Positions 1 through 47,669 of a stretch of DNA of 47,669 nucleotides are shown in pieces; position 1 is the stretch's first letter; each line of letters begins with the position of its first letter. The notes under the pieces were generated by a model, which ran no database searches, had not been told where the DNA came from, and worked only from the letters and a program-made list of their open reading frames with translations. Origin of the DNA: Hassallia byssoidea VB512170 (GTDB lineage Bacteria; Cyanobacteriota; Cyanobacteriia; Cyanobacteriales; Nostocaceae); NCBI RefSeq assembly GCF_000817785.2, contig NZ_JTCM02000049.1:1-47669 (forward strand), read 5' to 3'. A program made the position numbers and the translations under genes.

Positions 1-17
1 CAAAAATGGACAGGCTT

Positions 18-95
18 CATCCTTTGTGACTCGCTATCGTGTTGAGGATCTTTAAAACAAGCCTGTCCATTTTTGTCTACATGAGTGTGAAACCC
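18..95. repeat. Dispersed repeat, copy 1 of an inverted pair at the window ends
   Basis: These 78 bases recur exactly, in inverted orientation, at 47573-47650. In this copy bases 1-17 (CAAAAATGGACAGGCTT) are the exact reverse complement of 60-76, so 1-76 forms a fold-back structure. The distant copy lacks that first arm. It could be the end of an insertion sequence or a small fold-back element, or bases 1-17 could be an assembly artefact at a contig end. No open reading frame is contained. Confidence 0.8.
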
Positions 96-323
96 CCCGT
101 TGAGTGGACTGGCGTGCGCTTAATCCAAGCGCCCTTTCTTTCCAAGATATTTGTATCACCCAAAAAGTGAAATGGTATTAAAAGTTAGAAGTCAGGAAAT
201 ATGATTAAATCTGGCTGATGATTTTTTTATTTATCTAAGAATCGCCAGAAATCATCAGATAATTTCGAGCGATCGCCCTTGGCGGCGGCTTCCGCATCGC
301 GTGCATCACCTAAAAGAAAATCT

Positions 324-1331
324 ATGTCAATCATCGTTGCTGAAAACCTGAGCAAAGTTTATCCGGTGGCAGTTAAAGAGCCAGGTATAAAAGGGACAAT
401 TACCCACTTTTTCCGCCGCACCTACCGGGAAATTAAAGCAGTTCAAGATGTTTCCTTTGAAATCGCTTCCGGTGAAGTTGTCGGGTTTTTGGGACCGAAT
501 GGTGCTGGTAAAACCACTACACTGAAAATGCTCACAGGGCTGATTCACCCCTCTAGCGGAAATGTCAGAGTATCTGGACAAATTCCCTTTCGGCGTCAAG
601 AGGCTTTTTTGCAAAAAATTACCTTGGTGATGGGACAAAAGCAGCAGTTGATTTGGGATTTACCAGCGCTGGATTCTTTAAAAATTAACGCCGCTGTTTA
701 CAACATCTCAGATAAAGAGTTCCGGCGGCGAGTCGGAGAATTAACAGAAATGTTGTCCCTGGAAGGTAAGCTTACTCAAGCTGTGCGGAAGCTATCTTTA
801 GGTGAGCGGATGAAAGCAGAACTTTTAGCCGCACTTTTGCACCGTCCCTCTGTGCTGTTTCTTGATGAACCGACGCTGGGACTAGATGTGAATGCTCAAG
901 TTGGGGTGCGGGATTTTTTACGCGAGTACAATCAGCGCTATCAAGCGACGGTGTTATTGACTAGCCATTACATGGCTGATATTACAGCTTTGTGTCAACG
1001 GGTGCTATTAATTCACCAAGGAAAGTTGATGTATGACGGTAGCTTGGATGGACTGTTAGAACGTTTCGCTCCTTACCGAGAAGTTCATGTAGAGTTAGCT
1101 CATCCGCTACCGAGAGAGAAACTGATGTCCTACGGTGATGTAAAGCTTTTAGAAGGGCATACACAACAAACAGATGAAAATCAGACATCGGTGTGTTTTG
1201 TGGTGCCGCAAGAGGCTCTTACTCGTACTGTGTCGCGAATTTTGGCGGATTTGGCAGTAGTTGATTTAACTGTAACAGAACCACCTGTGGAAGAAGTGAT
1301 TGGGCGAGTGTTTCAAGCAGGGGTTGTTTAA
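324..1331 (+). CDS. ABC-2-type transporter ATP-binding protein
   Basis: This cytoplasmic ATPase subunit would energise an ABC exporter. From the ATG at 324 it is 335 residues, with Walker A GPNGAGKT near residues 57-64, signature LSLGER near 157-162 and Walker B VLFLDEPT near 177-184, followed by GLD and a switch histidine in LLTSHYMAD. The open frame extends upstream to a TTG at 279, but that extension (AAASASRASPKRK) looks like read-through of a HIP1-rich leader, so I prefer the ATG, after which MSIIVAENLSKVY is the normal family start. The N-terminal linker and C-terminal extension resemble ATPases that pair with ABC-2 membrane subunits. No permease follows: the next genes run on the other strand, so a partner must lie elsewhere or upstream of the window. 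The substrate cannot be inferred. Confidence 0.9.
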   Translation: MSIIVAENLSKVYPVAVKEPGIKGTITHFFRRTYREIKAVQDVSFEIASGEVVGFLGPNGAGKTTTLKMLTGLIHPSSGNVRVSGQIPFRRQEAFLQKITLVMGQKQQLIWDLPALDSLKINAAVYNISDKEFRRRVGELTEMLSLEGKLTQAVRKLSLGERMKAELLAALLHRPSVLFLDEPTLGLDVNAQVGVRDFLREYNQRYQATVLLTSHYMADITALCQRVLLIHQGKLMYDGSLDGLLERFAPYREVHVELAHPLPREKLMSYGDVKLLEGHTQQTDENQTSVCFVVPQEALTRTVSRILADLAVVDLTVTEPPVEEVIGRVFQAGVV

Positions 1332-1333
1332 TA

Positions 1334-1588
1334 ATGGGCATGGGGCATAGGGCAATGGGCATAGGTTTGGCTGTGCGTTGGGGAGGCAGTGCGTTGGTGA
1401 AGCAGCGCGGTCATGTTCGTTACCCCCATGAGCGACTGCTGAAAGGGTTTCCCGGCAGACGCGCACCTGCGGTCGGCTCCGCCGACTTGAAGCACCTGCC
1501 GTCATGGGGCATAGGGCAATGGGCATTGGTAATTCCTCCTTGTCTCCTTGTCTCCTTGTCTCCATCCCCCATTGCCCCATACCCAAGT
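1334..1588. repeat. Degenerate short-repeat spacer
   Basis: This is the convergent spacer between the ABC gene and the chemotaxis operon. It is filled with GGCATAGGGCAATGGGCAT-type words, a block containing CAGTGCGTTGG, and a CTCCTTGTCTCCTTGTCT tandem. Related blocks recur around 32190-32440 and in several other spacers here. Short open frames on both strands across it are repeat translations, not genes. Confidence 0.75.
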
Positions 1589-4500
1589 TTAATTAGATGA
1601 TGCTGCCTCTGCCATACGAAAGATGATTTGCTCTAAAGTTCGCAACAATTCTTGCTCATTGTAAGGTTTAGAAAAGTAAGCTCGCGCACCTAATTGCAAT
1701 GCGAGTTGCCGATGTTTATCACTACTGCGAGATGTTAACATGGCAATCGGTATATTTTTCATATCATTGTTTGATTTCACACGACCTAAAAAGCCGTAAC
1801 CATCAATGCGCGGCATTTCGATATCACAAATCACCGCTTGAACTTGCAAGCCACTATTAAGTTTATCCAAAGCATCTTGACCATCTTTCGCCTGTTCTAC
1901 TTGATACCCTCCTTTTTCGAGAGTCAAAGCCAAAAAGCGCCGGACATTTATTGAGTCATCTACGATCAAAATAGTGCCTTTTTGGTTATCAGGTTGCGGC
2001 AAAATTGCTTTATCATCATTAGGTACGAGGAAGGCAGTTTTTAATTTTGTTGATGGCAATTTACTGGTTTTAGGTGTGCGCTGATTAGTGGCAATCCAAT
2101 ACAGTAACTCGTTAGCGTTAACTAAAGCCACTACTCGACCATCACCAAGAATTGTACAGTTGCTAAAACCATTAGGCAAAGGTATATTTCCCTCAACTTG
2201 GCGGATGGCAACTTCTTGTTCACCCCAACAACGGTCTATTTGCACTGCTGCCGGCTGGTTGTTACCTTTGATGATTAACACATTGGCAGCATTAATCGCC
2301 GGGGCAGTTTCTAAATCTGGGCTATTATAACGGGGGCAATTAAATTCTAAGTGCTGTCCTAAGCGAATCAAAGGCAGCATAGTTCCTTGCCAATTGATAA
2401 CTTCGCTACCAGCCATTGGGAAAACTTGATCGTTTTGGAGTAAGAATATTTCCAAAACTACATCTGTGGGAAATGCCAATAGCATTCGATTACTTTCTAC
2501 CAGCAGTACTCGTGCTACAGAAAGTGTAAACGGCACTGACATGGTAATAGTGGTTCCAACTCCGAGGACTGTATCAACTTTGACATCTCCCCGGATTTGT
2601 TTCAGGTTGTTGCGAACCACATCCATACCGACACCGCGACCGGATAATGTTGTAACTTGGTCGGAGGTGCTAAATCCCGGTTCAAAAATGAGCGATAACA
2701 GTTCTTCGTCACTTGCTTGTGCCAGAAGAGTTGCATCTAAACCCATAGCTGCGGCACGATCGCGAATTTTATCCAAGTCCATGCCACGTCCATCATCACG
2801 CATAGTAATGATTGTACGATTACTGCGGTGAGTGGCTTTAATTTCAATCAATGCTTGTTCCGGTTTACCGGCAGCGCGACGGGTAGCTGGATCTTCGATG
2901 CCGTGATCGAAAGCATTTCTTAATAGATGCATTAAAGGATCGTTTAATGCTTCTAAAATGCTGCGTTCAATTAAAGTGTTGCCACCTTCAACTTTCAACT
3001 GAACATTTTTGCCATATTCTACATTCATGTCGCGCAAAGCTCTAGGAAAGCGATCGAGTAAATCTGATAACGGACGCATCCGTATTTGTGTAAGCTTTGT
3101 TTGTAAATGCTTTGATGTTTTGTTTAACTTTCTGGCAAATTGATCTGTATCGTCAACACTCAGTTGAATATCAGTTGTGACTTCTTGTACTTGAACAATG
3201 GTTTCCATTACCTCTTGCGACAAGAGGCTTAATTCGTTATAGCGATCCATTTCTAAGGTATCAAATCCCCGATCTTGCTGGGGTGAATAGTCGCTATCGT
3301 CAAATGCAAAGTTGTCTGAATTGCCATTACCTGGATATGTTAGTGATGGTGAATTAGATGGTACTCCAGCATGAGTAGTAATTTTGTCGTATGCTGTGCG
3401 TAGTTCCTGATTTTCTCGCTCTAAAACATGCACTCGCTGGCTAAGATTACGTATGAGTTTGCGTAATCTTTCCATTTGCAAGTTCAGTCCATTGCGCTGA
3501 ATAATTAGTTCCCCAAATAAATCGTTAATTTGCTCAAGTTGTTTGCTGGGAACTCTAACTGTATTTTCATGAACTTCGCGGTCTTTGCCAACTGGAATTG
3601 GCTCTGGTTTGCGTTCAACAAATTTGTAATCTGTGGGGGAAAATTCTCTAGAAACTACTACGCTTGGTGGCTCGTCAATAGTAGCGTTGTCATCGATAAT
3701 TTCTGCTTCCAAAGATTCAAAACTTGCGGCAATTATTTCTGGATTTAGCCAAGCTTCTTCGCTGTCTTCTGTTTCTAAAAGTAGTGGTTCTACTATTTCT
3801 GCATCTTTATCTTGAGATTCTAGCGCATCGCTTGCGAGAAACTCAGCTAGAGCCTCTTGTACTTCTTTATCTTGAGATTCTAGCGCATCGCTTGCGAGAA
3901 ACTCAGCTAGAGCCTCTTGTACTTCTTTATCATGAGATTCTAGCGCATCGCTTGCGAGAAACTCAGCTAGAGCCTCTTGTACATCTTTATCATGAGATTC
4001 TAGCGCATCGCTTGCGAGAAACTCAGCTAGAGCCTCTTGTACATCTTTATCGTGAGATTCTAGCGCATCGCTTGCGAGAAACTCAGCTAGAGCTTCTTGT
4101 ACTTCTTTATCATGAGATTCTACCGCATCGCTTGCGAGAAATTCAGCTAGAGCATCTTCTGTGGATAGCAGATCCATATTCGCATAACTCGGAGGTGCGA
4201 TCGCCTCAACTTCGATATCTGTAGGTAAACTATCTCGTTGATTTGTCAGCACCAAAGCTTGCGATCGCCGCCATGCTTGCAATGCTAACCGAGCAATTTG
4301 TTCAACTTGTGTATCCGTAACGGTAGCTGCTATGTGATGCGCGATCGACTCACAAAGCTGGGTAAAAGCTGGTAATTGCAACATTTCTCCCAAACCGCCC
4401 AATTCAGCTGCCATAATCGCAACTTCTTCTCGCAAGCAAGGTTGTTGACTATCTGCCAACACAGATTCTAGACGTTGCAAACATCCTTCTACTTCTGTCT

Positions 4501-4981
4501 CAAAAAGCAGAGGTATAATATCTTGCCCCTCGTCTGCGGAAAGTATGGTTGAGGCATCTTCTGGGGTAGGATCGCCCAGGCGATCGTGCAGTTCATCAAA
4601 AACTGGATAACAAAAAGTTGCTAACCAATCATCTTCAACCACATTACCCTCTGACAGCAATTCCACTATCTGACGCAGCCAATCTACGCCAGATAGCAGC
4701 AAGCTTTGTAATTGCGTGTCAATTTCTAAAGAGTTTTTTCGCGTCCTTAAAACTTTAAAAGAATCTTCTAAACGGTGAGCCAAATCACTTAGGGCACGAA
4801 ACCCCATCATCCCCGCGCCACCTTTGATAGAATGAGCAGCTCTGAGTGCGGCATTAATTTTATCTAATTCGATGCGGTTGGTTGCGTTGATTTCCAGCAA
4901 TACTTCTTCTAAAGTATTGAGATAATCTGTTGCTTCCTCCAGAAACTGCATCTGGATTTCAAGTTCTTTATCCTTTGACAT
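1589..4981 (-). CDS. Hybrid CheA histidine kinase with C-terminal receiver (HmpE/PilL-like)
   Basis: Central kinase of a type IV pilus or motility chemosensory array, phosphorylating the CheY-like partners encoded upstream in the operon. It has 1130 residues. The order is Hpt domain with phospho-acceptor His50 in AAHSIKGGAGMMGF, a second all-helical region, six 20-residue repeats (277-396), an acidic linker, CheA dimerisation helices, an HATPase domain (N box LMHLLRNAFDHGIE near 683-696, DDGRGMD near 729-735), a CheW-like domain (about 860-1000), and a C-terminal receiver with DDS and CDIEMPRIDGY, the acceptor Asp being in CDIEMP. It is the last gene of the operon, 80 bp after the receptor gene. 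In Nostoc punctiforme the corresponding gene is hmpE and in Synechocystis pilL. I assign the family with confidence but not strict orthology, so the symbol is left blank. Confidence 0.93.
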   Translation of the reverse strand: MSKDKELEIQMQFLEEATDYLNTLEEVLLEINATNRIELDKINAALRAAHSIKGGAGMMGFRALSDLAHRLEDSFKVLRTRKNSLEIDTQLQSLLLSGVDWLRQIVELLSEGNVVEDDWLATFCYPVFDELHDRLGDPTPEDASTILSADEGQDIIPLLFETEVEGCLQRLESVLADSQQPCLREEVAIMAAELGGLGEMLQLPAFTQLCESIAHHIAATVTDTQVEQIARLALQAWRRSQALVLTNQRDSLPTDIEVEAIAPPSYANMDLLSTEDALAEFLASDAVESHDKEVQEALAEFLASDALESHDKDVQEALAEFLASDALESHDKDVQEALAEFLASDALESHDKEVQEALAEFLASDALESQDKEVQEALAEFLASDALESQDKDAEIVEPLLLETEDSEEAWLNPEIIAASFESLEAEIIDDNATIDEPPSVVVSREFSPTDYKFVERKPEPIPVGKDREVHENTVRVPSKQLEQINDLFGELIIQRNGLNLQMERLRKLIRNLSQRVHVLERENQELRTAYDKITTHAGVPSNSPSLTYPGNGNSDNFAFDDSDYSPQQDRGFDTLEMDRYNELSLLSQEVMETIVQVQEVTTDIQLSVDDTDQFARKLNKTSKHLQTKLTQIRMRPLSDLLDRFPRALRDMNVEYGKNVQLKVEGGNTLIERSILEALNDPLMHLLRNAFDHGIEDPATRRAAGKPEQALIEIKATHRSNRTIITMRDDGRGMDLDKIRDRAAAMGLDATLLAQASDEELLSLIFEPGFSTSDQVTTLSGRGVGMDVVRNNLKQIRGDVKVDTVLGVGTTITMSVPFTLSVARVLLVESNRMLLAFPTDVVLEIFLLQNDQVFPMAGSEVINWQGTMLPLIRLGQHLEFNCPRYNSPDLETAPAINAANVLIIKGNNQPAAVQIDRCWGEQEVAIRQVEGNIPLPNGFSNCTILGDGRVVALVNANELLYWIATNQRTPKTSKLPSTKLKTAFLVPNDDKAILPQPDNQKGTILIVDDSINVRRFLALTLEKGGYQVEQAKDGQDALDKLNSGLQVQAVICDIEMPRIDGYGFLGRVKSNNDMKNIPIAMLTSRSSDKHRQLALQLGARAYFSKPYNEQELLRTLEQIIFRMAEAASSN
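3794..4153 (-). repeat. Six tandem 60-bp in-frame repeats in the cheA-like gene
   Basis: Six consecutive 60-bp units encode a 20-residue motif starting ALAEFLASDA(V/L)ES(H/Q)DK. Units differ at only a few bases, mostly H/Q and E/D exchanges, so the array is young or homogenised. It lies between the Hpt-like region and the kinase core as an acidic helical linker. Copy number probably varies between strains. Confidence 0.97.
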
Positions 4982-5061
4982 AGTTTTTGTCCATAGTCAA
5001 CAGTAAACAGTCAACAGTCAAGAGTCAAAAGTGCGATCGCCCTTTGACTAATGACTGATGA
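4982..5061. repeat. Heptamer-type short tandem repeats
   Basis: The spacer between the receptor and kinase genes contains degenerate words such as AGTCAACAGTAAACAGTCAACAGTCAAGAGTC and GACTAATGACTGATGACTAA in both orientations, typical of cyanobacterial short tandemly repeated repetitive sequences. It could fold in the mRNA, but I see no terminator. Confidence 0.6.
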
Positions 5062-7893
5062 CTAATCCACCTTGAAAGTTTCAACAGTTTCCTGTAACTC
5101 TTGGGAAATCACCGCAGTTTGTTGCAAAGATTCAGAAACTTGCCGCGAAGAATAGCTGGTGCGCTCTGATACCTTGGCAATTTCTCTCATCAAGTGGCTG
5201 ACAGTTTGCGAGGTTTCTACCTGCGATGTGGTAGCGGTGGAAATCGACTGTACTAAAGAATCAATTTGGCGCGAAACATCCAAAATTTGACTCAAGCTGT
5301 GTTTAGCATCTTCAACAATTCGGGTTCCTTCTACAACTTGGGCGGTTCCGACTTCCATCGCTTGCACAACTTCGCTAGTTTCTCTTTGAATGTTCTCGAC
5401 AATTTGCTCAATTTCTTTTGTTGCCGCTGCACTTCGGGCAGCTAATTCACCTACTTCTTCCGCAACTACAGCAAAACCTTGACCTTCTTCGCCCGCACGC
5501 GCTGCTTCTATGCCGGCGTTGATGGCGAGTAAGTTGGTTTGCATGGCGATTTGATTAATCAAAGATACCACGCGGGAAATTTGTTGGGTAGATTCTCCCA
5601 AACGCTTGACTTTTTTCGCTGTTTCGCCTACAGTTTCCCGCAATCTGAGGATATTTTGCACTGTCATATCCATTGCTTTGCCGCTCTTTTTGGCGGTGTG
5701 CGAAGCATTTTGAGCAACATAAGCCGCTTGTTGGGCGTTTTCGGCTACATATTGTATGGAATTGGTCATTTGATCAACAGCATCTAAGGTGCGGTTGATT
5801 TCTGAGGCTTGGGTGATAGCATCTTCTGCCAGTTCGCGCATCGCTCCTTGGTTAGAACCGATCGCATAGTTTACTTGATAAGCCGCTTGTTTTACTTGGG
5901 TAACAATCAACCGCAAATTTTCCACGATGGAGTTGAAAAAGTCGGCGACGGTGCCAATTTCCCCGGTGGTGACATCAGCCCGCACTGTCAAATCTCCGCT
6001 GGCTGCACCTTCTACTTCCCCTAGTAGTTCAAGAAGTTGCATTTGCAAAGCTTCTTTTTGTTGACGTTCATCTTCGGAACCTTGTTCTGCCTTGTGTCTA
6101 CCTTGTTCTACTTCCTCTAAAAGTTTTGCTTGTTCTAAAGCATAGCCAACTTGAGTGGCTACTTGCTTAAATAAATCAATTTCTGCTTGTTGCCAAAAAC
6201 GGGGGCTATCGCATTGATGAGTAATCATTAAACCCACCAATTGCCCGTCTGTAATCATCGGTGCGATTAAATTTGCCTTGACGGAAAATTTTTCCAACAT
6301 TCTAATGTAACAATTTGCATTTCGCAAGCTTGGCTCTTGATAAATGTTAGCCATCGCTCGCACTCTTCCATCTTTATAAGTTTCTACATGGCGTTCTCGA
6401 AAACATGGATCGTCGATTTGCACTCCCATCATTTTCGGATAACCGGGCGCAACCGATTCGGCAACGACCATTCCATCCCAAGTGCTACGATCGAAGTTAT
6501 AGATAACTACGCGATCGCTTCTCAAGCACGAGCGAACTTCTCTCACCGCTGTTTTAAAAATATCTTCGGTTTTGAGATTTCGGCGAATCCGCAAGGTAAT
6601 TTCTGTGATTATTTTTGCTCGTTCTGCATCCAGTTCTTGTTCTTTTAACAACAACTGTAATTGCTCTGCCATCAAATTAATATTTTCACCCAATTCGCCG
6701 AATTCGTCTTCTGAGTCTATTTCTAAGCGAGTAGTGAGTTCACCTTGTCCCAGCCTTGCTACTGTCTGAGTCGCATTCAAAATTGGTTGTGTCGCACGTT
6801 TAGCTAACCAAGCTGCAAGCAGAGACACCAACAATGTTGTTAATACCGTCCCACCTAATATAGCCAGAAGTAAGTCTCTTTGCGGCGCAAAGACGATCGC
6901 TGTATCTGTAGCCAAAATTACTTGCCATTTTAAATCTGGCAAACCGTTGAGCTTTTCGCCTGCGTAGCTAACTAGCTGTTCTTTATTGTCAATTTGGTTA
7001 ATTGTTTTGAATGTGGCTTCTTTTTGTGTGGCTTGTAGGTTCGCAAAGCCAGGAAAATTTCTTCTTGCTTCTCTACCTATTTGCTTTGATTGCGAAGACA
7101 TGAAAAATTTTCCGGAAGCATCAATTAAATGATATTCTTGCCCTTCTAATGCATAATTTTTTACTACTTCTTCTAAAGATTTTACGGGCATCCGCGCTCT
7201 GACTATGGCGATAGTTTGCCCGGTGACTGCATCTTTAACTGGCGCAAAGGTGAAAATGCTATTAACTTTTGTATCTTTAGATACTTGTGGTTGACTAATT
7301 AATGGGCTGTTGAGTGCAGCTTGAAAGTAATCGCGATCGCTATAATTGGTGAGTGGTTGTGCTTGTGATTGTAAAATCGGCTCGCCCTTTAAGTCAAACA
7401 CAGCAATGCTGTCATAGACTTTCTTACTCTCTCTAATCTTATCGAGTACTGCTTTTTTATCTTGTTCGCTTACAGCTGTCTTAACGGTGGAATTTGTGAG
7501 AATCGGCAGATTAGCCAGCACTTGAATATCGCTATACCGTTCAATCATGAAACGGTTTACTTTGTCTGCCAAGGCTTCGGCTTCAGCTTGTTGCAGCTCG
7601 GAAATTTTGTTACTAATCGAAAGGCTTGCAATGTGATAAGCTAAAGTACCAATACCTAATACAGGCAGAGTGCTGATAGCGATCGCCAAAACTGTAGCTT
7701 TGCTACGCAAATTGAGGCGTTTGAAAGCAGTTAAGGCACGATTCAAGGGAGAATTGGCATTTTTTGGCGATCGCGCATTGCTTCTCAATCGTGGTATATT
7801 ACTATCCGCGATTTCCGATGATACTTCAGACGAAATAAACGATGCGTTTTTATCAGCATCACTACTCTTAGCCGAATCAGTTTTATTAAACAT
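5062..7893 (-). CDS. Methyl-accepting chemotaxis protein with Cache, HAMP and GAF domains (HmpD/PilJ-like)
   Basis: Membrane receptor feeding the CheA-like kinase. It has 943 residues: a cytoplasmic N-terminal tail rich in Ser and Asp, TM1 near 65-90, a periplasmic Cache-type sensor (about 91-338), TM2 near 340-364, HAMP (365-420), a GAF domain (about 440-590), a second HAMP-like segment (620-670) and a methyl-accepting coiled coil whose tip contains [20 protein letters not shown]. The GAF domain carries D495-P-C497-F498 and C528 ([12 protein letters not shown]) and ends with [15 protein letters not shown], the layout of bilin-binding cyanobacteriochromes of the DXCF class. Whether it binds a chromophore is inference. 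The gene follows the cheW-like gene by 62 bp. Confidence 0.93.
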
Positions 7894-7955
7894 AAAGTAA
7901 TTTGCTTGAATAGGTTTATCTAAAAACCAAAAATCCGTTCTTTTAGTAGTACACC

Positions 7956-8453
7956 CTAATCATTACGAAGAATCGAAGACTGGACAATTGCCTGTGCATC
8001 TAATACCAGCAAGATTTCTTTGTGTTGCACAAAGCATCCACGTAAATAGGGAACTAAACTAGATGCAACTTGTCCTATAGGAGAGTGGATTTCATCCGGC
8101 GTAAACTTGGTAGTACCTGTGATTTCTTGCACCACTAAACCCAAAAGCACTGATTCCACTCGAATAATTATCACATTGTATTGCCGCTGTCTATAATCTA
8201 GGCTTTCTAGATTCAGCATTTTTGACAGATCAACTGCCCAAACTATCCGACTGCGCCAATTCATCAATCCCAGTACGCAAGCTGGCATACTGGGAATTGC
8301 AGCTACAGACTCAACAGAAACAACAATCGCTTCTTGCGTGTGCTTCATTGATAATACAGCAGCCGTCTGGCGATTTAATTGAAATCTAAGATAGCCATCT
8401 CCTAAGTTATTTTGAGCTTCTTTGCCAGAGAGTATAGTCTTTGAACTATTCAT
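7956..8453 (-). CDS. CheW-like coupling protein (HmpC/PilI-like)
   Basis: Adaptor linking the receptor and CheA-like kinase in the signalling array. The 165 residues form a single CheW domain, with [20 protein letters not shown], the [17 protein letters not shown] strand-loop typical of CheW, and [13 protein letters not shown] near the end. It starts only 4 bp after the stop of the cheY-like gene, so the two are translationally linked. It is normal length with no broken motifs. Confidence 0.9.
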
Positions 8454-8457
8454 TGAT

Positions 8458-8835
8458 TCAAATCGCTACTGATTTAATAGCCCGCAGAAGTTGTTCGCGA
8501 GTATACGGCTTAGTTACATAGGCATCAGCACCTTGTCTCATTGCCCACAATCGATCAATTTCCTGATTTTTAGAACTGCAAATCACTATCGGTACTTTTT
8601 GAGTAATGGGATTTCTTTTGAGAGAACGACACAACTCAAACCCGCTCATTCCCGGCATTACTACGTCGGTAACAATTACGTCTGGCTGTTCTGACACAGC
8701 TTTTTCTAAAGCTTCTTTTGCACCACTTGCTTTTATCACGTTGTAACCACTCTCGTTGAGATAATGGCTCATTAGTTCCAATTCACTGGGGGAATCTTCA
8801 ACAATCAGAATTGTGCCAAGCAAAGTTAGACTCAC
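8458..8835 (-). CDS. CheY-like single-domain response regulator (HmpB/PilH-like)
   Basis: Stand-alone receiver of 125 residues that accepts phosphate from the operon's kinase. It has the acidic pair in ILIVEDSPSELELM, the acceptor Asp in PDVIVTDVVMPGMSGFE, the switch Ser in PIVICSSKN and the conserved Lys in AYVTKPYTREQLL. It has no output domain. It is the second gene of the operon, 77 bp after the PATAN-REC gene. Confidence 0.92.
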   Translation of the reverse strand: MSLTLLGTILIVEDSPSELELMSHYLNESGYNVIKASGAKEALEKAVSEQPDVIVTDVVMPGMSGFELCRSLKRNPITQKVPIVICSSKNQEIDRLWAMRQGADAYVTKPYTREQLLRAIKSVAI

Positions 8836-8912
8836 TCCTAAATCTCCTAAAAAAGTAATTTTGGACTATTAAAGTTACTTTTTCTAATTTTTACTCCTTA
8901 TTAAGTTATCAG

Positions 8913-9983
8913 TTAACCAATGTGTTTAAACACCATTTTCAGCAATTCGGGTTGAGTGAAAGGCTTAGTTAAATAGCCTGATGCCCTAACCATCTTTGCC
9001 TTGGCTCTATCTATAAATCCTGTTCTGCCCGTTACCATAATGATAGGTGTATTTTTGAATGCTGAATGCCTCCGCAATAAAGAACATAACTCGTAGCCGT
9101 CTAAATTCGGCATTTCCACGTCTAATAAGATGAGATCGGGCTTGCTGCGAAGAATTTGCATCAACGCTTTCACCGGGTCGTTAATCATAACAACTGAAAA
9201 TGTGTTCTCCTCCAAAAAGTTCTTGATGGAATTTAAGACTGTTTGGCTATCATCAATGCAGGCAACTGTATACAGTTGTTTGCTAGCAGTTTGCGCTGGC
9301 ATTTTATTATTGTTACTATCTTGACTATCAAAATTGCTTTGTTTTGGCAATGGTTGCCCAAGCTGCATTAGTTGGGGCTGAGATTGCGGCAGCTTGGTTG
9401 CTTTTTCCACTGGCTTTTGTCCAGGGGAAGGAAGTGGTGACTGGTTATTTTGCTGACTTCTCAATTGCTTTTGACAGTGTTCGACTAACAAGCGTAAATC
9501 CAAGCTACAGAATTTTGGCAGTTGATTTAAGCTATTCTCAGCAATAAACTCATAGCTTCCTTCTTTTAAGGTAAGAAATAACTCCACTACTTCTTTAGCC
9601 AAGTTCTCTATCAGCGTTTCTGCTTGCGAAGAAGTGATATGATCTTGATTAACTAACCAGCAAATAGCTTGATAATCTGCATCTGATGTCGGCTGGTTTT
9701 CTCCCTTCGGTTCAAACATCAGCCGCATCTGCACGCGAGTGGCACTGTTGAGAGCGGGAATTTGCTGACTCAACTGTTGTAAATGGTTATCCAGCCGCTC
9801 AAATAACTTATCTGAATAAGAGGCGTAAGTAAGTTTACCGTCCTCTAGATAGATTGACCAAGAAACACTCCCGGTAAATATCCGTAAGCAACCTGTAGCA
9901 CGCCGACTGGTTAGTTGTGCTAACAGAGATAGCGGGTGTAGTTTCTGGGAAAACTTGTAGCTACCTATAGGAGTTGTGCTCAT
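8913..9983 (-). CDS. PATAN-domain response regulator (PatA/HmpA/PilG-like)
   Basis: First gene of the chemosensory operon, 356 residues. The N-terminal part (about 1-180: LHPLSLLAQLTSRRATGCL, VSWSIYLEDGKLTYAS) is a DUF4388/PATAN domain as in PatA and PilG-type regulators. A Gln/Pro-rich linker (about 185-240) follows, then a C-terminal receiver with IDDS, acceptor Asp in PDLILLDVEMPNLDGYEL, Thr in IIMVTGRTG and Lys in SGYLTKPFTQPEL. Such proteins are known in cyanobacteria to govern pilus activity and phototaxis, and PatA affects heterocyst pattern. The position upstream of cheY/cheW/mcp/cheA argues for the motility role. Confidence 0.9.
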   Translation of the reverse strand: MSTTPIGSYKFSQKLHPLSLLAQLTSRRATGCLRIFTGSVSWSIYLEDGKLTYASYSDKLFERLDNHLQQLSQQIPALNSATRVQMRLMFEPKGENQPTSDADYQAICWLVNQDHITSSQAETLIENLAKEVVELFLTLKEGSYEFIAENSLNQLPKFCSLDLRLLVEHCQKQLRSQQNNQSPLPSPGQKPVEKATKLPQSQPQLMQLGQPLPKQSNFDSQDSNNNKMPAQTASKQLYTVACIDDSQTVLNSIKNFLEENTFSVVMINDPVKALMQILRSKPDLILLDVEMPNLDGYELCSLLRRHSAFKNTPIIMVTGRTGFIDRAKAKMVRASGYLTKPFTQPELLKMVFKHIG

Positions 9984-10732
9984 TTTACTTTTACTAGGGA
10001 TAATTTCGATACATTTAATCTAAAATTGTACAGAGGTTTTGACAATTTTAATCAAATATTGATATCATAACTGCTGTAGCTTAAAAGACAAACATTATAG
10101 CGCTCTTTTGTGGCAGAGCTTAATGGTAGCAAGGTTTTCTATCTATTAAATTTTAGTAAGAGTGTTAATTTACTTACCTGAGATTAACAAACATTCTTTG
10201 AGAATAATCACAAAAAATGTAAAGACTAAATAAAGGCAGTCACCTATAGGTAAATGTTCTATAGTCCTAACCGCAATAATAATGTCTTCGGTCACAAGTT
10301 CCAACAGGTAAGTTGTAGTATTAATACTTAAGGTTTTTTTTCAGCCAGAAAATATAAAGTAAAATTAATAAAAAGTAACTTTACTTATTGTTAACAAGAA
10401 TGATGTTCTCACCGTTACTTGAGATTTAAAATGCGATCGCTCGTAATATATGTAATATAGCGGTCAAGGGTTGCGTCCAATACACGCTTATAAGCGTGTA
10501 TTTCACTCAATTGAGAACCGCTATATATTTTTTATACAAAGTATATTTTCACATTGTTTGACCCTTTCCCCAGCAAAGCACCTAGGAACGTGATACGGCA
10601 CTCTTTATCAACGAGGGTGAATAAACCTCGATTTTATACAAGTTTTAAGCAAGCAATGAATCAAGCTTTAAACTACATTCTTGCCTAAACAAGATGCCAG
10701 TAGAAGCTGACAGTCGCCGCTGAAATGATTGT
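9984..10732. other. Non-coding spacer upstream of the chemosensory operon and the transposon
   Basis: About 750 bp without a convincing gene. The part near 9984-10080 should hold the leftward promoter of the chemosensory operon, but no clear promoter motif could be picked. The rest is AT-rich, with one HIP1-like GCGATCGC (10434-10441) and a nested palindrome at 10455-10526. It ends at the TTAAG duplicated on transposon insertion. Confidence 0.6.
10455..10526. repeat. Nested palindromic structure
   Basis: Outer arms ATATAGCGGT (10455-10464) and ACCGCTATAT (10517-10526) are exact inverse complements. Inside is a 24-bp perfect palindrome centred at 10490/10491 (AATACACGCTTA and its complement) and a 10-bp palindrome CTCAATTGAG (10506-10515). 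A run of T follows at 10527-10532. This could be a small fold-back element or a structured terminator read rightward. Confidence 0.7.
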
Positions 10733-10737
10733 TTAAG
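10733..10737. repeat. Target-site duplication, left copy (TTAAG)
   Basis: TTAAG immediately precedes the transposon terminus TGTACAGTGAC and is repeated at 32030-32034 right after the other end. Five-base duplications are the rule for Tn7/Tn5053-type DDE transposases. Confidence 0.93.
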
Positions 10738-10950
10738 TGTACAGTGACTTTTTATTTGTCGTCGTGACAAATTAATGTCATTGCTAAAATGCTTGTACAG
10801 TATATCTTATAGCGTTTTCACAAAATTAGGATCACTTCTTCATGGTGACAAAATAAATGTCGTTATCCGTAATAGTGACAAATTAGTTGTCGCTTTTTTA
10901 AATAGAAAAAAGCTTTTGTGTATTTTCATAATGACAAATTGACTGTCGCT
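10738..10950 (+). promoter_or_regulatory. CAST left end with TnsB-type binding sites
   Basis: The terminus TGTACAGTGAC is followed by repeated sites of the form TGACAAATTA-N-TTGTCG: 10738-10763 (terminal), 10765-10780, 10846-10862, 10876-10892 and 10932-10948. A second TGTACAG lies inside at 10794-10800. In Tn7-like elements such arrays bind TnsB and define the end. The last sites lie 50-150 bp upstream of tnsB, so TnsB could also autoregulate, which is inference. Confidence 0.9.
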
Positions 10951-10999
10951 TTATCTACACCTAGAATAACAATATGTATTTATAAAAAACTTATGTATT

Positions 11000-12754
11000 A
11001 TGAACAGTCAGCAAAATCCTGATTTAGCTGTTCATACCTCAGCTATTCCTACAGAAGGCTTACAAGAAGAAAGCGATAAACCTCTTGAGAGGAATGTGAT
11101 TGTCACAGCACTCTCAGAGGAAGCCCAACTCAAGCTAGAGGTAATCCAAAGTTTGCTGGAAAAGAGCGATCGCACTACCTATGGGCAGAAGTTGAAAGAG
11201 GCTGCTGAAAAACTAAGTGTATCGGTGCGAACTGTGCAGCGATTAGTCAAAAAGTGGGAGCAAGATGGTGTAGTCGGATTTACTCAAACTGGCAGGGCTG
11301 ATAAAGGAAGGCATCGAATTGGTGAGTTTTGGGAAAACTTTATTCTCAAGACCTACCGGGAGGGTAACAAGGGTAGTAAACGCATGACCCCTAAACAAGT
11401 TGCTCTCAGAGTCCAGGCTAAAGCCCGTGAGTTGGAGGACTCTAAGCCACCGAATTACAGAACCGTTTTACGGGTACTAGCACCTGTATTAGAAAAGCAA
11501 GAAAAAGCCAAGAGTATCCGTAGCCCTGGATGGAGAGGAACTACACTTTCAGTTAAAACCCGTGAAGGAAAAGATTTATCTGTTGATTACAGTAACCATG
11601 TTTGGCAATGTGATCATACTCGTGTAGATGTTTTACTTGTGGATCAACATGGTCAACTGCTAAGTCGTCCCTGGCTAACAACGGTAATTGACACTTACTC
11701 TCGTTGCATTATGGGTATTAATTTGGGTTTTGATGCACCGAGTTCAGTGGTAGTGGCTTTAGCGTTACGCCATGCGATTTTACCCAAACAGTACGGTTCT
11801 GAGTACAAACTGCATTGCGAGTGGGGAACTTATGGGAAACCAGAACACTTTTATACTGATGGCGGTAAAGACTTTCGCTCCAACCACTTGAGTCAGATTG
11901 GAGCGCAGTTAGGGTTTGTCTGTCATTTACGCGATCGCCCTTCTGAAGGTGGAGTAGTAGAACGTCCTTTCAAAACATTGAATGACCAACTATTTTCAAC
12001 ACTTCCTGGATACACCGGATCTAATGTGCAGGAACGCCCAGAAGATGCGGAAAAGGACGCAAGGCTCACTCTGAGAGAACTAGAACAGCTACTTGTACGC
12101 TATCTCGTTGACCGCTACAACCAAAGTATTGATGCGCGAATGGGTGATCAAACTCGCTTTGAGCGTTGGGAAGCAGGATTGCCCACAGTACCAGTACCAA
12201 TACCAGAACGAGATTTGGATATCTGTTTAATGAAGCAGTCACGGCGCACTGTGCAAAGAGGTGGTTGCTTGCAGTTCCAGAACTTGATGTATCAAGGAGA
12301 ATATCTGGCAGGTTATGCCGGAGAAACTGTCAACTTAAGGTTTGACCCCAGAGACATTACAACAATTTTGGTTTATCGCCAGGAAAACAATCAGGAAGTA
12401 TTTCTGACCCGCGCTCACGCTCAAGGTTTGGAGACAGAGCAACTGGCATTAGATGAGGCTGAAGCTGCAAGTCGCAGACTCCGCACCGCAGGCAAAACTA
12501 TCAGTAACCAATCATTATTGCAAGAAGTTGTTGACCGCGATGCTCTTGTAGCAACCAAGAAAAGCCGTAAAGAGCGCCAAAAATTGGAACAGGCGGTTTT
12601 GCGATCTGCTGGGGTTGATGAAAGTAAAACTGAATCCTTGTCTTCCCAAGTAGTTGAACCAGATGAAGTGGAATCTACTGCTGAGATTAACTCTCAATAC
12701 GAAGACATGGAAGTGTGGGACTATGAACAACTTCGTGAAGAATACGGGTTTTAA
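11000..12754 (+). CDS. tnsB: TnsB-like DDE transposase of the type V-K CAST
   Basis: Cuts and joins the transposon ends. It has 584 residues: N-terminal DNA-binding helix-turn-helix segments (about 55-165; KEAAEKLSVSVRTVQRLVKK), an RNase H-fold catalytic core with D205 (WQCDHTRVD), D287 (FYTDGGKDF) and E321 (GVVERPF), a beta-barrel region, and an acidic C-terminal tail ending in YEQLREEYGF, which in this family contacts TnsC. The three catalytic residues are at the spacing expected of an active enzyme. The ATG at 11000 is 50 bp after the last left-end site. The stop is 3 bp before tnsC, so the three transposition genes form an operon. There is no TnsA, as in all V-K elements, so co-integrate products are expected. 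Confidence 0.97.
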   Translation: MNSQQNPDLAVHTSAIPTEGLQEESDKPLERNVIVTALSEEAQLKLEVIQSLLEKSDRTTYGQKLKEAAEKLSVSVRTVQRLVKKWEQDGVVGFTQTGRADKGRHRIGEFWENFILKTYREGNKGSKRMTPKQVALRVQAKARELEDSKPPNYRTVLRVLAPVLEKQEKAKSIRSPGWRGTTLSVKTREGKDLSVDYSNHVWQCDHTRVDVLLVDQHGQLLSRPWLTTVIDTYSRCIMGINLGFDAPSSVVVALALRHAILPKQYGSEYKLHCEWGTYGKPEHFYTDGGKDFRSNHLSQIGAQLGFVCHLRDRPSEGGVVERPFKTLNDQLFSTLPGYTGSNVQERPEDAEKDARLTLRELEQLLVRYLVDRYNQSIDARMGDQTRFERWEAGLPTVPVPIPERDLDICLMKQSRRTVQRGGCLQFQNLMYQGEYLAGYAGETVNLRFDPRDITTILVYRQENNQEVFLTRAHAQGLETEQLALDEAEAASRRLRTAGKTISNQSLLQEVVDRDALVATKKSRKERQKLEQAVLRSAGVDESKTESLSSQVVEPDEVESTAEINSQYEDMEVWDYEQLREEYGF

Positions 12755-12757
12755 ACA

Positions 12758-13588
12758 ATGACAGAAGCGAGTGCGATCGCCAAGCAGTTGGGTGGGGTAA
12801 AACCGGATGATGAGTGGTTGCAAGCTGAAATTGCTCGTCTCAAGGGTAAGAGCATTGTGCCGTTACAGCAGGTAAAAACTCTCCATGATTGGTTAGATGG
12901 CAAGCGCAAAGCACGGCAATCCTGTCGAGTAGTAGGGGAATCACGGACTGGCAAGACAGTTGCCTGTGATGCCTATAGGTACAGGCACAAGCCACACCAA
13001 GAAGTTGGGCGACCTCCGATTGTGCCTGTAGTTTATATTCAGCCTCCGCAAAAATGCGGCTCTAAGGATTTATTCAAGGAGATGATTGAGTACCTCAAGT
13101 TTCGGGCAACAAAGGGAACTGTTTCTGATTTTCGTGGGAGGGCGATGGAGGTACTTAAAGGGTGTGAGGTAGAAATGCTGATTATTGATGAAGCCGATCG
13201 CCTCAAACCTGAGACGTTTGCTGAAGTGCGAGATATTTATGACAAGTTAGGAATTGCTGTGGTATTGGTGGGAACAGATCGCTTGGAAGCGGTAATCAAA
13301 CGGGATGAACAAGTTTATAACCGCTTTCGGGCTTGTCATCGCTTCGGCAAGTTATCAGGGAAAGATTTCCAAGATACTGTGCAAGCCTGGGAAGATAGGG
13401 TTTTGAAACTGCCTGTCTCTTCTAATTTAACTAGCAAGGATATGCTGCGGATTCTCACATTGGCAACTGAAGGTTACATTGGTCGGCTGGATGAGATTCT
13501 CAGGGAAACTGCGATTCGTTCTTTATCGAAGGGATTTAAGAAGATTGATAAGGCTGTTTTACAAGAAGTGGCGAAAGAGTATAAGTAA
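12758..13588 (+). CDS. tnsC: TnsC-like AAA+ ATPase
   Basis: Forms ATP-dependent filaments on target DNA that connect the Cas12k-TniQ complex to TnsB. It has 276 residues with Walker A GESRTGKT (60-67), Walker B LIIDEAD (141-147) and a sensor-type VLVGTDRLE. It is small compared with TnsC of Tn7, as is normal for V-K systems. It begins 3 bp after tnsB, and its stop overlaps the tniQ start by one base (TAATG), implying translational coupling. Confidence 0.97.
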   Translation: MTEASAIAKQLGGVKPDDEWLQAEIARLKGKSIVPLQQVKTLHDWLDGKRKARQSCRVVGESRTGKTVACDAYRYRHKPHQEVGRPPIVPVVYIQPPQKCGSKDLFKEMIEYLKFRATKGTVSDFRGRAMEVLKGCEVEMLIIDEADRLKPETFAEVRDIYDKLGIAVVLVGTDRLEAVIKRDEQVYNRFRACHRFGKLSGKDFQDTVQAWEDRVLKLPVSSNLTSKDMLRILTLATEGYIGRLDEILRETAIRSLSKGFKKIDKAVLQEVAKEYK

Positions 13589-14091
13589 TGACAGCACCAG
13601 ATGTTAAGCCTTGGCTTTTTATTATAGAACCCTATCCTGGGGAAAGCCTGAGTCATTTTCTCGGTCGGTTTAGACGTGCTAACCATTTATCTGCTGCTGG
13701 GTTGGGTAATCTAGCTGGGATTGGTGCTGTAGTGGCACGGTGGGAAAGATTTCATTTTAACCCTCGCCCTAGTCAGCAAGAATTGGAAGCGATCGCATCT
13801 GTAGTAGAGGTAGATGCAGACAGGTTAGCTCAAATGCTGCCACCTTTGGGAGTTGGAATGCAGCATGAGCCAATCCGCCTGTGTGGGGCTTGTTATGCTG
13901 TAACACCTTGTCACCAAATTGAATGGCAGTTTAAGGAAATGGGAGGATGCAATCGCCATAATTTGCGTTTACTGTCCAAGTGTCCCAAGTGTGAAGATAG
14001 GTTTAAAATACCTGCTTTATGGGAGTATGGACTTTGTGGCAGGTGTAGAACACCCTTTGCTGAAATGGCTGAGTGCCAAAAGAGGATTTGA
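13588..14091 (+). CDS. tniQ: TniQ target-selection protein
   Basis: Short 167-residue TniQ that bridges Cas12k and TnsC. The N-terminal part has the TniQ signature PYPGESLSHFLGRFRRAN and a helix-turn-helix-like stretch. The C-terminal half has zinc-finger pairs C99-x2-C102, C132-x2-C135 and C150-x2-C153, with C121 and H124 between them. V-K TniQ proteins are consistently this short. The gene closes the tnsBC-tniQ operon, and cargo begins about 65 bp later. Confidence 0.95.
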   Translation: MTAPDVKPWLFIIEPYPGESLSHFLGRFRRANHLSAAGLGNLAGIGAVVARWERFHFNPRPSQQELEAIASVVEVDADRLAQMLPPLGVGMQHEPIRLCGACYAVTPCHQIEWQFKEMGGCNRHNLRLLSKCPKCEDRFKIPALWEYGLCGRCRTPFAEMAECQKRI

Positions 14092-14158
14092 GTCTTTGTC
14101 TTGTCGATTCAGCCTAAATAATTGAGAATGTAAAAATAAAGACTTAACCCTCTTGATA

Positions 14159-15073
14159 ATGAAGTGGTCTATATCTACCCATAATTGTTTTCGTAGGTGT
14201 CAAAAACAGTACTTCTTCAGCCAAACGATGGCATCTCACAATGCCAAAGATACTCTTCGTCGGGAAGCATTTATACTTAAACAGTTAAGTAGCCTTGATG
14301 AATGGCGAGGATCTCTAATTCACAAAGCTCTTGAAGAGTATCTAGCACCATCTTTACAAAAGCACCAAATCATCTCTGTTAATGAACTCATTGAGCAAAC
14401 AATTTCTTTGGCGAAAAAGCAGTTTGAATTTTCAAAACAGAAAAAGTATAGAGACGCTAATATCACTAAAAAAGCAGCAGGCAACTCATTTTTGGCTTTG
14501 CGAGACCACGAATATGATATCATAATCCCTCAAATATTTATTGATGATTTATATAAACAAATAAAGCAGTGTTATGAATATTTATATTCTCAAGAAAGAT
14601 TCATTCAATTTTTACAGCAAGGAAATGATTATTTTACCGAGTGTTTAATACAATTTAATATTCATAATTGTCCGGTTTCAGCTAAATTAGATTTAGTAAT
14701 GAATTACGGGAAAAATAAGTTGTGTATTATTGACTGGAAAATTAGTCGAAGCAAAACTAGTGATTATTCCAAGCAGTTAAATATATATGCTCTAGCAGCT
14801 TTAAATAGATGGAAATGGAAAAAATATAATCCAGAAGATTTATTACTAGTTGAAGCTAATATTTTTCAAGGTAAGCTAACGAAACATTATGTGAATGAAG
14901 ACAGCATAAATACTATAGATAATTTTATTTATCAAAGCATTTCACAAATAAAAGCTTTATCTAGTGATAATAAATATAATCTCGATAATCTAGAGGATTA
15001 TGATTATGCGAATAGTAATTTATCTTGTGAATATTGTAATTTTCAACAAATCTGTGTGAGGCTCACTTCATGA
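14159..15073 (+). CDS. Cas4/RecB-like PD-(D/E)XK nuclease with probable iron-sulfur cluster
   Basis: Predicted DNA nuclease of 304 residues. Visible are the N-terminal cysteines C10 and C14 (HNCFRRCQKQYFF), a RecB-motif histidine H55 in GSLIHKALEE, the catalytic D178 (AKLDLV), D192-x-K194 (CIIDWKIS), Q206 in the QLNIYALA motif, and the C-terminal trio C290, C293, C299 (CEYCNFQQIC). One N-terminal plus three C-terminal cysteines is the 4Fe-4S layout of Cas4/AddB-type nucleases. A TTG at 14153 would add two residues, but the ATG at 14159 is preferred. It overlaps the next gene by 4 bp (ATGA), so the nuclease and Argonaute are co-translated. It is unlikely to serve CRISPR adaptation because no cas1 or cas2 is present. 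Confidence 0.88.
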   Translation: MKWSISTHNCFRRCQKQYFFSQTMASHNAKDTLRREAFILKQLSSLDEWRGSLIHKALEEYLAPSLQKHQIISVNELIEQTISLAKKQFEFSKQKKYRDANITKKAAGNSFLALRDHEYDIIIPQIFIDDLYKQIKQCYEYLYSQERFIQFLQQGNDYFTECLIQFNIHNCPVSAKLDLVMNYGKNKLCIIDWKISRSKTSDYSKQLNIYALAALNRWKWKKYNPEDLLLVEANIFQGKLTKHYVNEDSINTIDNFIYQSISQIKALSSDNKYNLDNLEDYDYANSNLSCEYCNFQQICVRLTS

Positions 15074-17460
15074 CGAATCACGTTCTAAATTTATTTGCCA
15101 TCAAAAATTTATCTGAACTATCCTATAAGTACAGATTGTTGGAAGTCACTAAACTTCCACATAAAAATAAAAACTACCTCGAAAATCTTCATCGATTAGC
15201 TGGAATGGTTGCATCTTCATTATGCAAACCTGTTTGTCTATATTGGCAAGGAAACAAAGTCTACCTTGCTACTACTGAGCTTACAAAGGATATAAAAACA
15301 GAATGGCGTTTAATTCCGCACGTAGCAGTTCTTGTACCAGATTCCAATATCTATGAACTGAATTTTAGTGATATTACTCCTCATCAAATCAAGTTAGCAC
15401 TTAGACTGTTAAGCTATAATATTCGCTCCGCTTTAATAAAAGTACCAGAAATTTGGAATGATAGCTATGGCTCATTTTATTTTCGAGAAGCTATCAATGC
15501 AGGAGATGATAGCCAAGTCGATGTATTACGAGGCTTTGTTTATCGTCTTCACTATTTAGCGGATAAAAATATTTATATATCCTTAGATACAACAATCCGT
15601 TATGTAGATAGAATATCTCTTTGGGCGCGTGTAATTAATGGTGAAGATGTAAATCATTACAGAATGCACCATTTTCTCTATAAATTTGGCGTTCAATGGT
15701 ATCGAATACAATTTTTAGCTTCTACAGATTACTGTATTAGTGAACAAATCTTTTATTCTGAAAGAGATAAGAAAACTTATAATGTGTATGATTACACGAA
15801 AAAATTTGCGACTGCTTCTGAGTTAGAAATTACCACACAAGTAGATCCAAATTCAATAGCTATTGTTTACCAATATCCTTATAAAAATCTAGAAAGATAT
15901 GGAGCATCTGATTTATGTTACAAAACCTATAAAACTAATGATCAAAAAGTGGCAAAATTGCATACTTATTCCATTTTAAAGCCAATAGACAGATTAGAAA
16001 AAAGCAAAGAACTGATAGATAAATACTTTCAGAATATTGATTTGGGCAATAATTTTAAATTAGTCATACCCGCAGAACCTTTAGAAAAAAATATAGATAA
16101 GTTTGAAATACCTGATTTAATTTTTGGTAATAATAAAATCTTACACATTAACAGAAATGATGAAAACACAGGAATAAATATTCAAGATTATGGAAAAACT
16201 AGGTTGAAATTATTACTAGAGAAAGAAGCGGGATTATTAACTAGAGATGCACTTCAAGTTCAGTATATATTTATACCTAAATCTATACATCGCTCTATTG
16301 CTCAGAAGTTTCAAGAGGATTTTGAGTATCAAATGGGGAAATTTTTTCCCCATTCTTACAAATTTAAAAAAATAATCTATGATGACCAAAAAGCCAAAAA
16401 CTTGCGCCAGCAAGTAGAAGTTATTAAAGGAGAAGTAGAGAAGAATGAAATTGATAGAGGTTGTGCTTTATTAATACTACCAGAGAACGCACACTCTGAT
16501 TTCCATAATTTTATTAAAAGAGAATTGTATGAAACTTTGCAGTTTCAATGTGTGGATGCAGGTAATGTAAAGAAGTTCTTCCTATCAAAAAATAATGAAT
16601 ATCAAATAAATGAAAATCCAAAACAAAAACAAAGGTATTTCTCTTATATACGGTTTACAGCTTTAGGAATGCTGTTGGTTAATCGTCAATGGCCTTTTGC
16701 TCTCAAAGATTCTCTGTATTATGAAGTATATATAGGAATTGATGTACTCAATAATTATGCAGGATTTACTTATATATACAATGGGGGAAAAGATTGCTAT
16801 TTTCGTCCATATCCATCTGCTCAGGGAGAAAAACTTACAGAAAGACAAATTCTGAGCATACTAAAGAAAGATTTACAGAAAGATATTAACTCTCTAGATT
16901 TGCACCCGAAATCAATTATCATTCATCGAGATGGGCGAAGTTATATAGAAGAATATCAGGGATTTATCAAGGCAATTAATACTTTACAGCAAGAAGGATT
17001 TTTAGTAAAAGATGTTCAGGTAGGAGTAATAGAAATTCACAAAACCAGTTCATCACGTTTACGGTTGTACTATAAGCAAACGAACGAACCAAGTAATACT
17101 GTAGAAAATCCTAGTATCGGTGACTACTTTATAATTAATAATGCAGAAGGCATTGTCTGTACAACTGGATGGCCATTTAATTTTTCAGGTACAGCGAATC
17201 CATTACATATTAAAATTGCATATAGCAATTTAGAGTTAGATATAACACAGGCACTCAATGATGTCTTTAGCCTATCACAATTGGGGGCTTGGGCTGCCCC
17301 TGACAAATCTGCTCGATATCCCGCTACTATAAAATTAGGAGATACTTTCCTGGAACCTATAGCTAGTGAGTCTGATGATGAAGCTGCTCTTTATAGTGAA
17401 GATGAGCCTGATGAAGAGGAAAGAGGTACGTATTTAACTGATGAAGATGAAGATGAATAA
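15070..17460 (+). CDS. Long prokaryotic Argonaute (pAgo), probably catalytically active
   Basis: Predicted guide-directed nuclease of 796 residues. The C-terminal third is a PIWI domain: YIGIDV with D558, a glutamate-finger candidate E587 (AQGEKLTE; E591 is an alternative), D621 in IIIHRDGR, and D745 in a WAAPDKSARYPATIKLGD end block. D558-D621 (63) and D558-D745 (187) are close to the spacings in active long pAgos such as those of Pyrococcus and Thermus. The preceding 350-540 region fits a MID domain, and the N-terminal half fits N and PAZ-like parts but is not recognisable by eye. The extreme C-terminus is a very acidic tail (DEDEDE), which is unusual because PIWI domains normally end near their hydrophobic terminus. 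The gene lies between the nuclease and two unknown genes. It is strongly AT-rich compared with the tns genes, so probably acquired separately. The guide type cannot be deduced. Confidence 0.85.
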   Translation: MTNHVLNLFAIKNLSELSYKYRLLEVTKLPHKNKNYLENLHRLAGMVASSLCKPVCLYWQGNKVYLATTELTKDIKTEWRLIPHVAVLVPDSNIYELNFSDITPHQIKLALRLLSYNIRSALIKVPEIWNDSYGSFYFREAINAGDDSQVDVLRGFVYRLHYLADKNIYISLDTTIRYVDRISLWARVINGEDVNHYRMHHFLYKFGVQWYRIQFLASTDYCISEQIFYSERDKKTYNVYDYTKKFATASELEITTQVDPNSIAIVYQYPYKNLERYGASDLCYKTYKTNDQKVAKLHTYSILKPIDRLEKSKELIDKYFQNIDLGNNFKLVIPAEPLEKNIDKFEIPDLIFGNNKILHINRNDENTGINIQDYGKTRLKLLLEKEAGLLTRDALQVQYIFIPKSIHRSIAQKFQEDFEYQMGKFFPHSYKFKKIIYDDQKAKNLRQQVEVIKGEVEKNEIDRGCALLILPENAHSDFHNFIKRELYETLQFQCVDAGNVKKFFLSKNNEYQINENPKQKQRYFSYIRFTALGMLLVNRQWPFALKDSLYYEVYIGIDVLNNYAGFTYIYNGGKDCYFRPYPSAQGEKLTERQILSILKKDLQKDINSLDLHPKSIIIHRDGRSYIEEYQGFIKAINTLQQEGFLVKDVQVGVIEIHKTSSSRLRLYYKQTNEPSNTVENPSIGDYFIINNAEGIVCTTGWPFNFSGTANPLHIKIAYSNLELDITQALNDVFSLSQLGAWAAPDKSARYPATIKLGDTFLEPIASESDDEAALYSEDEPDEEERGTYLTDEDEDE

Positions 17461-17480
17461 AATAAGTGAGGTGAAAGATA

Positions 17481-17918
17481 ATGAGCGGAATTGGAATAAT
17501 TTCTCAAGAATACAAAAGTACCGCTAATTTGTTCAAAAATCTTAACGATTATATTATTCTGCTAAAAAAGCACCACTTTAAGCTACAGAGTGCAAATAAA
17601 ATAACGGATCAAGAAATTATTACGGCACGAAATTATCTTGCTAATATCTTAGGACAAATAGTTGCACAACTAAGTGACAGTAATGGAGTAGGGGAAAATG
17701 AACAAAATCCTTCTCAAGTACCACCCTTTTTTATTAAGCGTTTACAGGAACAACATAAAGGAGATATCTCTTGGTATAAAAATGATCTTGAAGAAGTTCA
17801 ACAGCGTCTAGTTGGCAATGAACCTCTAACAGAGAAGTTTATTGGTCATCTTGATGAACTATGTGAACAACTTGACGCTGAAACTACAAGGCTATATCGC
17901 AAATTGCGAAGAAGGTAG
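17481..17918 (+). CDS. Small helical protein of unknown function in the pAgo operon
   Basis: 145 residues, not recognised. It appears mostly alpha-helical with charged amphipathic stretches (LFKNLNDYIILLKKHHFKL; LDAETTRLYRKLRRR at the C-terminus), no membrane segment and no cysteines. It starts 20 bp after the Argonaute stop with a plausible AGGTGAAAG ribosome-binding site, and the next gene starts 9 bp after its stop, so it is part of the operon. It could be a partner or inhibitor of the neighbouring peptidase or Argonaute. That is speculation from position only. Confidence 0.75.
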   Translation: MSGIGIISQEYKSTANLFKNLNDYIILLKKHHFKLQSANKITDQEIITARNYLANILGQIVAQLSDSNGVGENEQNPSQVPPFFIKRLQEQHKGDISWYKNDLEEVQQRLVGNEPLTEKFIGHLDELCEQLDAETTRLYRKLRRR

Positions 17919-17927
17919 ATAAATTTT

Positions 17928-19073
17928 ATGATGTCACAATTTTTCTGCGGACAAGTAATGTTATTACTTAAACGTTGCCATAAATTAATTGAACATTTGA
18001 AAGATTTAAACAATTTACCAGAAGAATTTAAATTACATATTAACAATGTATCTACAGAATTAGAAAAATTAGCTTATGATATAGAGGAAATTATTAATGA
18101 TCCTGATTTTGGTGTAGAAATTCTACTAAAAAATCAAATTAACTCATATAGACGTTATGCAGAAGACGTAAATATTTTAGAAACATCTAAGATCACTTTA
18201 TTATATCATTTTAATAGAAAAGATTACTATTTTTATAAATTTGCTAAACTCTTTTGCGAGCAAGTAAATTACTCTTGTGAAGAGTATCCTTTAATCAGTA
18301 CTCACAGTTCAGATTATTTTTCTGCCCTTCCTATAGAAAATATAATTAATATTCCTTTATGTGAAGATAATTTTTTACTAGCTATACCAGATTTTGTACA
18401 TGAACTAGGGCATTTGGTATATAACTATTACGAAACAGAAATTACTCAACCTTTCTCAAAAATTCTATGTAAATACATTAAGGAACAAAGGGACATCCTA
18501 AAAAATAAAACCCCATCAAAAGCTTATCAAAATCATTTTAAGTTATTAGAGCAAACATGGTTACAGGAATATATAGTTGAGTTTTCTTGTGATATCTGTG
18601 CTACTTACTTAGTTGGTTCTGCATATGGCTGGTCTCATTTAAGATTGTTGCTGGAATCTGATCCAGAAATTTACTATCCAAGTTTTGGGCAAGAAGGAAG
18701 TCATCCTGCCGACGAAGCAAGAATGAGAGCAATTTTATTAACACTAGATGAACTTGGAGACTCTGAACAAGTAGAAAACATAACTCAAGAATGGGAATAT
18801 TTTAAGTTAATTCTAGTAGATTCGCCTGATGGAGAATATGAATACTGTTACCCAAATGAAATTTTACGGCAACTGGCTAAACAAGTGATAAAGGTATGGG
18901 AAAAAGTTGGTCTAGTTCCTTACTACAAGCAACCTGATAGTAAAGAGAATCTACCATTTCTTATGCGGAACGCATGGCAAAAATTTCATGATAACCCTAT
19001 AGAGTATACGAAATGGGAAACAAAGACAGTAACAGAGTTACAATCAGTTTTGTTAAAAAACACAAGTTATTAA
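17928..19073 (+). CDS. Putative zinc metallopeptidase (HELGH) in the pAgo operon
   Basis: 381 residues. H158-E-L-G-H162 (PDFVHELGHLVY) is a classical HExxH zinc site. A conserved-looking segment, EYIVEFSCDICATYL, about 55 residues later supplies E218 or D222 as third ligand, as in gluzincin-type peptidases, and a further block GSHPADEARMRAI lies near 257-269. The N-terminal 140 residues are helical and lack a signal peptide, so the enzyme should be cytoplasmic. It is the last gene of the operon (nuclease, pAgo, helical protein, peptidase). No family name can be given from memory. A proteolytic effector of the Argonaute system is an attractive but untested idea. Confidence 0.7.
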   Translation: MMSQFFCGQVMLLLKRCHKLIEHLKDLNNLPEEFKLHINNVSTELEKLAYDIEEIINDPDFGVEILLKNQINSYRRYAEDVNILETSKITLLYHFNRKDYYFYKFAKLFCEQVNYSCEEYPLISTHSSDYFSALPIENIINIPLCEDNFLLAIPDFVHELGHLVYNYYETEITQPFSKILCKYIKEQRDILKNKTPSKAYQNHFKLLEQTWLQEYIVEFSCDICATYLVGSAYGWSHLRLLLESDPEIYYPSFGQEGSHPADEARMRAILLTLDELGDSEQVENITQEWEYFKLILVDSPDGEYEYCYPNEILRQLAKQVIKVWEKVGLVPYYKQPDSKENLPFLMRNAWQKFHDNPIEYTKWETKTVTELQSVLLKNTSY

Positions 19074-19310
19074 TAAAAATTATGCATAATATTTGTATAG
19101 ATTTAAAAAAATCTAAAAACTAACCAAACTTATTAAACATTCTACACTCTTAATTAGCACAATTTAGTTTTTAGTGGTTATGACTAAGCAATAAAAATAT
19201 CTAAAATGCTCTGCCTGAATATTCATGTAGCAGGACTTATAAAAAATTTCGTGATGTCCTGAATGTTATCCTCCAAGGTGCAGAATGTTTGCTAAAAATC
19301 TTCAGCGAGA
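19074..19310. other. AT-rich spacer after the pAgo operon
   Basis: No gene, RNA or convincing terminator recognised. It leads into the broken cvkR-like fragment. Confidence 0.5.
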
Positions 19311-19437
19311 TTACTGAAGCTTTTGAGATTATCCCTTAATTGTTGATGCACGCGATCGCACCAAAAAGGAATTACAGTTTGTCCCTTGCAAGGAATTACA
19401 GTTTGTCCCTTGCAAAGTGCTTCTAACGCCACTTGCT
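19311..19437 (-). pseudogene. Fragment of the 3' end of a cvkR-like (MerR-type) gene
   Basis: On the minus strand this reads QVALEALCKGQTVIP, then a repeated CKGQTVIP, then FWCDRVHQQLRDNLKSFS. That closely matches the C-terminus of the intact regulator gene at 28403-28879 (AALEALCQGQTVIP, FWCDRVHQQLRDNLKSFSS). DNA identity is high from about 19311 to 19437 and then stops abruptly, with in-frame stops beyond. A 24-bp tandem duplication (19366-19389, 19390-19413) adds eight residues in frame. No DNA-binding domain remains. It appears to be a scar of a recombination between CAST elements. Confidence 0.88.
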
Positions 19438-19478
19438 CTCAGTGGCAGTTTCAGGTAACAAGAGGATGCGATCGCTAC

Positions 19479-19679
19479 TTACTTTAAAGCAGTCAAATCT
19501 TGTTGCTCTACCCCCACATTGAAAATCAGTGTAAAACTCACACTAGGAATGAGTCGGCGCAAAACTTGTAGATGAGCTTCTGCATCACTGCGGCGACGAA
19601 AACGAGCTACAATCTGGTTTTGCATATTAGGGAAAAGCCGGACTATACACCAAGGATTGAGCTTTTCAAGATAAGTCAT
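19479..19679 (-). CDS. Small conserved-looking protein, unknown function
   Basis: 66 residues: MTYLEKLNPWCIVRLFP, then RFRRRSDAEAHLQVLRRL, then beta-strand-like SVSFTLIFNV. The arrangement suggests a compact beta-alpha-beta fold, with the RRSDAEAH segment recalling small cyanobacterial proteins of unknown role. A CGGGAGAA ribosome-binding site precedes the ATG, and a hairpin at 19719-19744 lies in its leader. It may be part of a minus-strand group with 19783-20639. No function can be assigned. Confidence 0.55.
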   Translation of the reverse strand: MTYLEKLNPWCIVRLFPNMQNQIVARFRRRSDAEAHLQVLRRLIPSVSFTLIFNVGVEQQDLTALK

Positions 19680-19718
19680 GAAATTCTCCCGGTAAAATCT
19701 GTAATTTCTAAGACAAAA

Positions 19719-19744
19719 GCCAGCCTACTTTGATGGTGGCTGGC
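19719..19744 (-). promoter_or_regulatory. Leader hairpin (GCCAGCC/GGCTGGC)
   Basis: Seven-base arms GCCAGCC and GGCTGGC. On the minus strand the hairpin is followed by TTTTG, so it looks like an intrinsic terminator or attenuator 40 bp ahead of the 66-residue gene. It could end transcription from the gene upstream. A related hairpin is at 20668-20709. Confidence 0.55.
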
Positions 19745-19782
19745 AAGAAATATCATTTTGATATTGAAATTAGATTCAGTTT

Positions 19783-20085
19783 CTACTCACTTTCGTCTGG
19801 AAAACACAGCTTCTGCAATAGTTCTTCGGGAATCTCCTCAAAGTGTTCCAGCAAAAAGTTCATCAGCGCCAGGTGGCGTAAATCGGCTGGCATTGGACGG
19901 CGGTAGTTTTTACCTCTAGCAAACCAGCGGCGAACAGTGGAAAGGGAACGATCGCAAATCTGAGCCATTTGTTCGTGGTTTACCTGCCACTTGGTGTAAA
20001 ACTGCTTGGGAGTCATTCCCAATTGACAATAACTATAGAATTGCATCAAATCTTGCTCTCGCTGCTTGAGTGGATGAGGATTCAT
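19783..20085 (-). CDS. Helix-turn-helix protein, probable regulator
   Basis: From the ATG at 20085 the product has 100 residues (MNPHPLKQREQDLMQFYSYC). The frame is open upstream to 20148, but the start overlapping the previous stop (ATGA) and the sequence after it favour the shorter form. GMTPKQFYTKWQVNHEQMAQI followed by CDRSLSTVRRWFARG is a helix-turn-helix with a recognition helix, then a C-terminal helix (LEHFEEIPEELLQKL). Co-translated with the 20085-20639 gene. Likely a small DNA-binding protein. The target is unknown. Confidence 0.7.
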   Translation of the reverse strand: MNPHPLKQREQDLMQFYSYCQLGMTPKQFYTKWQVNHEQMAQICDRSLSTVRRWFARGKNYRRPMPADLRHLALMNFLLEHFEEIPEELLQKLCFPDESE

Positions 20086-20639
20086 CAGTGTGTCTCCTCG
20101 CTGATTGGTTCTAAATCTTCTTCCCAAGCAATATCGGCAGATGTCCAAGCAGCACTCTGGCTCTCTTTACTCAACCAAATCAGGTAGCACCAACTCCAGC
20201 AGCAGCGATCGCTAGAAAAGCTATAAAATCGACCTATGACAATACCCCAGTCAGTATCGCTTTCATTAGAGAGCCAACGCAAGCGATCGCCATATAAAAA
20301 TCTGGGTGTCTTCGCTACATGAGGAAAGTTGACAGGAAGCTCAATAGATGCATCTGGGCATTTCAGCTTAATCAAGCCTGGAACTATATCTTGGTTACTG
20401 TGCCGGATGAGATTGAGATAATTAGCGATCAACTTACCATTGATGCTGTGAGTTAACTGTGAAATCAGAATCGCAGCTAGACTTTCTATTTCTTGCGGCT
20501 GAAGTTGCATCCAAGTGCTATCAAAGTCTGGGTCAGAGTAGTTGTTGAGCTTTGCTAGTAATTCTGTGATGCCGAAATCATCTAAAGCTTGTTGATAAGC
20601 TCTGTGTTCGTCTGTTTTGTAGCTAACAGGCTTTAACAT
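20085..20639 (-). CDS. Hypothetical protein, unknown function
   Basis: 184 residues from the ATG at 20639 (MLKPVSYKTDEH); an in-frame upstream start at 20669 lies in the leader hairpin and is less likely because AGGAGA precedes the internal ATG. No family recognised. The C-terminal half is rich in Trp, Tyr and Cys (DRCCWSWCYLIWLSKES), with a preceding FLYGDRLRWLSNESDTDWG that resembles a small beta-barrel. It overlaps the helix-turn-helix gene by 3 bp (ATGA). The pair probably forms a unit with the following 66-residue gene. Confidence 0.7.
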   Translation of the reverse strand: MLKPVSYKTDEHRAYQQALDDFGITELLAKLNNYSDPDFDSTWMQLQPQEIESLAAILISQLTHSINGKLIANYLNLIRHSNQDIVPGLIKLKCPDASIELPVNFPHVAKTPRFLYGDRLRWLSNESDTDWGIVIGRFYSFSSDRCCWSWCYLIWLSKESQSAAWTSADIAWEEDLEPISEETH

Positions 20640-20667
20640 TGTATATGTCTCCTGTGATATGGGGGCC

Positions 20668-20709
20668 AAAAGCCAGCATCCGCCCTGAGAAAGTTGATGG
20701 CTGGCTTTT
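20668..20709 (-). promoter_or_regulatory. Leader hairpin (AAAAGCCAGC/GCTGGCTTTT)
   Basis: Ten-base perfect inverted arms 20668-20677 and 20700-20709 with a 22-base loop. It lies about 30 bp upstream of the ATG at 20639. The arms share GCCAGC and the ATGG/TGGC neighbourhood with the hairpin at 19719-19744. The T-rich side on each strand would let it act as a bidirectional terminator or an attenuator. Confidence 0.6.
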
Positions 20710-20741
20710 GACTTATAAGTAATTATACGCTAAAATAAAGT

Positions 20742-20786
20742 GTTTTTATGTTAATTAGTGTGTTTTAATGCGTTAAACATAAAAAC
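20742..20786. promoter_or_regulatory. Inverted repeat, candidate operator
   Basis: GTTTTTATGTT (20742-20752) and AACATAAAAAC (20776-20786) are perfect 11-bp arms separated by 23 bp. The repeat lies between divergent genes, 26 bp before the ribbon-helix-helix gene, so it is a natural operator for that protein or a promoter-overlapping site for both directions. Confidence 0.55.
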
Positions 20787-20811
20787 AATCAAAATTGCTT
20801 ATGATGATCAC

Positions 20812-20973
20812 ATGGCAAAAGTAACTGTAACTATTTATATGGAAGAAGAAGACAAAGAAGCCCTGCAATTGTTAGCTGATGCAGAGGAGCGTTCTTTGTC
20901 TCAAATGGCGGTGTTAATTTTGAAACGAGCGATTAAACAAGCTCAGAATGAGGGGACAATTACACCAAAATAA
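20812..20973 (+). CDS. Ribbon-helix-helix (CopG/Arc-like) DNA-binding protein
   Basis: 53 residues from the ATG at 20812: MAKVTVTIYMEEEDKEALQL, then ADAEERSLSQMAVLILKRAIKQ. A short N-terminal strand with VTVTI, helix A, the RSLSQ turn and helix B match the ribbon-helix-helix fold used by antitoxins and plasmid copy regulators. The open frame begins upstream at 20758, but that part crosses the inverted repeat and is unlikely to be coding. No toxin-like gene follows within 200 bp on the same strand, so it may be a solitary regulator acting on 20742-20786. Confidence 0.75.
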   Translation: MAKVTVTIYMEEEDKEALQLLADAEERSLSQMAVLILKRAIKQAQNEGTITPK

Positions 20974-21174
20974 TTCGTAATTTGTTAAGGAAGCGTGGGT
21001 AGCGACTGTCTAATTTCTGCCTATCTGTTAGGAGACTTTGGTTATGTGATGCTTGTGATGTACTGCTGTACATCTTGGAGATATTCGCAGAGCGATCGCA
21101 GTTTTCCACAATTTGAGTTAACAGTATTCAGCGATCGCTTGCAAGCTGATTGAATGCGAAACGCTAGGAAGTTA

Positions 21175-22884
21175 TCAGACTGTTAACACCTGCTTTGCTG
21201 CGACTTCCATCAGTTTCTCGCTGCTATCTCGCCCTTGTTTCAATCTGGCTTCTAGGGTATCGCAGAGAGACATCAGGCGATCGCACTTCTCTACAATGCG
21301 TTTTTGTTCAGCGAGGGGTGGAAGGACAATTTTTATTTCCTTAATTTTTCCTAGAAAAAGGTTTGCTTGTGCTGATGTCTTTGATTTTTCAATTATTTGA
21401 TTTTGCACGAATAAGGATCTCAGGGTATAGGCAAGGAATTCACTAATTACATAATCTTGAAATGGCTTAACCAAGGCTGCACTTCTCACCATTACATAAG
21501 TTTTATCTCTGTCTACAATTGCTACTCTGCCAACACTTCCTGAGCAAGAGATAAGGATGTCTCCTTTATTTGGATCGCATCTTTTTCTAATTCTTAGAAA
21601 TTCGTTTTCAGGAACATAATCAACATCATCTAGGGCAATTCCTTCATCTCTAACATTTCTAGCTGATAGAAGGTAGTAGCCGCTAGAAGCTCTTTGAGGG
21701 GTCAGGTGTTCTCCATCTGTGATTTTTGTTGAGATATCAGAGACATAACACCATTCCCACCCTTTTGGAATTACAAACGGTACAATATCTTCTTCAATTT
21801 TAGGTAAAGCTTTATCTTGTTTTATTTGTTTGCTTTTAATGAGTTGCTCTTTCTCACATTGAATATTTTTCAATAGAGTTAAAGCTGGTTCATCAATTGG
21901 ATCTTGAGGTACAAGTTTACCCTGCACAGCCAATTGCAAAATCGCCTGACGCAGTTTAGGAATTGTTTCAGGGATGCTGTAGAGTAAGTCAAAATTATTG
22001 CAAATGCGCTGCCAGTGTTGGCGGAATTCGTCGGGATTTTGGGAGGAGAGGAGTTGAGCGATCGCACTCTCATTCATCCTCACAATGCTCTCTTGCCTTT
22101 GCTGCTGTCGTTTTTCGATTTCGTCACAGGTTGAGAGGAGGCGATCGCACTTTTCTACAATCCGTTTTTGTTCTGCAAGCGGTGGTAAAGGAATAATTGC
22201 ATCAGCTATTCGTTTCAAAGCTAACTTAGGTTGAGCTTGCTGATTTGTTTTTTCTTTAAACTGACTTTGCACTATATTAGAGTTTAGAGCAGTAAGAAAA
22301 TATTTTTTATTTAATTCTTTGAATATAATTCTTGCTGCATTTTCGGTTAAGTTCATTTGATGGCAAAAATCAGGAACTTCTCCAACTTGTCCTATTGTAC
22401 CTGCAATAGAAATATATAAGTCTTCTTTCTCAATAATGTAATTTTTAATTGCTTGATATACATCCTCATCAATATACTTTAGCCCCTCATTTACAATAGT
22501 TCCATTCTTCATATTGGTAACTTGAATGTAAATATAGGGGGTTGTAATTATAGCAAATGAAGCTCCTTGAGGTAAACGTTTTCCACCTCTAACTAAAGCC
22601 ATTTCTCCAATACGAACCCACTTCCAGTTTTGAGGAATTTTATAGGGTTGTTCATCCAATTTAACGGGTAATACTTTTTCAAAACTTCTATATTTTTTCT
22701 CATCAATAAGTTTTGCTAACGTTTTTTGGGCTTCACTAACTAAAATACTGGCACATTCATCATCAGCTTGTTGTGAAAGTTTTCCGCATACTGACAATTG
22801 TAAAATGATTTCCCGTAACTTTCCGATTGCATTCGGTGCATCAGTCAACAATTCAAAATTCTGAAAAAACGTATCTACTTTCAT
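21175..22884 (-). CDS. hsdS: Type I restriction-modification specificity subunit HsdS
   Basis: Recognises the bipartite DNA target for the HsdR-HsdM complex. It has 569 residues with two target-recognition domains, each followed by the conserved LPPLAEQKRIVEKCDRL coiled-coil spacer (around 235-250 and 525-540). The two halves are roughly equal, so it appears intact. It overlaps the PIN toxin gene by 4 bp (ATGA) and is the last gene of the minus-strand set hsdR, hsdM, RAYT, antitoxin, toxin, hsdS. Its separation from hsdM by about 1.5 kb is unusual. The recognised sequence cannot be read from the protein. Confidence 0.95.
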   Translation of the reverse strand: MKVDTFFQNFELLTDAPNAIGKLREIILQLSVCGKLSQQADDECASILVSEAQKTLAKLIDEKKYRSFEKVLPVKLDEQPYKIPQNWKWVRIGEMALVRGGKRLPQGASFAIITTPYIYIQVTNMKNGTIVNEGLKYIDEDVYQAIKNYIIEKEDLYISIAGTIGQVGEVPDFCHQMNLTENAARIIFKELNKKYFLTALNSNIVQSQFKEKTNQQAQPKLALKRIADAIIPLPPLAEQKRIVEKCDRLLSTCDEIEKRQQQRQESIVRMNESAIAQLLSSQNPDEFRQHWQRICNNFDLLYSIPETIPKLRQAILQLAVQGKLVPQDPIDEPALTLLKNIQCEKEQLIKSKQIKQDKALPKIEEDIVPFVIPKGWEWCYVSDISTKITDGEHLTPQRASSGYYLLSARNVRDEGIALDDVDYVPENEFLRIRKRCDPNKGDILISCSGSVGRVAIVDRDKTYVMVRSAALVKPFQDYVISEFLAYTLRSLFVQNQIIEKSKTSAQANLFLGKIKEIKIVLPPLAEQKRIVEKCDRLMSLCDTLEARLKQGRDSSEKLMEVAAKQVLTV

Positions 22885-23303
22885 TTAAACGGATTCACAA
22901 TTTGTAATTGATTATCTACCACTAACCCATCCTGCATATCTTCAGAATAGAGAATACTTGCTCCCGCAGCTAAAGCACAAGCAACAATTAAACTATCCCA
23001 AAAAGAGAAATTATATCTACTACGAAGATTGGAAGAGTTCACCAAAATATCACGATTAAATGAAATAATGTGAGAACCTTTATAAAATGCCTCTATTAAC
23101 TGTGTTATTTGTTGCTCAGTAAAAGAAGATTTTTTAATTAGATTTAGACATACTTCATTAACAACTTGTGTACTAATGATTACCCCTTCAGCATCAACTA
23201 GACGACAAGCTATATTGCGTTTGTTAATATCTTGATTATTCGCTAGAGCATAAATCCAGATATTAGAATCCAGAAAATAGCCATTCTCATGAATTGCGGT
23301 CAT
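22881..23303 (-). CDS. PIN-domain protein, probable VapC-type toxin
   Basis: 140-residue PIN-domain ribonuclease. The acidic metal-binding residues are all present: D12 (YFLDSNIWIYAL), E50 (QVVNEVCLNLI), D103 (NFSFWDSLIVACA) and E121/D122 (YSEDMQDG). It overlaps the upstream antitoxin-like gene by 17 bp and the downstream hsdS by 4 bp. PIN toxins cut tRNA or rRNA when not neutralised. Coupling to hsdS suggests that loss of the whole cluster would be penalised, which is inference. Confidence 0.92.
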   Translation of the reverse strand: MTAIHENGYFLDSNIWIYALANNQDINKRNIACRLVDAEGVIISTQVVNEVCLNLIKKSSFTEQQITQLIEAFYKGSHIISFNRDILVNSSNLRSRYNFSFWDSLIVACALAAGASILYSEDMQDGLVVDNQLQIVNPFK

Positions 23304-23511
23304 AAATCTCTTCTCGGTTCAAAGGAGGCCATTCAAACTCCACCGGATGCTTTATGAGTTCAGCAATAATATCAACTGCTGCTGTTTTTCTAACTTTTTT
23401 CATAACAATTACTTTGACAGACTCCCCATCTAGCTCTCCTTTATAAATTTCAGGAATTTGAATTACACCATCTTTGACAATACCTTGAAATTCTACTACT
23501 TCCATCTGCAT
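23287..23511 (-). CDS. Antitoxin-like protein paired with the PIN toxin
   Basis: 74 residues (MQMEVVEFQGIVKDGVIQIP), with the second Met at 23505 an equally good start. The N-terminal beta pattern (FQGIVKDGVIQIPEIYKGEL, then VKVIVMKK) resembles small antitoxins linked to PIN toxins in cyanobacteria. The C-terminal FEWPPLNREEIYDRNS would bind the toxin. It lies directly upstream of and overlaps the toxin gene, the usual order of antitoxin before toxin. Confidence 0.82.
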   Translation of the reverse strand: MQMEVVEFQGIVKDGVIQIPEIYKGELDGESVKVIVMKKVRKTAAVDIIAELIKHPVEFEWPPLNREEIYDRNS

Positions 23512-23563
23512 AATCTAATCTCCAGATATTTTAAGATATTTTGTTTATCTGTATTATTCTATA

Positions 23564-23625
23564 GTAGGGGCGGGTTCACAAATAGTATCGAACATAAACG
23601 ATGATCTTGGTAAACCCGCCTTTAC
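23564..23625. repeat. REP palindrome 1
   Basis: Arms GTAGGGGCGGGTT and TAAACCCGCC/TTTAC around a variable loop. This is the most divergent of four related palindromes (others at 24065-24125, 24158-24219 and 24383-24444). It lies between the RAYT gene and the antitoxin gene. Confidence 0.85.
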
Positions 23626-23700
23626 TGTATATGTTGAAATCTCAACGATGATTTTTATGAACTTGCCCTTAAATATGTAATTATTATCCATCAAAATTAA

Positions 23701-24345
23701 TTACCATTTCGACGGATTATTTGGATGCAATTGATCTTGTTCCCAGGATAAATAATTGTTAATTATATATTCACGAATTTTTTGCAATGCTTCTTCCTTT
23801 CGTATAATATGTTCATAATAATTACGCTGCCAAACAGGTATACCTTTTGAGTCTCTCAACTGATTAATACGACGAGCAGAAGATGTTTTAAAATTTTGTA
23901 TTATTTCTGATAATGATTTATCTCCTGATTTGTTTAATTGAATTATTCCATGTATATGGTTAGGCATTATTACAAATTCATCTAACTGCACATTATTAAA
24001 CTTCTTAGCCAGAATATTCCAGTTATATTGAACTACTTGTCCATAACGACTTAATTTTATATAGGTAGGGGCAGGTTTATTGATATCATCGTTGAGATTT
24101 GATAATATTTGTGAACCTGCCCCCGTTTTATCCAATTCATCATTATCAATCACGGTTGTAGGGGCAGGTTTACCCGGATCGTCATTGGTGGTTGATAATA
24201 TTTGTGAACCTGCCCCTACCACGTTTCCTAATAGGCATTCACGTTGCCAAATACAAATGGTTATAAAATACATTCCTGCCTGTGTATAATCATAACCCTG
24301 TAACCGAATTGATCTACGATGATGTTTTTCTGGATTATATTTCAT
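23701..24345 (-). CDS. REP-associated tyrosine transposase (RAYT) with in-frame REP insertions
   Basis: Single-strand DNA transposase of the Y1/HUH family that acts on REP palindromes. It has 214 residues, starting MKYNPEKHHRRSIRLQGYDY with YFITICIWQREC, the HUH motif in MPNHIHGII (HIH), the catalytic tyrosine probably in NYYEHIIRKEEAL, and a C-terminal NNYLSWEQDQLHP. Between the first strand and the HUH block lie two copies of GAGSQILSxxNDDxxKPAPT, which are translations of REP2 and REP3 in frame. The gene stays open, so the protein may be functional with a long surface loop. It sits between hsdM and the toxin-antitoxin pair, separating hsdM from hsdS. Confidence 0.93.
   Translation of the reverse strand: MKYNPEKHHRRSIRLQGYDYTQAGMYFITICIWQRECLLGNVVGAGSQILSTTNDDPGKPAPTTVIDNDELDKTGAGSQILSNLNDDINKPAPTYIKLSRYGQVVQYNWNILAKKFNNVQLDEFVIMPNHIHGIIQLNKSGDKSLSEIIQNFKTSSARRINQLRDSKGIPVWQRNYYEHIIRKEEALQKIREYIINNYLSWEQDQLHPNNPSKW
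24065..24125. repeat. REP palindrome 2, inside the RAYT coding sequence
   Basis: Arms GTAGGGGCAGGTT and AACCTGCCCC. It is translated in frame on the minus strand as GAGSQILSNLNDDINKPAPT. Confidence 0.9.
24158..24219. repeat. REP palindrome 3, inside the RAYT coding sequence
   Basis: Arms GTAGGGGCAGGTT and AACCTGCCCCTAC, a near-perfect palindrome. It is translated in frame as VGAGSQILSTTNDDPGKPAP. Confidence 0.9.
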
Positions 24346-24382
24346 AATTTATATTATTAATTTATCATTGTAAATCGCAGAT

Positions 24383-24444
24383 GTAGGGGCGGGTTTATGA
24401 ATATTATCGTTGATAATTGAGCATATCTGTGAACCCGCCCCTAC
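24383..24444. repeat. REP palindrome 4, overlapping the hsdM stop codon
   Basis: Arms GTAGGGGCGGGTT and AACCCGCCCCTAC. The right arm contains the TAG stop of hsdM (24441-24443), so the REP seems to have landed at the very end of that gene or supplied its current stop. Confidence 0.88.
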
Positions 24445-25880
24445 CCATCACCCTCTAACGCTTCCATTAATTCAAATTTCAACTTATTCCGCACATCACC
24501 CAACTCTGCTATGAGTTTTTCATGCTCTGCTAACATCTCATCTAAATTAGCGTGTTCTACATCAACTTTGTGAGGATTTTTAATATCTAGATTGTAATTA
24601 TTCGCTTTCAAATCTGCAATTGAAACCTGCCAAGCAAATTCATTTTCCTCGCGGTTATCCCACCATTCTTGTTCCGGTGCAAATTCCTCAAAGCGAATTG
24701 GTTTAGTTTTTGAGTAAGACTTATAACCTGCTGGGTAAGGGTGTTCATAATACCAAATCGTTTCTGTTGGTTCACCTTTAGTGAAAAATAGCAGATTAGT
24801 TTTAATACCTGTGTAGGGATTAAATACACCATTTGGTAAGCGAACAATTGTATGAAGGTTACAATCTTGCAGCAGTTTTTCTTTAATCCGCGTTTTCACA
24901 CCTTCCCCAAACAGTGTTCCATCTGGTAAAACTATTGCCCCTCTACCACCTTCTTTGAGTAAATGAGCAATCAGCACCAGAAATAAATCTGCCGTTTCTC
25001 GTGTGCGGAACGTAGTGGGAAAATTGTCCTCAATGCCATCTTCTTCCATCCCACCAAAAGGCGGATTAGTGATAATTACATCCACCCGTTCTTGAGGACT
25101 GTAATCGCGCAGTGGTCGTGCCAAAGTGTTATCATGTTCCGCTTCCGGCACATCAATACCATGTAAAATCAAATTCGTCACGCAAAGGTTATAAGGTAAC
25201 GGCTTTTTCTCAGTACCGCGAATCGTCCGTTGCAGAATTTCTGGAACATCAGCACTTTGAAAATGTTGGCGAATGTAATCAATAGCTGCTGTTAAAAAGC
25301 CACCTGTACCGCAAGCTGGGTCAAATACAATTTCGCCTAATTGCGGCTTGATTCTATCAACAATAAACTTTGTCACCGCACGGGGAGTATAATATTCTCC
25401 CGCATTACCCGCACTCTGCAAATCTTTGAGAATCTTCTCGTAAATTTCGCTGAACTGCTTTTTCTGCTCTTTTTTATTAAAATCAACTTCGTTGAGCTTA
25501 TTAATTACTTGGCGGATGAGAGTGCCATTTTTCATATAGTTGTAGGCATCCTCAAACACCTTACCAATCATCTGCCCACGCGCATCAGTTGCCGTAGTTC
25601 TCAGTTCTTTGAGAGTTTTAAATAAAGCATTATCTACAAAATCTAGTAAAGCATCTCCAGTCATACCTTCTGCATCTGCTGCCCAGTTACGCCAACGCAA
25701 CCCTTCAGGAATCGGAGATTTATAATTATCCTCTAGCAGTTCATATTCTTCTTCACGGGCATCAAAAACCTTGAGGAATATCATCCAAACTAACTGGTTA
25801 ATGCGTTGCGCGTCGCCATCAACGCCCGCATCCTTCCGCATGATATCTTGAATAGTTTTAATTGTAGTGCTGATTGACAT
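24441..25880 (-). CDS. hsdM: Type I restriction-modification methyltransferase HsdM
   Basis: N6-adenine DNA methyltransferase of the type I complex, 479 residues. It has the N-terminal helical HsdM domain (MSISTTIKTIQDIMRKDAG, FLKVFD), AdoMet motif I DPACGTGGF (187-195) and catalytic NPPF (272-275). The C-terminal coiled coil ends abruptly in LMEALEGDG at the REP palindrome. The length is normal for this subtype. It starts 68 bp after hsdR. There are no disrupted motifs, so methylation should be functional. Confidence 0.96.
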   Translation of the reverse strand: MSISTTIKTIQDIMRKDAGVDGDAQRINQLVWMIFLKVFDAREEEYELLEDNYKSPIPEGLRWRNWAADAEGMTGDALLDFVDNALFKTLKELRTTATDARGQMIGKVFEDAYNYMKNGTLIRQVINKLNEVDFNKKEQKKQFSEIYEKILKDLQSAGNAGEYYTPRAVTKFIVDRIKPQLGEIVFDPACGTGGFLTAAIDYIRQHFQSADVPEILQRTIRGTEKKPLPYNLCVTNLILHGIDVPEAEHDNTLARPLRDYSPQERVDVIITNPPFGGMEEDGIEDNFPTTFRTRETADLFLVLIAHLLKEGGRGAIVLPDGTLFGEGVKTRIKEKLLQDCNLHTIVRLPNGVFNPYTGIKTNLLFFTKGEPTETIWYYEHPYPAGYKSYSKTKPIRFEEFAPEQEWWDNREENEFAWQVSIADLKANNYNLDIKNPHKVDVEHANLDEMLAEHEKLIAELGDVRNKLKFELMEALEGDG

Positions 25881-25948
25881 AATATGAGACTGCGATCGCC
25901 GATTGGCACGATTAACCTAGAAGAGAAATCATATCCTATTCCAGGATG

Positions 25949-28282
25949 TCAAGATACTCGATATAGTTCTGACTTAAGAACGGACAATGCTTGTAAGTAA
26001 GCTTGCTTACCACCAAAAATCTTAATTATCTCTAACGGAGTGCCTAAATCGCTGATTGGTTTCACCTTTAATACATCCAGACTTTCAATATCTTCAATCC
26101 CCTCATCAGCATATTTATCCAACAAAGCATTGAGAACAGTTCTAGCTTGTTCGCCATACTTGCTAAAGTAGTCACGCTTGCGGACATTGTTCGCCCTTTC
26201 TTTCCGTGTTAGTGGCGGTTGATCAAAGACAATATGACAAATCAAGTCTAAGGGGTCAAAATCCTTACCAACCTCATTTTCCAAAGCTTCTAAAGGCACT
26301 CCCAACACTTGTAACTCTTGGATAATAGCCTGCTTCTGCTCCGTAGAGTGCCATTTCTTCAAGAAAGCATCTAACGAGGCATACTCCTGACTAACTGTTT
26401 TGCGAGTATAGTCTTTAATCGATTCCGTAATTAGCTTACCGTCTTTGCCGTGGTATTGCTCTCGGATAAAAGCAACAGACACCTCTTCGTCTGCAATTAC
26501 ATACCTATCCCGCGTTTGCTTGCGGCTAATCTCGCCATCATCTATAACTACCTCATCGTCTCCAGGATCGGGTGGGACAATTGGATCAATTGGCTTAGGT
26601 TGATAAATTTGTACAGGATCGCCATCAAAGTCAGGGTCAGCAAATAACTCAGTCGCTTTTTTAAAGTCGATAATTGTGAAGAACATTTTGCCATAGTCTT
26701 CATCAATGCGAGTTCCGCGACCAATAATTTGCTTAAACTTGGTCATTGACAGGATGCGCTGGTCTAAAACAATCAATTTACAGGTTTTAGCATCAACACC
26801 AGTCGTCAGTAACTCAGAGGTAGTAACAATCGTGGGATATTTACTTTCTGGGTCAATGAAATTATCTAGTTCTGCCTTACCCTGAGTATCATCCCCAGTA
26901 ATTCGCATAACGTAGCGGCTATTCTCCGCCATCAAATCAGTATTTTCGTTCACCAATGCCACCCGCATCCGTTCTGCGTGGTCAGTCGTCTCACAAAAAA
27001 TGATCGTTTTGGCAAAGCGATCGCTTGATTTGAGATAATCAGAAATAATCCGTGCAACTAACTCGGTACGCTTCTCTAAAACCAGAGTTCTATCAAAATC
27101 TCGCTGATTAAATACTTGGTCGGGAATTTCTTTACCATATTTATCCGTTTGTCCTGGCTTTGGTTTCCACCCACTCAAATCTTGAGCGAAGTCAATGCGA
27201 ATTACTTTGTAGGGAGCTAAAAAACCATCTTCAATCCCTTGTTTGAGCGAATAGGTAAAAACTGACTCGCCAAAATAATTGATATTAGAAACTTCTTCTG
27301 TTTCTCTTGGGGTAGCTGTCAAGCCAATCTGCGTAGCATTTCTAAAATATTGTAAAATTTCTCGCCATGCCGAATCCTCAGCCGCGCTTCCCCGATGGCA
27401 CTCATCTATAATAATTAAGTCAAAAAAATCTGGTGAAAATTGGCGATAAATGTTTTTCGCCTCTTCATTTCCCGTTACTGCCTGATATAGACATAGATAA
27501 ATTTCGTAAGATTTATCTATCTGTCGCTGCTTAATTTTGGTCATTTTTGAGGCAAAGGGTTTAAAGTCATTGACTCTAGTTTGATCGACCAAAATATTCC
27601 GATCTGCCAAAAACAGGATACGCTTTTTCGCCCCCGACTTCCACAACCGCCAGATAATCTGAAAAGCCGTAAAAGTCTTACCTGTACCCGTCGCCATCAC
27701 TAACAGAATGCGGTTTTCTCCTTTGGCGATCGCTTCAATTGTGCGATTAATGGCAATCTGTTGATAATAGCGTGGCTGTTTTTTATCAGGACTGGGATAG
27801 TAATCTTGAGCAACAATCGGCTGAATGTCTGAGTTAATTCCCTTCCAATCACAGTATTTTTGCCAAAGTTCTTCCGGTGTCGGGAACTTATCGAGGTATA
27901 TTTCTCGTTCTCGCTGTCCCTGAGTAATTGTGCGATCGCACATCATAAAAGCGTCGCCATTGGAGCTAAAGATGAATGGTACATCAATTAATTCACCAGT
28001 TGCGATCGCCTGCTGCATTCCCGCGCTGACACTGTGATTATTATCTTTAGCTTCAATGACAGCCAGTGGCACACCAGGTTTGTGATACAGCACATAATCA
28101 GCGCGTTTCTGCTCACCTCGACTAGCAAGCTTACCCCTAACAATCACCCTACCTTTTGTCAGAGTCACTTCCTCACGAATCTGAGTCTTAATGTCCCATC
28201 CCCGATTAATCAGAGCAGGTGTAATGTATTTCGTACAAATGTCACGTTCACTCAGAGATTTCTTGTCAATTTCTTCTGGCAT
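25949..28282 (-). CDS. hsdR: Type I restriction endonuclease subunit HsdR
   Basis: Motor and nuclease subunit that translocates DNA and cuts unmethylated targets. It has 777 residues: an N-terminal PD-(D/E)XK nuclease with D62 (RADYVLYH) and E77-x-K79 (VIEAKD), Walker A ATGTGKT (197-203), DECH box (293-296), a second RecA-like lobe with [12 protein letters not shown], and a C-terminal helical domain for HsdM binding. The length fits the EcoEI-like subgroup, shorter than EcoKI HsdR. It is the first gene of the minus-strand hsd cluster; the AT-rich stretch 28283-28402 should hold its promoter. Confidence 0.95.
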
Positions 28283-28402
28283 AAAAGGTCAGCTTGAGGT
28301 CGATCACACGTAGTATAATTATATACTAATTTAAAAAATCTTAAGTATGAGACTTGTGTTGCGCTATTTTGCAACCACTGAACTTATATATCCAACGTCA
28401 AA

Positions 28403-28879
28403 TTAGCTACTAAAGCTTTTAAGATTGTCCCTTAATTGTTGATGCACGCGATCGCACCAAAATGGAATCACAGTTTGTCCTTGACAAAGGGCTTCTAGGG
28501 CAGCTTGTTTATCAAACTCTGCCATTTGCAAAGGTTGTTCATGCGATGGCGAAACGCCCACCTTCGGTGATCGCGTGGGTAATAACATTAGCCGCTTCAT
28601 CTTTTCTTCGGGGACAGACTCATCAAATAACCAAGGTTCCCGTTCGCGCAGTGTTTCCAATGCTGCATGGCAAACCTCAAAATTTAAACCGATTGACAGC
28701 AACTGTTCCATTACCGTTAACGCCAACAGATCAGCTTTGGAGTAGTAAACATTACGACCTTTACCACTACTGTTAACCGTAGGTACTATAACTCCCTTCT
28801 CCCGCCAATACTGCAACTGACGGCGAGAGCAATGAGTAATTTCTGCAGCTTCGGTGCTTGTGTAGAACTTTCCTTCCAT
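28403..28879 (-). CDS. cvkR: MerR-type regulator adjacent to cas12k (CvkR-like)
   Basis: Transcription regulator of the CAST. From the ATG at 28879 it has 158 residues: MEGKFYTSTEAAEITHCSRRQ begins a MerR winged helix with LQYWREKGVIVPTVNSSGKG, followed by a dimerisation region and a C-terminal EALCQGQTVIPFWCDRVHQQ. The frame stays open upstream to 28981, but that would overlap the cas12k start and cover the promoter. V-K CASTs commonly have this divergent regulator next to cas12k; in Anabaena it is known as CvkR, a repressor of cas12k. The DNA of its last 120 bases recurs at 19311-19437. The ligand, if any, is unknown. Symbol by analogy. Confidence 0.85.
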   Translation of the reverse strand: MEGKFYTSTEAAEITHCSRRQLQYWREKGVIVPTVNSSGKGRNVYYSKADLLALTVMEQLLSIGLNFEVCHAALETLREREPWLFDESVPEEKMKRLMLLPTRSPKVGVSPSHEQPLQMAEFDKQAALEALCQGQTVIPFWCDRVHQQLRDNLKSFSS

Positions 28880-28960
28880 AAGAATCATCCTATAGAATGA
28901 TCTTTTAAAACACATTATTTTTTCGTAAAACATGATGTGTTTTTGTGACAATTTATTTTT
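28880..28960. promoter_or_regulatory. Divergent promoter region of cvkR and cas12k
   Basis: 81 bp between the two start codons. Inverted arms AAAACACAT (28907-28915) and ATGTGTTTT (28935-28943), with a 19-bp spacer, form a good candidate operator for the MerR-type protein. A second imperfect pair ATCAT/ATGAT lies at 28885-28902 next to the cvkR start. No consensus -10/-35 can be fixed by eye. Confidence 0.6.
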
Positions 28961-30880
28961 ATGAGCCAGATTACTATTCAATGTTGCCTAATTGCCAGTG
29001 AATCTACCCGCCAAAAACTCTGGAAGTTAATGGCACATTTGAACACACCCCTAATTAACGAACTGCTTCAACAACTTAGTAAACATCCAGATTTTGAGAA
29101 ATGGCGAAAAAATGGCAAACTACCGTCAACTGTTGTTAACCAACTTTGCCAACCCCTAAAAACTGACCCTAGCTTTACGGGTCAGCCCAGCCGTTTGTAT
29201 CTATCAGCAATTCATGTTGTGGATTACATCTACAAATCTTGGCTGGCCATACAGAAACGGCTACAGCAGCAGCTAGATGGCAAGATACGCTGGCTAGAAA
29301 TGCTGAACAGCGATGCTGAATTAATAGAAATTAGCGGTTGTAGCTTAGAGGCAATTCGTACCAAAGCTGCCGAGATTTTGGCAATAGCTACGCCAGATTC
29401 TGACGTAGCTGCTCCTTTGACTAAAACAGGAAAGGCTAAAAAATCCAAAAAATCATCCGCTTCCAATCCTGACCGTAGCTTATCTCATAAATTATTTGAT
29501 GCTTACCAAGAAACGGACGACATACTCAGCCGTAGCGCCATCAGTTACCTGCTGAGAAATGGCTGCAAACTTAATGACAAAGAAGAAGACCTCGAAAAAT
29601 TTGCTAAACGCCGCCGTAAGGTTGAAATCCAAATTCAACGGCTAACAGACAAGCTAACAAGTCGAATTCCCAAGGGTCGAGATTTAACCAATGCTAAATG
29701 GTTAGAGACACTCTTCACTGCTACAACCACCGTTCCAGAAGACAATGTTGAAGCAAAACGCTGGCAGGATATTCTGTTAACCCGATCAAGTTCTGTTCCA
29801 TTTCCCTTAATTTTTGAAACGAACGAAGACCTAGTTTGGTCAAAAAATGAAAAAGGTAGACTCTGTGTTCACTTCAATGGCTTGAGTGATTTAACTTTTG
29901 AAGTGTATTGCGATCGCCGTCAACTGCACTGGTTTAAACGCTTCTTAGAAGACCAACAGACTAAACGCAAAAGCAAAAATCAGCATTCTAGTGGCTTGTT
30001 TACTCTCAGAAATGGTCGTTTAGCTTGGCAAGAAGGTGAAGGTAAAGGTGAACCTTGGCAAATTAACCGATTGACCCTTTATTGCTGTGTAGACAATCGC
30101 CTGTGGAGTGCTGAAGGCACAGAACAGGTTCGCCAAGAGAAAGAAGAGGAGATTACCAAATTCATCACCAAAATGAACGAGAAAAGTGACCTGAGCGAAA
30201 CACAGCAAGCTTTTATTAAACGTAAAGAATCAACACTAACTCGAATTAACAATTCTTTTGAGCGTCCTAGTCAATTCCTTTACCAAGGTCAATCACACAT
30301 TTTAGTAGGTGTAAGCCTGGGGCTAGAAAAACCTGCAACTGTTGCTGTAGTAGATGCGATCGCAGGCAAAGTCTTAGCTTACCGGAGTATTAAACAATTA
30401 CTTGGTGACAATTACGAACTTCTCAATCGCCAGAGACGACAACAGCAGTACCTATCTCACGAACGCCACAAAGCACAAAAAAGCTTCTCTCCCAATCAAT
30501 TTGGTACATCTGAGTTAGGGCAGTATGTAGACAGATTATTGGCTAAAGAAATTATTGCGATCGCACAAACCCATAAAGCTGGCAGTATAGTTTTGCCTAA
30601 GCTAGGGGATATGCGAGAGATTGTCCAAAGTGAAATTCAAGCCATAGCCGAAGAAAAATTTCCCGGTTATGTTGAAGGTCAGCAAAAATATGCCAAACAG
30701 TACCGGGTTAACGTCCATGGGTGGAGCCACAGCAGATTAATTCAGAGCATTCAAAGTAAAGCCGCTCAGATAGGAATTGTGATTGAAGAGGGAAAACAAC
30801 CGATTCGAGGCAGTCCCCAGGACAAAGCAAAGGAATTAGCACTTTCTGCTTACAATCTTCGCCTAGCTAGGCGAAGTTGA
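28961..30880 (+). CDS. cas12k: Cas12k, nuclease-dead type V-K effector
   Basis: RNA-guided DNA-binding protein that marks the insertion site for TniQ-TnsC-TnsB. 639 residues, normal for Cas12k. The C-terminal RuvC-like fold lacks the catalytic acids: the first RuvC strand reads GVSLGLEKPATVAVVDA without the usual Asp, the second reads IVLPKLGDMREIV, and the C-terminus is ALSAYNLRLARRS. Target cutting is therefore not expected. An N-terminal recognition lobe and a Lys/Arg-rich region (KRRRKVEIQIQRL) would bind tracrRNA. The ATG at 28961 follows a short AT-rich leader shared with the divergent regulator gene. The tracrRNA begins 28 bp after the stop. Confidence 0.97.
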   Translation: MSQITIQCCLIASESTRQKLWKLMAHLNTPLINELLQQLSKHPDFEKWRKNGKLPSTVVNQLCQPLKTDPSFTGQPSRLYLSAIHVVDYIYKSWLAIQKRLQQQLDGKIRWLEMLNSDAELIEISGCSLEAIRTKAAEILAIATPDSDVAAPLTKTGKAKKSKKSSASNPDRSLSHKLFDAYQETDDILSRSAISYLLRNGCKLNDKEEDLEKFAKRRRKVEIQIQRLTDKLTSRIPKGRDLTNAKWLETLFTATTTVPEDNVEAKRWQDILLTRSSSVPFPLIFETNEDLVWSKNEKGRLCVHFNGLSDLTFEVYCDRRQLHWFKRFLEDQQTKRKSKNQHSSGLFTLRNGRLAWQEGEGKGEPWQINRLTLYCCVDNRLWSAEGTEQVRQEKEEEITKFITKMNEKSDLSETQQAFIKRKESTLTRINNSFERPSQFLYQGQSHILVGVSLGLEKPATVAVVDAIAGKVLAYRSIKQLLGDNYELLNRQRRQQQYLSHERHKAQKSFSPNQFGTSELGQYVDRLLAKEIIAIAQTHKAGSIVLPKLGDMREIVQSEIQAIAEEKFPGYVEGQQKYAKQYRVNVHGWSHSRLIQSIQSKAAQIGIVIEEGKQPIRGSPQDKAKELALSAYNLRLARRS

Positions 30881-30907
30881 CAAATATCTGAACCTTGACA
30901 ATAAAAT

Positions 30908-31126
30908 AATAAATAGCGCCGCAGTTCATGCTGCTTGCAGCCTGTGAACTGTGTTAAATGAGGGTTAGTTTGACTGTAGCAATACAGTCTTGCTTTCTGA
31001 CCCTAGTAGCTGCTCACCCTGATGCTGCTGTCTTCGGACAGGATAGGTGCGCTCCCAGCAATAAGGGCGCGGATGTACTGCTGTAGTGGCTACTGAATCA
31101 CCCCCGATCAAGGGGGAACCCTCCCC
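30908..31126 (+). ncRNA. tracrRNA of the type V-K system
   Basis: About 219 nt with strong similarity, from memory, to the ShCAST tracrRNA: AATAGCGCCGCAGTTCATGC, a long multi-stem region (TGAGGGTTAGTTTGACTGTA and TACAGTC), GGATAGGTGCGCTCCCAGC, AAGGGCGCGGATGTACTGCT, and a terminal CCCCCGATCAAGGGGG hairpin. The anti-repeat AACCCTCCC (31117-31125) is complementary to GGGAGGGTT of the CRISPR repeats. Ends are approximate. It is read in the same direction as cas12k and the array. Confidence 0.93.
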
Positions 31127-31325
31127 AATTCTTCATTTGACGCTTTTTAGCAAAGTGAAATTTGCTAGAAGATTCGCGCAAACTCTGAAAACCTTACCAT
31201 ACAAGGAATTTAGTTATAAATTTCTTTTGTGAACAATTCAAAAATTACATCCTGGAAGGATATTTGACGAGGTTCGCGCAAGTAAGCTCTGGAAACGTTG
31301 CTAGGCAAGGGTTTGATCTAGTGCC
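31127..31325 (+). promoter_or_regulatory. CRISPR leader region
   Basis: About 200 bp AT-rich sequence between tracrRNA and array, with no gene. TTCGCGCAA occurs twice (31173-31181, 31273-31281), each followed by a loosely similar CTCTGAAAACC/CTCTGGAAACG stretch. It is probably the array promoter/leader, although V-K elements lack adaptation genes. Confidence 0.55.
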
Positions 31326-31791
31326 GTCGCAACCCTTCTTCCAGCTATGGGAGGGTTGAAAGAGACCATAGCTTCCAGTCAGAAGTAGTTAACTGGTCGT
31401 CGCAACCCTTCTTCCAGCTATGGGAGGGTTGAAAGGAGCTTACAGTTCCTGCTGCCCCCAAATACAACCGTCGCAACCCTTCTTCCAGCTATGGGAGGGT
31501 TGAAAGGAAGGCTTGCCCGTTTTTCGATATTATTGAAAAAGTCGCAACCCTTCTTCCAGCTATGGGAGGGTTGAAAGCAAGCACCTTACCCGTTTTTTCA
31601 TTCTACGGTAGTCGCAACCCTTCTTCCAGCTATGGGAGGGTTGAAAGTAAATGTGGTAATAGTGAATGTCATAGTATTTTTAGTTGCAACCCTTCTTCGA
31701 GCTATGGGAGGGTTGAAAGTAAAGCCATGTTGAGAGCAATATTCGCTATCAAACGTTGCAACCCTTCTTCCAGCGATGGGAGGGTTGAAAG
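31326..31791 (+). CRISPR. Type V-K CRISPR array: seven 37-bp repeats, six spacers
   Basis: Repeats start at 31326, 31399, 31470, 31541, 31611, 31683 and 31755. Each begins GTCGCAACCC (GTTGCAACCC in the last two) and ends GGGAGGGTTGAAAG. Spacers are 36, 34, 34, 33, 35 and 35 bp. The last two repeats carry point changes (GTTG start, TTCGAGC, CAGCGATG), as expected at the leader-distal end, which places the leader on the tracrRNA side. I see no match of the six spacers within this window. The open frame across 31562-31834 is repeat translation. Confidence 0.98.
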
Positions 31792-31837
31792 ATATTTGAA
31801 ACTGAGATTAGTTTTGGGTTTCAGTAAGTATTAAATT

Positions 31838-31871
31838 TAGGGGTGGGTTGAAAGCAAGTCCTTTTATCCGC
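31838..31871 (+). CRISPR. Delocalised homing repeat and spacer matching tRNA-Leu
   Basis: A truncated repeat (TAGGGGTGGGTTGAAAG, 31838-31854) lies 46 bp after the array. The next 17 bases, CAAGTCCTTTTATCCGC (31855-31871), equal the 3' end of the tRNA-Leu gene (minus strand, 32089 to 32073), where they follow GGTT, a fitting V-K PAM. Downstream bases do not match. Such homing guides beside tRNA genes are known for V-K CASTs. Confidence 0.93.
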
Positions 31872-31917
31872 TTGTTTGAATTGTTCTGTATGATAATTAC
31901 AGAGTGTATTATCTTAG

Positions 31918-32029
31918 CGACATTAATTTGTCACCATTAAATGAGCGACACCTAATTTGCCACGACGACAACTAGTCTGGCTCAATGACAACAATTTGTC
32001 ACCGACGACATATAATTAGTCACTGTACA
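31918..32029 (-). promoter_or_regulatory. CAST right end with TnsB-type binding sites
   Basis: Sites in the opposite orientation to the left end: CGACATTAATTTGTCA (31918-31933), CGACACCTAATTTGCCA (31946-31962), TGACAACAATTTGTCA (31986-32001) and terminal CGACATATAATTAGTCACTGTACA (32006-32029). The final TGTACA mirrors the left terminus. Confidence 0.92.
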
Positions 32030-32034
32030 TTAAG
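32030..32034. repeat. Target-site duplication, right copy (TTAAG)
   Basis: Identical to 10733-10737 and directly abutting the right terminus. Confidence 0.93.
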
Positions 32035-32036
32035 TA

Positions 32037-32060
32037 TAAATTGTAGCCAAAAAACTACAA
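32037..32060 (-). terminator. Probable terminator of tRNA-Leu
   Basis: On the minus strand TTGTAG and CTACAA arms (32041-32046, 32055-32060) enclose a T-rich loop and are followed by TTTAT. It lies 12 bp downstream of the tRNA 3' end, so the transposon inserted just beyond the transcription unit. Confidence 0.55.
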
Positions 32061-32071
32061 CTTTTAAATAG

Positions 32072-32153
32072 TGCGGATAAAAGGACTTGAACCTTCACTC
32101 CTCTCGGAACTAGAACCTAAATCTAGCGCGTCTGCCAATTCCGCCATATCCGC
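32072..32153 (-). tRNA. tRNA-Leu (anticodon UAG)
   Basis: 82 nt on the minus strand including the discriminator A. Acceptor arms GCGGATA and TATCCGC pair perfectly. The anticodon stem CTAGA/TCTAG encloses loop TTTAGGT, giving UAG. There is a short variable arm (TTCCGAGAGGAG) and a T arm with GGTTCAAGTCC. CCA is not encoded. Its 3' end is the homing target of the CAST. Confidence 0.95.
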
Positions 32154-32186
32154 ATCAGTTTTCTATATTAGCATAACAAATCATCT

Positions 32187-32445
32187 GTGGCAATAGGGAA
32201 TTGGGAATTGGGCATGGGGCAATGGGCATGGGGGAGCCAGTGCGTTGGGGAGGCAGTGCGTTGCGGGGGTGGAGGAGTTTGTAGCACCTGCCGTCGGGGA
32301 TGCCGACAGTCACGCATCTGGCGTCATGGGCAATGGGGCAGGGGGGACAAGGGGGGCTTTCTTAGGCTTTCTTAGGCTTTCTTAGGCAGGGGGAGTTAAA
32401 ATTACCAATGCCCAATGCCCTATGCCCTATGCCCTATGCCCAATT
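32187..32445. repeat. Degenerate short-repeat spacer
   Basis: GGGAATTGGGAATTGGGCAT-type words, two AGTGCGTTG units (related to 1385-1500), three exact GCTTTCTTAG copies (32356-32385) and CAATGCCCTATGCCC words. Non-coding spacer between tRNA-Leu and the alanine racemase stop. Confidence 0.75.
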
Positions 32446-32450
32446 TTCAA

Positions 32451-33638
32451 TCAAATCACACCAACACGAGGCAGACGATGTTTGAATCCGCAGAGAATTT
32501 CCCAAGAAATGGTGTTTAATTGTTCTGCCCAATCGTCGGCAGTAATTTTTTCTTTTCCCTCTTCCCCAAGTAAGGTGACTATTTCGCCTTCTTGTATATT
32601 TGGTAAAGTGCTGACATCGAGCATTAATTGATCCATTGTAATTGCGCCAATCTGTGGTACTCGTCTGCCTTGAATTAATACTTGCATTTTGCCGGAGAGA
32701 TTGCGAGGAACTCCATCAGCATAACCAATACCGACGACGGCAAGGCGCATTTCGTGTGGGGCAATAAATTGATGACCGTAGCTGACACCAGTGCCAGCAG
32801 CGATGGTTTTGATGTGGGTGACTCGCGCTTTTAATTGTAAAACTGGCTTTAAGTCAAGACGCGATCGCAAGTGAACAGCTGGCGAAAGTCCGTATATAGC
32901 TAACCCCACACGCACCATATCATAATGTAAAGCCGGATCTGCAAGAGTGGCGGCTGAATTTGCCAAATGTAAACTTGGTGGTTTTATTCCCAAAGCTTTA
33001 ATTTGGGCGATCGCCGACTCAAATCGTTGATGCTGTTGTATCATCACTTGCGGATCGAGACTATCTGCGGTTGCCAAGTGAGAATAAATGCTTTTTATTT
33101 CTAAATGAGGCAAAGAATGCACTAACTGGACAAACTCACCTGCTTGCTGCCAATTTGTACCTAATCTAGACATTCCCGTGTCTAGTTTGATGTGTACGGG
33201 GATGGAGTCAGTAAATTTAATCGCTTCTAAAGTGTCGGAAAATATTAGTGCTTGCTTTGGGCTGCACAGTGTAGGCTGAAGTTTCCAGTGAGCGATCGCG
33301 TGAATTTGCTCTAATGTATGAGTTGCTCCTAAAATCAAAATCGGAGCTTTAATTCCAGCTTCACGTAATTGAATTCCCTCTGGAACCGTAGCGACTCCTA
33401 ACCAACTTGCCCCGGATTGTAACACTGTCTGAGCGACTGTTACAGATCCATGTCCATAAGCATCAGCTTTTACCACTGCCATTAACTCAGTACGTGGCGA
33501 TAACAAACTTCGCAACTGATGTACATTAAAAGACAAAGCACCTAAATCAATTTCCACCCAAGCGCGTTGCGAGAACCACGCATAAGTGTCGCACTGCTGA
33601 TTTTGCGCCACACTATGAGTTTGCTTGCGACTTAACAT
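32451..33638 (-). CDS. alr: Alanine racemase
   Basis: PLP enzyme converting L- to D-alanine for peptidoglycan. It has 395 residues with the PLP lysine in MAVVKADAYGHG, the catalytic tyrosine in GVSYGHQF, and the C-terminal block IGAITMDQLMLDVS. The first 25 residues (MLSRKQTHSVAQNQQCDTYA) are a non-conserved extension, with the core starting at RAWVEIDLGAL; no better internal Met is seen. It is transcribed alone, convergent with nothing but the repeat-filled spacer. Confidence 0.95.
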   Translation of the reverse strand: MLSRKQTHSVAQNQQCDTYAWFSQRAWVEIDLGALSFNVHQLRSLLSPRTELMAVVKADAYGHGSVTVAQTVLQSGASWLGVATVPEGIQLREAGIKAPILILGATHTLEQIHAIAHWKLQPTLCSPKQALIFSDTLEAIKFTDSIPVHIKLDTGMSRLGTNWQQAGEFVQLVHSLPHLEIKSIYSHLATADSLDPQVMIQQHQRFESAIAQIKALGIKPPSLHLANSAATLADPALHYDMVRVGLAIYGLSPAVHLRSRLDLKPVLQLKARVTHIKTIAAGTGVSYGHQFIAPHEMRLAVVGIGYADGVPRNLSGKMQVLIQGRRVPQIGAITMDQLMLDVSTLPNIQEGEIVTLLGEEGKEKITADDWAEQLNTISWEILCGFKHRLPRVGVI

Positions 33639-33803
33639 TTTTACCTTCTCCTATCACACCATTTTGATAGATATCTGTGACTATCTAGTTATTCCACCGC
33701 TAGAAGCACTCATCAGATTTAATCAGAAAGTTGACTTTTCGTCACTTGATTGGCACAAGCTGATAATTTGATGCTGGCAAAGTTAAGTCTAGTATCATTT
33801 TTC

Positions 33804-33857
33804 ACTCCCCCTTGTCCCCCCACTCCCCCTTGTCCCCCCACTCCCCCTTGTCCCCCC
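33804..33857. repeat. Three tandem 18-bp repeats
   Basis: Unit ACTCCCCCTTGTCCCCCC repeated exactly three times, followed by a partial copy. In the divergent spacer between alr and the HNH gene. Confidence 0.9.
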
Positions 33858-33986
33858 ACTCCCCACTCCCCTAGAAAGACTTATCAAAAATATCTAAATT
33901 CTGCCGGAAGTATAATTTATTCTCATCTTCCAAGCCGAGTATAATTGTGTTAATATATGTAAAACTAATACCTTGAGCGTTAATCA

Positions 33987-34484
33987 ATGGGGAAGGTTTT
34001 AGTCCTTAACGCCTCTTACGAACCGCTCAACATCACTTCTTGGCGTCGCGCGGTGGTTTTGTTGATCAAAGGCAAGGCAGAGCGGGTGGAACACAATGGG
34101 AAATTTTTGTATTCGGAATTTCCGCTGCCAACTGTGATCCGCTTGCGCCATTATGTGCGCGTTCCCTACAAGGAAATTCCTCTTACTCGCCGAAATATAT
34201 TGCATCGTGACGGTCACACTTGTCAATACTGCGGTTACACAGGAGATGAGTTGACGCTAGACCACGTTTTACCGCGATCGCGTCGTGGTGGCGATACCTG
34301 GGATAACATTGTTACAGCTTGTGTCCGCTGCAATGTTAAAAAAGGCAACCGCACGCCTCACGAAGCTAACATGCCTTTGCGTCATCCGCCCAGACAGCCT
34401 TATAGCAGCCTCTACTTTGAGGTCAGCAAACATCTTAAAAGTGGACTTCACCAAGAGTGGCAAAAATATGTCATAGGACTTTGA
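33987..34484 (+). CDS. HNH endonuclease-domain protein
   Basis: 165 residues. The N-terminal MGKVLVLNASYEPLNITSWR and the zinc-binding HNH core CQYCGYTGDELTLDHVLPRS with GGDTWDNIVTACVRCNVKKG are complete (paired CxxC, DH, N, final CxxC). This form is widespread and single-copy in cyanobacteria and is probably a housekeeping nuclease rather than a homing enzyme. The exact substrate is unknown. It stands alone, with long spacers on both sides. Confidence 0.92.
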   Translation: MGKVLVLNASYEPLNITSWRRAVVLLIKGKAERVEHNGKFLYSEFPLPTVIRLRHYVRVPYKEIPLTRRNILHRDGHTCQYCGYTGDELTLDHVLPRSRRGGDTWDNIVTACVRCNVKKGNRTPHEANMPLRHPPRQPYSSLYFEVSKHLKSGLHQEWQKYVIGL

Positions 34485-35200
34485 TAATTATTTTTCCTTT
34501 CTACACAGCAGTTGGAAGAAAGTAAGCGTTTTTGTCGCCTATTCCCAGGACAGACATTTTAACTTTCCTTTGCGGGTTATGAACTGTTCTAGAGATAACG
34601 CCGCATTTTAGCTTAATCAATAGAATTTTGCCACATCATCTGCCAAAGCTGTCAGCGAAAATAAGCGTGCGAACTAAGGTAGCTTTTAATTATACATCAA
34701 AGTGCTACCAAGTAACTAAGATACGCTTTAAATGAGCGGAATATTCACACGCAAACATTAACAGCCCGTTTTTGCGCTCGAAATAATTGTTAATTGTTGA
34801 TTTCGCTTTTAGCGGGAAGTAGAGACTAGTACACATAGATGAAAATTAAAAATTAAAAATTCGCGCAAGAAGATTGAAAGTTCCTATCTTATTTTTTTTG
34901 CTCGAACTTTACGCAAAATTAAAAAACCTGTATTCTGAGCTTGTGATTCATTTTCATCCATGTGTACTAGTAATAAGTACATAGATAGGGAAAAATTTCA
35001 AACCTCAAAAGTTATAGTTTTTGCCTATATTGTAAAGATTAATCTTTACAATTAGCCTTGGGGAAAAAAATCAACTTGCAGACACAGTGCTAGGCTGCAA
35101 AAATTTTGCGAAGATCATATAGGTGTGGCGAAACCAATAAATGAGCAGTTGTATTTATTAACAAATAAATTTAAATCAAGCCTCACACTCACAAAAAAAC
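34485..35200. other. Long non-coding spacer
   Basis: About 700 bp without a credible gene. It contains the fold-back element at 34825-34971, an AT-rich stretch after it, and a partial echo AGTACATAGATAGGGAAAAAT (34976-34996) of the element's end. The promoter of the DHH gene should lie near 35100-35190. Confidence 0.6.
34825..34971. mobile_element. 147-bp fold-back element (MITE-like)
   Basis: ACTAGTACACATAGATGAAA at 34825 and its inverted counterpart ending at 34971 match at 21 of 22 bases (34825-34846 and 34950-34971). The 100-bp interior is AT-rich and non-coding. No clear target duplication is visible, so the mobilising transposase cannot be named. Confidence 0.7.
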
Positions 35201-36481
35201 TTGTTTATGCAATTAAATTCTCACCGTACTCAATTGAAAAGCTTGTCATTGACTTCGGAAGTCAACCCTGATGATTTGGAAATAAACCAAGAAGCGATTG
35301 AGCTTCCAACCACAAAGCCGTCCTTTGTGACAAGTGATGTCCATAATTCTTTAGCTGGACGTAACAGCGAGGGAAATCAGAAGTCAGAAGAGTTGCGTCA
35401 TACGCTTACAGCACACCGACACGATCGCCAGCTGATAATTCTACAAGATTTTCCTGACCCGGATGCTCTTTCTTCTGCTTGGGCTTATCAGTTAATTGCC
35501 CAGCAGTACGATATAAAATGTGAAATAATTTACGCTGGCACACTCTCGCATCAAGAAAACATTGCCTTAGTCAAGCTGACAGGTTTACCAGCACAGCGCT
35601 GGTCAGTGCAAACCCTCAGAAGCAAGGATTTGTCATCTTATCAAGGTTTCGTATTAATCGATAACCAAGGAACGACCAGTCAACTATTGCCAGTAGTGCA
35701 GCAGGCAGGAATGCCACTAGTAGCGGTCATCGATCATCATAGTTCACAAGGAGAACTAAAGTCAGAATTTGTTGATATCCGTCCGTTTGTGCGAGCGACG
35801 GCAACGATTTTTACACAGTACTTACAAGCAGGGCTACTGAGCTTAGATAATGGCACAAATCAGCATATAAAATGCGCTACTGCCTTGATGCATGGCTTGC
35901 GATCTGATACAAATCGTCTGATGCAAGCGCAAGAAGAGGATTTTATGGCAGCTGCGTATCTAAGTCGGTTTTGTGACGTACAATTGCTGAACGCGGTACT
36001 TCAGGCAAATCGTTCCAAGCCTGTGATGGATGTGATTGAGCGATCGCTTAAAAATCGCATCGTCCAAAATAACTTCTCGATAGCTGGTGTGGGTTATTTA
36101 CGCTACGATGACCGCGATGCCATCCCCCAAGCGGCTGATTTTCTGGTGACAGAAGAAAACGTGCATACCGCCGTAGTTTACGGCATTGTTCACGACGAAG
36201 ATGACGAACTCGAAGTAGTTGTCGGTTCTTTGAGAACTACCAAACTTACCTTAGACCCCGACGAGTTTATCAAAGAAGCCTTTGGGCAAGATAGTACAGG
36301 ACGCTTTTTTGGTGGTGGGAGAACCAGCGCAGGTGGTTTTGAGATTCCGATGGGTTTCTTGTCTGGAGGCAACGAAAATTCTGCCTATGCGAAGATGAAA
36401 TGGGAAGTCTTTGATGCTCAAATTAAGCAAAAGTTGTTGCGGTTGGTGAATCCTAAAGATAATTTGATTCAAGCTGAGTAG
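35201..36481 (+). CDS. DHH-family phosphoesterase (NrnA-like)
   Basis: 426 residues. N-terminal 75 residues are a non-conserved extension. The DHH domain then begins with [20 protein letters not shown], contains [10 protein letters not shown] (DHH motif), and the DHHA1 domain ends with [16 protein letters not shown]. Relatives degrade short oligoribonucleotides or 3'-phosphoadenosine phosphate, with Mn2+ bound by the D and H residues. An alternative start is the Met at 35207. The specific substrate is inference. Confidence 0.9.
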
Positions 36482-36638
36482 GGATAGTGGATAGTGGGTA
36501 ATGGGTAGTGGGTAATGGGTAATGGGGATTTGAAGAGGGGGAAAGGGGAAGAATTATTCCTAATTCCCAATTACCTATTACCAATTCCCAATTACCAATG
36601 CCCAATGCCCATTGACAACTATCAACTAACAACTAACT
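36482..36638. repeat. Degenerate short-repeat spacer
   Basis: AGTGGGTAATGGGTAGTGGG and complementary CCAATTACCTATTACC words, able to pair with each other, then ACAACTATCAACTAACAAC. A long imperfect hairpin between two genes on the same strand. Confidence 0.7.
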
Positions 36639-37133
36639 GTGGAACTGTATTTAATTCGTCACGGTATCGCCGAATCGGGTGGATCTCAGATAACAGATGA
36701 AGAGCGATCGCTTACCAAAGAAGGGCGACAAAAAACAGAAAAAATTGCCCAACGCCTGAAAACGTTGGGTTTACACTTTGATTTGATCGCCACCAGTCCC
36801 TTAGTACGCGCTCGCCAAACCGCCGAAATCCTCATTGCCACCGGATTAAGTTCGCAAATGGAAGAATGTACCCACCTGGGCTTTGATGGCGATATTCGTA
36901 GTTGGGTTGCGGACTGGTTGGAACCGAGAAATTATTCATCCCAAACGCAACTTGCGCTGGTTGGACATGAACCTTGTTTGAGCGAATGGGCGTCCATTCT
37001 CCTTTGGGGTGATGCCAAACAAGGTTTAGTCTTGAAAAAAGCAGGTATGATCGGAATAAAACTACCAGAAAAAGGCTCATATCTGGGTCGTAGTCAGATG
37101 TTTTGGTTGACACCACCCAAGTACTTGCTATAG
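36639..37133 (+). CDS. sixA: Phosphohistidine phosphatase SixA-like
   Basis: 164 residues starting with GTG: MELYLIRHGIAESG holds the RHG phosphohistidine motif of the histidine phosphatase superfamily, with SPLVRARQTAEIL and the second His in LVGHEPCLSEW. Length and motifs fit SixA, which dephosphorylates histidine on Hpt-type proteins. A link to the CheA/Hpt protein 32 kb away is possible only as speculation. Confidence 0.88.
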   Translation: MELYLIRHGIAESGGSQITDEERSLTKEGRQKTEKIAQRLKTLGLHFDLIATSPLVRARQTAEILIATGLSSQMEECTHLGFDGDIRSWVADWLEPRNYSSQTQLALVGHEPCLSEWASILLWGDAKQGLVLKKAGMIGIKLPEKGSYLGRSQMFWLTPPKYLL

Positions 37134-37245
37134 CGGTTTCTTTATAGTTTTCAAAGAACTATGGTTACAAGAGATACTGTTATGGCGATAACAATTTCTG
37201 GTAAGTTAGCTTGAGCAAAACTTTCAAAAAACAGATGGTGTTGCC

Positions 37246-38382
37246 ATGATGGTGTGCGAATATAAGCCCGGTTTGGAAGGCATTCCCGCCGCCGAATCCA
37301 GTGTCAGCGATGTTGACGGGCAAAAGGGAATACTAGAATATCGTGGCATCCGAATTGAGGAACTAGCACAAAAAAGTACATTTCTGGAAACTGCTTATCT
37401 GTTAATCTGGGGTCAGTTGCCCACCTCAGAAGAACTGCAAGCGTTTGAGCATGAAGTTCGCTTCCACAGACGGATAAAATATCGCATCCGTGACATGATG
37501 AAATGCTTTCCAGAAAGCGGTCATCCAATGGATGCTCTGCAAGCCTCAGCCGCAGCTTTAGGCTTGTTTTATTCGCGCCGTGACTTACATAACCCTGCCT
37601 ACATTCGGGATGCAGTGGTTCGCTTGTTGGCAACCATTCCGACAATGGTAGCAGCGTTTCAGTTAATGCGAAAAGGTAACGATCCGGTGCGTCCTCGCGA
37701 TGACCTGGATTACTCCGCTAACTTTCTCTATATGTTGAACGAGAAAGAACCCGATCCGCTAGCGGCACGAATTTTTGATGTCTGCTTGATACTTCATGCC
37801 GAGCATACGATGAATGCTTCCACCTTCAGCGCGAGGGTGACAGCTTCTACCTTAACTGACCCTTACGCCGTGGTTGCAAGTGCAGTCGGAACCTTGGGAG
37901 GACCTTTGCACGGTGGGGCAAACGAAGAAGTAATTCAGATGTTAGAAGAAATTGGCTCGGTAGGGAATGTGCGTCCCTACTTAGAAGATTGTCTGCAACG
38001 CAAAGCCAAAATTATGGGCTTTGGACATCGTGTCTACAAAGTGAAAGACCCGCGAGCCACCATTTTGCAAGACTTAGCACAGCAATTGTTTGCGAAGTTC
38101 GGCAGTGACAAGTACTATGACATCGCCGTTGAGATGGAACGGGTGGTAGAAGAGAAACTCGCTCACAAAGGAATTTATCCGAATGTTGACTTTTATTCGG
38201 GTTTGGTGTATGCAAAATTAGGAATTCCTACAGACTTGTTTACACCAATATTTGCGATCGCTCGTGTTGCTGGTTGGTTAGCTCACTGGAAAGAACAACT
38301 CGCAGAAAACCGCATTTTCCGTCCTACCCAAGTTTACAACGGTCAGCACGAAATTGCTTACACCGCGATTGAAGAGCGTTAA
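37246..38382 (+). CDS. gltA: Citrate synthase
   Basis: Condenses acetyl-CoA with oxaloacetate. It has 378 residues with the catalytic histidines in GGPLHGGANE and KIMGFGHRVYK, and Asp in GIYPNVDFYSGLVY. The second Met (37249) is an alternative start. In cyanobacteria gltA is often directly upstream of ndhAIGE, as here, although a 290-bp repeat-bearing spacer separates them. Confidence 0.96.
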   Translation: MMVCEYKPGLEGIPAAESSVSDVDGQKGILEYRGIRIEELAQKSTFLETAYLLIWGQLPTSEELQAFEHEVRFHRRIKYRIRDMMKCFPESGHPMDALQASAAALGLFYSRRDLHNPAYIRDAVVRLLATIPTMVAAFQLMRKGNDPVRPRDDLDYSANFLYMLNEKEPDPLAARIFDVCLILHAEHTMNASTFSARVTASTLTDPYAVVASAVGTLGGPLHGGANEEVIQMLEEIGSVGNVRPYLEDCLQRKAKIMGFGHRVYKVKDPRATILQDLAQQLFAKFGSDKYYDIAVEMERVVEEKLAHKGIYPNVDFYSGLVYAKLGIPTDLFTPIFAIARVAGWLAHWKEQLAENRIFRPTQVYNGQHEIAYTAIEER

Positions 38383-38671
38383 TGGGGAATGGGGCATCGG
38401 GCATGGGGCATCGGGCATCGGTAATAATTCTTTTCCTTTTCCCATCGCCCAATGCCCATTGCCCAATGCCCTCAATCATTACCATAGGTAAAACTTCTCA
38501 TCAGGTAGACGAGGGGAAAAACCATCCAACGATATACTAGGCATGGTAATTAGCAACAAATCTTCAATCAAGCGTCAACAAGAGCAGAATTATTAATGGA
38601 AAAATTTACAAATATTAACTCAAATTAATAGTTGTAAATGACTAAGACTCGATGACTTCAACAACGGAAAA
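38383..38671. other. Spacer between gltA and ndhA with short repeats
   Basis: 38383-38475 holds GGGGCATCGGGCATGGGGCA words and their complements, a potential long hairpin that may act as terminator for gltA. 38476-38671 is AT-rich and probably carries the ndhA promoter and leader. No gene seen. Confidence 0.6.
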
Positions 38672-39790
38672 ATGAATCCAGGAATTGACCTCCAAGGAAC
38701 TTTTATTAAATCCCTGATGGATTTGGGGCTACCATCCGGCACAGCCAAAGCAATTTGGATGCCCCTGCCGATGATATTGATGCTCATTGGGGCAACAGTT
38801 GGTGTGCTGGTTTGTGTTTGGTTAGAAAGGAAGATTTCCGCAGCCGCACAGCAGCGGATTGGACCTGAATACATAGGACCTTTAGGCTTGTTGGCTCCTG
38901 TAGCCGATGGTCTAAAGTTGGTATTCAAAGAAGATGTAGTGCCAACTCAAGCTGACCCCTGGCTGTTTACCCTCGGTCCAATCATCGTTGTATTGCCAGT
39001 ATTTCTGTCATATCTGATTGTGCCTTTTGGACAGAATATCCTGATTAGCAATATTGGTACAGGAGTCTTTTTGTGGATTGCTTTATCTAGCATTCAGCCG
39101 ATTGGCTTGCTGATGGCTGGTTACGCCTCAAATAACAAATACTCCCTCTTAGGGGGGTTGCGGGCAGCAGCGCAATCGATTAGTTATGAGATTCCTTTGG
39201 CGTTATCGGTGTTAGCGATCGTCATGATGTCTAACAGCCTCAGCACCGTTGATATCGTCAATCAACAATCGGGTTACGGCATTTTAGGCTGGAACGTTTG
39301 GCGGCAACCTGTTGGTTTCGTCATCTTTTGGATCTCCGCTCTTGCCGAATGCGAACGTATGCCTTTTGACCTACCCGAAGCCGAAGAAGAAATAGTAGCA
39401 GGCTACCAGACTGAATACTCTGGGATGAAATTCGCTCTGTTCTACCTAAGTTCTTATGTCAACCTGGTGCTTTCTGCCTTGCTAGTATCAGTTTTATATT
39501 TGGGTGGCTGGGATTTTCCCATTTCACTTAACTTGATTGCCAGTTGGGTCGGAGTTAGCGAAACTAATCCGGTATTGCAGATTATAGATGCCTCACTAGG
39601 CATCACCATGACTCTACTTAAGGCTTACTTCTTAGTCTTTCTCGCAATTCTGTTGCGCTGGACAGTGCCACGGGTTCGCATTGACCAATTGCTAGATTTA
39701 GGATGGAAATTCTTACTACCAGTTGGGTTGGTTAACCTTCTATTAACCGCAGCCTTGAAACTAGCCTTTCCCTTTGCTTTTGGAGGCTAA
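38672..39790 (+). CDS. ndhA: NDH-1 subunit 1 (NdhA)
   Basis: Membrane subunit of the thylakoid NDH-1 complex at the junction with the peripheral arm. It has 372 residues with about eight hydrophobic helices, conserved [30 protein letters not shown] and the loop [20 protein letters not shown]. First gene of ndhAIGE. Confidence 0.97.
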
Positions 39791-39866
39791 ACCAATTTTA
39801 GATTTTAGATTTTAGATTTTGGATTGATTCTAAAATCTAAAATCCCAAATCCAAAATCCAAAATTG
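39789..39866. repeat. Short-repeat hairpin between ndhA and ndhI
   Basis: TTTTAGATTTTAGATTTTGG and its complement TCTAAAATCTAAAATCC with CCAAATCCAAAATCCAAAAT. Within an operon this should form a strong mRNA stem, perhaps affecting message stability. Confidence 0.75.
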
Positions 39867-39884
39867 ATAAGAGAGAGACACAAA

Positions 39885-40469
39885 ATGTTAAAGTTCCTAA
39901 AACAAGTTGGTGATTACGCCAAAGAAACGGTACAAGCGGCTCGTTACATTGGTCAAGGTTTGTCTGTCACCTTCGACCACATGCAACGGCGTCCAATAAC
40001 GGTACAGTATCCTTACGAAAAACTGATTCTTGGGGAGCGGTTTCGCGGTAGAATTCACTTTGAATTTGATAAGTGCATTGCTTGCGAGGTCTGTGTTCGT
40101 GTTTGTCCAATTAACCTGCCTGTAGTTGATTGGGAATACGACAAGGCAAGCAAAAAGAAAAAGCTCAACCACTACAGCATCGACTTTGGAGTTTGTATCT
40201 TCTGCGGTAACTGCGTAGAATTTTGCCCAACTAACTGTTTATCGATGACAGAAGAGTATGAGCTTTCCACATACGATCGCCATGAGTTGAACTATGACAA
40301 CGTGGCGTTAGGTCGTTTGCCTTACAAAGTTACAAATGACCCGATGGTAACACCGCTACGCGAACTGGTCTACCTACCCAAAGGCGTGATGGAACCCCAC
40401 GGTTTGCCAGCCGATGCACCCCGCGCCGGTGCCCGTCCAGAAGACTTAGTGGAACAGGAAAAATCATAA
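39885..40469 (+). CDS. ndhI: NDH-1 subunit I, 2x[4Fe-4S] ferredoxin-like (NdhI)
   Basis: Iron-sulfur subunit carrying electrons to plastoquinone. From the ATG at 39885 ([20 protein letters not shown]) it is 194 residues, with [16 protein letters not shown] and [15 protein letters not shown], two complete CxxCxxCxxxCP motifs. The frame opens at 39864, but the leader contains the AGAGAGAC ribosome-binding region so the later ATG is preferred. Confidence 0.97.
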
Positions 40470-40685
40470 TGTTAGTGGGAGCGTGGGAGCGTAGATAGTG
40501 GATGGTGGAAGCGTGGGAGCGTAGATAGTGGATGGTGGATAGTTGATAGTTAATAACTGTTAACCGTCAACCATCAACCAACAACCATCAACCAACAACT
40601 ATCAACCAACAACCAACAACCAACAACTATCAACCAACAACCAACAACTAACAACTAACAATCAACCGACAGAGGACAAAAAACA
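40470..40685. repeat. Short-repeat spacer between ndhI and ndhG
   Basis: Two copies of GTGGGAGCGTAGATAGTGGATGGTGGA (second near 40510) are followed by many CAACCAACAACCATCAACC-type units to about 40660. No gene. It lies within the ndh operon. Confidence 0.8.
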
Positions 40686-41333
40686 GTGAATCTAGCGGAA
40701 GGAGTACAAATTGTTTCCTTTGGCATACTGGCGGTGATGATGGTAGGATCGGCGCTTGGTGTAGTGCTGTTCTCAAGCATCGTCTATTCTGCTTTTATGT
40801 TAGGAGGCGTGTTTATTAGCATTGCTGGCTTGTATCTGTTGCTCAATGGCGACTTTGTAGCATCAGCACAATTGCTAATTTACGTCGGTGCGGTGAACGT
40901 GCTGATTTTGTTTGCCATTATGTTGGTAAATAAACGGGAAGATTTTGTGCCGTTTCCCAATGCTTGGATACGTAAAGCCCTAACGGGGGTAGTCAGTCTA
41001 GGATTGTTTGCCCTGTTAAGTACGATGGTCTTAGCGACACCTTGGAGTCATTCAACTCCTGTTGTGGGTGGTGAAAGTTCCATCGTTTTGATTGGTGAGC
41101 ATTTCTTTACTGACTTTTTGCTACCTTTTGAACTCGCTTCCATTTTGTTGCTGATGGCAATGGTGGGAGCAATTATTTTGGCGCGTCGCGAGTATTTGCC
41201 AGAGGCATCATCATCTGGATTGCCGCAAACCATTTTAACTTTGCCAGAACGCCCCAGAGAACTAGTATCGGCTGGTACTAGTACTGACTTAGATGGTACT
41301 GATACTTATCGTGGTGGTTCTCGTCGCGAATAA
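40686..41333 (+). CDS. ndhG: NDH-1 subunit 6 (NdhG)
   Basis: Membrane subunit, 215 residues, GTG start preceded by AGAGGACA. Five hydrophobic helices; the conserved [20 protein letters not shown] and [13 protein letters not shown] are typical of ND6. A polar C-terminal tail (about 180-215) is cyanobacterial in character. Confidence 0.96.
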
Positions 41334-41336
41334 TCA

Positions 41337-41520
41337 AACAAGGGAATGGGGAATGGGTAATGGGGAATAGGGAATGGGGAATGGGGAATAGGTGAATAAA
41401 AATAATTACTGCGTTCCCAATTACCGCGTTCCCAATTACCCATGCCCAATGCCCCAATGCCCAATGCCCCATGCCCAATTCCCAATGCCCAATTCCCAAT
41501 GCCCATTAACAACCAACAAA
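41337..41520. repeat. Short-repeat spacer between ndhG and ndhE
   Basis: GGGAATGGGGAATGGGTAAT words followed by complementary CCCAATTACC and CAATGCCCAATTCCC words. It forms a long imperfect hairpin, and short open frames on both strands are repeat artefacts. Confidence 0.8.
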
Positions 41521-41527
41521 CAAATTC

Positions 41528-41833
41528 ATGCAACTCCAGTACTTTTTATTACTAGCAGCGGCTTTGTTCTGTATTGGCATCTTTGGCTTGATTACTAGCC
41601 GTAATGCCGTGCGGGTGCTGATGTCGATTGAGTTGATGCTGAATGCTGTTAATCTGAATTTAATGGCATTTTCCAACTTCCTAGACTCAACATTAATTAA
41701 AGGTCAGGTTTTCACAGTATTTGTGATTACCGTGGCAGCTGCTGAAGCGGCAGTTGGTTTAGCGATCGTGCTTGCCATTTATCGCAACCGCGATACTGTC
41801 GATATGGAGCAGTTTAATCTTCTGAAGTGGTGA
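41528..41833 (+). CDS. ndhE: NDH-1 subunit 4L (NdhE)
   Basis: 101-residue membrane subunit with three helices: [40 protein letters not shown] with the conserved Glu pair position, and [20 protein letters not shown]. Last gene of ndhAIGE; NAD kinase follows after 6 bp. Confidence 0.97.
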
Positions 41834-41839
41834 TATGAA

Positions 41840-42763
41840 GTGCAACTCAAGCAAGTAATCATTGCTTATAAAGCCAGAGACCCCCAAAGCAAACGCTGGG
41901 CTGAAATCTGCGCCAAGCAACTTGAAGACCGCCAATGCCACGTATTGATGGGACCCAGTGGACCAAAAGACAATCCTTATCCGGTGTTTTTGGCTTCTGT
42001 AGGGCAACCAATCGATCTGGCTGTGGTACTTGGCGGTGATGGTACTGTTTTAACTGGTGCAAGACATTTAGCCCCAGCTGGTATCCCAATTCTGGCAGTG
42101 AATGTGGGAGGTCATCTGGGGTTTTTAACTGAGTCGGTGGAAGAATTTCAGGATACAGAGAAGGTTTGGGATCGACTGCTGGAGGATCGTTATGCTATCC
42201 AGCGGCGTATGATGCTACAAGCTGCGGTTTATGAGGGACATGGGACAAATATAGAACCTGTTACCGAACGCTACCTGGCTTTGAATGATATGAGTATTAA
42301 ACCCGCTTCCGCCGATCGCATGATCACTTCAATTTTAGAAATGGAAATTGATAGTGAAATTGTCGATCAGTATCAAGGAGATGGTTTAATTCTAGCTACT
42401 CCCACAGGTTCGACTGGTTACACCGTTTCTGCCAATGGTCCGATTATGCACGATGGTATGGAAGCGATTACCATTACTCCCATTTGTCCGATGAGTCTTT
42501 CTAGTCGTCCTTTGGTCTTACCTCCCGGTTCCGTTGTCAGCATCTGGCCCTTGGGGGATTATGAGTTAAGTACCAAGCTGTGGATGGATGGAGTGTTAGC
42601 TACTTCGATTTGGCCCGGACACCGCGTTGATGTGCGAATGGCAGATTGTCGCTCTAAGTTTATTATTCTGCGGGAAAATTATTCCTACTATCAAACGCTG
42701 CGAGAAAAACTACTGTGGACGGGGACAAGGATTCGCTACAGTAATAATAATCAGCACAATTGA
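41840..42763 (+). CDS. nadK: NAD kinase
   Basis: Makes NADP from NAD and ATP. It has 307 residues with the substrate motif LAVVLGGDGTVLTGARHL, NVGGHLGFLTE, YQGDGLILATPTGSTGY and PLVLPPGS. The GTG at 41840 gives MQLKQVIIAY, which is the normal N-terminus. It is 6 bp after ndhE, so the NADP supply enzyme is likely co-transcribed with the ndh genes. Confidence 0.95.
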   Translation: MQLKQVIIAYKARDPQSKRWAEICAKQLEDRQCHVLMGPSGPKDNPYPVFLASVGQPIDLAVVLGGDGTVLTGARHLAPAGIPILAVNVGGHLGFLTESVEEFQDTEKVWDRLLEDRYAIQRRMMLQAAVYEGHGTNIEPVTERYLALNDMSIKPASADRMITSILEMEIDSEIVDQYQGDGLILATPTGSTGYTVSANGPIMHDGMEAITITPICPMSLSSRPLVLPPGSVVSIWPLGDYELSTKLWMDGVLATSIWPGHRVDVRMADCRSKFIILRENYSYYQTLREKLLWTGTRIRYSNNNQHN

Positions 42764-42854
42764 TAGAAGTAGAAGCGATCGCAGTTATTGAGTTAACAAA
42801 GAATATGCGATCGCTTGATAACTACTTGTCACCAGATATTGCCTTCAAATTTCA

Positions 42855-43247
42855 CTACACATCTGGGCAAACTGCATCTACCTCAACTTCAATCAACATC
42901 GCTGGATCAATCAAAGATTTTACTTCAACCATACTTGTAGCAGGCGGATTTTCTCCAAAAAATTCTTGATGCGCTCGTCCAAATTCAGCCCAAAGGGTGA
43001 TGTCTGTGACAAACATCCGCGTTCGTACTACACAGCTTGTATCAGCACCCAAGTCTTGCAAAGCTTTTTGAATAATCTCAAAGCAGCGTTTTGCTTGCTT
43101 GTAAGCATCACCAGACGCAAACACGCTACCAGCTTCATCAACTGACGCAGTACCGGAAAGATAAATCAAATTTGCAACTTTCACCCCTCGACAGTAGCCT
43201 ACTTTTGACTCCCAAGATGCACCAGAAAATGTTCGCTTAACTTGCAT
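42855..43247 (-). CDS. RidA/YjgF-family protein
   Basis: 130-residue enamine/imine deaminase-type protein. It has VANLIYLSGTASVD near the start, a CVVRTRMFVTDI block with the conserved Arg and PPATSMVEVKSLIDPAMLIE near the end. The family removes reactive imines or has related roles; the exact substrate is uncertain. It stands alone on the minus strand between nadK and the glycosyltransferase. A short plus-strand open frame across its 3' end is an antisense shadow. Confidence 0.88.
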   Translation of the reverse strand: MQVKRTFSGASWESKVGYCRGVKVANLIYLSGTASVDEAGSVFASGDAYKQAKRCFEIIQKALQDLGADTSCVVRTRMFVTDITLWAEFGRAHQEFFGENPPATSMVEVKSLIDPAMLIEVEVDAVCPDV

Positions 43248-43643
43248 GGTAAATAAACCATGTGAAACGTTATGTTAATTAATTAGGAATGAGCGCAAAA
43301 ATAATAGCCAAAGCCTATTATACAGTAGCGGCAATTCATGAATTACCGCTACTTACGACACGGCGTTATTATTGCGTAAGTTTTGTTAATCTTACCTGCA
43401 ATAACAATACCAGGACTTACGCAGTTTAAAAGTAGTTTTGAGAAATTTAATACAAATTTACTATATTATTTTCAGAGTTAATAAAGATAAGGTATTTATC
43501 GCTAATGTGCCAAATTAGGTTACTGTCAAAGTAAGTTTGGTGATATTTTACAATAAACGGCTCTGTGTGAGTACGCGAGTAAGCCCGATCTAATTAATTC
43601 ACCTACTTTTGTAATTTTTTTTAACAACTTCTTGGGATTAGTT
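43248..43643. other. Spacer with a hairpin upstream of the glycosyltransferase
   Basis: An imperfect palindrome, AGTAGCGG/CCGCTACT arms with an AATTCATGAATT core, lies at 43324-43353. CAGGACTTACGCAGTT (near 43411) is a word found repeatedly in cyanobacterial spacers. No gene is seen. Promoters for both neighbours must lie here. Confidence 0.55.
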
Positions 43644-45272
43644 ATGCATCATTTTAAACTTGCTCCCAGTTGGTTGCGATTTTTAATTGTTGTCTTGTTG
43701 GTGATAGGTATATTTTTTCGTTTTGTTAACCTGGAGCGTAAAGTTTACTGGCATGATGAAACTTATACCTCATTGCGGATTTCGGGTTACACAGTAAAGG
43801 AAGTAAGACAGCAAATTTTTAATAATCGTGTAATTACGGGGACATATTTTGATAAGTACCAACGTCCTAATTCGGAAAAGAACTTAGGTGACACAATTAA
43901 ATCTTTAGCAATAGAAGATCCACAGCATCCACCACTTTATTACATAATAGCTCGATTTTGGGTGCAAATTTTTGGCAGTTCAGTAACAGCAATTAGAAGT
44001 TTGTCTGCTTTTATCAGCTTGCTGGTGTTTCCGTGCGTTTATTGGTTATGCAAAGAATTATTTAGAGTGCCATTGTCAGTTCCTTTTATAGCGATCGCTC
44101 TTATGGCAATCTCCCCGATTCATCTTGTCTATGCTCAAGAAGCACGAGAATACATGCTTTGGACAGTAACTATATTACTATCTAGCGCCTCACTGCTGCG
44201 AGCAATTCGACTAGAATCAAAAAGTAAAGAGTTAGCCAAAAAACACCAAGCGTCAGATTCTATTTTTGCATGGGGAATTTATGCAGCTACTTTAGCAGTA
44301 AGCTTATATACATTTTTATTAAGTGGATTTGTCGCGCTTGCTCATGCTATTTATATACTAGCAAGTGCTAAATTTCAGTTTACTAAAACAGTAAAAAATT
44401 ATCTTTTTGCTTCACTGGCAGGCTTTTTAGCCTTTATGCCTTGGATATTAGTTGTCTTGTTCAACTTTTCTCAATTGGACTTGGTAACATCTTGGACAAA
44501 GACGCAAACTAATTTTGTCACTTTAATTCAAGGTTGGCTGATTCAATTAAGCCATATTTTCTTTGATTTTAACTTGGGCTTTGAAAATCCTCTCAGCTAT
44601 TTCATTGCACCAGTTATTTTAATATTCGTTGGTTATGCAATTTATTTTCTTTATCGGACAACTAACCAAAAAAGCTGGTTGTTTATTGTCTTATTAATTG
44701 CCGTCCCAGCGTTACCTTTAATCTTACCAGATTTGCTGTTTGGGGGAATACGCTCATTAAGCGATCGCTATTTATTGCCTTCTTATTTGGGTATTCAAAT
44801 TGCTGCTGCTTATCTGTTAGCTACTCAGATATATAGCGGAAATTTAGCCCGTCGGCAAATCTGGCAAATAATTACAGTGCTAGTAATTACCTGTGGAATG
44901 ATTTCTTGTGGGGTAAATTCTCAAGCCGAAACTTGGTGGAGTAAGCTAATTAGTTATGGTAATCCACAAGTTGCCACAATTATCAATCAAGCTTCTCGCC
45001 CACTTTTAATTAGTGATTCTTTTGGCATTAATTATGGAAATGTCTTTTCTCTCAGCTATCTTTTAGAACCAAAAGTGCGCTTTCAGTTAGTGAAAGAACA
45101 AAAGACACCTAAAATTTATAATCAATTTACAGATATATTTTTCCTAAATCCTGCAAATGATTTCCGCCAAAAAATAGAAAAAAGCAATAAATCTAAACTA
45201 AATGTTGTTTATCAAGATAACTATTATTCACTTTGGAAACTAGCAAAATCCCACATCTTGCGCCGACTTTGA
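43644..45272 (+). CDS. Membrane glycosyltransferase, GT39/PMT_2-like
   Basis: 542 residues from the ATG at 43644 (MHHFKLAPSWLRFLIVVLL). It has roughly ten to twelve hydrophobic helices; the first periplasmic loop carries the acidic motif YWHDETYTSLR, and PQHPPLYYIIARFW follows, both typical of polyprenol-phosphate sugar-dependent transferases. A TTG at 43632 would add four residues. It has a soluble C-terminal part (about 450-542). Sugar and acceptor are not identifiable. No glycan genes are next to it in the window. Confidence 0.85.
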   Translation: MHHFKLAPSWLRFLIVVLLVIGIFFRFVNLERKVYWHDETYTSLRISGYTVKEVRQQIFNNRVITGTYFDKYQRPNSEKNLGDTIKSLAIEDPQHPPLYYIIARFWVQIFGSSVTAIRSLSAFISLLVFPCVYWLCKELFRVPLSVPFIAIALMAISPIHLVYAQEAREYMLWTVTILLSSASLLRAIRLESKSKELAKKHQASDSIFAWGIYAATLAVSLYTFLLSGFVALAHAIYILASAKFQFTKTVKNYLFASLAGFLAFMPWILVVLFNFSQLDLVTSWTKTQTNFVTLIQGWLIQLSHIFFDFNLGFENPLSYFIAPVILIFVGYAIYFLYRTTNQKSWLFIVLLIAVPALPLILPDLLFGGIRSLSDRYLLPSYLGIQIAAAYLLATQIYSGNLARRQIWQIITVLVITCGMISCGVNSQAETWWSKLISYGNPQVATIINQASRPLLISDSFGINYGNVFSLSYLLEPKVRFQLVKEQKTPKIYNQFTDIFFLNPANDFRQKIEKSNKSKLNVVYQDNYYSLWKLAKSHILRRL

Positions 45273-45300
45273 TATTTGACTTCCAAACTGAAAAAATCAA

Positions 45301-45330
45301 ATACCTAACTTCGAGCGAGAAGTCGGGTAT
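45301..45330. terminator. Hairpin after the glycosyltransferase gene
   Basis: ATACCTAACTTC and GAAGTCGGGTAT arms with one mismatch and one G-T pair and a short loop. There is no T tract, so it may be a dispersed stem-loop repeat rather than an intrinsic terminator. Confidence 0.45.
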
Positions 45331-45449
45331 CTGAACAAGTTAGAAAAAACTGAACAGAAAATCTAAACCAATTCTCAGCTTAAATTAATTTAGTCAGGGG
45401 AATGAGGCTTTAAAGTGTCATTAGAGACGAATTTAAGGACACTAAAGCT

Positions 45450-45926
45450 ATGAAATTCAAGTTTTTAGCAGTTTTGGGTATCGCTGCTGTTTTAAGCGTA
45501 AGCTATGCAAAAGAGGCAACCTCAAAGCAAGTAAGTACGCAGATGCAGCATACAACGGCAAGTACTACTGTTGCACAAGCGACGCAAGGTACAGCCACAG
45601 ATTCTGGAACTTTTAAAGCTGGGGAACACCCTACTCAAGGTACGGTTAGCGTAGTTACCGATAAAGGAAAACGCTACCTAGAGTTTGATCAAAGTTTCAA
45701 AACTGATAATGGTCCCGACTTATACGTGATTTTGCATCGTTCGGATGCACCCCCAATAACGGGTATTAAAAAGAAAGATTATGCAAGCATTGCCCGTTTA
45801 CAAAAGACAAGCGGTGCTCAACGTTATGCGCTTCCTGACAATGTTAATTTAGCAGACTTTCGTTCTGTGGCGGTATGGTGTCGTAAATTCAATGCTACTT
45901 TTGGCTACGCACCTTTGGGTAAATAG
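45450..45926 (+). CDS. Secreted DM13-domain protein
   Basis: 158 residues. The N-terminus MKFKFLAVLGIAAVLSVSYA is a signal peptide, followed by a Ser/Thr/Gln-rich linker and a DM13 domain (about 48-156): GTFKAGEHPTQGTVSV, YLEFDQSFKTDNGPDLYVIL and AVWCRKFNATFGYAPL with the conserved Cys. DM13 domains are proposed to take part in periplasmic redox or electron transfer. It stands alone, with a good AAGGA leader, 165 bp before the sensor kinase. Confidence 0.88.
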   Translation: MKFKFLAVLGIAAVLSVSYAKEATSKQVSTQMQHTTASTTVAQATQGTATDSGTFKAGEHPTQGTVSVVTDKGKRYLEFDQSFKTDNGPDLYVILHRSDAPPITGIKKKDYASIARLQKTSGAQRYALPDNVNLADFRSVAVWCRKFNATFGYAPLGK

Positions 45927-46091
45927 TTATACTGTGAGTAGCAAGCATGAAGGAGGTAATTGGTAATTAAATTTGTGAGTTAGGAGTTAGGAGTTAAGTA
46001 TAAGAAAATACAAATACGAAAAGTATTCAATTGAATTCGCTATTACTCTTAACTCCTTAATATTTAATCCTAACTATAGCCAAACATAAGA

Positions 46092-47534
46092 GTGAATCAA
46101 ATCAAGAAAATTTGCAGAAATATTGACCCGTTTTCATTGCGGGTGCGCTTAACAATTGGTGTTGCTGCGGTTTCAGCTTTGGGATTAGGTAGCCTCGCTA
46201 TCTGGACAAGTTGGGAAATGCAACAAATTTTGATTGATAGTCATAAACATAGTATTGAACAAATTGCTACACGTTTACCGCGTGATGTGCAACTTTATAG
46301 TGAAATGTTGCCCCCCGAAACAGGGTTGCAAAAGGCAATTAATAACTTAACTAGTGCAAATACATTGTTATGGGTAAAAAATCCTGAAAGCAAAATGCTG
46401 GTAAAATCTACCATTGGCAATTTGCTATCTGATTCTACAGCAGCCGAGTTAATGTCTTTGACAGAAATGCCGGCTAAACCCCAGGTTCACAAAGTTAGTC
46501 AACGCTACTTTGTTTTATATTGTAATTCATTGCGCGTGCAGGGCAAGGTGCTGGGAAATCTGTTTGTTGTGCAGGATATTACCTACGAACAAACAATGTT
46601 TCAAGCAATGCTGAGGAGTTTGAGTATTGCCAGTGTTTTGGCGATTCTGATGATTTCTGTGGCGATCGCCTTTTATATTAAACGTTCTTTGCAACCTCTG
46701 CGCCAGCTTAGTCAAATGACAGAAGTTATTTCTGCTGAAGATTTACCAGAAGCGCATTTATATCTTGATAACGCACCTAGCGAAGTTAAAGAATTAACGC
46801 AAACATTCAATATGATGTTATCTCGCCTCTCTCAATCTTGGGAGCAAGAGCGACAATTTGTTAGTAATGTTTCTCACGAATTACGCACGCCTTTAACTAT
46901 TGTACATGGTTACTTGCAAAGCGTATTGCGGCGGCAAAATAACTTAACAGAAATTCAACGCGAAGCTTTAGAAACAGCTGCATCCGAAGCCGAACGCACG
47001 ATTCGACTTTTACAAGATTTACTTGACTTAGCACGGGCAGATAGTGGTTATTTGCATTTTCGGATAGAACCTTGCGTGCTGAATGACTTAGTTGCAGAAG
47101 TTGTGACTATGGCAAAAAAGTATAGCGATCGCACTATTATAATTGAATCAAAAAATGAATCACTCTTAGTAAAAGCAGACTACAACCGCCTCAAACAAGT
47201 ATTGCTTAATTTAATTGATAATGCTGTTAAGTATTCGCAACCCGATACAACCGTGATTGTGAAGTTATATCAACAAGAAGAATCGGCAATAATTCAAGTT
47301 CGCGACAAAGGTTATGGGATTCCTTTACAACACCAATCGCGGATTTTTGAGAGATTTTACCGTGTAGATGAAGCGCGTACAAGTTCCACCGGGGGTTGTG
47401 GTTTGGGGTTGTCGATTGTGAAGACACTTGTCGAGGGTATGGATGGAAGTGTCACAGTGCGATCGCGTTTAAGTGAAGGAAGTGTGTTTACAATCACCTT
47501 GCCCGCTTTGGGGACAAGGAGACAAGGGGGATAA
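46092..47534 (+). CDS. Membrane sensor histidine kinase
   Basis: 480 residues, GTG start. TM1 near 21-40, an extracytoplasmic sensor (about 45-165), TM2 near 175-197, HAMP (198-250), HisKA with His262 in FVSNVSHELRTPLTIVHGYL, and HATPase with NLIDNAVKYSQ, RDKGYGIP, FERFYRVDEAR and GGCGLGLSIVKTLVEG. All catalytic boxes are present, and topology matches the RpaA/NblS-like OmpR-partner class. No response regulator is present before the window ends, so the partner is unknown. It ends in a short repeat (GACAAGGAGACAAGG). Confidence 0.93.
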   Translation: MNQIKKICRNIDPFSLRVRLTIGVAAVSALGLGSLAIWTSWEMQQILIDSHKHSIEQIATRLPRDVQLYSEMLPPETGLQKAINNLTSANTLLWVKNPESKMLVKSTIGNLLSDSTAAELMSLTEMPAKPQVHKVSQRYFVLYCNSLRVQGKVLGNLFVVQDITYEQTMFQAMLRSLSIASVLAILMISVAIAFYIKRSLQPLRQLSQMTEVISAEDLPEAHLYLDNAPSEVKELTQTFNMMLSRLSQSWEQERQFVSNVSHELRTPLTIVHGYLQSVLRRQNNLTEIQREALETAASEAERTIRLLQDLLDLARADSGYLHFRIEPCVLNDLVAEVVTMAKKYSDRTIIIESKNESLLVKADYNRLKQVLLNLIDNAVKYSQPDTTVIVKLYQQEESAIIQVRDKGYGIPLQHQSRIFERFYRVDEARTSSTGGCGLGLSIVKTLVEGMDGSVTVRSRLSEGSVFTITLPALGTRRQGG

Positions 47535-47572
47535 GGAGACAAGGAGACAAGGGCGACGGGCGTGGGGGACAA

Positions 47573-47650
47573 GGGTTTCACACTCATGTAGACAAAAATG
47601 GACAGGCTTGTTTTAAAGATCCTCAACACGATAGCGAGTCACAAAGGATG
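47573..47650. repeat. Dispersed repeat, copy 2 (inverted)
   Basis: Exact reverse complement of 18-95. The two copies differ immediately outside: here TTCGCGCTTCGCG follows where copy 1 has the second fold-back arm. Confidence 0.8.
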
Positions 47651-47669
47651 TTCGCGCTTCGCGTCTGGT

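Follow-up and report, generated by a model that had tools for sequence, protein, structure and literature searches.

The window, by which we mean the whole stretch of 47,669 nucleotides of Hassallia byssoidea VB512170 that was analysed, contains a type V-K CAST, an RNA-guided transposon, whose cargo includes a four-gene operon built around a long prokaryotic Argonaute (pAgo).

The transposon and its cargo

The element spans 21,292 bp (positions 10738-32029), with ends TGTACAGTGACT.. and ..AGTCACTGTACA, and lies between two copies of the target-site duplication TTAAG, 5 bp in length (10733-10737 and 32030-32034). Its forward strand encodes the TnsB transposase (11000-12754; Pfam Mu-transpos_C, 71.7 bits), TnsC, a TniB-type AAA ATPase (12758-13588; Pfam TniB, 118.1 bits), TniQ (13588-14091; Pfam TniQ, 35.5 bits against a cut-off of 27) and Cas12k (28961-30880; NCBIfam V_Cas12k, 975.6 bits against a cut-off of 150). 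On the same strand are a CRISPR array of 7 repeats with a spacing of 70-73 (31317-31791) and a delocalised partial repeat with a 17-nt spacer (31838-31871, the spacer itself at 31855-31871). This spacer matches at 17/17 positions a protospacer in a tRNA-Leu (32073-32089, reverse strand) with GTT on the PAM side, and the PAM-side end of the protospacer is 60 bp from the right transposon end. An Rfam scan of the window at gathering threshold returned tRNA as its sole entry. A congeneric genome (G001) has the empty site. TnsB, TnsC, TniQ, Cas12k, array, delocalised spacer, matched ends, 5-bp duplication and empty site together mark the element as a type V-K CAST. Cyanobacterial elements of this type likewise combine TnsB-TnsC-TniQ and Cas12k with a tRNA-aimed, delocalised short spacer and a 5-bp duplication; the difference is the Argonaute among the cargo here. 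Argonaute or pAgo appears nowhere in the main text of a survey of Tn7-like cargo (PMC8649781). Adjoining cas12k is a gene for a MerR-like regulator (28403-28981, reverse strand; CueR model 28.2 bits, below the cut-off of 147.4), which occupies the place of CvkR, by position only.

The leader of the pAgo operon (14092-14158, forward strand) begins immediately downstream of the tniQ stop, at the position that is also the left edge of a homology block (14092-19050, 89.3% identity) shared with plasmid CP150887.1. Four genes follow on the forward strand: gene 1, a Cas4-like PD-(D/E)xK nuclease (14159-15073); gene 2, the long pAgo (15070-17460, 796 aa); gene 3, a small helical protein with a basic C-terminal tail (17481-17918, 145 aa); and gene 4, a HELGH metallopeptidase (17928-19073, 381 aa). 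An earlier, sequence-only reading had proposed this set with the same coordinates and tight spacing (a 4-bp overlap, then gaps of 20 bp and 9 bp), and the layout is as it described. All four reading frames are intact. Gene 1 starts with ATG; an alternative TTG 6 bp upstream is possible, and the TIOX110 homologue begins at the identical MKWSIS.

Other cargo lies on the reverse strand. A separate module with two small ORFs (19479-20704; ORFs at 19783-20148 and 20085-20669) is 87.8% identical to a Brasilonema plasmid, and a type I restriction-modification system occupies 21175-28282 (HsdS 21175-22884, HsdM 24441-25880, HsdR 25949-28282). Between hsdS and hsdM are a VapC-like gene (a weak match, 21.4 bits) and a gene for a REP-associated tyrosine transposase.

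We regard it as practically certain that the pAgo operon is cargo of an intact CAST: the transport inside an RNA-guided transposon that had been claimed is borne out by the ends, the target duplication, the guide match and the empty site. The G+C content of the operon (0.315) is below that of tnsB-tniQ (0.455), which fits import. The window is a single draft contig of 219, so one might ask whether the arrangement is an artefact of assembly or annotation; this is contradicted by the four intact frames, the duplicated target, the agreement between the two ends and between guide and tRNA, and the unoccupied site of a congener, and we consider it hardly conceivable.

The four proteins

Gene 1 matches Pfam PDDEXK_1 with 61.8 bits (cut-off 22) and the PADLOC model Aga_Cas4-like_Nuc with 202.3 bits, in agreement with its proposed identity as a Cas4/RecB-like nuclease. 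The D..DxK active site (D178, D192-W-K194), the Q motif (Q206) and four cysteines (C14, C290, C293 and C299) are invariant in 9/9 rows, and the cysteines are predicted to hold an Fe-S cluster. The Cas4-like profile found a single weak match in the PDB (9iac, E 0.01). We rejected an assignment to CRISPR Cas4 proper, because no CRISPR Cas4 model scored above 15.5 bits, whereas the pAgo-linked one reached 202.3.

Gene 2 scores 27.6 bits with Pfam Piwi, slightly below the 28.9 cut-off, and 521.6 bits with PADLOC pAgo_II. Homology to solved structures is full-length (8xih, E 5e-115; PliAgo 7r8f, E 6e-71), as is that to RslAgo (27% identity), so that profiles and PDB relatives together recover not only the PIWI region sought in 15070-17460 but the entire long pAgo. 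The proposed tetrad D558/E587/D621/D745 is invariant in 7/7 aligned rows, a count that includes the window sequence. With three more members added, the first three residues are kept in 10/10, and the fourth is D in 8/10, with S or N taking its place in the two members that diverge most; slicing may therefore be dispensable for the set.

In a tree that does not contain PnyAgo itself, the window pAgo clusters with those of two other operons, L006 and L007 (support 94/95); the two most divergent pAgos are long branches that meet each other, and their placement is unsure. The DNA-guided, RNA-cutting (D-R) pAgos have a MID pocket of HKQK or RHSY, of which three positions could be placed in the window protein. 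In our own alignment these residues, H479/K483/Q493, resemble the PnyAgo-type pocket, whereas PliAgo has A479/C483. The published PliAgo K759, a lysine conserved close to the last residue of the tetrad, aligns with A743 of the window, an uncertain mapping because the numbering of the paper and the alignment differ by one; among 10 rows, only those of L004 and L034 have a lysine there. By sequence comparison, the window pAgo is a relative of the D-R pAgos. PliAgo and RslAgo cut RNA by using DNA guides, and any DNA cutting by D-R pAgos is weak, according to the main text of the paper that defines them (PMC9360449). Given this relationship, DNA-guided cutting of RNA is probable for the window pAgo as well.

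For gene 3, none of Pfam, PADLOC, PHROGs and NCBIfam yielded a usable family match, and its model has no significant PDB relative (Foldseek, best E 0.4). Its conservation is weak: a seven-row profile missed locus L035, where a 166-aa ORF occupies the same place, and the later match there came from a profile that already contained this ORF. Only a short distance separates gene 3 from gene 4 in 9/10 operons measured.

Gene 4 has an M48-like motif set, H158ExxH162, E218xxCD222 and HPxxxxR (259-265), and these motifs are invariant in 10/10 rows, consistent with the peptidase that had been read from its HELGH sequence. The M48 metallopeptidases, of the HtpX/Ste24 type, have HExxH, ExxxD and HPxxxxR in the same order. 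Unlike them, gene 4 and its 6 aligned relatives have no match to Pfam M48, and the AlphaFold model of gene 4 (pLDDT 81.3) is mostly helical, with no significant Foldseek match in the PDB (best E 0.31) or among viral models. Searches of gene 4 against Pfam (including M78, the ImmA family), NCBIfam, PHROGs and PADLOC gave nothing usable, and a PDB profile search gave three matches only, at noise level. Among the methods tried, the only signal for its identity came when profiles were compared with M48 proteins from the same genome: a set of gene 4 relatives that includes two non-pAgo relatives gave 94%, and the operon set gave 87%, over 55 columns without the HExxH part. Control comparisons (9 pairs) gave at most 2.7%, and 15 distant peptidase relatives, themselves weak matches from the class draw, reached only 40% against M48. 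We infer that gene 4 is likely a catalytic peptidase.

Distribution and neighbourhoods of the operon

All four genes occur in the same order in 11/11 complete operons from three phyla, the window included, so the co-occurrence that had been named as a check is found in 10 further complete operons. Searches with the nuclease, the full-length pAgo and the peptidase each return the same 5 of 72,556 plasmid records, and the spread beyond cyanobacteria rests on these plasmid records. When the pAgo is searched first, 5/5 plasmid matches (at least 80% cover) carry the other operon genes, as do 2/2 full-length matches among 386 cyanobacterial genomes, one of them again the TIOX110 copy; 14 other genomes with weak pAgo matches have no partner gene within the 2-4 kb examined. 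The cyanobacterial counts depend on the choice of query, since most of these operons were found with the peptidase. Distant peptidase relatives without a pAgo account for 15/15 weak matches from the class draw (approximately 3 kb examined for each) and 5/5 from the order draw, in the DNA examined. One relative, in Calothrix, came from scanning genome contigs with a single protein. A viral origin was considered and rejected: scanned viral contigs held no confirmed relative, and phage records gave one weak partial match covering 31% of the query.

The association of pAgo with a Cas4-like nuclease was rightly described as known, having been published for the D-R pAgo operons of PliAgo, RslAgo, PnyAgo and HpeAgo, which have a homologous long pAgo with a DEDD tetrad and a PD-(D/E)XK Cas4-related gene upstream, as here (PMC9360449). 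Indeed, RslAgo (WP_013921749.1) is the pAgo of locus L004, whose operon has the four genes. The main text of the same paper contains neither "peptidase" nor "protease", and genes 3 and 4 are unnamed there; similarly, the class II pAgo entries of PADLOC match genes 1 and 2 of the window, and genes 3 and 4 match none of its models. Among the matches listed in a search of open-access titles and abstract openings, we found neither a pAgo-peptidase operon nor an Argonaute in CAST cargo. Judged by co-occurrence, the small protein and the peptidase behave as core members of the pAgo operon, and this is new. The novelty that the sequence-only reading saw in the four-gene set and its carriage thus holds for genes 3 and 4 as apparent core members and for the CAST, and does not extend to the published pAgo-nuclease pairing.

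The window copy also differs from D-R pAgo operons in its position inside a CAST, and the combination of Argonaute and CAST had been singled out as striking. A functional link, for example one in which the pAgo is supplied with CAST guides or with integration intermediates, might be suggested by the operon adjoining the CAST core directly after the tniQ stop. However, Cas12k was found in 102/388 order-level genomes (E 1e-30), and in a sample of 46 stretches from 43 other Cas12k loci (44 with Cas12k, 24 with all four core proteins), profiles for pAgo, generic pAgo, Cas4-like nuclease and peptidase matched 0/46, with the window recovered as positive control; several of these stretches end at contig ends, and the remainder may miss some cargo. 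Conversely, no CAST core protein occurs in the stretches examined around the Calothrix copy or around any of the ten further complete operons. Genome G558, whose full-length Cas12k is the nearest to that of the window (83%), has a CAST with different cargo after tniQ, and one genome (G590) has both Cas12k and the operon, on separate contigs. With no further operon-bearing CAST among the sampled loci, we rejected the functional link, which we consider very improbable. The carriage instead looks like rare, ordinary cargo exchange involving an unusual operon. The Argonaute is real cargo, and its pairing with the CAST is a one-off among the sampled loci, with no sign of a functional partnership.

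Neighbouring genes were noted descriptively. Multiubiquitin/ThiF/DUF6527 genes adjoin the L004 and L006 operons, a CBASS phospholipase adjoins that of L005, and type III-B genes lie 15-18 kb from that of L003; in the window CAST, the defence-type neighbour is the type I restriction-modification system. Housekeeping neighbours, identified by eye, are ATP synthase genes at L002 and transketolase- and FabF-like ORFs at L036.

An HTH gene heads the operon in L004 and L005 (annotated), L034 (HTH_3, 51.2 bits) and L035 (by eye), and an annotated sigma-70 gene does so in L006 and L007. The main text of PMC9360449 gives the published D-R groups an HTH gene (PliAgo group) or a sigma-70 gene (PnyAgo group), whereas the window operon has neither, with tniQ directly upstream; neither gene is found beside the TIOX110 copy. 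These regulators make proteolysis of a regulator plausible. ImmA, which acts on ImmR, is a model for a peptidase of this kind. The peptidase and small protein might then serve regulation or maturation of the system, not killing: the peptidase would cut the small protein, a partner in precursor form, a repressor or an anti-sigma factor, and the nucleases would do all the work. The close spacing of genes 3 and 4 is compatible with such a role. However, the peptidase is kept where no regulator gene lies directly upstream (the window, L003 and L036), so a regulator cannot be its sole substrate, and gene 4 lacks the Pfam match expected of an ImmA protein. We consider this explanation possible but unlikely.

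Six of the 12 known copies sit on plasmids or in the window CAST, five of these six having come from the plasmid-record search. The operon could serve competition between mobile elements: other plasmids and transposons would be silenced, to the protection of the carrier CAST or plasmid, and phages would hardly be affected. A precedent is SeAgo, which together with a Cas4-like nuclease limits RSF1010 plasmids in Synechococcus elongatus, as described in the main text of PMC10653904, but SeAgo is a different kind of pAgo. The weak or absent DNA cutting of D-R pAgos, the housekeeping genes beside some copies and the anti-phage genes beside others also argue against this explanation, which we rate as rather improbable.

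A possible Argonaute-linked proteolytic arm

On the biological role of D-R pAgos, the main text of the defining paper goes no further than speculation about defence (PMC9360449). The presence of the four genes together in distant bacteria points to an immune system in which a nuclease guided by nucleic acids is paired with a protease, and a defence role for the operon seems to us quite probable. In our best reading, toward which our confidence is evenly balanced, a defence operon that is self-contained, moves horizontally and is related to the D-R pAgos was taken up whole by a type V-K CAST and has a proteolytic arm that the pAgo switches.

In this scheme, the Cas4-like Fe-S nuclease would act on the DNA of an invading replicon, either trimming it to produce guides or degrading it. 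The pAgo, with its intact DEDD tetrad, would load DNA guides and cut invader transcripts, as its tested relatives imply. The least certain steps concern genes 3 and 4. Tightly spaced in the operon, the small helical protein and its M48-like neighbour may together make up a dedicated proteolytic arm: pAgo activity would switch on the peptidase, and cutting of a protein target would lead to shutdown of the cell or to release of an activity. That the peptidase acts downstream of the pAgo is plausible, if somewhat short of probable.

Craspase is a guide-activated protease of CRISPR systems. If guided recognition switches the gene 4 peptidase, the analogy between the two would be one of function. 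A more far-reaching, tentative proposal is an Argonaute-controlled protease, in which recognition of invader RNA by a DNA-guided pAgo would switch on the M48-like peptidase, with the small helical protein as intermediary, as an Argonaute counterpart of the CRISPR proteases. The four-gene core would then be ancient, older than the split of the known D-R groups, and would here be spreading in an RNA-guided transposon.

The CAST context shows that an RNA-guided transposon can move such a system as one unit, and it supplies clean module borders for cloning. With a metallopeptidase and a small helical partner accompanying Argonaute across phyla, the role of D-R pAgos becomes a question about four genes, each of which can be tested in turn. 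Should the Argonaute control the peptidase, guided recognition of nucleic acids would be coupled to proteolysis outside CRISPR.

The Argonaute operon and its transposon

The four open reading frames that the sequence-only reading had placed at 14159-19073 lie exactly at those positions. Gene 1 (14159-15073) encodes a PD-(D/E)XK protein of the pAgo-linked, Cas4-like type (Pfam, 61.8 bits; PADLOC, 202.3 bits), whereas the CRISPR Cas4 models of PADLOC score at most 15.5 bits against it. Gene 2 (15070-17460) encodes a full-length class II pAgo (PADLOC, 521.6 bits). Its Pfam Piwi score of 27.6 is about one bit short of the cut-off (28.9), and solved structures align with it end to end (8xih and 9wmd, E ~5e-115; the tested Argonaute PliAgo, E 6e-71). 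The alignment also upholds the tetrad D558/E587/D621/D745 as originally assigned. For genes 3 and 4, coding for a small helical protein and an HELGH metallopeptidase, searches of Pfam, PADLOC, PHROGs and NCBIfam gave no usable family assignment.

The CRISPR-guided transposon (CAST, type V-K) that carries the operon is real and intact. Its cargo is framed by TnsB, TnsC and TniQ (Pfam) and Cas12k (975.6 bits). One end, TGTACAGTGACT, starts at 10738, its reverse complement ends at 32029, and TTAAG flanks the element on both sides. A CRISPR array of seven repeats is followed by a degenerate repeat and its spacer of 17 nt. All 17 positions of this spacer match a tRNA-Leu at 32073-32089; the PAM side of the match reads GTT, and the right end lies 60 bp away. 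Type V-K elements recognize GTN as their PAM and insert at a distance of about 60 bp. An empty site is present in a congeneric genome (G001), in which the left flank extends up to C23:60199, the right flank begins at 60201, and the sequence is uninterrupted across the junction. Both flanks share a single contig in G002 and G003, separated by roughly 0.1 and 0.5 kb, and lie on separate contigs in G004. The observation of an Argonaute operon carried as CAST cargo is confirmed, and its interpretation is largely supported. Elsewhere in the same genome, a 118-aa Cas12k match (G000:C134:9441-9794) is perhaps a CAST remnant.

Co-occurrence of the four genes

When 72,556 plasmid records were searched with tblastn (E 1e-5), gene 1 and gene 4 each matched five and pAgo matched ten, five of them with at least 80% query coverage. 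The same five records (TIOX110, Runella, Rhizobium, Spirosoma and Emticicia) account for gene 1, gene 4 and the pAgos above that coverage, and all five have the order nuclease, pAgo, 118-145 aa protein, peptidase. The remaining five pAgo records are weak partial matches from haloarchaea.

A peptidase profile yielded 10 matches in an order-level draw of 388 cyanobacterial genomes. The five strong ones (E <=1e-23; the genome under study, G000, and G294, G449, G590 and G672) are all within the operon; the other five are weak (E 3e-7 to 1e-4) and show no pAgo in the surrounding 15-16 kb (three) or about 3 kb (two). Searching the family (217 genomes, E 1e-10) produced five matches: G000, G294, G961, which we took as the Calothrix contig, and G970 and G1023, both of which again carry all four genes. 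A class-level draw of 388 gave G000 and 15 weak relatives, with no pAgo within their 3-kb loci.

Counting one locus per organism, 11 operons are complete, and the four genes are co-directional in every one. Calothrix has genes 2-4; because its pAgo frame opens only near residue 108, less than 130 bp from the contig end, gene 1 is out of view and the pAgo is possibly truncated. Gene 3 is the weakest link of the set: a seven-row profile missed it in one cyanobacterial operon (L035), where a 166-aa ORF occupies the same place. The pAgo itself is rare, as full-length copies occur in 2 of 386 genomes of a phylum-level draw and, among 99 near relatives (own genome included), only in the organism's own.

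A ten-row pAgo tree has three parts. The window, TIOX110 and Calothrix join the Spirosoma/Emticicia pair (94/95), and by eye these five share a MID HxxxK..Q resembling the PnyAgo group. Runella, Rhizobium and G449 group together (100/99), with a MID lacking the H and K, as in PliAgo (also by eye). G590 and G672 are deep and long-branched. Upstream regulators differ among the complete operons other than those of G970 and G1023: HTH genes are present in the Runella, Rhizobium and two cyanobacterial operons (L034 and L035, the latter by eye) and sigma-70 genes in the Spirosoma and Emticicia operons (L006 and L007), and no regulator is directly upstream in the window, TIOX110 or a third cyanobacterial operon (L036). 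Given this variation, the four genes look like the core, with the regulator as an optional addition.

The peptidase and the small protein

Gene 4 has the motifs H158-E159-x-x-H162, E218-x-x-C-D222 and H259-P-x-x-x-x-R265, invariant in 10 of 10 rows. Their order is that of M48, as eight M48 proteins retrieved from the same genome with PF01435 confirm. In profile comparisons with M48, a set including two non-pAgo relatives (A9) gave 94.1% (E 1.3e-7), the operon set (A5) gave 87.0% (E 4e-6) over only 55 columns with HExxH outside them, and nine control pairs gave at most 2.7%. Against A5 the 15 distant relatives reach 95.4%, against M48 only 39.9%. In G590 and G672, whose very divergent pAgos keep the same layout (L035:11276-13702; L036:10468-12846), S and N, respectively, stand in the fourth tetrad position, a hint that slicing is not always needed. 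The peptidase motifs, by contrast, stay constant in the 10 rows.

The AlphaFold model of gene 4 is mostly helix (pLDDT 81.3) and the model of gene 3 is helical (pLDDT 83.4); neither has a significant structural neighbor. The stop of gene 3 is at most 9 bp from the gene 4 start, or overlaps it, in 9 of 10 operons measured (117 bp in G672), a spacing that suggests a coupled pair.

In G613 (L038:6932-8839), one relative of the peptidase carries a fused dCTP-deaminase domain (Pfam DCD, 104.6 bits), with no pAgo in the 16 kb covered. The peptidase family may serve several defense systems; dCTP-deaminases are an enzyme type employed against phages. At L037:5611-8281, a 405-aa peptidase-like protein adjoins a related-looking ORF without HExxH (by eye), possibly an active/inactive pair.

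Probable cargo exchange and putative function

Within the sample examined, the operon occurs once as V-K CAST cargo. At the DNA level, its best match is a block of 89.3% identity (window 14092-19050) on the Aphanizomenonaceae plasmid CP150887.1, 42 kb of which contained no detectable CAST core proteins. The left edge of this block is the base directly after the tniQ stop, and G+C is 31.5% in the operon versus 45.5% in tnsB-tniQ. In the G558 CAST, whose full-length Cas12k is the closest one elsewhere (83%), the cargo directly after tniQ is different: one ORF resembling a DNA methyltransferase and a second large ORF (L045:16619-19989, read by eye). The operon is a module; its presence is most simply explained by an exchange of cargo behind tniQ, and this site may be an exchange point. 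A two-ORF module at 19479-20704, which shares 87.8% identity with a Brasilonema octagenarum plasmid, is another imported piece. The cargo also includes a type I restriction-modification set (PADLOC), in which hsdS and hsdM are separated (22881-24345) by a weakly matched VapC-like gene and a gene for a REP-associated tyrosine transposase.

A defense role is suggested by individual neighboring genes: multiubiquitin/ThiF/DUF6527 genes (Runella and one Spirosoma/Emticicia operon, L006), a CBASS phospholipase (Rhizobium), a restriction subunit (L007) and type III-B genes (TIOX110). The G970 operon (L142:3679-8237) adjoins patatin-like and nucleotidyltransferase ORFs that look CBASS-like by eye. Gene identities, catalytic residues, synteny and transposon borders are established, and the mechanism is a proposal: the Cas4-like nuclease would supply guides, the pAgo would cut RNA, and genes 3 and 4 would provide a proteolytic arm. 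The Runella pAgo is RslAgo, for which DNA-guided RNA cutting was established experimentally (PMC9360449).

Operons of such DNA-guided, RNA-cutting (D-R) pAgos have been described with a nuclease plus an HTH or sigma gene (PMC9360449), and Cas4 orthogroups in pAgo operons (PMC6299218). The main text of neither report mentions a peptidase or protease, although downstream genes are perhaps drawn in Fig. 1b or the supplements of the former. The main text of a survey of Tn7-like cargo (PMC8649781) does not mention Argonaute or pAgo, and no title or abstract opening among the matches listed reports Argonaute as CAST cargo. The small protein and the metallopeptidase look like core parts of a D-R-type pAgo operon.
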